The translations under genes and the position numbers were made by a program. Shown one piece after another: positions 1 to 64,000 of a stretch of DNA of 64,000 nt. Below the pieces are notes generated by a model. The model was not told where the DNA came from and did not search any database. It saw nothing but the letters and a program-made list of their open reading frames with translations. Position 1 is the first letter of the stretch; each line of letters begins with the position of its first letter. The stretch is from Rhododendron vialii (taxonomy: Eukaryota > Streptophyta > Magnoliopsida > Ericales > Ericaceae), in NCBI RefSeq assembly GCF_030253575.1, contig NC_080564.1:2834501-2898500 (forward strand), read 5' to 3'.

Positions 1-71
1 TTCAAGAATCTAATTAATCTCATCGTCCCTTAACAAGACCCCAATATAATGTCTGGAATAATAAAGGGAAA

Positions 72-432
72 GTCTTCAATACACACTCATTTAAGGTGTG
101 TACCATATGCACCTATTGTGTGGTTCATATTGTACCACCTCATAAAAAATTACTTGTAGGACCGGTCATTCATAACATTTTATTTCGCATCGTAACTTTT
201 ATACTAAAAATTCGTAACTTTTCATCAATATGATTCGTAACTTTTTAGCAATAGATTCATAACATTTTGGGAATCATAACATTTTAGTGTGTTTCAAAGA
301 GGGTGCATATGATACACACCCAAATAAGGGGTGTGTATTGTAGCACGGAAAGTCTTCAATACACACTCATTTAAGGTGTGTACCATATATATGCACCTAT
401 TGTGTGGTTAAGGAGTGTGTATTGTAGCACTT
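72..432. repeat. Directly duplicated short repeat
   Basis: A block of about 60 bp beginning GTCTTCAATACACACTCATT occurs near 72-130 and again near 350-412. Related GGTGTGTATTGTAGCAC motifs lie at about 330-346 and 412-431. The layout suggests an element with repeated ends, but no clear target-site duplication was found. Confidence 0.5.
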
Positions 433-604
433 CCCCTGGATAAAATTTCATAAAGATTGGCCAATTAATACAGGAATCGATGGCATATCGAATTCCAAAC
501 TAAAGGCTTCCTAGTTCCTACCAAGCCACTACCATTGCACTAACCCAGGGTGATTTCATTGATACATCTCCTTAATTGTTTTTTCTTTAAGGGAATGTAT
601 TGAA

Positions 605-942
605 GCCCTGTTCCGCTAAGATTTTTGGGGTTTTTCTTGTTTTCTCCTTATTCAAAAAATTTCGTGTTTTTTAGTTTTACGCTTAACTTTGCGAAATTTT
701 TATTCGTCTTGTCAAGACGAATCAGAAAAGTAAAAAATTATAACTTTTACCCATATATTTTTTGGGCTTTATCTTAGATATTTCAAAATTTTGGGTAGAA
801 TTTATAATTTTTTATTTTTTCAATTCGTCTTGACGAGATGAATCAATAATCCACAAAAGTTAAGTGCAAAATTAACAAACGCAAAAAAAATTTGAATAAG
901 AACAAAACAAGAAAAAATCCAAAAATCTTAAAATGCCCTTAG
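605..942. mobile_element. MITE-like inverted repeat
   Basis: Two arms of roughly 130 bp are inverted copies of each other. The left arm reads GCTAAGATTTTTGGGGTTTT; the right arm, reverse-complemented, reads TTTTAAGATTTTTGGATTTT. CGTCTTGTCAAGACGAATC-type sequence lies near the middle on both sides. There is no coding capacity, so this is probably a non-autonomous DNA transposon. Confidence 0.6.
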
Positions 943-2639
943 CAAAGCTTAACCAATTAATGTAGGAGTAGTGTTGTCCGATGAACCAATTAATTTATAT
1001 AGTTCCTTTCTTAATAACTCTGACCTGATCCCCATTAAACTTGCGCTTTTCGACAAAGACACGTTTCAACTTTCAAATATGCCCAAACATTTTGCCCGAC
1101 TAATCATTGTCGTCTGATCTGTAAGAGTTTTGTCCTTTTTTTTGAGAGAGTTTTGTCCTTTTTTTTAGAGAGTTTTGTCTCTCCTTTTTGTGAGAGTTTT
1201 TAGTTTCGTCTTTGGGCGAATAATACGTCTACAGATCGGGTTCTTTCAGATCTTCACAACAGTATCCGTGTTAACCATACTCTACTCTTGTATGATGTCT
1301 TTGCTACTGGAATTCATAGTAGTAGCTTGTCAGATTTACAGTTTTGAAAGTTTATTGGCACGTTCATACTTTGTTAGAATTTGTCTGATTGTCTGGATAT
1401 TTGTTATTTTTTTCTTGGCTACACTTCATCTCTTTTTTGAGACTATTAGGGAAAACATGAAATTTCAACAAAATGTGCGTCAGGCGAGATGCCTGAGTTG
1501 AGGTGAAAGATATCTACGGCCTTGTACTATTCATATCTACGGCCTTGTACTATTCTGACGATTAGTTTGACTTTGTCCAAAATCTTTACAATGAATTTCA
1601 TTTTGTAAGTGATATTGGGTTTCTATCGATATAACTTCTTTATTTATTTATTTTTTATAAAAAGAAAGAAGAAGAAGAAGAATACGTGTAATTCATGTTG
1701 TAATTAATTGTTGGAGGGGTAGAGTCGGAACACGCAAGCTTTCCACGGCTTAATTTGACTCTTATAATTATCACCTCACCAAGTTGCTCTCACGCCATAG
1801 CTTTAGTTGTAGTGATCAACTTGTCAATGTAGATCCCCATTCATAAAAGGGTACAAGTTATATCAGCTTCTGCGTATGCAATGATGGAATCAAGAGATTT
1901 AGCGGCGGCCGCCACCACGACAAAAATTTTAAAAAACGAAATTATTATAAGTGGAAAAAAAATTATTCCCAACTTAATTATATAGTTTCGCCACTGGCCC
2001 ACTGCTAGGTTTTTTTTCTTATTTTTTATTATATATTAATCATAAATCTTCTAATTTTTTTTTTCAAGAAAGAAGACCCAAAATAGTATTCCAAAACTAA
2101 ATTCAATGGGCCAAAGTGAAATAATATAAATGATGATGTGTAATTAAGAAAAAAAAAACTCTACACTCTAACCCTAAAACAACTTAACCTAAAAAATTAA
2201 GGGAATTTAATTATAATGTCACTCCCCAAATTTATAATGCCACTTCCAAAAAGGGAGTTAGTTATCAATTTGGAAATTCCATATAGGAATCTAGGGAGTG
2301 GCATTATCGATACCCAAAATTAAAATTAGTCTTTTTTTGTACTCCATGTACAAATGGCAAACATCATTTACTATAGTTTTTGTTATATTATTTTAATTTT
2401 TTCTGGAGCCGATGACTATTAATATTATAATGCATCTTTTTATTTTTTTTAGTATACATTTCGCCACTACTAGGGTAAAATTCTGATTCCGTCCCTGTGC
2501 GTATGGCAAGTATTTATATCCTAGGGTTTACATCACCAATTACTGAAATACTCCTATTCAGATTTTTTCTAAGGCCAAACATTCCAAGAGGCTAAAAATT
2601 CTAAACTTAGGGGTCACTGGAGGGAATTTACTCGGTCTT

Positions 2640-2718
2640 TAACTTAAGGGTTCCAAAACTAGTCGATATGCAAAGGCAAACTAGTCCGGACATTCGATTA
2701 AAAAAAAAAAAAAAAAAA
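2640..2718 (+). mobile_element. Retroposon 3' end with A tail
   Basis: The sequence AGTCGATATGCAAAGGCAAA is followed by CTAGTCCGGACATTCGATT and a run of about 19 A. It matches the 3' end of the element at 32300-32386 (GTCGAAATGCGCGCAAGTTA, then a CATCCGGTTATAA tail). The 5' end and target duplication could not be placed. Confidence 0.5.
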
Positions 2719-3458
2719 GATGGACTACAAAGACTATACGATGGCGGGGCCGTAATAAAGTACTCCCTCCATCCCAAATTGGAGTAGTTCAATTGTCAAT
2801 AGCTTATAATATCAACGTGACGCTTGTTCTAGTGAGTGCAATTATGACTCATCACTCTGCATTTTCGAGACACAAAAAATATTGGACAGTGATAATGCCA
2901 AAATTGTTTTTGTTGGTACCAAAACTCTGGTGCATAAAAGTCTTGTACATTTTCCACTGGGATAGAAGAACAACCATAAAAGAAAAAAGAGTTTGGCTCT
3001 CTCTCTCATATTAAATTATTTGCTCTTTTCGGAAATTGTGTTACTTGTCAAATATAATTTTTGAATTTTTTACTAAATTGAAAACTAATTAATCCCTTTG
3101 GTTAGATGATAACGTTTGGGAAAAAGCATGTAAAAATAAATTATTTCTTGATAATATAAAAAGTAACACGATTTTAAAAAAGTAATATCGAACGCATTGT
3201 CAGGACTGGTCCTACCAACAACATCGCATCCCAAAATAAATGTAAGTGGACCAAATTAATCTGGCCAATAATTATTCAACCACAATGTATGTGAGCCCTA
3301 ATATAAATGTAATTGAGTTTGTGTAAATATTTATATAAGTGTTTGTGGTTGACTGGTTGTAGAATGATTGTAATCTGACTATATTCTCTCTCCCTCTCAT
3401 GCATGTCACAGATGTTGTGGGCATTTCTAGCTTCTATAGCAAACAAGAATCATTGGTG

Positions 3459-3580
3459 AGTATCCTGATAGTAAATGGGGCCGTGACTAGTGTGGCCGCG
3501 CTAGTTTCTCCGGAGGTTTGGGTTGCACAGTCTGGTCCAATTGTGGCTCGACTGTAAGATTGTTCCTCGGTTATAAAAAA
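3459..3580 (+). mobile_element. Short retroposon with target-site duplication
   Basis: A 122 bp insertion ends in CTCGGTTATAAAAAA. It is flanked on both sides by the identical 10 bp ATCATTGGTG (3449-3458 and 3581-3590). Its tail resembles those at 2640 and 32300. The A-rich end plus perfect target duplication fits a SINE-type retroposon mobilised by a LINE. Confidence 0.65.
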
Positions 3581-3996
3581 ATCATTGGTGTCTACTGTCT
3601 AAGGTATTGGACTTGGAGTTTTACTCCCTTGTAATGTAAGTCTCAGGTAGGAAACCCCTGGATACTATCAATTTTTTGAGATTAGTTAAGTATATTTTTT
3701 GTTTTATGGGATAAGTTATTCTCTCACAATACATCATATTTAATTTTAAAAAATAAATACATACTTATTTTAGTTAGTGGAACGATAGCCCAAATGCTTC
3801 TCTTCCCTTGACCAATGGACGATAAGATTGGAGCCCGAGGAAATTTTTAAGGTGTGTGTAAACTACTCCAATAAACCCCTACGTTTTGAGTAGAGAGTGA
3901 CATCAACACCATATATATAACTAGTGCTTATCCGTGCCTACGGCACTACCCACTCCGTCTCGTGCCTACAGCACTACCAACGATGGTGCAAATCAC

Positions 3997-4147
3997 GTAA
4001 ACACCAAGTTGCATTGAAAAGATCCAAATCCAACTATTCCCTCCTTCTCTAAATAAATGTCTGGTCCGTAAACGTAGGCCCTTAATTGAAAACATGCAAT
4101 TTTTTCGTTAAACACCAAGTTGCATTGAAAGGATCCAAATCCAACTA
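3997..4147. repeat. Direct repeat inside Helitron
   Basis: The block TAAACACCAAGTTGCATTGA followed by GATCCAAATCCAACT occurs at about 3997-4034 and again at 4111-4147. A partial third copy (ACCAAGTTACATT) follows. Confidence 0.6.
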
Positions 4148-4185
4148 ATACCAAGTTACATTCATAGGAGCCAGGTTTAAACATG

Positions 4186-4220
4186 ACACACACACACGCG
4201 CGCGCGCGCGCACACACACA
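4186..4220. repeat. (AC)n(GC)n(AC)n alternating tract
   Basis: This is 35 nt of uninterrupted purine-pyrimidine alternation with a GC core. Such tracts can adopt Z-DNA under supercoiling; that behaviour is inferred, not seen here. Confidence 0.8.
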
Positions 4221-4222
4221 AA

Positions 4223-4336
4223 AGACTCAATAAGAGGCAAACTCACACAGAAATATAACGAAAATGGGTTGTCGAAAAAAAGACTCCATAAGAGGCAAAC
4301 TCACACACAAATGTAACAAAAACGGGTTGTCTACAA
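4223..4336. repeat. Tandem duplication, about 57 bp unit
   Basis: Two adjacent copies of a unit containing AAGAGGCAAACTCACACA and GGGTTGTC lie inside the Helitron at 3921-6977. Confidence 0.65.
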
Positions 4337-4416
4337 AGGATGCAATTTGCAAAATGATCATTGTCCCAAAAGTGTTTCCTCATTACTCTTCTAACTATCT
4401 TGAAATTTTCTCTTCA

Positions 4417-5245
4417 TCACTCTTCCAATAGTTCATCCTTTTTGGGAGACAAACCAGCCTTGGTGGCAGCCAAAAGAAAATCCCTTACAAGTTCGTTGAA
4501 CTCTGGCAAAAGGAACCCATCTTTATCTCCACTGCATCTGCTGCTCGGGGAGAGACCAGCTATGGAACTATCAAGGGAAGCCTTATGGTTAGTCCAGTCT
4601 TCCTACAGATGAGCAAAAAAGATATAATAAGTACACACACACACACAATAAATTCAACAAGATAACAATCAACTAATTTGGCTTCATTGTGCAGGAAAAA
4701 AAAATGTGATTCAGGCTAATTAAACGTTCATTAATAGTCTTAACTAACATTCAAGCCAAGGTGCCATTGAGGAATAAAAATAGAATGAACAGAAGCAGTT
4801 AACATCGTTTGATTAAACATTTAAACTTGTGTTCGCTAATTGTCTGATGTTAAAGCAATTCAATTGATTCAATGCTCCACGAACATTTCTGATTTTAAAG
4901 ATCACAAACAGCATCGACCACTTTGATCATACATCCCAAATGGTTCGTTTAGTTACTACGTTGCTACCTAAGATAAGTTGAAAAAGGTGCCTTACAGTTT
5001 TCCTCATTTTTCCATTGGAGTACTTTTGAACAAAAATTTCCCACATATCTGCATAATAAAAGAGAATGGTTTTTGAATCTTATCTCTCTATAAATCCTAA
5101 CCATTGATTTGCTCCATAAATCCTACGGCTCTCTCTCAAACAATATTAATTGCACAATAGCCACTAATTAGATCTCACGTTGTGAAGGCACGGGCAAACC
5201 CTAGTATTCATATGTTCCTTCACCGTCACATGAACACAATATATC
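4417..5245 (-). pseudogene. Captured C-terminal exons of an unidentified host gene
   Basis: Two minus-strand exons with good splice sites and matching phase were found. The last exon (4602-4417, 62 codons ending TGA) follows a CTGTAG acceptor and contains LPEFNELVRDFLLAATKAG. The exon before it ends at 4996 before GTAAGG and reads YMWEIFVQKYSNGKMRKT. That exon is split by the 157 bp Helitron at 5048-5204. Without the insert it is exactly 93 nt (31 codons), open throughout, and begins after a GATGTAG acceptor at 5245. I do not recognise the family. No upstream exons or ATG were found, so this is a truncated fragment carried by the surrounding Helitron rather than a working gene. Intact exon phases suggest the capture is fairly young. 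Confidence 0.6.
5048..5204 (+). mobile_element. Minimal nested Helitron, 157 bp
   Basis: It starts TCTGCATAATAAAAGAGAAT after A (5047) and ends CTAG before T (5205). The 3' end has a decayed hairpin (CGTTGTGAAGGCACG) and a GGCAAAC spacer. Its removal restores an open exon of a captured gene across the junction, which supports both ends. It lies in the opposite orientation to the larger Helitron around it. Confidence 0.7.
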
Positions 5246-6126
5246 CTACATCAGTTTCTTAAATTGCAAACTTCAGCATTAATCTTGAATCGAAAATCTA
5301 AATCCCTACACTTTCCGGGCCAGTAACACCCCAAAATCAAAATGATGAATTTATGTGGATCAAAAATACAAACAGAACAGTAAAAGCAACAAAGTTAAAC
5401 CGGAAAAAAGATAGTTCAAATATTCTATTGACTCTGCCAAGAATATTAAAAATCTGAATCAATCAATTATCAAAAATTGGAACAAAAGGGTGCTACTGCC
5501 TCTATCAAAGGGTGATCATTTCTAATCACAGTGTTTTCCCCTCCTGCATCAACTATACATGATTAATAACAAAATTAAATACCCATAACCCAGATCAATT
5601 TTGATGACAAAGAGGATGTGATTAAATAAATAAAGCCAAATCTGGAGGAGGAGGCCGTGGTGGAGATTGAGAAGGTTTGTTTATCCGTCTGGGCATTCAA
5701 TTCAAGATTCCAAGAATTAAGTGAATACACTCCAAACAGGTTTGGCTCAATTGATAATCAAAGTAGCAACTCAATACATGCAAACAATGTAGTGGAGAAA
5801 TTAATAACTCACGAGTAAGTGAATACTCGATGTTCAAGTTCTAGTCATATACGCCGTTCAAAATACCTCTCATAAGCAAAATAGAAGAGAGATACGAATT
5901 TTGCCAAACACATGATGGGCAACAGAAAATACCTCTCATGAGCAAGTTTAAGCTGCAAAATCCCTGGCACTCTTCTCCTCCACAAAGCCATTTTTTTTTT
6001 GTAAACTATTTTTGAGAGTTCATTCGATTGATCAAATCAAATACCTATGTCTCCAATCATGGAAATACGCTAATTTCCGTATGTGAAACTTTCATGCCCT
6101 TATATTTTTAAGTGTTTGTGATTTTG

Positions 6127-6156
6127 GTTGTGCCGTAAGCATGGGTAATACTCTAG
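6127..6156 (+). mobile_element. Helitron 3' terminus
   Basis: TTGTGCCGTAAGCATGGGTA followed by ATACTCTAG and then T matches the hairpin-plus-CTAG|T end of the local Helitron family. The matching 5' end was not located, so this is either an older nested copy or an internal terminus. Confidence 0.5.
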
Positions 6157-6977
6157 TTGAAAAAAAAAAGTCCCCCTTTCCCCTTTTTTTTTTCACATGC
6201 ATGTCGACAGAAACAGACACGTTCCAAAAAAAAGAAAAAAACTAACACCAAAAACTGCCAACGATGATCCCAAAATAGCATTGCCTTTGCTTTCAAACAC
6301 CAAAACTCCAAAAAAAAATAGAGACAAAAAATCCAAAAAACTTTCAATCCCAATAAACTCCAAAAAATTTCAAATACCTTTGCTTTCAGGGGGCTTTCTT
6401 GGCCTACTGTCCACACAGTTAGACCCCCTTTGCTAACACCAAAACTCCAAAAAAACATAGACCAAAAATCCAAAAAATTCCAAATGCCTTTGCTTTTACC
6501 GTCCACGAAACTCGAAAGATTCGAAAGATTTCGTTTGTCGGGTAAGGAACATTCCACGCAACTTTGTTGGCCCAGATTTAAAAGATTTCGCCGGAGATTT
6601 GAAAGAGCAGTGTCGAGAGAGAAAGAGAGTTGTTGGCCTAGATTTGAAAGATTTCACCGGAGATTCGAAAGAGCCGTGTCGAGATCAAGATTGAGAGAGA
6701 GAGACCCAAACTCTCGAAAGAGCCGTGTCGAGAGAGGGGAGCGAGAGAAAGAGACCCAAACGCCAACAAAAGCGCACGGTTTTTTTTTTATGCTTCCTGT
6801 AGAATTTGATTTGGGTAAAAAGAATCGATGATATTTTTGTAATATATTTGTAAAAGTGTGGGTATTTTCTTAAGAGAGTTGCAAAGCACACCTTAACTCT
6901 TAGATCAAATGAATCTCAACCCTTGAATCAACTTGTCTTATATGGAGGCCCACACCCTGTGTTTTATTTGGTAGATT

Positions 6978-8666
6978 CCGCTTTGGTCCTTCAACTTCTC
7001 GATGTTACTACAATGTACGTAGAAGACCAACCGATGCCCGTAAAGTTAGTCAACGTAACAAAATGTTGTTTTAATAAAGAATCCAAATTACAGTTCTTCC
7101 AAAAACTGATCCAATCACAACATGTTGGGCCACTCATAGAAGTCTGCCCAATCACAAATTTCAAGAGCTCAATTTTAGTCGAACTCCGTACACATAAATT
7201 GATCCAAACAATCAAGAGAAATTAAAAAAAAGAAGTTAAATTGCGCAAGACTTATCTTTTATTGGGTACCGCCTCCGGACGGTTCCCTGTTCCGTCCGAC
7301 TCTAAAAAGAAACTACTAGAAAATTCACAAGTTGAACTAATCACTTCAATAGAATTTGACGGTGGCCATATTGTCTTCATCCATGTGATGCATAATTCCC
7401 AATCATTGTCACATGCCAGCCAGCTGGTTCATTAATTATTGTTGCCTTGTTGGACCACATATGTTTGTTGTTTACACTAGTTGCATGTGGGAATGGGACT
7501 CATGGTTAGACAAACAAATTAGGATTTTGCTTTCAGTCCCCAACTTCAATTACTCCTTGATCATGATTTGCAACAGTGCAGGGGTGGCCTTAAGATCCCC
7601 TGTCCAACCCGTCTGTTTTATCCCTCTTGGCCATTGATCTCGCAAATCAACGGCTGAAATAGGCAGAACATGCTTTGCTCCAAAACGACGTTGTTTTGAG
7701 AAAAAAGTGTTTGGCCCATCTCAGCCGTTGATGGACGAGATCAATGATGAAGAGGAGTGTGACAGACGAGTCGGACAGAGAATCCGGACTCGCAGGGGTG
7801 GGCCTCTAACCATTGAGAATGTGTGCAAATATTTGTTCGCGTGCAATTATGCATTTTTCCCGATTCGTTTCAGATAGAACAAGAGCTTTCTTTTCTAAGC
7901 ACGTTTGGTTAAATGTTGCATTATTGGACCACATATGTTTGTTGTTACTAGCACCTCTAGTTGCATGTGGGATTCATCGCAAATTATTGCAGGACCCATC
8001 CTTTGTCTGTTACTCCATAATTCACAGTGATTGTTAATATCGCATGGCCCCACAAAATTTGGGTGGTTTTTCTCACACGTTAATGACGGGTGTTTCTACT
8101 TTTCAATAAATTGTAGACTACATACTTTTTATTTTGTGTTTATTCAAATTTTTTTCGTGTTTGTTTACTTTACGCCAAGATTTTTTATATTATTGACTCT
8201 TTTCTAGACCAGAGAAATCAAAAAAGTAAAAGAAATTGACTTTCACATAAGTATTTTCGAAAAATATCTAAGCAAAAAAATTCACAAAAATTAGGACATT
8301 TATACAAGTATTTTTTTGAAATATTCAAGAAAAAGCTCACAAAGTCAGCTTTTTGATATTTCAAAATAAAAATGCCTCCGCGCACGGCTCCTTCTGTCCT
8401 GTTGTTGGGACGGTGAGATGTGGTCTCTCTCTCTCTCTCTCTCTCTCTAGATTCAGGGGCGATGAATTTTCCTTATTTATAGGAGATGGAAGTTGTACAT
8501 GGAACAACCAGATAATACTACCTTCAATCCATACAGTTGTATCCTATGGCAATTATTGTGCCAGCATTATATATATCCACACACACACATAGCTAAATTA
8601 GGAGTACTATTTTAAGGTGGCGTGGTGCTGTATAAATTGGAATTGCCGTAAGAATTGGAGAGTCCA
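6978..8666. other. Spacer with MITE and duplicated segment
   Basis: No gene was recognised. A segment around GGACCACATATGTTTGTTGT occurs at about 7452-7480 and again at 7925-7945, each followed by AGTTGCATGTGGGA. An inverted-repeat element lies between them. A CT microsatellite lies at about 8423-8449. Confidence 0.5.
7593..7790. mobile_element. MITE-like inverted repeat
   Basis: Left-arm sequence CCCCTGTCCAACCCGTCTGT and the reverse complement of the right arm, CTCTGTCCGACTCGTCTGT, both run on to CATTGATCTCG and a central TCAACGGCTGA / TCAGCCGTTGA. There is no coding capacity. Confidence 0.6.
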
Positions 8667-8784
8667 ATGGCTTCCTCTCTCTCGAAGCCATTGAGTCTCC
8701 CTTCGTCCTCCTCCTCCGCCGCTCTCTTGCTCGCGACGGCGGTGACCTCCAGGGTTTGCTTCTCTCAACCCAAATTCGATTCTA
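8667..8784 (+). CDS. Possible orphan first exon, plastid-transit-like
   Basis: The frame opens MASSLSKPLSLPSSSSSAAL and stays rich in Ser, Ala and Leu with few acidic residues, as in chloroplast transit peptides. It runs to a possible donor (TCTAG|GTTCGT). No downstream exon was recognised before the PILS gene. It could be a stranded fragment or an unrelated open frame. The reading rests only on composition. Confidence 0.25.
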
Positions 8785-10152
8785 GGTTCGTCACTCTATA
8801 TATAATTCTCACGCGATTTTGCATGAATATTAATTTAATTTGCATATGTGTATGTGTATGTGTGTGTGTATATATATACACCACAGATCAAGTGAGGGAT
8901 CCTTTATTTTGTTAAAATGCAGGACTTTCATTTCCTGATCAAATTTTGAAAATCCGAACCGTTCGATATGTGCAATACCTGATTTTAAGGGTCCCCGCGA
9001 GAAATCAGAAAAAAAAAATGACCAGGAAGGGCTTCATCCGAACAGTTATATATTTATATATATATGCATGTATACATGCCAAAAATGTGTATGTGTATGT
9101 TTGCGAGGAACGCTCTCAATACGCATGGCCCCTCATACACAGAACGGTTATGGACACGATTGTGTTCAGATTTGTATTTTAAAATTGCGTTTCTAGACTT
9201 TTTTAGGTATGCAAATGCGCTGGAACCGAGTAATCAGCATTGTGGAAATGGTGATTTAAATTTTATTTTGAGCACCACTACGTACAAAAAAAAATATGCG
9301 GAGAAATTGGTGCGAGAAAAATCAACTGTTCGGTTGAGATTTATTCTGGATATGATCTCTCTCTTTTTGGGTACAGATAATGATCTTAATTCTGCCTAAA
9401 TTTTAATTCTAAATTTTACCCGTTAATTCTGCCTAAATTTTTTTATTCTTTTGTGCGGTTTTATATTTTCGTGTATGTTTTGATATTTATTAATGGTCTT
9501 GAAATTTTAAAAATTATTTTCGACCCAAGGAAAAATTTATAACGCCTAAATCACCTGACCGATAAGTAACGGGAACCGGCACCCCTATCATTTAACATAT
9601 TTAACATCTAGCCGGTTTATTGGAGCTTCAATATATCGGAAGCTCAAAAATCATTACGTACGTATTTGATGCTACGTGCACGGATATTGACGCAGAGATT
9701 CTAAATACAAATAATTCGGAATTGTCAGATGTGCGTGGATCTCTCATTATTTTGTGGAGTCAATGTGTTTCGGACGGTCCCGAACACATTTTTGTCCGGA
9801 TATGTGCACCAAATTATTTGTTTCGACAAGTATTTTTCTCATCTTTTTTTTTAATCGTAGTATTTTTCTCATCTGTGTATGGGTTAATTAACCAAGAGGA
9901 TCCAACTAGAGTGGTAGTACTCCTTAATTTTGAAGTCGGATGCTTCGCCTTTTGACGTCCCTGCAATTGTCTGGCTCTTTTCGAGTTCTTTCTTGGTACT
10001 TCTCTCATCATAAAGTTCGTTCGGCTATAATTGAATTTGATTTTATATTGACCGCACAAAGATTTGGTGCGTGTAGAACTGTCTTTTTCTCTCTCTCATC
10101 TATCAGCTCAACCACGCAGGAAAAAGGACGATAGGCATTGTCTCTTTCATTT

Positions 10153-10153
<1 letters not shown>

Positions 10154-10203
<50 letters not shown>
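10154..10203. repeat. (CT)n microsatellite
   Basis: About 50 nt of nearly pure CT repeat. A shorter CT stretch lies just upstream at about 10087-10098. Confidence 0.85.
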
Positions 10204-10206
<3 letters not shown>

Positions 10207-10534
10207 TATAAGCTAAACCACACAGAAAAAAGATGATGGGCATCAGCTATCAAACAAGAAAAGTAGCAAGGGACAAACGAGTTAAATGTTTTGTCTTTTT
10301 CCTAATTCATGTTTTTTTGTAGTATTAAAGGAGTTAATTAGGACCTGCCGTGTTGTACTCTTCCACTTTCAAGATACACTTTAAGTACTATTTAATTGGG
10401 TTTAATTAGTTGGTCACTTTCGTAGGTTATCAGCTGCTTTCAATTGCTTCCTACTTCTAGAATAATTAATTGGTGTAACAATAGTTGATTTATCTATCTT
10501 TTAATGTGAATCTAATATTTTTAGAACCGTCTTG

Positions 10535-10674
10535 TTATTGTCAGTCCATTGGGCTGACGATAAGCACATTAGAAAACAAGAAAAATACGTATTTCTGTGT
10601 ACTTTTTATACTCTTTAATACACATTCACATACTCACTATTGTCAGCCCATTGAGCTGATTTTAGAATTTTCCT
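10535..10674 (+). mobile_element. Palindromic MITE, copy 1 of 3
   Basis: Each end carries a palindrome of the type GTCAGCCCATTGGGCTGAC. Between them lie conserved AAGAAAAATACGTATTTCTG and TTTAATACACATTCACA. Related copies sit at 14271-14410 (inverted) and 44782-44923. Confidence 0.7.
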
Positions 10675-10987
10675 TTTTTAGAAAGAGAATTGATCTTAAA
10701 GGTATCGTGAACTGTCACTAGGCTTTCTTTGTGATGTTGAGAATAGCTGTCTTTTTTCTTCTTCTTTTTTTGAATTTTTGCTGAAAATTGAAGTTATTTG
10801 TGATTTATTTTGGACTTTTAGCTTTTGTTTGCTGAATTAAAATAATTAAAATCCAAAAATACGTAATCGACTACGAACAAAACTTCACTCTAGACATCAA
10901 ATGAAATTCAACGTGTCAGCATGCTTTAAAAACAAAGCAGATCTTTTTGGTATTATAAGTCCATTAGTGTGCTTTGAAGTTATTTTG

Positions 10988-11000
10988 TATTAACATTAAT

Positions 11001-11038
<38 letters not shown>
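10988..11038. repeat. (AT)n microsatellite
   Basis: About 40 nt of uninterrupted TA repeat in the PILS upstream spacer. Confidence 0.85.
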
Positions 11039-11044
<6 letters not shown>

Positions 11045-11528
11045 GAAGAATGTGCATTTTCCCTCAAGTCTCAACTCTGCTTTCTATCATAATGAACTGT
11101 TCATTTTCTAGATTTTTAGGTGTGAACTCATCCTTCTGGCTGTACTCCTTACTTTGATTCTTGTGTTTAGTCTGAACTGGATGGTTGGTTGTCTGGATTA
11201 GATTTGTGGACGAGCTTGAGGAAAGAAAGAAAAGCAAATGTATTTGTGGAGCTATTTATTCCTATTTTCCTCTTTCCTTCAAAAGTATACAAGTACAGAA
11301 ACCCCCTTTGTTGTTATTCAAGTCAAGACAGATGGTGGCACCTTCAGGGCTCCTTCCTTTCCTCTGAATCTTGAATTCTTGGAGGGAAAGAAAAAGAAGT
11401 GGAAAAGATTCAGAAGGGGAAAAAAGAAATTGGATAATTCTCATGCATAATCTCTTCCAAAAATTTCTTCCACATTTCCGGGATCCAAACACGGCCATGA
11501 TCGTAGTCCACATCTATGAAATATGCTA

Positions 11529-11743
11529 GTCCCTCCGTCCCTAAATAAGTATCCGACACGCAAACCTATACCTTCAAAAAGATGCATTTGTTTCTTTAAA
11601 AAAATCAAAAAAAATTCACAAATCAATAGATAGCAATGAGTTCTATTAGATTGTGAAAAAAATTTAAATTTTTTAATGAAAAACGTGCATATTTTGTAAG
11701 GCCTAATTTTGCCCGCCGGACACTTGTTTAGGGACGGAGGGAG
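11529..11743. mobile_element. Stowaway-type Tc1/mariner MITE
   Basis: The terminal inverted repeats are GTCCCTCCGTCCCTAAATAA on the left and, reverse-complemented, CTCCCTCCGTCCCTAAACAA on the right. TA flanks both ends (11527-11528 and 11744-11745). The 215 bp length and TA target site are typical of Stowaway elements. Confidence 0.85.
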
Positions 11744-12011
11744 TATCTCTCTTTGCTTGTAAAATTCTTATTAGATTTTGCTGAACTTTCTTGTTATCTT
11801 CATTAATCCTAGTGATTAACTGATTAACTCTCTTTTCTATGTCTTTCTTCCTTACAGGACTTATCTTCTCTTCTACTAGGAATATATAGCTTTAGAGATT
11901 CTTCTTAGTTCACGTAGGCAGCAGCACTTGCAGAATTCGGAGTTCAGAGGAGGAAACCCAACTTCATTTGGAATCAAGTTTTGATTAAAGTTTCACAACA
12001 AAGAGTAGAAG

Positions 12012-15000
12012 ATGGGTTTCTGGTCACTTTTCGAGGTGGCTTCCATGCCTATAGTACAGGTGCTCATACTCAGCTTATTAGGAGCTTTAATGGCAACCAA
12101 TTACCTCAATCTTCTTCCCGCAGATGCACGGAAGTCCCTGAACAAGGTGAGTCTGAGACCTCCTCAATATATTTCGTCGCACCTACATTGTCACGAATTA
12201 GTTTCATGATTCATGTTGTTGATAAGATTTAACTCAATTACAGATTGTGTTCATGGTGTTTACTCCGTGCCTTATGTTTTCAAATCTAGCTGAGACTGTC
12301 ACCTTCAAAGATCTCGTTGCATGGTATGATATACTAGAATGTCTTGCCTGCCATTTCTTTTTGTATTCTTTTCTTTCATTATATCGATTCATGGTGGCCA
12401 AATTTTGACGCTCGAGTCTTTACCGCGTCGTTTCGTGTCAAAAATAAATTTATAAAAATCAAGAATTAACTACTACTCTGTAAAATAATGGTTAAGACCG
12501 AGTAATCGTTCCAACAGGGACTGAATGACCTAGTTACGACAAATTTGATCAGTTTGCAAATTAGTTCAAAAAAAAAAGAGTTGATTGATTTGGTTTGTTT
12601 GGAATAACCTAATTAAATTAAAACAATGAATTAAAAAGTTCGAAAACGATCATGAAAATATCTAGGGTTTGGAATCCACTCCAACCTCGTAACAACAATA
12701 TGCATAGGTTAGGTTTATTTGTTCGAATCAAAAGGGATTATCGCTAGGACTTGCAAATCCTAATAATAATCGTCAAGAAAATAATCGGGTTATTAAAAGG
12801 CATAGACTATCCCATAGCACGGACCGTCTCTCAGTAACAAGGTGTAACACGGTTTGGCCACCTAACGACACGATCCGTCTTACGAGCATAATCTATCTCA
12901 GAACTCCAACAAGAAGTATTTGAAATCCGGAATACAAATACTCAATAGATAAGAAAAAGTAAAATCAATCCGTTCAATTGAAACGGAAAGGGTTTTTAGT
13001 CTCACAATCGATTCGAATAACAAAACCAAAACCCTACACAAAAATATAGTTACTTAATTCTCCCCTAGACAAGGGGTTTTAGCCGGCTATGGAGAAAGAA
13101 GATCCGCTTGAAGTTGAAGGACGAATGAAGAACATGGAGAAAATCTCCTTCAACATTGTATTCTTGCCTCTCCCTTAATAGCTGCTAGAAATGTACCTAA
13201 CCTAAATAATAAACTAAGGGCTTCTTTTATAGTCTCGGCCCATAAAAAATTAAGACTTAAAAACGCAACGTAGATTTCAGTCTGTTGCCCCGCTGGTCCG
13301 GACCAGCGATTCCTTTGTCTGGACCAGAAAAACAGATTGTTGATCGTGATCCAACCTTGGTCGTCCGGACCAACATAGCCTTGGTCCGGACCAGATTTCC
13401 AACTTTCACCTTTTTGCTCCTCTTCTTGCTCCTCTTCTCGCCGCGGATCCCTCCGGAACATCATTAACTCACGATTCCTTTGTCCGGACTAGAAAAACAG
13501 ATTGTTCAAATCGTGATCCAACCTTGGTCCTCCGGACCAACATAGCCTTGGTCCGGACCAGATTTCCAGCTTTCACCTTTTTGCTCCTCTTCTCGACGTG
13601 GATCCCTCCGGAACATCCTTAACTCACGATTATTACTCCAAATCCTTTCCGAATGCTCCGTAAGCCCTGAAACACCACAAACCAATTAAATCTCATTAAA
13701 TAACACTAGATATGGCCCATAAAACCTTTAGTTAAATGGAAATAAACGGGTGCTTTTCAGCACCTATCAAGTCTCATGGAGTTCTGAAAATAAATGCTAA
13801 ATGTGGCCTTTGATATGTGTGCTATGTGTAACAGATCTGATCATTTGTTTCCGTTCTCTCTCCTCAGGTGGTTTATGCCGATTAATGTTGGCCTAACCTT
13901 TCTATTTGGAGGAATACTGGGATGGATAGCAGTTAAACTACTGAAGCCCAAACCACATTTGGAAGGACTGATCATTGCTACATGTGCATCAGGTAATTGT
14001 GCAGATAGAGAGAGCTTCAGCTCCTTCTTTGCTTTTGGAAACACAACTTTGAACCCTCATTAGTTTTGCCATTGTGACATTTGTTTGACAGGAAACTTGG
14101 GAAACCTTCTCTTGATTATTATCCCTGCAATCTGTACTGAGGATGGCAGCCCTTTTGGCGATCACGATGTCTGTAGTACCATGGGACTCTCATATGCATC
14201 TTTCTCCATGGCGGTAAGGCCCAATTCGGTATTTGGATTTTCAAATTTTGTTAATGAGATTATTAAAGAAGGAAAATTCTAAAATCAGCCCAATAGGCTG
14301 ACAATAGTACGTGTGTAAATGTGTATTAAAGGATGTAAAAAGTGCACAGAAATACGTGTTTTCCTTGTCTTTTAGTGTGTTTATCGTCAGCCCAGTGGGC
14401 TGACAATAGCAAGACCGATTAAAGAATACATGATTAGGGCCCTCAGTTGAGTAGTCCTCTTTCACTATACTATGATGCAATTGGAAAAAAACATAACGGG
14501 GGACGTTTCGGAAATTATTCAAATTTATCTCAATTTTTTTATTATCTTTTGTAGATTGGTGGTTTGTACATCTGGACTTTCTCTTACCAACTAGTACGAA
14601 GCTCGGCATTGAAATATAAGGCTCTTAAAGCAGCTGAGGAGGTTTCAAAGGTACCTAACAAGGATTTAGATGCTAATGAGAAGACTCATCTTCTAGAGGG
14701 AGAAGTTCAAGAAAATGTTGCTATAGTCGTGTCATCGATGAACTCTACCGAAGAGGATACAGAAAATCAAGCTGTATGTCTGTTAGTTGAACTTTCCTTA
14801 TATGTGAAATGAAGAAGAGAAAAACGATAAAACAGAATCCAACATTTCTTCTTATTTCCTGAAAGTTTCCCTCATTCAGATTGTGCCGGAAATGTCTGGT
14901 AGCCAAACGGAGAAAGGGAATGCATCATTCTGGGGTAATGCATTAGTAATTCTTCAGCAATTGCTGGAAGAACTATTGGCACCTCCAACCCTTGCTGCAG

Positions 15001-16303
15001 TAAGTTTTTCTAAATTTTCCCCATACATTCAAGTTCATTTATGTGCTGATTATTAGTTAGTTTGGTGGTATACTGCTGCTGTTACTCCAAGAGATTAAAA
15101 AAAAATATCACTTTTTCTATCTGTAATCAGATTGTTGGATTCTTTTTTGGTGCGATCCCATGGCTGAAGAATCTCATAATCGGTGATACCGCTCCTCTAA
15201 GAGTGATCCAAGACTCCATCAAACTACTTGGGTATGAACGTTTTCTTTTGATTTATAAGAACGCTATGTACCCGGAAAAAACATCTTAAAATAATTTGTG
15301 TGGTACTGATTCGAATTTCATATGGTTTGGACCACATCCAGAACGTATTTGATCCACATATTCCATTCGTCGTATACTTCCCCGGGTATCTGTTTTAATT
15401 TGGATCCTCATATTCCCTTTGTTATGAATTTTTATATAGTGAACTATTATAGTTTATTGAAGTGTTTTACGAAGTCTTGGAGTGTTAATATACTGAACAA
15501 ACTCCAGCACTTTAAGCAGTGCAATCATGATGTATCTATACCACATTTGAAGTTTCAATTCCTTGTTGCTGACTGAATAACTAACTGTGCAGTGAAGGGA
15601 CAATACCTTGCATCACCCTTATACTCGGAGGCAACCTCACACAAGGTAAAATAAGGTTTTGAGTCTTCCTATCAAGCACCTTAAAGCAATATAGTGGGAA
15701 AAGTAGACGTTTCAGAAAATGATGATTGTCCAATGAACTCAACAGGATTACGCACGGGGAGATTAAAACCGATAATGGTTATCGCTGTCATTCTTGTGCG
15801 ATATGTATTACTACCTGTGATCGGGATTGGTGTAGTCAAAGCAGCCGGCAATCTTGGCTTCCTTCCGTCGGACCCATTGTACCGCTACGTGCTTCTGATC
15901 CAATTTGCATTACCACCTGCTATGAATATTGGTAATCCGTCGCCTTAATTCTCTTTTATGTCCTGGTACATGAAATTGATTATGTAGATAGGCTGCTCTA
16001 CATACTTTGCTTGTCCTGGTACATGAAATCCGTTGCCTTAATCTCTTGCCGGTTTTCTTAAGTACTCTAAAATAAAAGCTTATTCGACCTCTGTCGCCAT
16101 TTCATTGTGGATTGGTTTTCTCTTTTCTGTATGTAAAATTGACTTCTTCCAATTAATCCTAAATTGATGCAAATGCAGGTACTGTGGCCCAGCTGTTTGA
16201 TGTGGCTCAAGAGGAGTGTTCACTGCTGTTAATGTGGACTTACCTGGTGGCTTGCCTCTCACTCACGGTTTGGTCCACAATCTTCATGTGGATCTTGTCC
16301 TGA
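12012..16303 (+). CDS. PILS: PIN-LIKES (PILS) auxin carrier
   Basis: Predicted as 10 exons: 12012-12146, 12244-12323, 13868-13992, 14092-14213, 14555-14773, 14880-14999, 15131-15231, 15593-15645, 15746-15931, 16179-16303. All introns are GT-AG and phases join cleanly, giving 421 residues. PILS proteins sit in the ER membrane and retain auxin there, limiting nuclear auxin signalling (family knowledge). The N-terminal half has hydrophobic helices and the hallmarks WWFMPINVGLTFLFGGILGW and GNLGNLLLIIIPAIC. A hydrophilic loop (about residues 145-225) follows, then a second helical block with LRTGRLKPIMVIAVILVRY and FALPPAMNIGTVAQLF. The opening MGFWSLFEVASMP is family-typical and fixes the start. 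It looks closest to the PILS3/PILS7-type members, but the exact subgroup is uncertain. Introns 2 and 4 carry repeats. Confidence 0.93.
12404..13769. repeat. Unclassified repeat in PILS intron 2
   Basis: Intron 2 is about 1.5 kb and is largely filled by compositionally distinct DNA. It runs from about TGACGCTCGAG to a GGTGC-TTTTCA-GCACC hairpin followed by TATCA. It contains the palindrome CTGGTCCGGACCAG and a tandem duplication. The TG...CA outline would allow a solo LTR, but no target duplication was found, so the class is left open. Confidence 0.4.
13309..13627. repeat. Tandem duplication, about 160 bp unit
   Basis: Copy 1 (13309-13472) and copy 2 (13473-13627) both start GATTCCTTTGTC and end TTAACTCAC. 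Each contains several GGTCCGGACC-type palindromes and a CTCCTCTTC stretch. They lie within the PILS intron 2 repeat. Confidence 0.8.
14271..14410 (-). mobile_element. Palindromic MITE, copy 2 of 3 (PILS intron 4)
   Basis: Inverted relative of the element at 10535-10674. It carries CAGCCCAATAGGCTG at one end and GTCAGCCCAGTGGGCTGAC at the other, and lies wholly inside PILS intron 4. Confidence 0.7.
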
Positions 16304-17435
16304 AGCCCCCTTCGCCTCACAAACCAATGCACTTTGTTCTTCACACTTACACATATAGATAGTCATATATGTTTTTATATAAGTAGATAGGTAGAGAGAG
16401 AGAGAGAGAGAGAGAGCAAGCGAGCTTACAGTCCCAATCGATTCGGGCTGCATTTCGTCCATGGTGTTCTGTCACGTGCTTCTATTGTTTCCTTTTCGTT
16501 TGTGTTAATGATTGTATTTGTTCAGTGTAGTCAATTGTGAGTCGGAATCTCTCAAAGGGAAGAGTCTTGATTAGGCCTTTGTGTGTCGTACTTCCTATAG
16601 ATTGAAATACAAAAAGAAGAAATTATTTGTGCTTTAGCCCCATCTCTGATTCTCTGAGGACTAAAAAGTGCCCTTTTGTATCCCTGCTATTTCAAATTTC
16701 TGGGACTTGTGAATCCCATTTGTAACTACTTGACCTTCTGTAGTTCCAGGAATGCCTCCTCACCAAGGAGGTCGCAGTGACCATACCCGGGCGACTACTG
16801 TAAAAATGTAGTTTCCACCACTCTCGATAGGCAAAAAAATGTGAACTTTTTTCCGTTAACCTTCTAAAATTCTGGATTTAGGATCCCTTCAGTTGGATTA
16901 GCAGAAGTCCAGCTCAACTTACATTAATGACTTCTAGCAACACACATTCATGTTTATCATTTTCAGTATATTGTTCTTCTGGGCTAGGTTATGTTTCGGC
17001 ATTTAGAGACACTTCCTGAGGACACCATGACTGGAGTGCATGTGTGTTGTGATCAGAATCTGAGCCAAAAACGAAACCAAAACGAGCCTTAAGGTGCGCA
17101 GAAAGTTCAGAAGAAATTGACAACCATACACTTTTTATATGTATTTGTTGTGTTTAATATACAAGGAGACAGAGAGACTAGTTAGAGACTCTTCCAGAGG
17201 ATCAAGGGTGAATATATGCCTAACTGCGAAGGACCAACATTACTACAATTGTACTAATACAAAACCAAATATTAGATTGTGGAATTCATAACGGTGGCCG
17301 ATGCAAGTAATTATTCGGAGGCCGATGCGGGTAATTTTGTGAGCATCACCAAAAATGCGACTAATAATACAAGACCATGGCATAATTTTTCGGCCAATGC
17401 ACAAGGCTCTCGCTTACAGAGCTGTTAGCGAGAAA
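16304..17435. other. Convergent PILS-GLR spacer
   Basis: It holds the 3' ends of the two convergent genes and a GA microsatellite at about 16395-16414. No further gene was recognised. Confidence 0.5.
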
Positions 17436-23477
<6,042 letters not shown>

Positions 23478-26299
23478 TTGTAATCAGTAATCACAGACCC
23501 AGAATTTCAATCTGCAAATAGCACCCAAAAAAAAATCTAGTTCAATATACAGAAGTGTGAGTTTATAAGTTCCAGCACTGGAAAAAGCTCCTAAGAACAA
23601 ACTATTCATAAAATCAGAAATACTCTATGAAGTAAACAAAAAAAGGGTATCCGTACGGAACATAAATGGTGAGAGAACTCATAAAGCAGCTTTCCATCCA
23701 TTGCCAACCCCAAAGAAAAGCCACCGAAAATGGTCAGCAATTTTTGCTTGGAGAGGGGGGGAATAGGAATTTGGAAGGAGGGTATAGACCAAAACAAAAA
23801 AAACAAAAGAGGACCACAAAAGATTGTTGGGCCTCCCACAGTTTCATACTCCAGAAGCGAAGGAAATCTTGGGTCCCACGTGAAATAAAGTGTTTTCATC
23901 GTGCCTGCATTTTCTTGGTTGCAACTTGGAACTGAGTGCGGATTGCATTACAGGGTTTCCGAATTCTCGATCAAGTCTCACACGCTTGAGGGAAAAGCTA
24001 CCAGTAGGATATGCTTTTCTTACCCGGATATAATCAATAATGCGCAGATTTGCCTACAGCAAATACCCCATATATGTTCGTTTGATGGACATAAATTTCA
24101 CAAAAGGCATATGATGAGATCTAAAAAAACAGCAAAATTCGTCGAAATTTACATCTATGTTTAAGTATGTGTACTAATCATTTGCCTTGGTGAGCCAATA
24201 TTATTTGTAGTGGGCTGAATCGGCAGGCCTATCAAGGCCATCGGACCAGCAGGTTAAGAGGTTGAGCGCTTAGGCCGAATCGAACTATTGGTCGCATCGT
24301 AATCCGTTGCGAGTAAACCCAAGCGCTTGGATCCGAACAGCTGGGTCAGGCCGGGTCGGCGAACATCCTGCGCGAGTCGAAATCGAATCCGCGTGAAAGC
24401 CGGAAGATCAATTTGGTCACTTGACCACCACAAAGACACTCGGTGTGTCATGCATGACGTCACTCTAAGGAGCAGCATGTGTTACTTGTCAAAACTTAAA
24501 GACATTTTCATGGTCTTTACTTTTTTCGCCGATCTTTTTTCTCGGCGAAAGTCAAATGCATCTAATATTATTGGCCCCCAACTGGGCTATCACTCCACTT
24601 GCGACATTTCATGGTCTTTACTGCATTAAATCAATGGTTAAAATTTGGTAATATTCATCAAATGAAATGTAAATTTGGTCATTTCCAAGTTTGTTTGTTT
24701 TTTTTAATCGAATTTTCAAGTTTTGATCATACTCTCTCGCGTTTGAATTCAGATAAGGTAGTTTGTCATGACATTTTTAACATTTAAAATAGGCACTTGC
24801 ATTTAGCATTGCTCGAACATAATTTTACCTCAACTCCATGGGAAAGGCTAGTGGGCACGTGACAACAACTAAATTTACATGATTATTAGTTTCAGCGTCA
24901 TGAAATTAATTAATGTGCTCATAAAATGGTTTGAACATCTATTTAAGAAAAGAGATTAATTTGAATTTAGCTTGTTGGCAGTCCGAGTTGTAGGTGCAGT
25001 CCAAATTATCTCAATCGTCGAATAGTGTTTTTAATAGTCTAGATTTGTTTTCAATTTATTACCTTTAATAAAAGATTTTTACCGGTAATAGATTCAACAA
25101 ATATGAACCATTAATTATCAATATGAACAGTTCAGATTAAACCGCACATCCTTCTTTGCAATTAATTACAAAGAAGCCAGATTCATTAATTTCCACTCAT
25201 TGAGGGTTTGGTAGGAGAGTACTTGGAAGCACATACACGTGCTTCTTTCGGTCCTTTGCTAGTTGCTACCATGGAAAACGAGGCTTTTCATGAAAAAGGA
25301 AATCCAAACAAAGGGTATGAATCTGGATATCTACGACAGGGTAAGAAGATTGGACTTTTGGGTCACCATCTGTGTTGCGTGCAGACCTGGGAGGCTGTCG
25401 AGCAGCCGAGCGGGTGCAAAACTGTCAATCTGAAATCTCATGACTTATTGCAAACAAATTTCTCTAGTTACAAATCAAGTTCAATGATTCGGAACCTCAT
25501 TTTGTAAGTTGGATTTGTATCATTTATTTATATAAAAAAGAATAATTTGAATATTATTCAAGTCACATGATTCGCATTCGGGGTGTTATTCGGTCGGGTC
25601 GGTTCGATTCGGGATGGATTTGTCGGATTCCACACATTTATTTGGTAAAGATGCGGTATATGATATAGCATTGCATTCTCTAAAGTACGATGAAAAACGG
25701 AAGACCCGTATTATCAAATTAGGATGTGCATAAATGATTTAAAAATAAACGATTGATGACATAATCATGACCTAATAATTGGTTCCATGGGCCTGGACAA
25801 TGACATCTACTCTCGTTCATCGACAGGATACCATCATATCTCCATTTTATTTTCCCACACATATATTAGTAGCAAATTTAATAAACATTTGGATAAATTA
25901 CACTAACCTTTCTCGACGTTTTTAATAAACACCTAATTTTAATTATAGTTTGGGGAAATATTCTAACCTTTCTGGACCTTTTGCGTCACGTTACATGTAT
26001 ATCGATATAGTTTTATATAGTACGGAGTAATAAACTAGCCTTTTTTGTGTACCATTAGCTTATTTAATCTTATCCATATCCTCATGGATGATGATTTTAA
26101 ATAAACAAATAAAATTCAATTCGAGTGAACTAATCATTCGTGACGAGGAAAATTGAAAAAATATAAATATACTGATTGGAGTTGAAAAGAAATTTAGAGA
26201 ATATTTTCCAATAAAATTAGTCTTATGTGGATTATTCAATTATCATAATTTCATACTTTTTATGTATTTTTTGTCAAGATGAATCATTAACCTTAAAAA

Positions 26300-26545
26300 A
26301 AAGTTACACAAACTTTTTTTTTTTTTGCTACGTAAAAAGAGTGGAGGAGGAAGAGACCGGACATAGCAACTCTAACTTGGGCATAACTATAGGGACTCTA
26401 GACCCATGGTGGGCCCTAGAAAAGAAGTTGCAACTATCACCCACCGAAGGCTAGTGAACTACAATCGGGCTTCACAAAATAACCAAATTTGAAAGAGCAT
26501 TGGTAACACGACTCTAACCCAAGAGGCCGTGACCTTCTGAGTCCT
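26300..26545 (-). mobile_element. SINE-like dispersed repeat, copy 1
   Basis: On the minus strand it runs toward a poly-A tail (12 or more A, seen as T at about 26315-26326). The body resembles 32908-33145: both contain GTGGAGGA, a CCCACCGAAGG or CCCCACCGAAGGGCTAG motif and an AAATTTGAAAGAGCATTGG-type block. The class is inferred from the A tail and size. Confidence 0.45.
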
Positions 26546-26576
26546 GACCAACCGAACACTGTGAGTCTGACTCGTT

Positions 26577-26928
26577 TGGCTATATAAGCCACTTTGGCTT
26601 ATTTTTTGTCCTTATTTAAATTTTTTTCATATTTATTAGTTTCTCGTCAATTTTTTAGAGATTATTGCATCATCATAACGAAAGGAATCTAAAAAGTAAA
26701 AAATTATTATCAAAATTCAATATTTTTTTGAATAAAGACGAAAAAATTGGCTTATTGGCTTATTTTTGTCTTTATTAAAAAAATTAGATTTCGATCAAAA
26801 AATTTTATTTTTTAGATTACTCTCATCATGATGATGCAATAATTTTAAAAAAATTGACAAAAAATTAACAAATATAAAAAATTTTAAATAAAAACAAAAA
26901 ATAAGCCGAAGAGGCTTATTTAGCCCAA
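26577..26928. mobile_element. MITE with long inverted repeats
   Basis: Left end GGCTATATAAGCCACTTTGG and right end (reverse complement) GGCTAAATAAGCCTCTTCGG both continue into CTTATTTTTTGT. The arms extend over 100 bp to a central ATCATCATGATGATG region. No coding capacity. Confidence 0.7.
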
Positions 26929-27085
26929 CGGAAAATTACTGGAGTATTAGGCTATAGAAGTCGGGTAGATTATCATTAAACACCTGCCACTTGATTGGAT
27001 CCAAAATGAGCCCATAGTACCGACCCATGATGTGAACACAAGGCCAGCCGGTCAACTAGAATACCTTCCGCCCTTGGCTATCCAC

Positions 27086-27248
27086 GTGTCGACCACCCAC
27101 ATCCCATTCCCCCCTACCCTACACCGGCGACCGCTATAGCTGGGATCTCCTCTCTCTCTCTCTCTCTCTCTAACATTTATCTTCAGTCGGCCACCCACAT
27201 CCCATTCCCCCCTACCCCTACACCGGCGACCGCTATAGCTGGGATCTC

Positions 27249-27283
<35 letters not shown>

Positions 27284-27296
27284 ACATTTATCGTCA
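27086..27296 (+). repeat. Tandemly duplicated PP2C leader segment
   Basis: Two adjacent copies of about 105 bp contain CACCCACATCCCATTCCCCC, ACACCGGCGACCGCTATAGC, a CT microsatellite and TAACATTTATC. They lie 400-600 bp upstream of the PP2C start codon, in its likely promoter or 5' leader. Confidence 0.8.
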
Positions 27297-27705
27297 GTTT
27301 CTAAATCCTTTTCTAACACTCGTATTCTGTACTTCCTCCCGGTTGAATCTCAAATCTTGTTTAGTAGTTTCTTAGCTTTCAATCTTTCACTTTCCTGGGA
27401 TTTGTAAATGTGATCCATTTTTGGTGGGTTCCCTCATAAAGATCCAATTTTTGGGCAAATTCAAGCAATTGGGCAAGTGGGTCTGTTTGTTTCTCGTTAA
27501 AATCGCATTAATAAAGGCTCATAATGGGTTGTTGTCCCGCAAAAGTCGGTTCTTTTGTCGTCTTTGAATAGGGATCGAGGAAATAGCTGGACAGTTGCTG
27601 TATATGTGCTTTGAAAAGATGAAAGGAAATGCTGTGATGGTTTTGATCTGGATTTGAGTGTGTAAGCTGGTTATGGATTGAATGTGATCTATTGTGGGGG
27701 TTGAA

Positions 27706-30700
27706 ATGGCTCCGGGGACTGATAATACGCCACCGTATTGTACTGAATCGGATGGTGGGTGTGGGGAGGAGAAAGTGGGTCCCGTGGAAGATGAGGATCC
27801 GGAATCGTCGGACAATTCGAACCAAGCTAAGGCCGGGAAGCCTCCGAGGAACCTCTCCGTTATGCGGCACAGCATGAGCCAAGCAATGCTGGTTGGTACA
27901 ACTGACTTAGTGAGTGAAATTCATTTCTATGGCGTTGGAACATATTGTATGCCCAATTAGTAGTATGTGTTGATTTTTGGGATTTGATGCTGCCATTATG
28001 TGGTATAGTTGTTTTGAATTTGTGCGAAAGTTGTTGATTGAAAGGCATAGATACTTTACTAAGGCCAAAAAAAGGGTTGTTTAAAATGTTTATGTAGAGG
28101 TAGATTCTAGAGTTTACATTGATGTGTGTCACATACCAGTAGGTGAATTCGTTTGAAAGATCCCTGATCCTGTGTTCGGATCACGATTATAATGATATGT
28201 GATTTGGGATCAGTTTCTTGTATAATTCTTTTGAAACCTATGCTGGAATCATTAGGTGAAATTCCGGGTTCGAGCTAATTTATTTAAGGGTCAAAAAAGG
28301 TTGTTTCAAAACATTTCTGAAGTAATGTAAGTCAAATGTGATTAGGTGACTCCTTTGAAAGATCCCTGAGACTGTGTTTGGATCATGGATTTGTGGAGGG
28401 ACTGAGGGAGGGAGAGGAGAACATAGAAGGCAAGATAAGATGATTAGGAAATGAAGAAGTTAACTTGTTTCCACAATTCCTCATTTTTGTTTCCCTTGGT
28501 GAATTTCTCCCCGTATCCAAGATCCAAACACATGTTGGAGTATGGGATTTAAACAATCGGAATACCACGTTTTGCGTTCTATGATTCTATTTATAGATGT
28601 TCTTGCTTGGAGAAAACCATACCCAAGTGTCACAGAAGGTACTCAGAGACCTCAATGGCCAACTATGCTGCGTTTACATTATGCGACTATGGAAGTGTGT
28701 ACCCCCCTTATTGGCTTGGTTGTTTCATTGCCAGTCTGTGAAGGTTATAGAAGTTATTGGTCCTCCATTTTGATGCAATTTGAAGATGCAATTTTAATCA
28801 ACTAAGTAGACGTTTTTCACTTTGCAAAGTGTGCCTGTAGTGCAAGTGAATAGGTCTGAGACTGTTTTTCTTCTTTTGGCAGCAAAAGAATTAGCGATGT
28901 TCATTTAAGGTTTTGTGGCCTTGTGATTCTGTATTCGTACTAATTATTCCTACATGCAACCTGTATGTAGGAATCCACTGTTGGTGTTATTGCCATCAAG
29001 TCACCATTTGGTGAGAACTCCGGGTTTTTACCCATCTTTCGTTCAGGTAGCTGTTCTGAGATAGGACCAAAAACATATATGGAGGATGAGTACATTTGCG
29101 TGGATAATCTTCGGGAACATCTTGAAGCAGCTTCAGATTTCCCTTCTCCAGGAGCATTCTATGGGGTGTGTAACTTATGTCAGTTTATTATATTACTATT
29201 TTGTTGAAGCCTATTGACCTTGAGGGGAATTAATTGTGTAAGTATTGATTTCATTCCATAACTTACAAAATCCACAAAATCCAGATGTTGGTTGATGAGA
29301 AAAATAGGCCAAGGATTCTCTGGACCCAATTTTGCAAGTACCCATGTTTCAAGTCAATATGAGCCACAAGATCATGTTCGAATCTCCAAACATAGGTATG
29401 TCAAGGCAAGATCCAGTGGCTGAGAATAACTAAGAAGATGGGTACATGGAAAAGTGGGTAAAGTGGACCTTGGCCTAGAAAAATAAGATGATTTGGCCTG
29501 ATTCCCTTTTTGGCCATCTTGTCACCCTTTTTTTGTAGCGTTGGCGCAAGTGTTTTGACACATCGAACCTGACATAGACATATTGAATATAACCTCTCAG
29601 GCCAAAAAGAAGGCTTGGCCTATCAAGGAGTTAATTATTCAATTGTTAATTCATCCCTCAAATTACTCAACGTCAGTACGTCACTTGATGAATTTTGTGA
29701 TTTGTTTCACAGGTATTTGATGGTCATGGTGGTGTAGATGCTGCATCATTCACTAGAAAGAACATCCTTAAGTTTATTGTCGAGGACTCCCATTTCCCAA
29801 CCGTGGTGAAAAGGGCCATTAGGAATGCTTTTGTAAAAGTTGATCATGCAATAGCAGATGCTAAATCTCTTGATAGGTCCTCCGGCACCACTGTTCTGAC
29901 TGCTCTTATGTTGGGACGGTGAGCAACTGAACTTTTGATTGACGCTCTTGTAAATTATTGTATTCCTTTCGAACTGACCTTCTCTGAATTGTTTCTGTTG
30001 TCTATTTGTGCTTATAAGTTGATACATCATACTTCATAATTAGAATTCTCTTCCAGGTTTTCTTTGTAGCTGTTTAAAGATGACCTAAGGGCATAGTTGA
30101 CAGCTTCCCTCGCCGCCCTCAAATGGGGGGGGGGGGGGGGGTGTGGAGAACCATTCATACAGTCCAGCTTGTCTGTCCCTTTAGATTCTCCTGTTTCTTT
30201 GTCTTTCGTTTTTGTGGATTCGGTAGCTTTATCACTGACCTCCTAATCTGGCTTCCAACGTAAGGTACTAAACCCACCTAAATGACTTATATGTCCATAG
30301 TGAAATTAAGCAATTGAAATTCCGCGTTGGGGATTTACATTGGCTTTGGTTCAATTCAAGTTGAAATTTGTACATTTTACTCTGATAGAGTAGAGCTGCA
30401 TTTATCTGCATCATATGCTCATGCTCAGGGCCCCCCTTTTTCCTCATAAATGTATGACAAGGAACACATGGTCAAATGTTGTATCCTTTCACTTCTTTCT
30501 ATGTAAGGGCAGAGGGGGAGGGCTAGGGGTGTGGGGTGACCCCGCTGGGCTGGAAATATCTCTTATGATATCAGTCATTTTTATTGGTATTTCACATGTT
30601 TGACTCACATATTAGAAATTGTCCCAAAGACCCCCACCAAAATTACAAATTTTGCCCTTTTATCATTGCCAAATGTGACTCTAGGTATTTGACCTCATTG

Positions 30701-31333
30701 TCCAGAAACTCTGGCTCCGCCCAATTTCTATTCATTTTTTTCGGTGCAATTATTTGTCTGAAATTATACCGTCACAGGACGATGGTAATTGCAAACGCAG
30801 GTGATTCTCGAGCAGTTCTAGGCAAACGAGGAAGAGCGATCGAACTGTCCAAAGACCACAAGCCCAACTGCACATCTGAAAAACTCCGGATTGAGAAACT
30901 AGGAGGAGTCATTTACGACGGATATCTCCATGGGCAATTATCGGTGGCACGTGCTCTTGGGGACTGGCACTTGAAAGGTCCAAAAGGATCACTGTACCCA
31001 TTGAGCTCTGAGCCCGAATTGGAGGAGGTTTTCTTGAACGAGGAAGACGAGTTCTTGATAATGGGCTGTGATGGGATTTGGGATGTGATGAGTAGCCAGT
31101 ATGCGGTAACGATAGTCAGGAGGGAGCTTATGCTTCACAATGACCCAGAGAAGTGTTCAGAAGTGCTTGTTAGAGAAGCACTCAAGCGCAACACATGTGA
31201 TAACCTCACGGTGCTTGTGGTTTGCTTCTCCCCAGACCCACCCCCGACGATTGAAGTGCCTAAGATTCAAAAGAGGAGGAGCATATCAGCCGAAGGGTTG
31301 GATCTCCTGAAGGGAGTATTGAGTAATGTCTAA
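27706..31333 (+). CDS. Protein phosphatase 2C
   Basis: Predicted exons 27706-27909, 28971-29165, 29713-29918 and 30778-31333 join in phase to give 386 residues. PP2Cs are Mg/Mn-dependent Ser/Thr phosphatases that oppose kinase signalling in plants. Motifs in order: [11 protein letters not shown] (metal-binding Glu/Asp region), [79 protein letters not shown] and [13 protein letters not shown]. All expected metal-binding Asp residues are present. The acidic N-terminus, the [15 protein letters not shown] stretch and the C-terminal RRSISAEGL resemble the Arabidopsis PP2C27/PP2CG1 group. The start ATG is the first in frame after the leader; an upstream GTG in the same frame is not a plausible start. 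Subgroup assignment is from memory. Confidence 0.93.
30125..30141. repeat. G17 homopolymer in PP2C intron 3
   Basis: An uninterrupted run of 17 G on the sense strand inside an intron. Long G runs are length-unstable and can fold into quadruplex in the RNA (general knowledge). Its exact length may be a sequencing estimate. Confidence 0.75.
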
Positions 31334-32299
31334 GAAAAAGACTAGTTCTATGACTTGTACAGGCTACAGCTGTATTTGGATCAAGGGATTGCAGAGGGAT
31401 GTATAGGAATAGACTGAGTCAGAAAAACTCAGTTTGTTCGTTGATTTTTCGATCTTTGTAGTTCTCGTTGATGTAAGTGCCTTCAGAAATTATACAATGC
31501 AAACGCACCCTGAGATGGCAATATGCTCGGGGGGAGTTTTTCTGAGTTTCTGCAGTTGGTCATTGCTGATTCTTGGGGTGAAACCCAGTACATCTTACAT
31601 TACTGTATCATTTTGAATTTCGGAGCATTCATTATTTGTGAGCTCAACGGGGGCAGCCCGGCTGTACGGCTCTGGTAGCGGTGGTCATCAAGTTGAGGTT
31701 TCAACCCCTCGACACGACTCTCGACTTACTGTTTTCCCTTCTTAGCAGTAGGCTCTTTTGACTGTTGTTCTTTAGGAATAATTCTATATTCCTGATCTGT
31801 ATCTTGAATCTAGGACTCTAGCAGCAAGGCTAAGAATGCCAATAAGTTGAGAGTAGGTATTTCCAACCAAATTTTCTCCTCATCAGTTGTCACGACATTC
31901 ATACCAATCGAGATGAACCACCCCTATTGGGATTTGCACATTGAGAAACCTAAACTGCGCATGCTACCGGTTTGTTTCATACTCGATAATATTATAGTTT
32001 TGCCTTTTTCTTTGTAATTCAGGGTGTCCCGTGTCTGGCTAGCGTACACACATCTTGACCGATTCAGGGACCTATTTTTGTCTACTCTTTCTCTAAAGAT
32101 GCCGTGGAAACTATCAGATGACGAGATGAAACCTTCCTCTCTGTGAGAAATTAATACTATGTGTGGCTAACAAGTAGAAGGGACATGGACTCTCTTTTTT
32201 TTTTGAAATGCCATTGTTGTCAACATGTTAAGGCTCAGCCACTAACATATCAACAAAACAGAGTGTTCAGATGAAACAAACTTCTCACAATTGCAGTTG

Positions 32300-32386
32300 T
32301 GGGTTATGCCTAGTTGTTACTTTCAGGGTCCAGAAGTAGTCGAAATGCGCGCAAGTTAGTCTGCACATCCGGTTATAAAAAAAAAA
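32300..32386 (+). mobile_element. Short A-tailed retroposon with target duplication
   Basis: An 87 bp insert ends ATCCGGTTATAAAAAAAA. It is flanked by the perfect 11 bp repeat AATTGCAGTTG (32289-32299 and 32387-32397). The tail matches the 3' ends at 2640 and 3459. It is probably a 5'-truncated SINE. Confidence 0.7.
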
Positions 32387-32569
32387 AATTGCAGTTGATG
32401 TGGGTTTGAGTTCACTTTTTATGGAGATGGAGTTACCCCTGTGATGGTTTGGGTCAGGGTTAGAATAGTACAAATTCTTTGTAAAAAAAAATTAAAATAA
32501 ACAAACTACTACTGATGTTCCCACATGGATACCGTATCATACCAAAGGTTTTTGGGCTTCTAGTGCTCA

Positions 32570-32820
32570 AGTAAACCCTCTAGTAGTGCTGCAAAACCGA
32601 CCAAATTGTTCGCAAGCAGTTTGAAGCTTGGTTTATTAAGGGCCCAGCATGCTTGGTTCGTGTAGTAAATAAGTCGAACTAAAACGACCCAAACTCGAGT
32701 TAGCCACACCTTGCCTCGTGTAAATAAGCTCAAGTCGTTTAGTACTCGAACCAAGTCTGGTTTGAGCTCGAAGTTCACCACATTTCAAATGGGCCAAACT
32801 TGAACACCCTGAAGCTCGGC
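32570..32820. repeat. GCTCG-rich dispersed repeat
   Basis: Degenerate repeated phrases built on AAGCTTGG, CTCGAG/GCTCG and AACGAG. The same style recurs at about 44290-44650, 46425-46530, 46755-46870, 47583-47790, 49835-49925 and 59895-60370. The class is unknown. Confidence 0.45.
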
Positions 32821-32907
32821 TTGACTTGACAGTCGATCTTCACAATTGTACCCCTGCCTCTAGGTCTTATGTATTGAAATCTGAAAATTACAATCAAAGT
32901 TGCCCGT

Positions 32908-33145
32908 CTAATTTTTTGTTTTTGCTAAGTAAAAGGGTGGAGGAGAGGGCGACCGGGCATAGCAACCATCCTCTGGGCGTGACCATGGGGATTTTAGATC
33001 TGTTGCGGGCCCGGAAGGAACTAAGGAGCCACAGCAACTACCGCCCCACCGAAGGGCTAGTAGACCATAGTCGGTTTCGCAGGCTGACCAAGTTTGAAAA
33101 GGCATCATTAGCACAATTCAAACCCGTCACCTCTTGACCACTAGG
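32908..33145 (-). mobile_element. SINE-like dispersed repeat, copy 2
   Basis: On the minus strand it begins near AGTGGTCAAGAGGTGACGGG, resembling Pol III internal promoter boxes. It passes through TTGGTCAGCCTGCGAAACCG and ends toward CTTAGCAAAAAC. It shares its body with 26300-26545. An Au-like SINE is plausible but unproven. Confidence 0.5.
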
Positions 33146-34117
33146 GCTGGCCCTGAGGTAAGCCCCGCAAGCCTATCGGATTGGGCAACCCAAAAAAAAA
33201 AAAATTTCATGTAAATATAAATACACACACACATATATATATTTGGATGCAAACATACCATGAAGGATGGTGCTGGTTTGTTGGTCAATAAGGCATACTT
33301 AATTTCCCACGTACTCGTGTGCCCCAAGTTCAATTCTTGCGTTGATCACTGAGGTTATATTTTTCGGTCTGTTTTTAAATTGTGCACCCACTTTTTTCCT
33401 CTCTTTTTCTTTTTCTCCTCTCTTTTTTCAATTTGTCCAGAAGTGAAAGGACATTTGTTGTTGATGTCCATTTTTTATTTTGGAAGATACTTCTTCTACA
33501 TCAACAATTAGGGCATGTTCCACTCATTAAAACAAGTATTTATTTTTTGAATTAAAGGTGATGTAAAACGGAAAATAAGTACTTAAAAAATAAGAACCTT
33601 AATAGAACATGACAAACTCCACCAAAAAAATAATAATAATTACTCACATTCGCATACTCACATATATAGTGATGTATGCAAATATAAAAAATAAATATGC
33701 ATATGTATATAATGTACATAGAACTCACGAATTTAAAAAAATCTTCAATGAAAAAATTAACCATTTTTTAAGTCAAGTTTGTATTTTTTCAAGTTGGTCC
33801 ATTATATTTCTTTTTTCAATTTATCATAAAATATAGAACAATGATCAAAATAAAAAATGAAAGATAAAACAAATAGAAACCCATCAATTTTTTTTTTTGA
33901 ATCAAATCATGCTAAACCATAAAGCACTATAACCCGAATTTTGTTTTAATTTTAATTTTTTGATAGAATTCAAACTAAAAGCACGTTGTGACCTTGATTT
34001 TTTAAATTTTTTATGACTTGATAAGCAGCGGGCAACCAAACTTGAGGTCGGGCTTGGACAACTCAAACGTCAGGATCGGCGCTACTGACCACCCGAATTT
34101 TAGAGTAGTGCTACATG

Positions 34118-34506
34118 TACCGACCTCCCCGGTACCGAAATCGTACCGCCGGCCGCCGGTGGGCCGTCTCCGGCCACCGGACGGCCGATCCGAGCCGTCC
34201 AAAAATTAAAAAAAAAAAAAACGAGGGGGCCCGCGCGAGAATCAACGGCATCCGAGGTGTGTAAGGTTCTTGATCCGAGCACCCTTTTTTCGTGTATATA
34301 TGTATATTCGCGGGAATATACATATATACACGAAAAAAGGGTGCTCGGATCAAGCACCTTACACACCTCGGATGCCGTTGATTCCCGCGCAAGCCCCCTC
34401 GTTTTTTTTTTTTTAAATTTTTGGACGGCTCGGATCGGCCGTCCGGTGGCCGGAGACGGCCCACCGGCGGCCGGCGGTACGATTTCGGTACCGGGAGGTC
34501 GGTACC
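34118..34506. mobile_element. Near-perfect foldback (snapback) MITE
   Basis: Two arms of about 192 bp are reverse complements with only a few differences, around a 4-nt centre near 34310-34313. Outer ends are GTACCGACCTCCCCGGTACC and the mirrored GGTACCGGGAGGTCGGTAC. The inner part carries GTGTATATATGTATATTC. The GC-rich arms contain CGGCCGCCGG-type sequence. It lies about 220 bp upstream of the L11 start codon. The close match between arms suggests recent insertion or arm homogenisation. Confidence 0.85.
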
Positions 34507-34727
34507 AATATCATTTCTGCGAATTTTATGAGAGGGAGTCATGAGCCACTAGGCTACCGCCCCGTTGGTAAGTTACCCGTCTAGTTGGGTTTGAGAGCTC
34601 ACTGCCTTTGGTCCAATTCCCTACACACCAAAATGTTGGCCCATTACACTACGAGCCCAATCAAGCCCATTCCTCACTCCTCTTAGACTCTCTCTCTCTC
34701 TCTCTCTCACTACAACAGCACGAATCC

Positions 34728-35195
34728 ATGACGACGCTCAAAGAGATCCTTACCCGACGGCCAGTGGCGGCGACCATCCGCCTCACCGTCCCGGCCGGCG
34801 GCGCGCGTCCAGCTCCACCCGTGGGCCCCGCCCTAGGTCAATACCGGCTAAACCTAATGGCCTTCTGTAAGGACTTCAACGCTCGTACCCAGAAGTACAA
34901 ACCGGACACGCCGATGTCCGTTACCATAACGGCGTTCAAGGACAACACGTTCGAGTTCACCGTTAAGTCGCCGTCGGTGACGTGGTACCTGAAGAAGGCC
35001 GCCGGCATCGAGTCCGGCAGCGGCCGAACCGGCCACGTCGTCGCCTCAACCCTAACTCTAAAGCACATTTATGAGATCGCCAAGGTGAAACAGTCTGATC
35101 CTTTTTGCCAGTACATGAGTCTTGAAGCTATTTCGAAATCGATTATGGGTACTGCTAATACTATGGGGATTAAGGTTGTCAAGGAGTTGGAGTGA
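34728..35195 (+). CDS. RPL11: Organellar (mitochondrial-type) 50S ribosomal protein L11
   Basis: Intronless, 155 residues. L11 (uL11) binds the GTPase-associated centre of 23S rRNA and supports factor-dependent GTP hydrolysis. The N-terminal domain has TIRLTVPAGGARPAPPVGPA, the Pro-rich RNA/factor-binding loop, then LGQYRLNLMAFCKDFNARTQ. The C-terminal rRNA-binding domain has VTWYLKKAAGIESGSGRTGH and ends AISKSIMGTANTMGIKVVKE. There is no plastid-length transit peptide, and the start MTTLKEILTRRPVAATI matches plant mitochondrial L11, so import to mitochondria is inferred. A longer in-frame opening begins at 34608, but the CT-rich tract at 34688-34708 is best read as 5' leader. The 3' part has been copied downstream. 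Confidence 0.92.
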   Translation: MTTLKEILTRRPVAATIRLTVPAGGARPAPPVGPALGQYRLNLMAFCKDFNARTQKYKPDTPMSVTITAFKDNTFEFTVKSPSVTWYLKKAAGIESGSGRTGHVVASTLTLKHIYEIAKVKQSDPFCQYMSLEAISKSIMGTANTMGIKVVKELE

Positions 35196-38100
35196 CTGAA
35201 GTGATTTGAGTCGTTAGGGTTTCGGTTAAATTGTTAGTCGAGCCATGTTACAAACACAGCAATATACGCAACATTGACCGCAACATGTCAATGTGTCGTT
35301 ACTTCGTTGGAAATCGAAATTATCAATCTACCGAATGACCAATGAAACAGTGTCACATTAGCATTAGCATTAGCATTAGCATGTTGTGTTTAATGTCGGG
35401 GAAATTGTTATGTTTCTAGGCTTTCTCATTGTTAGACTGTTCAATTGTGTTTTGACATTTGATGGTGTGAAATGATTTCTGCCTATCAATAAAGACTGGA
35501 GAACTATGCTTGATGTGGAATTAGATTGGCTTTCTTTGTTGTGGCATGGGGTGTGGGTGTCCGGAGAAGAATTACTTCGATCAGAGTAGCTTAATTTTAG
35601 GTTTGATTGGATACATATGGATTTCGACATTGAGTTTGGGAGTTTTATGCTGATGGATTTGCATATATGTGGCAAATAAATGGATTTTCTGTTCAATTTT
35701 ACTACAAACTTCTCTCTTTAACAAAACCTATTGATTAATGATGTGAGAATAGCTCAATTTTTAGATTTTATTGGGTATAATATGGATTTCCATTTAGCTT
35801 GGAAGTTTTATGGTGATGAATTTGAATGACCTATTTAAAGTTATGAAGTGATCAAAAACCTTTATCATTAAGAGTTTTTTTTTTTTTTGGTTAAAATTCC
35901 TTTATTTGGAATCCACATCTGTACCAATGGAGCCTAAATGTCAATGGTATCTTAGGATTTGTACAAGGCTTTAAACACATCAATAGTTAATCTCCAAGAC
36001 TCCAGCATTTTTTCTTTCATCATCCTCATCTTTTAGTTGACGCATTGTACTGAGCGAAATGAAGTGAATTATAGTGATCAACAATGAGGAAATGATCCAC
36101 ATGTTTCCTCTCAAGAACTATTGAGAATCCAGAGTGAAGTTCTGCTTATGTATGAGATCATGAAGGTAAAACATTCTGATCCTTATTACCAGCACATGTC
36201 TGTTGAAGCTATTTCGAAAATAGTTATGGGTACTGCTAATACTATAGGGATGTAGGCTGTGAAGGAGTTGGATTGAGTGAAGTAATTTAGTTATTAGTGT
36301 TTCGGTTGAGTGTTATGCTTGTCCTATTGTGTTTTGATGTTCTAAACTGGTTTGTACCTGCCAGTAAAGACTGAAGAGTTATGCTTGATTCGGAATTAGT
36401 TTGGGTTTCATTTGTTAAGATTGTGGCATGGAATGTGCCTCTCAAGAAGAATTGATTCAATGAGAGTAGCTCAAGTTTAGATTGGTATACATGTGGATTT
36501 CAACATTGAGTTTGGGTGTTTTATGCTGATGGATTTGGATATATGTGAATTTCAAACAAATTGATTCTCTGTTCAATGTTAACAAAAATTCTATCTTTAA
36601 CTAATTATTAACTAATAATGTCAGAATAGGTCAATTTTTAGATTCAAGGGGTGCAATATGGATTTCTATTGAGCTTGGGAACATGCTGATGGATTTGAAT
36701 GACCTATTCAATTATATGAAGTGATTGAAATCCTTCATCTTAAAGAGACTATATTTGTTAAAATTCCTTCATATCAAGTCCGCATCCTTACAAATGGCTT
36801 TAAACCATCAATAGTTATGCTTAATACTCGTGCATTTTCTTCTTGCATTGTCCTTGTCTTTTTCTTGGTGCATCCAGATTCAAGTTCTTCTGCATTGGAT
36901 TTTTGTCTACTTTTTCTTGTTTGGAAGGTTTAGGTAGAAATTAGATGAAGGACAAAAACTTGCGTCTTATTCTGAACAGTAGTCAGCGACCTGAGTTCCT
37001 CGATTTTGCATATTCACAAGCTCTGCACTTTGTTGCCATTTGACACCATGAAAGAGGTCCCAGAAATGCCCTGTTTAAATGATTCAGCAAGTCTTATGGA
37101 ACTTGAATTGGTTTCTGAGTCTCCAAAAGACTTTGTTTGATGGATACGTTAGACGATTGTAGTTTTTTGAGTATTTATGTATGGACTTTGTCTTTGCTCG
37201 ACAAATTTAGTTGACGGGGGTTTCAAGCTTTAGCAGTGATGGTGTCTCATTGTCATACACCAATTACATCTCATTAATCCAACATTATTCTTATAAATAC
37301 ACTTTGAAATTTCACACAACTCGATATTCAAATCATACTAAAACACCAATATTGAAATACATTCATAATATAGATTGGGTTTCTTTCGTTAAGATCGGGG
37401 CATGGAATGTGTCTCTGGAGAAGAATTAATTCAATGAGAGTAGCTACTAGCTCAAGTTTAGATTAAATAGCATACATGATACATGTGGATTTCAACATTG
37501 AGTTTGGGTGTTTTTATGCTGATGGATTTGGGTATATATGGATTTCAAAGCAAATTTATTCTGTTCAATTTTAACAGAAATTTTATCTTTGACAAAATAA
37601 TGTCACAATAAAAAAATTTCATTGAGCTTTGGAGTTCTATGCTGATGAATTTGATTGACCTATTTAATTTTTATGACGGGATTGATATCCTATATCTTGA
37701 AGAGCGTTGTTTTTTTTGTTAAAATTCCTTCATCTGAAATCCACATCCTCACAAATGGAGCCTAAATGTCAATATAATCTAAGGATTTGTGAATAAATGG
37801 CTTTAACCCATCAATAGTTAAAAGCTTAATACTCCACCGTTTTTCCTTTCGTTGTCCTCGTTGTTTTCTTGGCGCTTAGTACTGAGCAACTAAAGTGAAC
37901 TATAGCGATCAACCAAAATACAGATCATTTCGTCTCTAGATACTGTCAAGAACTATTGGGAATCCAGGGTGAAACGTTGGATTTTCATCTACTTTTGCTT
38001 GTTTAGAAGGTTGCAGCTTGAATGTAGAAGAAGGATGAAAACGTGCATCTCATTCTGACCGGTAATCAGCGACCTGAGTTCGTCGTTGTTTACACATTCT

Positions 38101-38405
38101 CAACATGCATGCATGTGAAGCTTTGATTCACAAGCTCTGCACTTTTTAGCCATTTGATACCATCAAGGAAAGTGGTCCATGAAATGCCCTGCTTAAATGA
38201 TTCAGCAAGTCTCATAGGACTTGAATCAGTTTCTGAGTCTCCACAAAACACTTCGTTTGATGGATACGTTAGACGATTGTAGTATTTTGAGCTTTTATGT
38301 ATGGACTTTGCTTGACGAATTCGGTTGACGGGTGTTTCAAGCTTTAGCAGTGACGGTGTCTCATAGTCATACACAAGTTACATATCTCATTGCTCCATGC
38401 TCTTT
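35071..38405 (+). repeat. Tandem segmental triplication behind L11
   Basis: Three related units of about 1 kb lie head to tail: A (about 35071-36138, starting inside the L11 coding end), B (36151-37283) and C (37371-38405). All share TGGATTTC...ATTGAGTTTGGG followed by TTTTATGCTGATGGATTTG. A and C share CACATCTGTACCAATGGAGC-like sequence. B and C share a distal part with GATGGATACGTTAGACGATT and GGTGTTTCAAGCTTTAGCAG. Unit A lacks the distal part and unit C lacks the coding part. I saw no other gene here. Confidence 0.8.
36151..36276 (+). pseudogene. Duplicated 3' end of L11
   Basis: Forty-two codons align with the last 42 codons of the L11 gene (YEIMKVKHSDPYYQHMSVEA against YEIAKVKQSDPFCQYMSLEA). 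The copy lacks the first two thirds of the gene, has an in-frame TAG where L11 has a Lys codon (GIKVVKELE becomes GM-stop-AVKELD), then reaches the same stop position. Flanking 3' UTR is duplicated with it. This shows DNA-level duplication rather than retroposition. Confidence 0.85.
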
Positions 38406-38958
38406 CCAAGGTTGGTGAGAAATGTGAAGGGATAGACATGCAAATATTTTGGCTCGTATCACATGCATGTCGAAATTGAAGTACCATCATATCGCGGTTA
38501 GAACAAACATATTGCAGAGAATACTGCGTCCTACTTTATACAAAGGATTCGACAAATGCATGTGTATATATGCTTTTTGACTCGTTATGTGTAATAGCAC
38601 AAGGCATGGATTGTTGCGCATCGAGCGCATGGACTTATCGAGTTTCACCTGCAGGAAATTGAGACGAAGATAAAAGCCAAGGCAACTATGATTCGGATTC
38701 GCTAAGCGATGACGTCTCAAGGGCACAAGCTGGAAAAAGGATTATGATGTACGAACCTACTCGCAATTTCTTATATTTTTTTGGAACAGTGATTGATTTT
38801 GCTGTGATTTGAGGGATGGGGGGCACGACAGGTTGCAGTGCTTCCGATTCCGGCTATGCTTCGAGCTCAAACGCATAATTCGAATTGTTCACTTTTTCAG
38901 TTTTTGATGTGCACACTAATTTCGTAAAAAATAAAGTCAATCAGAAAATTGAACACTT

Positions 38959-39265
38959 AGAGCAAGTTTACCAATCATTTGCTAAAAAAACTTTTGAATA
39001 GTACATATTTTTTATTTTACTTACTCATATTTTTTTAACACTATATCAATACAATTTATTTTACTTATTCCTTATTAAAATATTAATAGAGAAAGAGAGA
39101 GAGGAAATAATAAAAAAATAGATTGCTTATGAATAGTTGTAAGGTATTTTTGGCTCATAATTGTAGATGGAGCTCTTTAGCTACTCTGCTGTTCAGGTAC
39201 ATTTTCCCTTTTTATGAGGTAAAATGGCTATAAAGCTACTTTGAAGTAGCCGGTAAACTTGCTCT
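38959..39265. mobile_element. MITE with perfect 14 bp terminal repeats
   Basis: It starts AGAGCAAGTTTACC and ends GGTAAACTTGCTCT, an exact inverted pair, with AT-rich non-coding DNA between. The target duplication is unclear. The superfamily is uncertain (Mutator- or hAT-like). Confidence 0.75.
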
Positions 39266-39363
39266 TCATAAATAAATAAACCTTGTTTTCCTTTTGTACA
39301 TAAATAGAAAATACACTTCTAAAAATGCAAAGCAACATTACTTGAATCGATCAATAAGCGGAA

Positions 39364-39590
39364 AGGGAGATGCTGCCAAGCACCCCGTGCTTGGTAGCGG
39401 TGCCGAGCGGCTCATGGCCGCTCATCTCCACACCGATGGCTTAGATCTAATCCGAATATATTAAAATCTGAATCGTCTGTTGCTAAAATTAAAATCTGAG
39501 TAATTGATTGTCGAAATAAGCGGCCGAATGATCCGTTCAGCACCGCGCCCAAGCATGGGCGCAGGATGCTTGGTGGCATCCCCGGATAAC
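39364..39590. mobile_element. MITE with GC-rich inverted ends
   Basis: The left end GGGAGATGCTGCCAAGCACC pairs with the right end, whose reverse complement reads GGGGATGCCACCAAGCATCC. Subterminal GCGGTGCC and GCGGTGCT motifs are also mirrored. Non-coding. Confidence 0.6.
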
Positions 39591-39838
39591 ATGATTTTTT
39601 ACATCATTATATTGTTTGCGTAGATATTGACACTTTTTTTGATCAGAGGTAGATATTGACACTGACAACGCAAGTTCTCTATTTTCCATTTTACAATTAA
39701 TGGCAGTTGGCTGACGCATATCAACTTCCTTGCCAAATTGATAACTCCACTTCACCTAATCCCGACCCAACCCCACGCGCACAATAGCCCAGGGGGCAAA
39801 ACTGGGAAACCAAAACCACCACTGTACAATGAAACTTT

Positions 39839-40258
39839 AAAAAAGACGACCAAAAACAAATGAGAGCTTAAAAGGGTGAGAACAGTGGAGATGGTCTTGT
39901 CATCGATGCCCACTCACGAAAGATAAACAACTCCCAATTCTCAATTGTCGTAAGAGTTCGTTTTTCGTCGCAGGCACGTCGCTTCAAGACGCTTAACACC
40001 TGTTCTTATAAGAAAAAAATAAAAAAATCCACGTCTACGAACGGATTAATGAGTTTGGACACCTGAACTGATTTTCTTGCAACTCTTATTGTTGTATTAG
40101 GTTTTCATTTTTGTTGTTTTAATTGTATTTCTTGTAAATTTCCTTAAAAATAAAAAAACAAAAAGGACAACCAAAAACAAATGAGCTGAAAAAGGAGAGA
40201 AAAGTGGAGCCGGTCTTGGTGTCGAAGGCCCCTCACCAAAAATAAACACCTCCTCCAT

Positions 40259-40263
<5 letters not shown>
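39839..40263 (+). repeat. Duplicated promoter segment upstream of SRPK
   Basis: A segment of about 107 bp with GACCAAAAACAAATGAGAGC and GTGGAGATGGTCTTG at 39839-39950 recurs at 40157-40263 as GACAACCAAAAACAAATGAG and GTGGAGCCGGTCTTGG. The copies are about 318 bp apart, and the second ends at the CT tract of the leader. Confidence 0.7.
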
Positions 40264-40294
<31 letters not shown>

Positions 40295-40342
40295 CTCTCT
40301 CTCAATCTGCAATTCCACACCTCTACATAAACATGCACCCAC

Positions 40343-40378
<36 letters not shown>

Positions 40379-40465
40379 CCCTCTCTCTGAAAACTAATTA
40401 AACTACACTGGACAACGAATATTGCCGAATTGATTGCGAATTGACAGCCGGATCATTCGGGCTAG

Positions 40466-44022
<3,557 letters not shown>

Positions 44023-44289
44023 AGCAGGGACACCTCTTGATGTTCCTCCCTCCGGCAATCTGTAAACAGCATTGGCTGTGATTTGTTTTTGTGAATAAGA
44101 TTTTGGTCGGTTGGACGAATTTTTGATAATATATATGATTTTTTTATGAGAAATATGTAAAAATGGCGGGTCATGATATAGTTGCGAGAAATGGCATCAA
44201 TGGGAGAGTTTTTAACTTAGATTTTGGAAATTAGTTGATGAACAAAGTAAGGATTCTGCATTATTTGGGCAATCATGAAGGTTGTTTCA

Positions 44290-44650
44290 GTTTGAGGGTC
44301 GTCTCGCCTCGTTAAGTAATTCAACCGAGCTCAAGGCTTGTGTGGTTAACGAGCTGAACTCAACACTCTAAAGCTCATGTCATTTATAAAGGCTCGTTTA
44401 GTAAAGGAGTTCAACCGAGTTCAAGGTTTGTGTGGTAAACGAGCTGAGTTCAACACTCTAAAACTCATATCATTTATAAAGGCTCGTTTAGTAAAAGAGT
44501 CAGGCTCTGTTTGTTTACAAACAAGCCGAGCTCAAACTCGACAGTCTAACCAAAATAGCTATTCTTTGGTTAGCCTATTGAAAATGTTCTAACTAGTAGG
44601 CAAGGCTGTTGTGCCATTTAAGTGGACTCTAGTTGAGCCGAAAAGGCTCA
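44290..44650. repeat. Tandem GCTCG-type repeat
   Basis: A unit of about 90 bp containing AACGAGCTGA, TTCAACACTCTAAA, CTCAT and CATTTATAAAGGCTCGTTTA occurs twice (about 44347-44402 and 44436-44492), followed by degenerate copies. It belongs to the same style as 32570 and 59895. Confidence 0.6.
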
Positions 44651-44781
44651 AAGAACGTTATTTGAACTCTCAATTTGTAGAGGTTGTGGTATAGCACAAC
44701 CATACAAAAGATTAAGGCGATCATACACCGGAAGCTTAATTATTGAAATTATTCAGATGTGTATTTTCCTTTTTCGGTCTT

Positions 44782-44923
44782 TCTATTGTCAACCCATTGG
44801 ACTGACGATAAATACACTATAAAATAAGAAAAATACGTATTTCTATGTACTTTATACACCCTTTAATATACATTTACACACTTACTATTGTCAACCTATT
44901 GGGCTGATTTTAAAATTTTCCTT
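44782..44923 (+). mobile_element. Palindromic MITE, copy 3 of 3
   Basis: CTATTGTCAACCCATTGGAC and TATTGTCAACCTATTGGGCT form the two end palindromes. Internal AGAAAAATACGTATTTCTAT matches the copies at 10535 and 14271. The palindromes here are more decayed. Confidence 0.7.
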
Positions 44924-45187
44924 TTCCAAACTGTACTATCAGTTGTTATTCAAGACAAACATGAATTACTCACTGGATTAACAATATTTGATCGGCTTAA
45001 CTTTTTACAAGACTATTTTTCGCATCGAGGACTATAACATGAACAATTCAAATTCCTTCTTGTAGAAAACGCCAAACAACTTGTATTTTTTGTATTTTTC
45101 TCGTTTAATATGATTTTTTTTACTTGCGGTCTACATTTTAATAATTACTACTAATTTCTCTTGTCGAGATTAATGGTTAGTGCCTTA

Positions 45188-45379
45188 GACCCCGTTCGTT
45201 TTGGAGTTTTGAATTTTGGATTCTAATCATTAATCTTATTTCTCTTCAATCATTACTCACATTTTTCTTTCTATCTCTCTCTAATCATTACCCGTATTTC
45301 TAATTATTACTTTATTTTTTTCTACATTCATTACCTACAAATTCAAATCCAAATTCAAAATTCCAAAACAAATGAGATC
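45188..45379. mobile_element. Tourist-like MITE with TTA target site
   Basis: Left end GACCCCGTTCGTTTTGGAGT is mirrored by the right end (reverse complement GATCTCATTTGTTTTGGAAT), continuing into TTTGAATTT on both sides. TTA is duplicated at 45185-45187 and 45380-45382, as PIF/Harbinger elements do. 192 bp, non-coding. A relative sits at 62043-62190. Confidence 0.75.
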
Positions 45380-46007
45380 TTAGTGTACAAAAAATTGTGG
45401 AGTATGGGGCCGACCCATCCAAAAGGGCATAAGTTTTTTTTCCCAGGAGGTTTTTGGTAACAATTACTATACCAATAGAGCTGGCCTGAGACAGAATTTC
45501 CCCACTTTCCGGTGGGTGGATAAAATTCTGTCAATTACTATTAGGACAGCCAAAAAAAAACAACACTTGTAGAGCAAAGAGGAAGGGAACACGGAACACT
45601 TTTGTCCCTGCAACCAGACAGAAACAACGAAGAACCGCGCACTGACACATCCCCCTAGGGAACAGAAGAGAAGACCCTCCCATCCAATCGCCTCCGTCAC
45701 ACGGATCGCTCACGTGGCACCATAGATATTTTACTACTACAGTACTTTCGATCGAAATCCCGCCTAAACCCCGGACTTCAATTCTTTCACCATTCCACCT
45801 CTAGAATACTCCCTTCCTTTCCTATCCTTCCGCGTTTCGCCCTGCCCCAACACACACCCACGACAAAGCAAATTCCTCTCTCTCTCTCTCTCTCTAGAAA
45901 ACCCTAGCTCTAAAGGTAACTCGCCGCCTCTCTCCGCCGACTCAGTCCGAGTCAGCACCGATTCGGAACGATTCTCACCGAGTTTGGTTCTCTTTGCAGG
46001 TAGCGTC

Positions 46008-48089
46008 ATGAAAGGAGGTAGATCGAAGGCGCAGGCGAAGAGCACCGATGCCAAGTAAGTTTTCTCGCGAGATTGCCTTTTGTTTTTTAGTAAAACGTTC
46101 GATTGAGGTTGCGGAGTTTTAGATCTGAGATCTGGAACGGACGGCGGAGATTGTTTGGTTGATTGATTGTTGTTTTTTTTTTGGTTTGTTGTTAGGCTAT
46201 CGGTGAAGAAAACGGCGAAACAGCCGGCGAAGAAGGGGAAAGAGGCCAAGGATCCGAATAAGCCTAAGAGGCCTGCCAGTGCCTTCTTCGTTTTCATGTA
46301 CTCTCTCTCTCTCTCTCTGTGTGTGTGTGCACGTGCGAGAGAGAGCGTTTAGCTCAAGCTGTAATCGGGATTTCCCTAGTGGATAATGAGATTAAGTCAT
46401 TAGGGATAAGTTTAGGAGCGTGTACGAGTGGTAAACAAGCCGAGCAGCTAGTTATTGAAGCTTGGTTTAAAAGTTTAACGAGAATTAGATAAGCTGATCT
46501 CAAACGACCTCTAGTTGAGCCGAAATTGAATAGCTTGTAGTATTATTATCTACCTAATAAAAAACAAGTGTGTGGGGACCATATAAATACAAGTTGAAAG
46601 AATGGCTAAGATTCATTTCATTTGATTCAAGGCCTAATGTGTGCTTTTCAACTCTCTTGAGAAAACACTCACGCCCTTACAAATATATTACAAAAATGTC
46701 ATCAAAGGGTGGGTAGTGCCTAAGCCGTAGGCACAGACAAACACTAGTATACATATACATCATTAGTTGAACAAACTGGGTAGTAGCTTGCTGAAGTTTG
46801 GTTTGAAACTTTAACGAGCTTCAAAAAAACAATGTTCAAGCTTGGTTTGTTTATGTAACAAATTGATATTGGATGAGGTTTTTATGAAGATGAGTTCAAT
46901 TTTGAGTGGCTTGATTTGTTTACCTGCCTTACGTGCGCTTAAGCTGGCCTGGACTCCTTGATTTTTGTTTATGTTGTCATGATAATTTCTATGATTTCTG
47001 TTTAGTGTCTTGTGTGTGATTAATTTATGGAAATGTTGGACTTTTAGGGAGGATTTTAGGAAGCAGTTCAAAGAGAAGCACCCAAACAACAAATCCGTTG
47101 CCACAGTATGTGTTTCTGGATCAGATCTGTGATGTTTTGGTTCGCTGAGTTTTGTTCAGCTATATTTGGAAACACGTTTGTTTTTAATGTAATATTAATT
47201 TACTAACAGGTCGGCAAAGCTGGAGGGGATAAATGGAAGATGATGTCAACAGCTGTGAGTTATTTGACTTGAAGAAAATGTTGTGGTTTCTTCTCTATTT
47301 CTATCTGTTTTAGTTTTTGATTATTTTTTGGTTTGGGACATCAGGATAAAGCTCCCTATGTGGCAAAGGCAGAGAAAAGGAAGACTGAATACAACAAAAT
47401 CATTGAAGCTTATAATAAGAAACAGGTAATATTTCTCGCAATTTAGTTTATAACCAAAAAAAAATCTTATCTGGGTCGGCTTATTTAGTATTGAGGTGTA
47501 ATAAGAAACAGGTAATATTTCTCGCAATTTAGTTTATAACAAAAAAAAAATCTTATCTGGGTCGGCTTATTTAGTATTGAGGTGTTTGACCTCAGTTTGT
47601 TTGCTAAACAATCCTCTATAAACATTTTGAGCCGCTACAATCGAAGCGAGTTTTCACATATGAGCGTGGTTACAACTAACTTAACCCCGAGCTTAACTCG
47701 TTTACTTACAAACCAAGCCTTGAGCTCAATGCATTCACTTATGAGCCAAGCCTTGAGCTGCTTGTGAACAGCGTGGTTTGTTTATAGTCCAAGATATCTG
47801 GAAGCTGTACTGATTTGATTTGATTTGATTTCTATCATAGGCTGAGGGGCCAGCTGAAGAAGAAGAATCTGACAAGTCTGTGGTGAACGATGAGGATGAG
47901 GATGATGATGAGAGTGGAGAGGTAGTTTGATGCATTTTGAATCAATTGCTGCTTGAGTTATTGTGGTGTTGGTTTGCTGATTAACTGTTTCTTGGTGAAT
48001 GACTTCATTAATTGCTTGATTAACAAATGGTGACTAAGAGAGATTCTATATCTTGTTGCTTTGTGCAGGATGAAGATGATGACGAGTAG
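46008..48089 (+). CDS. HMGB: HMGB-type high mobility group protein
   Basis: Predicted exons 46008-46054, 46196-46297, 47048-47105, 47210-47254, 47345-47425, 47841-47921 and 48069-48089 join in phase to give 144 residues, the usual size of plant HMGB2/3. These abundant nuclear proteins bend DNA non-specifically and loosen chromatin. A basic N-terminus (VKKTAKQPAKKGKEAK) precedes a single HMG box (about 34-103: DPNKPKRPASAFFVFMEDFR, KSVATVGKAGGDKWKMMS, DKAPYVAKAEKRKTEYNKII). The acidic tail (EEEESDK, DEDEDDDESGEDEDDDE) normally modulates DNA binding. The last exon encodes only six residues. Intron 2 holds a Helitron and GCTCG repeats. The intron 5 donor is duplicated 86 bp downstream. Confidence 0.94.
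46549..46747 (+). mobile_element. Minimal Helitron, 199 bp, in HMGB intron 2
   Basis: It starts TCTACCTAATAAAAAACAAG after A (46548) and ends with the hairpin GTGCC-TAAGCC-GTAGGCAC, an AT-rich spacer and CTAG before T (46748). The first ~150 bp matches the 5' end of the larger element at 3921-6977 in reverse orientation, including CTTTTCAACTCTCTTGAGAA and TACAAATATATTACAAAAAT. It splits a GCTCG-type repeat. Confidence 0.8.
47414..47585 (+). repeat. 86 bp tandem duplication spanning the HMGB exon 5 donor
   Basis: AATAAGAAACAG|GTAATATT and the following ~74 bp of intron are repeated immediately, so a second copy of the exon end and 5' splice site lies 86 bp downstream (GT at 47426 and 47512). 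Use of the second donor would add an in-frame TAG, so the first is the functional one by inference. Confidence 0.9.
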
Positions 48090-49928
48090 GTGGAATGTAG
48101 TAGGGGCGGAGTTTGAGGTGAAAGATTGGGGCAAACTAGTGTATGAGTTTCTAGAATACTATGACTTTTGAATTTGCCTCAAATCTAACTTGATAAATGG
48201 TTGTTTCATTTTCATTCGGTAGGTGGAAAAAAGGTGGTTTCAGGGTCCCTTGAAGCCATATCCCAGATATGGCTATGTATTAGTTTCAGGGACCCTTGAA
48301 GCTACCAATCACGCCTGGCTATGTACTTGATGTTTTTCAATGTTCAATGGTAAATCTAGGATTTCTATATTGTTGATTCATGGTTTCTTCTACCATTCTA
48401 TGTGGTCTCATGCTGCCATCGTTTTTTTGAATACTTTTCGGGTTACAAATGAACATAGTTCAAGAAATCTTGAGATCAAATATAGTTTCACTATTGTTGG
48501 TGTATTTGTGAGGTACAAAAGTGTACTTGCTCGATCCCAATTTATGTGTTGACTTTCATGTTATCTCCAACTTGAAAGTCACTTTGCTGAAATCGGTCTT
48601 TTTAAGTATTCCATGTTCAACACATTCGATGCTTGCTCATGTACTTGAGCATGGTTCATGATTTGCTAGGTGCTTCAGAAGATTAACATTTCAAGCTTTA
48701 GCAAATCTAAGACTATTGAGATTGCCTGCTTGGCCTTGGTTGCATATAGTTAACTTTACACCTCTCCATAGGACCTATAATTCTCACGTTTAGCATGACT
48801 TTTGTACGAGTATTGATTGGTTTGGAAGGCATCTTCTGTTTGTCTTTTTTTTTAATTGGATTATAATTATTTCTTGTCTACCTTGCAAACAAAACAATTG
48901 ATGAGAGTAAAAGGGGAGATAGATTTATTGCTGTCCATTTAGTTGGTAACGTTGCTAGCATGCCCTGACTGGGACTGATATGACCATGTTCTTTTATTGG
49001 TTTTGATGGTGATCTTATCACCCAATGGAGTTCTTGTCCATTACAAATTCTATGGTTATCGAGTACATAAACTCCCAGCTCGACTCCGTTGTCATGGTAC
49101 ACTTGTTTTACATAATTTGATGGTCACGTACGCATTGGCTTCCTCTCATCGATGACTCCCAATTTGCCACCAACCAACCACCCCCACAGGAACCTTAGGC
49201 TCTTAAAACTTCTCTGGTGACGCTAACCAAACCGAGCCTTACGTCTTAATCACTTGGAGTTGGCTACATAAATTCGTTTCCTTCATTGGACTCTGTCAAG
49301 TGTCACTTGTTCACACAGACTCATTATACTCATATCTTTGTGCATTACAGCATCTAATGTTAATTTAGGTCTACCATTTCCCGTAGCATTGCTACTTAGA
49401 GCTATTCTATCCGCTCTCTTAACTACTGCATCTTCTGGTCTACGGTAGATATGCCCAAACTACCTTAGCTTATTTTCCCTCAACTTCTCTTCTATAGGTG
49501 TTACACTTACTATTTCATGAACTGTTTTATTTCTAATTTTATCTCGTCTAGTCTTATCACTCATTCACATCAACATTTTCATTTTTGCTACATTCATTTT
49601 GCTCACATGTTTCTTAATAGGTTAACATTGTGTCCAACCACCACAGATGCTGAATAAATACCCACTACTAAACATCTCACTCCACAAAAGCCTTGACGCA
49701 TCTCATCTGTTAAAGAAAACAGTTAACACCACTGAGAGTCTTCTGATGATGGATTCCATCCAAACCCCACACCTCATTGGAAAAGAAGATCGACCAAAAT
49801 CCTAAATCAAGAAGCAGAAGCAAAACCGTTTCGTAAAGCTTGACTTGGATTTTCTAGCTCGTTTGACAAACAAGCTGTGCTCGAGCTAGTCACTCAAGTT
49901 GGCTTGGGAGCCAAGCTATGTACCCACA
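48090..49928. other. Spacer downstream of HMGB
   Basis: The HMGB 3' UTR is followed by a segment (about 48678-48890) related to 55895-56240, then a LINE fragment and a GCTCG-type repeat (49835-49925). No intact gene was recognised. Confidence 0.5.
49240..49582 (-). mobile_element. LINE (L1-type) reverse transcriptase tail, decayed
   Basis: The minus-strand frame reads as the C-terminal tail found downstream of many plant L1 reverse transcriptases: MKMLM, RRDKIRNKTVHEIVSVTPIE, EKLRENKLR, FGHIYRRPEDAVVKRADRI, then GNGRPKLTL, and RKRIYVANS. Three in-frame stops (TGA, TAG, TGA) each sit where the family normally has Trp. There is no catalytic core, so this is a 5'-truncated, dead copy. Confidence 0.85.
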
Positions 49929-50545
49929 CTAGTAAATGAGCCCGTGCCTGAAGGCACGACGCAACACATTTTGAGAACAATTAAATTGAATTACCATTCT
50001 ATGCTTCTAACCAACCCGATAGCAAACCTGTCTTTTTCAGGAAAAGATTTTTTAAATAAGTTTCAAACAGAGTACATCTAATCAATTTCAAGTCAGTGAA
50101 ATTCAAAGTGTCAACAAAGAAAAGCTGCCTAATTTCACACAAAAAAAAAAAAAAATGATCATAACCTAAGCAAATTAAATCACTGCATAACGATATATTC
50201 TTTCAACCTCCCTAATCTCCACAAAATATGCATAAAGCAGTTCGAACAATTCATCAATTAAGTTAGATACTACAAAAAACTTGCACATTTCATCAAACCC
50301 CTCCAGAGAATGCTAACTAAATATAATTCTAATAGCAAATGAGCCTATGCCCGAAGACGCTAATTCAAAAGCATTGACCAACGGCCCTGGCTCATTCAAT
50401 TTTCAAAAATTCTACATAGGATCATCAAAATTTAGTGCATTGAATTCCAAAACAATCAAGCAATTTTTTTAAAGTTAGGGAATACAAATCAAAGAAACTG
50501 TACAATTGCATGTGCTATGGCTCGTACAAACCTAAACCAACTACT

Positions 50546-50613
50546 CTATTTTACTATTGACCTCAGCTGTCTAACAAAGGACCCAATAGCTTCATCTCCA
50601 AAGTCATTGACAC
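50546..50613 (-). pseudogene. Orphan terminal exon, unidentified gene
   Basis: After a CTTTTCAG acceptor the minus strand reads GT plus 21 codons, VNDFGDEAIGSFVRQLRSIV then K, and a TAG stop. The conserved-looking helix and good acceptor suggest a captured last exon. I do not recognise the family and found no certain preceding exon. Confidence 0.35.
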
Positions 50614-52099
50614 CTGAAAAGACAAAATAAAAATCATATTTATGTCAGTAAGAAGGGTTACTTGAAACAGGCTTAAGATGAGAGGCAAAATATAATTTTT
50701 TTTATACTTTATACTTCATCGAAGAATTGCCATAGTCAAAGAATGAAAATCAATCTTGTGTATTTGATGTGTATTATAGAAAGCCAGTGGGGTCATACAA
50801 TCTGTAGCGGTCCGAATGCACATCAAGTCTTAGCATAGGTACGCTTTCCATGTTAACAATAAAAATGCTAAACTAACAAATGTCACGTGTTGGACACTCC
50901 GGAGATGTGCACCATGTCGATGACACCTATGGGACACATATGGGCGTGCCCATTAAATTTAAAAGAATGTTGAATTTTTTATTAAAAAGGACCACTGTGT
51001 TGGATTTCTTGTCGGACCTCCCTGAATGGACTAAAGAGATCATACAGCACCCCCTTTTGAATCCACTACAACAGGTGGCATAGAATGCTCTACGTTTTGT
51101 AAGGCACTTCGAACATACAAAAGGTTGAAGTTTTGTGAAGTATTCCTCTGTGGAGCTTAGACGTGCTTTAAATGAATAACAATGGATGTTTAACTGTTCA
51201 GAAATCTTGTTTCAAGGGCGACTACATACATGTCCAAATCAAAAACTTTTGTATTAAAAACTGAAACCATACCTATTTTCAACCTGCATATTCGATCTTT
51301 CACAAGTGAAATGCCTCCTCAACATCCACGGGTAGATACTGCTGAAGTCCACGGCAATTGGCAATACTAACTGTAAACAGAAAAAAGAAAAAAATTGAAA
51401 CAAACAAAGCAAGGAAATGGAAAGACAACAAAAGAGAACGTCTATGGAGACAGAGAGGGGGAGGATGAGAACACAGATGGCTTACTATTTTAGAAACCCA
51501 CGGTTCTCTGTTAAACGGGGTAAGCTTTGGATCCTCTTCATGATAGCGCAGCGCAAAGGGTTGTCCCAACAACAATCAAATGCAGTTGGAATTTGCAAAG
51601 TGATGAAGGGATAATTTAGCCATGATCGAAAGGAACTTCCGATGACTCGAAGATGATCGAATACATCAACAAACCTTTCACTACAAGGTGATGCAATTTA
51701 AATGAATTGATCGACGATATCTAGCGCTTTAGGTTTTTAATTCAAGTTGATAGCCAGCATAAGAAGGAGACAGATATTCAAGACATATGTGAAAGTAAAA
51801 GAATTAGACAAAGACAGATAATACCCGTGCCTTCAAGTAGGGAATAAAAGGTAAAAGTACAAAATTGTGTGTTGTTTATTATGCCATATAAATGGCATAT
51901 TCTGCAAGCAGTGATTTGAATCTCTAGTTGTATCCCCCTAAAATCTAACGTAAGCTCTCTATCAGTGGAAAGCGATAATGAAAGACAAAAACAAATCTAA
52001 TCTTTGTTTACCAGTGATGGTGGAAGAGTGGATTCGAGAGAGATTTGAGATCCGTACCGGTCCAAATGCACATCAAGTTTCATATAGCGTTAATGGGGC

Positions 52100-52715
52100 T
52101 GGGAGATAGATTTGAGATCCGACTCTCTTGCAATTTTCAAATTCTTACCCCTGCAAAATGAATTCACACTTAGAAGACTCATAAACGAGCTGAATGCTAT
52201 ATTGCAATAGATTCCAATGCTTTAATTTGTTCAATACCACCACCATTCTTTACCCCCTTTAAATTTCCATGTATCAATGGGAATGGAGTACCTCCATCGA
52301 GGAGAATGCACAACAACCTAGTCATCTTATTGAACCAATCAGGAGACACCCTTTTGCAAATGACAGTTATTTAGCAAAGAAGCATGCGATTAATATCAAA
52401 CTAAGTTATAATCCTTTCGGTTTAAATAAAAAGATTCAATTCAGATTGAGCAAATGAAAAGCTACATCATAGTCCTCTTACGGATAATTCCACATCCAGA
52501 TACTCTCAAACAATTAACCTTTAGACAAAAAATATATATTCAATCATTCAGTTTTTTTTCCAGTGCAAAAGTAAGAGACATACCTGTTGGTTGGTGGAAC
52601 GGAGAGTCTCACATAGCCTTATGGGCTAGGAGAGAGATTTGAGATCCAACTCTCTTGCAATTTTCAAATTCTTACCCCTGCAAAATGAATTCACACTTAG
52701 AAGACTCGTAAATGA
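52100..52715. repeat. Direct repeat, about 90 bp, inside Helitron
   Basis: A block containing CTCTTGCAATTTTCAAATTC and TGAATTCACACTTAGAAGAC occurs at about 52106-52195 and 52630-52715 with very few differences, about 525 bp apart. Confidence 0.8.
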
Positions 52716-53188
52716 GTTGAATGGAACAACCATATTGGGGCCGTTACAGCAATATACTGAATACATACCAGTTTGACCAGAGTAGTCCCACATAAGCCAT
52801 ACATTTGCAACCTAGATTGAATCCAATAAGCACACAATTTATGACATCTATAGTGTACAGGTGGCATAAAACACAAAATAATCAAAGAAGTGATACAATC
52901 AGCAACTACTGCTTGAGGGGAGCCAATGCAAAACCCCTAATTAATTGATACTTTCATAAGAATCAAAGGCACTTCAACATAACATACACATTAGCCAACT
53001 CTGTTCACTTTGTTCATAGTGAATAATTGCATAAAACTCATCACTAACTGATGTAACATGCATTACCGATAGTCATCTTGTAGCTTTTTTTAAGAATCAA
53101 ACAATTCAGCAATAACTGATTACCTCCGAATGGCAGAAGAAATCGGGTAAAAAATGACATGGAAATTTGAAGTTTTTTGCCATGGGAT

Positions 53189-53290
53189 CGCCTCATCTCC
53201 AACATTCTTATCCGGATGTAATCACAATGCCAACTTATGATATGCTTTCTTTATCTCTTGTTGAGATGCTGTCTTTTCCACGCCAAGAAC
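53189..53290 (-). pseudogene. DnaJ (J-domain) exon fragment
   Basis: After a CCTTGCAG acceptor the minus strand encodes VLGVEKTASQQEIKKAYHKL, then AL, an in-frame TGA, and LHPDKNVGDEA. This is helix I-II and the HPD motif of a J-domain closest to the plant DNAJ6/DNAJC9-like proteins. Hsp70 co-chaperones use HPD to stimulate ATPase. The TGA sits where the family has Arg (one base from CGA). Similarity stops after GDEA, so the domain is incomplete. It lies inside the Helitron-like element at 49929-54236, in the same orientation. Confidence 0.75.
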
Positions 53291-53689
53291 CTGCAAGGAA
53301 TTTGATTACTTTTTTTTGCAGTTACTGGCTCTGAGTCAAAAGAAAACAGGAACTATAACCATGCAATAACACTCCATTAACGACTTCTGATCAATCAACG
53401 GCAAAGCTCAGTAAACCACTCCATTAAACAACTCAATTTGGCAACTACTATTGACAGAAACGGAAATCCTAATTGAGAACCAAAAGCTGCCATGAACATG
53501 AAAACACAATGGACCAAAAATACAAACCACACAATAATAATCGCCTAAGGGCATTCTGTCAAACACCTAGTAGGCGTCCTCTTAAAATTGTTTTGCCACT
53601 TCCTTCATCCCCAACCTCATTGTAAGAAAGAAGACATCTGCACCACACAATAAACAGAAGAAATTGACGGTAATTTTAAAAAGAAAACA

Positions 53690-53992
53690 ATGGTTAAACA
53701 TGGATTGATCAGTGGTAAAAAACCTATTGACCCGCCTAAGCAAACCCAAGCGGTTATCTCAGACCTCAAAGCCCTAGAAATGAAACGCAACAGTTCGGGT
53801 AACGGGTTACGTTCGGGTAACGGCGTGGCGGAGGGTTACCGGGGTTGGATTGGCGGTGGCGTGGTTGGAGTAGTCAGCGATGAGCCTGGTACTACGGAAA
53901 TTCGAGAGAGCAAAAAGAGATTATGGTTGGGGATGAGAGAGAGAGAGAGAGAGACTCACCAGTTGAGATGCCTGTGTGTGTTTGAAATTTGA
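53690..53992 (+). other. Open frame of unknown meaning near Helitron 5' end
   Basis: A 100-codon plus-strand frame starts MVKHGLISGKKPIDPPKQTQ and is GC-richer than its surroundings, with a Gly-rich middle. It ends in a GA microsatellite. It may be leader sequence of the captured minus-strand gene rather than a protein. No family was recognised. Confidence 0.2.
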
Positions 53993-54651
53993 ATTCGTCT
54001 GAGAGAGAGAGAGAGAGAGAGAGAGTTTGGACGTTTAGAGCGCCTGCACCAGGTTGGGCTAAGGATTGACCAAATGAGTCATTTAACTTTGGATTATTTA
54101 CTGAATTGCCATCCAAAAGTTAGTTTGTGAGAGGGATAGATTTAGGCCGTTGGATTTTTAAGAATGGAGGGTTGAGATTTGTTTGGGAGCAAATATTATA
54201 TTAGAAAAAATCCCTCCCTTGTTATATGGATATGGATGTTCATTCTTATGTGCCTTAATGATCATTCTTATGTGCCTTAATGATTAACCCACGAGCCGCG
54301 ATCTTCTAGCTTAGGCTGTTTTTCCTGGACATTCACCATTGAACTGTTGAATACAAACCCACCAAACAAAGCAGTATAACTAGATTGGTCAAATTTTCAA
54401 GAATTTAACTTTCCACTACCAGAAGCTACAAATTACTACGAAACAAAAACTAAGGAGAAAATTTCAAAAACCGGAAAACAATACTCAATCAGACCGTCGG
54501 TTAACATCGGTCCTCCCTCTACCATGTCTTCACATGCCTCCTTCAATCTTCAGATTGATCAAAGAGTCGATACATAGCGAACATCAAATCACTACACAAA
54601 ATTTGGGCATAAAAACAGTCACATAATAAATCATTGCTTCGTATCCACCCT

Positions 54652-55620
54652 CTACCATAACTGCAATTCCCCTTGAGAACAATGAGAAGAACAGTTGTTG
54701 AAGTTGAATGCTGCGGCGGCCCCTTCACCAAACTCATTATCCACGAACTGCGTTGGATTTCCGTACGACGTTCCCAATAGGGCTTCGGCCAGTGGCGAAA
54801 TTTGGGAATAAAATTCATCCCTAGGAATAAACTTTTGGGTATAATCATTAGCATAGTTTCCAACATTCTGATATGAATCTCCATCAAAGCTGACCAATGC
54901 TTCACCGGACGGCGTCCCGACCGGTTCCACCAGAAACCCATTCCCCAGGCCCAGAAGGGTTTCATCCATTGAAAAAGGTTGAAGATGATTCTCAGCCACT
55001 GGAACAAACTGGTGATCCAAGACGCCATAGAAACTCGAGGGCTGCGCATTCAGTGGAAAACAAGGATACCCAGAAACCAATGGCTCAACTGATTGTTCCA
55101 TAGGCCAGTAATTAAGGGGAAAATCAAGTCCATTCCCCTGTTCATCATTATTCAGCACATTCAAAAACCCTACTCTGTTTTTCCCCTGTTCCTTATTCAG
55201 CACGTTCAAAAGCCCTACTCTGTTTTCCACTGCCTCCAATTTCAAATCCAAATCTCCCAACAAACTCCACAACTCCCCAACTGATAACCCACTAACCCAA
55301 TCATCATCCCAACCCAATAAACCCACATTGGGATTAGTTTTCTCACTGGTGGGTAGAGCCGATTTCTTGCCGCACTCTCTGTACTTCCTGATGATCGATT
55401 TAACTTGGGTCTGGTTTTCCGGCCACGTTTCGACCTCTCCGTCTGGGCCTAGAATGATGGTGCAGGTGTCCGTTCCGCAGAGGATCCCGAGCTCCATTGT
55501 TTTCTTCTTGATGCAGTCTTTTCGTTTCAGGTAAGTCAATCGTCGCGCTTTGGTGTTGTTTATCGGATTGAGGGGTCGGTTTTTTTGATGGGTTCCCAAC
55601 TCCATGGCCGCCTTCACCAT
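54652..55620 (-). CDS. Type I MADS-box transcription factor
   Basis: Single-exon gene of 322 residues. Type I MADS proteins are DNA-binding regulators acting mainly in gametophytes and endosperm. The MADS domain (about 22-85) is divergent: NTKARRLTYLKRKDCIKKKT, MELGILCGTDTCTIILGPDG, then EVETWPENQTQVKSIIRKY. The basic helix and GILCGTDTC core are clear, and there is no K-domain, as expected for type I. It resembles the M-beta/M-gamma group, but the subclass is not settled. Residues around 132-165 hold a tandem repeat (NRVGLLNVLNKEQGK / NRVGFLNVLNNDEQGN). The ATG at 55618-55620 is chosen because it is first. A second Met five codons on is possible, and the N-terminus is longer than usual before the domain. 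Confidence 0.85.
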   Translation of the reverse strand: MVKAAMELGTHQKNRPLNPINNTKARRLTYLKRKDCIKKKTMELGILCGTDTCTIILGPDGEVETWPENQTQVKSIIRKYRECGKKSALPTSEKTNPNVGLLGWDDDWVSGLSVGELWSLLGDLDLKLEAVENRVGLLNVLNKEQGKNRVGFLNVLNNDEQGNGLDFPLNYWPMEQSVEPLVSGYPCFPLNAQPSSFYGVLDHQFVPVAENHLQPFSMDETLLGLGNGFLVEPVGTPSGEALVSFDGDSYQNVGNYANDYTQKFIPRDEFYSQISPLAEALLGTSYGNPTQFVDNEFGEGAAAAFNFNNCSSHCSQGELQLW

Positions 55621-55710
55621 TGTGGTTTCTCGGGAAGTAAATTGCTAGTATCTTCTGAGAACTCCAGTTGGTTTATGTGTATATATGAGGTGATGTACCA
55701 GGGGTAAGGG

Positions 55711-55720
55711 TTATATATAA
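55711..55720 (-). promoter_or_regulatory. Probable TATA box of the MADS gene
   Basis: TTATATATAA lies about 90-100 bp upstream of the MADS ATG on its strand. A GA/CT microsatellite (55726-55755) lies just beyond it. Confidence 0.5.
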
Positions 55721-55723
55721 ATG

Positions 55724-55759
<36 letters not shown>

Positions 55760-55894
55760 AACCGTTGGTTGCAAGAAACAGATCTTGTGGGAGATTTTGG
55801 GTGTGAGATTTGGACCAGCTGTAGTGGGGGATCTGACTGTGAGTCAGCGCTCAACTCTTCAACCATTACGTTGTGAGCCACAATAGATACTTGA

Positions 55895-56240
55895 TGAGAT
55901 TAACATGTCAAGCTTTAGGAAATCTAAAACAATCGAAATTTGTCTACTTGGCCTTGGTTGCATAGTATTAGTAGTTAACTTTACACCTCTCCATATGATC
56001 ATAATTCTCGTATTTATTAGAAGAGAATAAATTCTTTATATTGCCGGTGTAAATATTTGTAGTAGGAAGGGATACTATATTTTGAAGGGCATCTTCAGTT
56101 TGTCTAGGAAACGTGTTTTGTTTATGTCGTTTGAGCAAATTATCTAGTCCACTACTTATAGCTGGTTAACTCGCATTTCTGTTTGAGTATTCACTTAGTT
56201 GGGATTGGATTACAATTATTAATTATTATCTTGGTTAAGT
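55895..56240. repeat. Segment shared with 48678-48890
   Basis: CTTGGCCTTGGTTGCATA, TTAACTTTACACCTCTCCAT and GGCATCTTCAGTTTGTCT occur here. The same order with minor differences occurs downstream of HMGB. This is a dispersed duplication, probably of a repeat. Confidence 0.65.
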
Positions 56241-57481
56241 AAATTTGAATTTCAATTAAGGACCAGTTTTACTTCCATGCATAAGAAATTCAAATTGATT
56301 TGTTTATATCGGCGCTAGTCAATCAATCAAAAACATAAGCTACACTATTGACCAACATTATCTGATTCAAATGAAACGTGTCAAAATGGAATTTACACTC
56401 CCCCGTCCTCACTCCATTCAATGGGAAGAATTGGGGAGGTATCGGGGTTGGAAATAGTTGGGTCCCCATCCACCATTGTAATTTTCACTAATTTTGTTTT
56501 CTTTAGAGCGTTTTGACAATAAAATAAAATATTGACGAGTGATGAGAGTTTAAAAAATCAAAAACAAAGACATAAAATATAGGATTTAATTTATTATTTG
56601 TAGTTTACTACTATTATTATATCAAACACAAACAAAATCTCTAGAGATATACCGGTATGAAATGAACGCCATCAATTACTATCACGAAACAATGGATGGA
56701 TCCGACTGTTACGTTGATCCCACAAGCGTCCTTTGGAATGTGAACACCATCAAATATTAATAAAGATAGGTTTGAGTAAGAATGAGCAAAACTAAAGTAC
56801 TGGGCGTGTGAGAAGGCGTTTGTTGATTGATTGGTTGATCGATGTTGCGGTGGTGGTAGTCGACCGGTCATTGTTAGGAGAGGTGTTAGAATTAAGAGAT
56901 GCTTTGAGTGGTAGAGATGGTCGTTGATATGCTGCGGTGTGGTGCCTGTAATTGGGGAAGACGGTGGTGGATGGTGGCGAGGGTTTAAAGAATAAAGACA
57001 AGACTCTATTCAATAAATTTGAAGGCGGCAAAAAATGACATTGGTAAATTTTTTGTAGGCAAAAATATTATCCCTTTCTTTATTCTTTTTACTTCCCATT
57101 AAAAGTCAAAATCATTTCTGGATAGAAAACCACTCATTACTATGGCACCGTGTTCTATTAAAATTACACTACAATGATAAGTTTTCTTTTCTTTTATTCT
57201 TCTAGTGATGGAGACCCCCTCCCCTCCCCTCCATTTTGCTTGTTCTTTTCCACTACACTAGCTAGCCAACAAGAAAAGAAAGAATGCAAAACCATGAAAC
57301 CCAAAAGAAAAAAAAGGCAGTATCATCAAGGAAGGAAAATGTTCTAAAACTCATTACCATAGTTAGGAAAGGGAAATAGAGTACCACAACACATTTCAAT
57401 CCGGTATCATGAAGGAAGAACGAGGACAGCCGGTACTAGGACTAAAAACTAACCAGAGGTAGAACATTCCACCACGGCTAC

Positions 57482-59686
57482 TCACCGCCGCGATTTCGAC
57501 TCCGCGCGTCGAAATTCATCGGGCGTCGAAGGAAACAGCTCCACGTACCGCGAACCAATGCTCATCCTGTCCTTCCCCATTGCTTCCTTGGCTTCCTCAG
57601 CTGATGCAAACTCCACATACGCGTCTCCAGTAGTTTTCCCATCAGGACGGCGCCCAATGCGTATCTTATCATCTGTCACATTGAAATCTCCAAAGAACTC
57701 CGCAATGTCAGATTTCGTCACGGAAAAAGGCAGACCCCGCAACTTCAGTACCTCGGTGTACTCCATTTGGTCCTTTTCAAGGGACCTCTTTGATCGAGCC
57801 GGAGGAGGAGATCTTCCGCGGCGGCCATTATCATAATTTTCTCCATATTCCACCTCAGCTGCTACAGCATTGTAATAATCCTGCTTCATGCACCTGAAAA
57901 CCTCCACATATCTCCTCCCCATGTTCTGTCTATCTCTCTGCAGAGCCAACTCAGTCTGCATTGGTGACGCAAAGACCACAAATGCTTCACCTGAGAACCT
58001 CCCATTCTTGCTCACTAATAACACATCAACGATATCTAAACCTGCAAAGAACTTGAAAATGTCGACGTCGCTGCAGTTGAATGGAAGTCCTCTCAGACGG
58101 GCCACCGGGAATGTGGTGGGCTGGAATCCTCTGCCATAGCCATAGGTCTCGAAGCTGCTTGAACTGCTCCTCACTGCGAAGTAGGGATTTGATTCCGTCA
58201 TTCTTTGTCTCTTTGAGCCGACCTCATACCCGTCCGAAACCCCCCCGCTTCCCAACCTTCAATTATTCATACCCAAAAGAAAAAGGAAATCCCCCACTCA
58301 ACCTCGTTAATAAAACCAATCCCAATCCATGTTCCCTTTACTTCTAGTTACTGTATTAGTTTATTAAAGTTTTTTCTCATAGGTTGTGAACCCTCTTACG
58401 ATACTCATATACACCACAAAAAACCCAAAAGTACAGCAAAGTAGAGAGGAAAAACAGTAATTAGAGTCCCATGTTAGAAGTGGCTACATCACTAAGAAAT
58501 ACTAATAGAGGAACCAATCAACAAACTGCAATAAATCGGGTTACTACTAATAAGCCAAAAGAGCTATATGAGCAAAGCTGTCCCAAAACATCCAGTGCCA
58601 TGACTCATCCCCATGATCAGGTAAGACTTGAAACCCAAGGTTCAAAACAAAACTTCAATGCAAGCATAAACTATCACCACTCAACAGAATAATGACAGCA
58701 CAAAGGGCCACAGCTAGAATAGTACAACGAATATGACAAGTACCCAGAATTTGAACAAAAATCACAAAGCAGATTGCAAAGTTAAGCTACTACTATTGAG
58801 AGTATAATTAATATCCAGAACCTTAAAAACTAGTTGTTCCTAAATTCCTAGAAAACACGACATCCACCAATCATTCATGTTAACCAAACATGAGACAATA
58901 AGCCGGAAAACCTCAGCCCCAGAGAAAAATAACCACAAAACTGAGAAAGATTACATGTCCACCCTACGCCGTGCAAACCGAAAATATTTTTCCACGTATA
59001 CTGGCAATACTTCCAACCAAACCTAAAGTTCTATTATGATTATTTATACCCACTGGACAGCAGTTTGAGAAACCAAAAACGTCAAAAACACAGTTCAAGA
59101 AACAGTACTGAAACACACAGGGCCTATTAACACGGCATGAGTAAAGTCTATTAAGTGGTTTCAGTTGATAACAAGCTCTAAATTAAAAAGAAAGTTCCTC
59201 CAGACAAAGCCGAAAGGAGACAACAAGTTCATGGAGCTAGCTAGCTCCTATTATCAATCATGGGGCTTGAATCAAATTGAAGACCATATCAGCAATCATA
59301 AAATAAGCGCAGAAGACATAATTTGCTTTATTACTACAATTCCTTGTTCTTGTCACTTCAAATTCCTTGGCTTATCACAAATCCCTAATCAATTCGTCAT
59401 AATTTCCGTACCCATATATGATTGGAGGACCAAATTTGAAATATAACCATGAAAAATCACTTTGCCTCTTTCTTGCATCGATTTTTTACTAGTTCGCAAA
59501 TACACACAAATCGTACCCAGCCCTAGTTGTAACTTGTAAGGTAAAGGAAGGTCGATGCGAGAAATAAGTACACCACAATAACAGATATAGATGTTCAGTA
59601 CATACAAACACAATTTGATTAAAGAAAGGTCGAAGCAAATAAAGGAAATAGAAAGTGTTCTCAACTTACCCTCTCGATCCGTACAT
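57482..59686 (-). CDS. Two-RRM hnRNP H/F-like RNA-binding protein
   Basis: Two coding exons are predicted: 59686-59670 (17 nt, MYGSR plus two bases of Gly) and 58256-57482, joined across a GTAAGT donor and an AATTGAAG acceptor to give 263 residues. The large exon alone opens with TTG after an in-frame TGA, so the upstream exon is needed to supply an ATG. It restores MYGSRG-LGSGGVSDGYEVGS, the start I recall for plant homologues. RRM1 (about 56-130) has VARLRGLPFNCSDVDIFKFF and FSGEAFVVFASPMQ. RRM2 (about 170-245) has EVLKLRGLPFSVTKSDIAEF and TTGDAYVEFASAEEA. The RGLPF and GDAYVEF cores are those of quasi-RRMs in hnRNP H/F and GRSF1, which bind G-rich RNA in splicing control. A charged linker separates them. 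The 1.4 kb intron shows nothing notable. Confidence 0.88.
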
Positions 59687-59715
59687 GGCTTCACAAGCTC
59701 GGTCGTTCTCTGAAG

Positions 59716-59732
59716 CAGAGAGAGAGAGAGAG
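59716..59732 (-). repeat. (CT)n tract in RRM gene leader
   Basis: A short GA/CT run lies 30-46 bp upstream of the ATG, in the probable 5' leader. Confidence 0.7.
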
Positions 59733-60149
59733 ATGAAACGAAAACCCTAATCAAGGAGCCCTAGGTAGGGTTCGAAGTTTTGGTCGTTCCTATTAGCGGA
59801 TGTGTATATATATCTATCTCAAAGTCCCAACGTCTCTGATGGACTCCAAGGGTAATATGGTCTTTAACCATTTTATATTACTTAGCTAGGAAGTATAATG
59901 AGCTAAACGAGCCAAGTAGGTAGTTGATTAAGTTTGATTTGAAAATTTAACGAGTTTTAAAAATATGTTTGGGCTTATCTTGTTTACGGAGTGAGCCAAT
60001 CTCAAATAAGCTTTAATCAAGTCAAATACAAGCCAATCTTAAGTAGCTTAATTTTTTTATACATAATAAGTCAAACAAGCTGAGTAGTATCTTATCTAAG
60101 CTTTATCTAAAATATTAACGAGTTTTAAAAAAATGTTCAAACTTGGTTT

Positions 60150-60321
60150 GTTACATTAACAAACCAACCTTGAACAAACTTTTAACGAACAAATACGACA
60201 CGAGTAGCTTTGTTCATTTAGCAGCCCAAATTATAAGTTTATGTAACAAACCAACCTTGAACAAACTTTTAACGAACAAATAGGACACGAGTAGCTTGGT
60301 TCGTTTAGCAGCCCAAATTAT
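60150..60321. repeat. Tandem duplication, about 85 bp unit
   Basis: Two adjacent near-identical copies contain AACAAACCAACCTTGAACAA, TTTTAACGAACAAATA and TAGCAGCCCAAATTATAA. They lie within the GCTCG-type repeat block. Confidence 0.85.
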
Positions 60322-60585
60322 AACGGCGTTGTTCGTTCGAAGCTCATGTTATGGAGTATAAACAAACCATGGTTGAACATTTTTTTTATAGTGTAAATTC
60401 TATCAATTTTAGATGGAAACCCCTTAGTTTTCTATCACCACCAATTGTGGATCCCACTGTACGTATATTGTAGTAATTTTAAACGTTCATCTTGTAGTAC
60501 TAGGGGAGTAATATATCTTCACAACAAATCAGTTTTATCGGTCTTAGATTAACTTTTTTTTTTAACAAACCAACCTAAGCTTTTA

Positions 60586-60810
60586 GGCCCCGTTTTCGAA
60601 AGAAAATAAATACTTATTTTTAAAAAAAATAATTTTAAGTTAAAAATTACATACTTACGCAAATAATTTTTCTATCAGTACGAAGCTTGTTAGATAAATC
60701 ACATTGAAATTTTTTTATACGGTGTAAAAAAAAATTAATTATTTTTTATTTATATTAATTTTGAATTTAAAAATATAAAATAAATACTTAGAAGGAGTTT
60801 TGGAACGGGT
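60586..60810. mobile_element. MITE directly upstream of REP
   Basis: The left end GGCCCCGTTTTCGAAAGAAA, running into AATACTTATTTTT, mirrors the right end (reverse complement CCCGTTCCAAAACTCCTTCT, AAGTATTTATTTT). It ends within about 90 bp of the REP ATG, so it probably forms part of the promoter or leader. Superfamily uncertain (hAT-like). Confidence 0.6.
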
Positions 60811-60899
60811 AATCCTACTAAACTTGTGGACCAGTCAACAGAGTAGTTGTGATTCTTGTGTTAAGAGAACTTAGAGAAGTGTCTCGTGATCTCGCCGCA

Positions 60900-62105
60900 A
60901 TGGACGACACCGCCACCACCTTCTCCTGCCCTCCGATCGACCCCACCACCTTCGACGTAATCATCATCGGCACCGGCCTCTCCGAATCCATCCTCGCCGC
61001 CGCCTCCTCCGCCGCAGGCAAAACCGTCCTCCACCTCGACCCCAACCCCTTCTACGGCTCCCACTTCTCCTCCCTCCCCCTCTCCGACGTCCCCTCCTTT
61101 CTCCTCTCCCACTCCCACGCCGTTCCACTCCCCCGCGAGGATCTCGTCACCCCCTCTCCGTCCGACGCCGTTTTAGTCCCCGTGGATCTCACCACCCGCC
61201 CCGTCTACTCGCACATCGAGATCTACTCTCACTCCACCGACCTTCTCGAACATTCCAGGAAGTTTAACCTAGATTTGGCCGGACCTAGGGTTTTGTTCTG
61301 CGCTGATTCAGCCGTTGATTTAATGCTGAAATCAGGGGCTAATCAGTACGTGGAGTTTAAAAACGTGGATGGGACCTATGTGTGCGGTGGCGACGGGAAG
61401 CTATCGAGCGTGCCGGCCTCGCGGTCGGCGGTGTTCAAGGACGCGAGCTTAGGGCTGATGGAGAAGAATCGTCTGGGGAGTTTTTTCAAGCTGGTTGAGG
61501 GGCATTTGAAAGGGACGGGGTCGGATGGGAGTAGGAGGATTTCGGAGGAGGATTTGGAGAGGCCATTTGTCGAATTCTTGGACAAAATCCGGTTTCCGAC
61601 CAAGATAAAATCGTACAGATCGAATTGCCTTTGCTCTCTATCTGTTTTAGTGAGGGTTCTTTCTGTTTCTATGCGTTTTGAATTGCTCCACTTGTGTTAT
61701 GTTATTTGACTTGGGCAATTCGAAATAGTCATGTAGGATAATATACAATGTTTTACTGTTTATTAGGGTTATCAGTTAGAAATGCAGAAGGGTTTACGTT
61801 GGTAGATACAACTTTCTATGAAGTAAGCAATGCAGTATGCTCCATGGTGATTTGTTTTCTTACGGATAGTTTCATTTGTAGGTGTAGGATTTGGGAAAAT
61901 TCACATTGCTATTGAATGAATTATAGGTTTAATATCACACAGAGTTGAGAAGAGACAATCACTTTAGTCTCTTCAATTCATGTATGTATCGATTGCATTA
62001 TATGTTTAATATCACATAGAGTTGAGAAGAGAGAATCACTTGGACCATGTTCGTTTGGGGATTTTGGATTTTCTCTATGTGCAGGATCCCCAATAAATTC
62101 TCTCA

Positions 62106-62151
<46 letters not shown>

Positions 62152-62732
62152 CTCATTAACCAAAATCCAAATACCAAAACAAACATGGTCTTAGTCTCTT
62201 CAATTCATGTATGTATTGATTGCATTATATACTTAATATCACACAGAGTTGAGAAAAGAGAATCATGTAGTCTTGTCTCTATTTTGCTGGTTATTGCCCT
62301 CAATAAAAAAAAACATGATTTTAGGTTTTACCCCTTAACCATGACATTTTCCTCCTGTCTTTGTCTCCTACTCTCTTCTCAATTTGCCTTTTGGAAACTA
62401 CTTAAAAGTGGTGTCGTGTTTAGTCATTACTCTTTCCTTTATAGAGATATATGCATAAACTATTTGAAGGCTCAATTTTAATGGAGGAAAATCTGTTGTT
62501 ATTCTCATTGGATTGCATGTTAACCATCTACCTTGTTTTGTTCTCCTTTTATGAGGTCCCATTCAGTACATTGATTGTTGAGTACTTTACATGAATTTTC
62601 TCCTTGTAGGATTATCATGTACGCAATAGCAATGGCAGATTACGACCAAGACAAGTTGGAAGGTTGTAGAAGTGTTCTGAAGACGAAAGATGGAATAAAC
62701 CGTTTAGCACTATACCATTCATCCGTAGGCAG
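60900..62732 (+). CDS. REP: Rab escort protein, 5' part (runs off window)
   Basis: Exon 1 (60900-61612) and exon 2 (62610-62732) give the first 278 residues and stop at a donor inside VGR. Further exons must lie beyond 64000, since 62733-64000 holds none I recognise. REP presents unprenylated Rab GTPases to geranylgeranyl transferase II and is related to Rab GDI. The N-terminus has the dinucleotide-type fold FDVIIIGTGLSESILAAASS, then AAGKTVLHLDPNPFYGSHF. Later blocks are KFNLDLAGPRVLFCADSAVD and ASLGLMEKNRLGSFFKLVEG. Exon 2 has AIAMADYDQDKLEGCRSVLK and DGINRLALYHSSVGR. The first ATG, MDDTATTFSCPPIDPTTFD, matches the family; an upstream in-frame GTG is not used. Exon 1 is strongly C-rich in codon third positions. 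Confidence 0.9.
61921..62275. repeat. Triplicated 80 bp repeat in REP intron 1
   Basis: Three tandem units share TTAATATCACACAGAGTTGA, GAAAAGAGAATCA and TAGTCTCTTCAATTCATGTA. They lie at about 61922-62000, 62001-62226 (interrupted by a MITE) and 62227-62275 (partial). Confidence 0.8.
62043..62190. mobile_element. MITE inserted in tandem repeat (REP intron 1)
   Basis: GACCATGTTCGTTTGGGGAT at the left mirrors the right end (reverse complement GACCATGTTTGTTTTGGTAT). The core is a CT microsatellite of about 38 nt. It is related to 45188-45379. It interrupts the second unit of the surrounding tandem repeat, whose first unit preserves the uninterrupted sequence CACTTTAGTCTC. Confidence 0.75.
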
Positions 62733-64000
62733 GTTGCTTGCCGTTATTTCTGTTTCACACCTAAACTGTTTTCCTGCACTATTGCTTATTTGTTCATGTA
62801 CTTTGTCATTGTTCTTTGAACTGCATTCTGCAAGTGTATGAACTATGAAGGCGGACCACTTAATGCCGAAGAAAGGATAGCCTATTGGAGAAACCCTTTG
62901 TCCTTTTATGATAGGCTGCTCAATGCTAAATCCTTGGCGTAAAGCACCTTAAAGACTAAGGAGGATGGGTATGGGATTGCAGCCCTACTAGTAATTAGCC
63001 TTGACTAGTAAATGGCGGTTGGAAAAGGCTTATTATGCTGAACGGTAGCCCTTGAGCATCAATTTCTTCATTTTGGTTGCTTTAACATGCCAGATTTCAA
63101 GGCAGACTAACACTTCTATATCTAACAGTATGGGAGTACGATGAAGGGGTGCAAAAGTGATCTAGTTTTAGAGTTTTAAATGTTTAAAGGAGAAAGTTAT
63201 TAATAATAATTCCTCTTCTTATCTCAAGTCCATATCACACCTAGGATTAGAAGTGCATCATTATTGTTGTAATAGAGCTTAAAAAGTTTTCACGAGTATC
63301 TAAAACATGGTTCTAATTGCATTGGGATATCATGGATCTTTGTAGGAGCTTTACAAAACTCCTCCTTACAGGATTTTGACTTCCTAATTGGAATTTAAGA
63401 CTTTATGATATCTGAAACTTATCTTAACCTATTTAAGACCTATAAATAAGAAGCCAACTAAATTGTTCGGATCACCCACGGACAACCTCTATAGCCCATG
63501 CTAGAAAATCTGAAGCTACAAAAATGTACCTCTTCTAAGAACATGACTAAATTGTTTGGTTCTTCTAACATACAGAAGTATTGAGACAACAAATATTGAT
63601 TGGTCAAGATTACTGTTTCTATGAGCTTGTTATTTCTTCCCTTCTTATGAACTGTAACGACATAAGTTGAAGAAATTTGGGGTAACTTGGGGAAGATGGC
63701 TGATTCTATTTTAGGCTTAGGGGCTCTACAGATGTAAAAGGGTCTAGGATGGTCCCAATGGACATGGCTTTCTGGCCTTTTAAAAGGATATTGGACATTG
63801 TAAATTGGTCATTCTGGCAGTGATTAAATTCATTAAAATGATAAGAATGGCGCACCAATAGCACGGAGGTTGAAGGCGCTATATTCACTTCAATACAGAG
63901 ATGAAAGTGACAAGTAAATTGGTAGTTAATGCAGCTAGATGGTTCTTTGTGCTACATCTTTTTAGTGATTATTACCTGATCAGTTTACAAAACTGCTTCA
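62733..64000. other. REP intron 2 (incomplete)
   Basis: Sequence after the exon 2 donor to the window edge. I saw no match to the expected next REP exon and no other gene or clear element. Confidence 0.5.

Follow-up and report, generated by a model that had tools for sequence, protein, structure and literature searches.

The window, a stretch of 64,000 nucleotides from the Rhododendron vialii genome, very probably contains two nested non-autonomous Helitrons, in which a 157-bp member of a repetitive second family lies inside a larger, cargo-bearing element. The features of both elements are listed in Table 1. The ends and flanks of the two elements, their family membership and their nesting are firmly established, and nesting of this kind is ordinary transposon biology. 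The outer Helitron (3921-6975, minus strand) shares its ends with a 199-bp element elsewhere in the window and has some 2.9 kb of additional DNA in between. The inner 157-bp Helitron of the second family sits in it at an A|T site in the opposite orientation. In the mechanism that we propose, both would have moved by the standard rolling-circle route, presumably mobilised by an autonomous Helitron at another locus, as their family suggests. A preliminary description of the locus as a Helitron within a Helitron is borne out by the genomic copies of the inner element.

Table 1. Features of the nested Helitrons and of their relative in the window.
Feature	Position	Strand	Remarks
Outer non-autonomous Helitron, 3055 bp	3921-6975	-	host A at 6976, host T at 3920
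5' terminal region (left terminal sequence) of the outer element	6827-6975	-	likeness to 46548-46703
Cargo region, missing from the small relative, holds the inner element	3955-6826	-	3'-side limit approximate
3' terminus of the outer element: hairpin (5-bp stem, 3-nt loop, 3946-3934), 9-nt spacer, CTAG	3921-3946	-	
Second, upstream 3' hairpin motif without CTAG	3962-3974	-	read from the sequence
Inner Helitron, 157 bp	5048-5204	+	orientation opposite to the outer element, between A 5047 and T 5205
Proposed 93-nt exon, 5' half	5205-5245	-	TAG acceptor at 5248-5246
Proposed 93-nt exon, 3' half	4996-5047	-	GTAAG donor at 4995-4991
Proposed last exon, 61 codons and TGA	4417-4602	-	preceded by a T-rich stretch and CTGTAG
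Cargo-free 199-bp Helitron, same family as the outer element	46549-46747	+	TC...CTAG ends

On the minus strand, the outer element starts with TC at 6975-6974 after an A (6976) and terminates with CTAG at 3924-3921, followed by a T; it has a 5' TC, a 3' CTRR and A|T flanks. The preliminary description had extended it to 6977, which places the 5' end 2 bp too far. The 150 bp at the 5' end (6976-6827) are 78% identical to 46548-46703 over 157 aligned columns, and the 3' end of the outer element aligns with the 3' end of 46549-46747. The latter element is thus a second copy that shares these ends and lies at an unrelated site. The approximately 2.9 kb between the two homology blocks of the outer element is absent from 46549-46747. 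Because its ends match those of this cargo-free 199-bp relative, the outer element is described here as a non-autonomous Helitron with a cargo of about 2.9 kb. The two-block anatomy would fit a cargo-bearing Helitron or, conversely, 46549-46747 as an internally deleted relative; the extra DNA is likely to be captured cargo. The hairpin before the 3' end of the outer element has a 5-bp stem in its letters and is not significant as a fold, 21 of 200 shuffles being equally stable.

The boundaries of the inner element read A|TC...CTAG|T, with TC at 5048 and CTAG at 5201-5204. The element carries the 5' TC and 3' CTRR ends, occupies an A|T target (A 5047, T 5205) without a target-site duplication and, at 157 bp, is too short to code for a RepHel transposase. 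Its ends were scored only against those of the two other elements in the window and differ from the closer one at 2 of 15 positions (5' end) and 3 of 20 positions (3' end). None of 100 dinucleotide-shuffled versions of the window contained a correctly oriented pair of such ends within 1 kb. The window itself contains two. One is the inner element, and the other is 46549-46747, from which, together with one further element, the end motifs of this test were taken. Considered singly, the 5' motif is not rare, with six matches in the window at up to 2 mismatches, a number that 5 of 100 shuffles equal. The 3' motif, the pattern of which was designed with knowledge of the inner element's end, is rare, with four matches in the window at up to 3 mismatches and no shuffle among 100 that equals this number.

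We searched the window's own genome (532.6 Mb in 13 contigs) for relatives of the inner element. This search revealed at least 41 further matches with an E value of 0.001 or better, 22 of which span positions 1-157; the total of 41 is a lower bound, since 40 of the 266 candidates were scored. Judged by these matches, the inner element is a member of a repetitive Helitron family of the host genome. Besides the window's own copy, 20 of the 41 listed were fetched together with 200-base flanks. All 20 start with TC, and the 3' end is recognisable in 17 of them, as CTAG in 14 and in a mutated form in 3. These 17 complete copies range from 159 to 174 bp in length. The 5' end is preceded by A in 16 of them and the 3' end is followed by T in 16, including 13 of the 14 copies that end in CTAG. 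The remaining three fetched copies (L012, L016 and L022) form one cluster on contig 2 with common flanks and are without the 3' end. Flanks are common to L010, L019 and L020 as well, and for both sets of shared flanks the insertion sites are therefore fewer than the copies.

The fetched copies end at the same bases, and the ends that the preliminary description had assigned to the inner element are therefore right to the base, with both ends recognisable at these positions in 17 of the 20 copies. Other copies with different ends, which it had named as contrary evidence, are not seen for most of the family; they are represented by the three members of the contig 2 cluster, which are without the 3' end, and by the three copies with a mutated 3' end.

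The preliminary description had also claimed that the inner element splits a captured exon, and that its removal restores exactly 93 open nucleotides. Excision of 5048-5204 does leave 93 open nucleotides (5245-5205 joined to 5047-4996), preceded by TAG and followed by GTAAG, and the rejoined frame is in phase 0 with the open stretch 4602-4417. With the insert present, the frame runs into stops; it is lost because 157, which is 3 x 52 + 1, is not a multiple of three. The emptied cargo holds one phase-0 open exon of the form YAG...GTRAG with a length of 60-200 nt, and 37 of 200 shuffled versions of this cargo also contain at least one such exon. On openness and splice motifs, the split 93-nt exon is not above chance. 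The openness of the 61 codons of the downstream stretch is not unusual either (147 of 200 shuffles).

Codon use was scored with a coding test trained on 1454 codons from eight open frames with Pfam hits (ten were scanned, of which two were hitless), some of the training ranges extending past the Pfam match. The test segments overlap, and the fractions given here are not independent probabilities. The 93-nt stretch scores -0.123 bits per codon; 51% of 1309 open non-coding segments score equal or higher, and a score this low is seen in only 1.2% of 405 coding segments. The downstream stretch 4602-4417, scored on its 61 codons without the stop codon, reaches 0.208. Within the window, 1.4% of 293 open non-coding segments attain this value, which lies at the 64th percentile of 325 coding segments. 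Taken jointly, the two stretches score at a level that 4.8% of 63 open non-coding segments attain. The downstream stretch is probably coding in origin and the split stretch is left undecided. The two phase-compatible exons of the preliminary description therefore stand in part: the phase 0 match holds and 4602-4417 is coding-like, whereas the split exon is at chance level and has codon use like that of non-coding DNA.

The two exon peptides matched no Pfam family, the split exon being represented by 26 residues only. A search of PDB with the joined peptide returned five sequences up to an E value of 10, none below 1.2; the best of these, a histone methyltransferase matched over 19 residues (E 1.2), was taken as chance. 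Ten further frames of the outer element gave no Pfam match above the cut-off and two weak ones, the better of which was to a phage baseplate domain (E 0.0074, below its cut-off); both were likewise taken as chance. In Rfam, nothing in the whole window reached the gathering score. Weak matches of the window to microRNA precursors fell mostly on foldback repeats and were attributed to the foldbacks. The inner-family copies L001-L008 had no Rfam match.

The history of the cargo can be read in several ways. Both stretches may be true exons of one captured gene, the inner Helitron having broken the 93-nt exon after the capture, a reading that we regard as possible though doubtful. Excision yields a phase-0 open stretch that has TAG and GTAAG borders, is compatible with 4602-4417 and is the sole exon of its kind in the emptied cargo, and the joint codon score of the two stretches points the same way. 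However, comparable exons arise in the cargo shuffles at the frequency given above, the 93 nt have the kind of codon score that non-coding DNA typically shows, the exon peptides have neither a Pfam match nor a credible PDB match, and the order of events rests on one copy. The preliminary description had dated the events as capture, then nested insertion. This order is not fixed by one copy, because the insert could predate the capture in the donor. The inner element may thus already have been present at the donor locus, perhaps within an intron or a decayed duplicate, and have been captured along with the gene piece. A single copy does not separate the two orders of events, and the inner family is repetitive in the genome, so that copies are present at other loci; the donor would, however, have been broken if the 93 nt were a true coding exon, and we consider such a prior insertion unlikely.

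It is also conceivable, if somewhat unlikely, that the cargo holds no gene piece and consists only of intergenic DNA and transposon remnants, in which the two stretches are open by chance. Both stretches are no more open than chance allows, none of the ten additional frames gave a family match that exceeded its cut-off, and the cargo includes a remnant (4035-4112) that resembles the foldback element 11527-11745 (73%). Against this stand the codon score of 4602-4417, which few open non-coding segments reach and which is ordinary among coding segments, and the T-rich stretch and CTGTAG that precede it. For the preferred reading, in which a 157-bp Helitron is nested in a cargo-bearing one, the capture of a gene is plausible with respect to one exon (4602-4417), and the split exon is putative. 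The donor gene and an insert-free copy, if found, would order capture and insertion.

Nested Helitrons have already been described in print, and the present locus is a further example. In the relevant passages on maize, over ninety percent of the identified Helitrons are stated to carry gene fragments (Dong et al. 2011, PMC3288121), and the authors propose that elements with several termini arise by way of nested Helitrons. The elements described here resemble those of maize as covered in these passages (PMC3288121) in that they are non-autonomous, with CTAG ends, candidate gene fragments, nesting and extra internal terminal sequences. They differ in that the gene capture here is a candidate one, and in that the inner element has only 157 bp and a broken hairpin. 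The wheat Xuan-Feng family, as outlined in PMC13286980, includes the non-autonomous Xuan1, which has a 5' TC and a 3' CTAG and whose hairpin lies 11 nt from the end; the likeness to the present elements lies in their being non-autonomous plant Helitrons with a 5' TC and a 3' CTAG. Helraiser, in the portions of its report that concern us (Grabundzija et al. 2016, PMC4778049), shares with them the TC and CTAG ends, and has a hairpin upstream of its 3' end. It forms circles with exact CTAG/TC head-to-tail junctions and captures flanking DNA by read-through (PMC4778049). Xuan1 is demonstrably mobile (PMC13286980) and Helraiser is a bat element reconstructed in the laboratory (PMC4778049), whereas both nested elements here are known from sequence alone, and, unlike in Helraiser, no transposase was found in either of them. 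The locus is a clean, base-exact case of a Helitron within a Helitron that is useful for annotation, and it helps define two Helitron families of the host plant genome.

The 3' hairpin is the point at which the inner element departs from its family. A canonical Helitron, as summarised in PMC13286980, has a 5' TC, a 3' CTRR and a hairpin 10-15 bp from the end. The usual 3' form of the inner family consists of the hairpin CGTGCC..AGGCACG followed by CAAACCCTAG, and a perfect hairpin arm of at least 5 nt is present in 13 of the 17 complete fetched copies, in L014 via another pairing. The family thus has a hairpin 10-15 nt before the 3' end and the window copy does not. A gap of 9-11 nt removes the left hairpin arm from five copies, namely that of the window, L009 (first copy), L011, L021 and L025. 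The longest perfect arm in the window copy is 4 nt, and its 3' hairpin is no more stable than those of shuffles (z -0.62; 48 of 200 shuffles fold as well). The window copy lacks the canonical hairpin feature because its left arm is missing and its fold is no better than that of shuffles. The label of a minimal Helitron, used in the preliminary description, needs this caveat, since the window copy is without an intact 3' hairpin.

The arm-less copies, that is, the window copy and 4 of the 17 complete fetched ones, sit at sites with differing flanks. A tree of the element bodies was built from 21 rows, the 20 fetched copies and the window copy, with five rows labelled as arm-less; L012, L016 and L022 were unlabelled rows in the group table and in the AU test, and a separate count of changes from which they were left out also gave five. 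The arm-less rows form no single clade, with 5 changes where shuffled labels give 4.6 on average and an AU p value of 0.058, on a tree in which 1 of 18 inner branches is well supported. Neither repeated loss of the arm nor a single origin is established, because the tree is poorly resolved. A hairpin-less subfamily that spreads as such is not supported, the five arm-less rows being ungrouped, with the AU p value and the weak resolution just given.

In Helraiser, transposition without the 3' hairpin is lowered to 8.8% of wild type and not abolished (Grabundzija et al. 2016, PMC4778049), and deletion of the hairpin raises read-through capture to at least 36%, against about 11.7% (PMC4778049), as reported in the sections on the hairpin. 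That some members of the inner family, whose copies would repeatedly lose the left hairpin arm at nearly one place, transposed hairpin-less is in our view improbable. Hairpin-less transposition, if true, would be a natural counterpart of the Helraiser hairpin-deletion experiments. Repeated loss of the arm after or during insertion would explain the arm-less copies at least as well, and would make natural copies a means of asking how strongly Helitrons rely on the hairpin signal. The scatter of the arm-less rows on the tree, with five changes for five rows, is consistent with such repeated loss.

The 157-bp family to which the inner element belongs is also present as a head-to-tail pair of copies on contig 7 of the Rhododendron vialii assembly (C7:9931024-9931327; L009:201-504 in the fetched locus). 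In the sequence of this locus, the junction between the two copies is exactly CTAG/TC, with zero host bases in between. This junction resembles the circle junctions of Helraiser, an experimental bat Helitron reconstructed in the laboratory, as described in PMC4778049.

Three other copies of the family (L012, L016 and L022) lie on contig 2 at 8.2-8.5 Mb, with flanks common to all three. Each retains the 5' 135 bp of the family, and other sequence replaces the 3' hairpin and CTAG. They are possibly the 5' ends of longer Helitrons, in a cluster that may have arisen by duplication.

The outer Helitron carries two tandem hairpin motifs at its 3' end, and CTAG follows only the last of them, an arrangement that may be the trace of a bypassed terminator. 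The foldback remnant inside the same element is approximately 73% like one arm of the foldback at 11527-11745, and the direct repeats on either side of it are 97% alike.

Repeats and Helitron-related features of the window
Feature	Position	Strand	Remarks
Tandem hairpin motifs, two	3934-3974	minus	3' end of outer Helitron
Foldback remnant	3998-4147		inside outer Helitron; interval comprises the remnant and the two 39-bp direct repeats on either side
Foldback repeat	7590-7788		recognised by eye
Foldback repeat	11527-11745
Foldback repeat	34128-34495		182-nt arms, 97% complementary
Dispersed repeat, 150-170 bp, copy 1	10509-10680
Dispersed repeat, 150-170 bp, copy 2	14264-14435
Dispersed repeat, 150-170 bp, copy 3	44766-44925
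Helitron-like 3' end	49929-49965	minus	palindrome, spacer, CTAG, then T

In the further Helitron-like 3' end, a 7-bp stem and a loop of 2 nt make up a 16-nt palindrome, which is separated by 10 nt from CTAG and the T after it; 26 nt of this end match the 157-bp family. A search of the 12 kb upstream with a 12-base motif (at most 2 mismatches) revealed no 5' end.

All three foldback repeats gave weak matches to microRNA precursor models, below the gathering score, that of 7590-7788 in one of two scans only. The dispersed repeat copies are 84-87% alike and occur in two orientations.

Pfam matches were obtained for 8 of the 10 open frames scanned. The matched loci (18998-22057, 30569-31330, 34572-35192, 41816-42706, 54655-55644, 57485-58258 and 60822-61706) are, judged by these domains, ordinary plant genes; the identities assigned to them are ligand-gated ion channel with receptor domain, PP2C, ribosomal L11, protein kinase, MADS-box (SRF-TF), RRM and GDI proteins.
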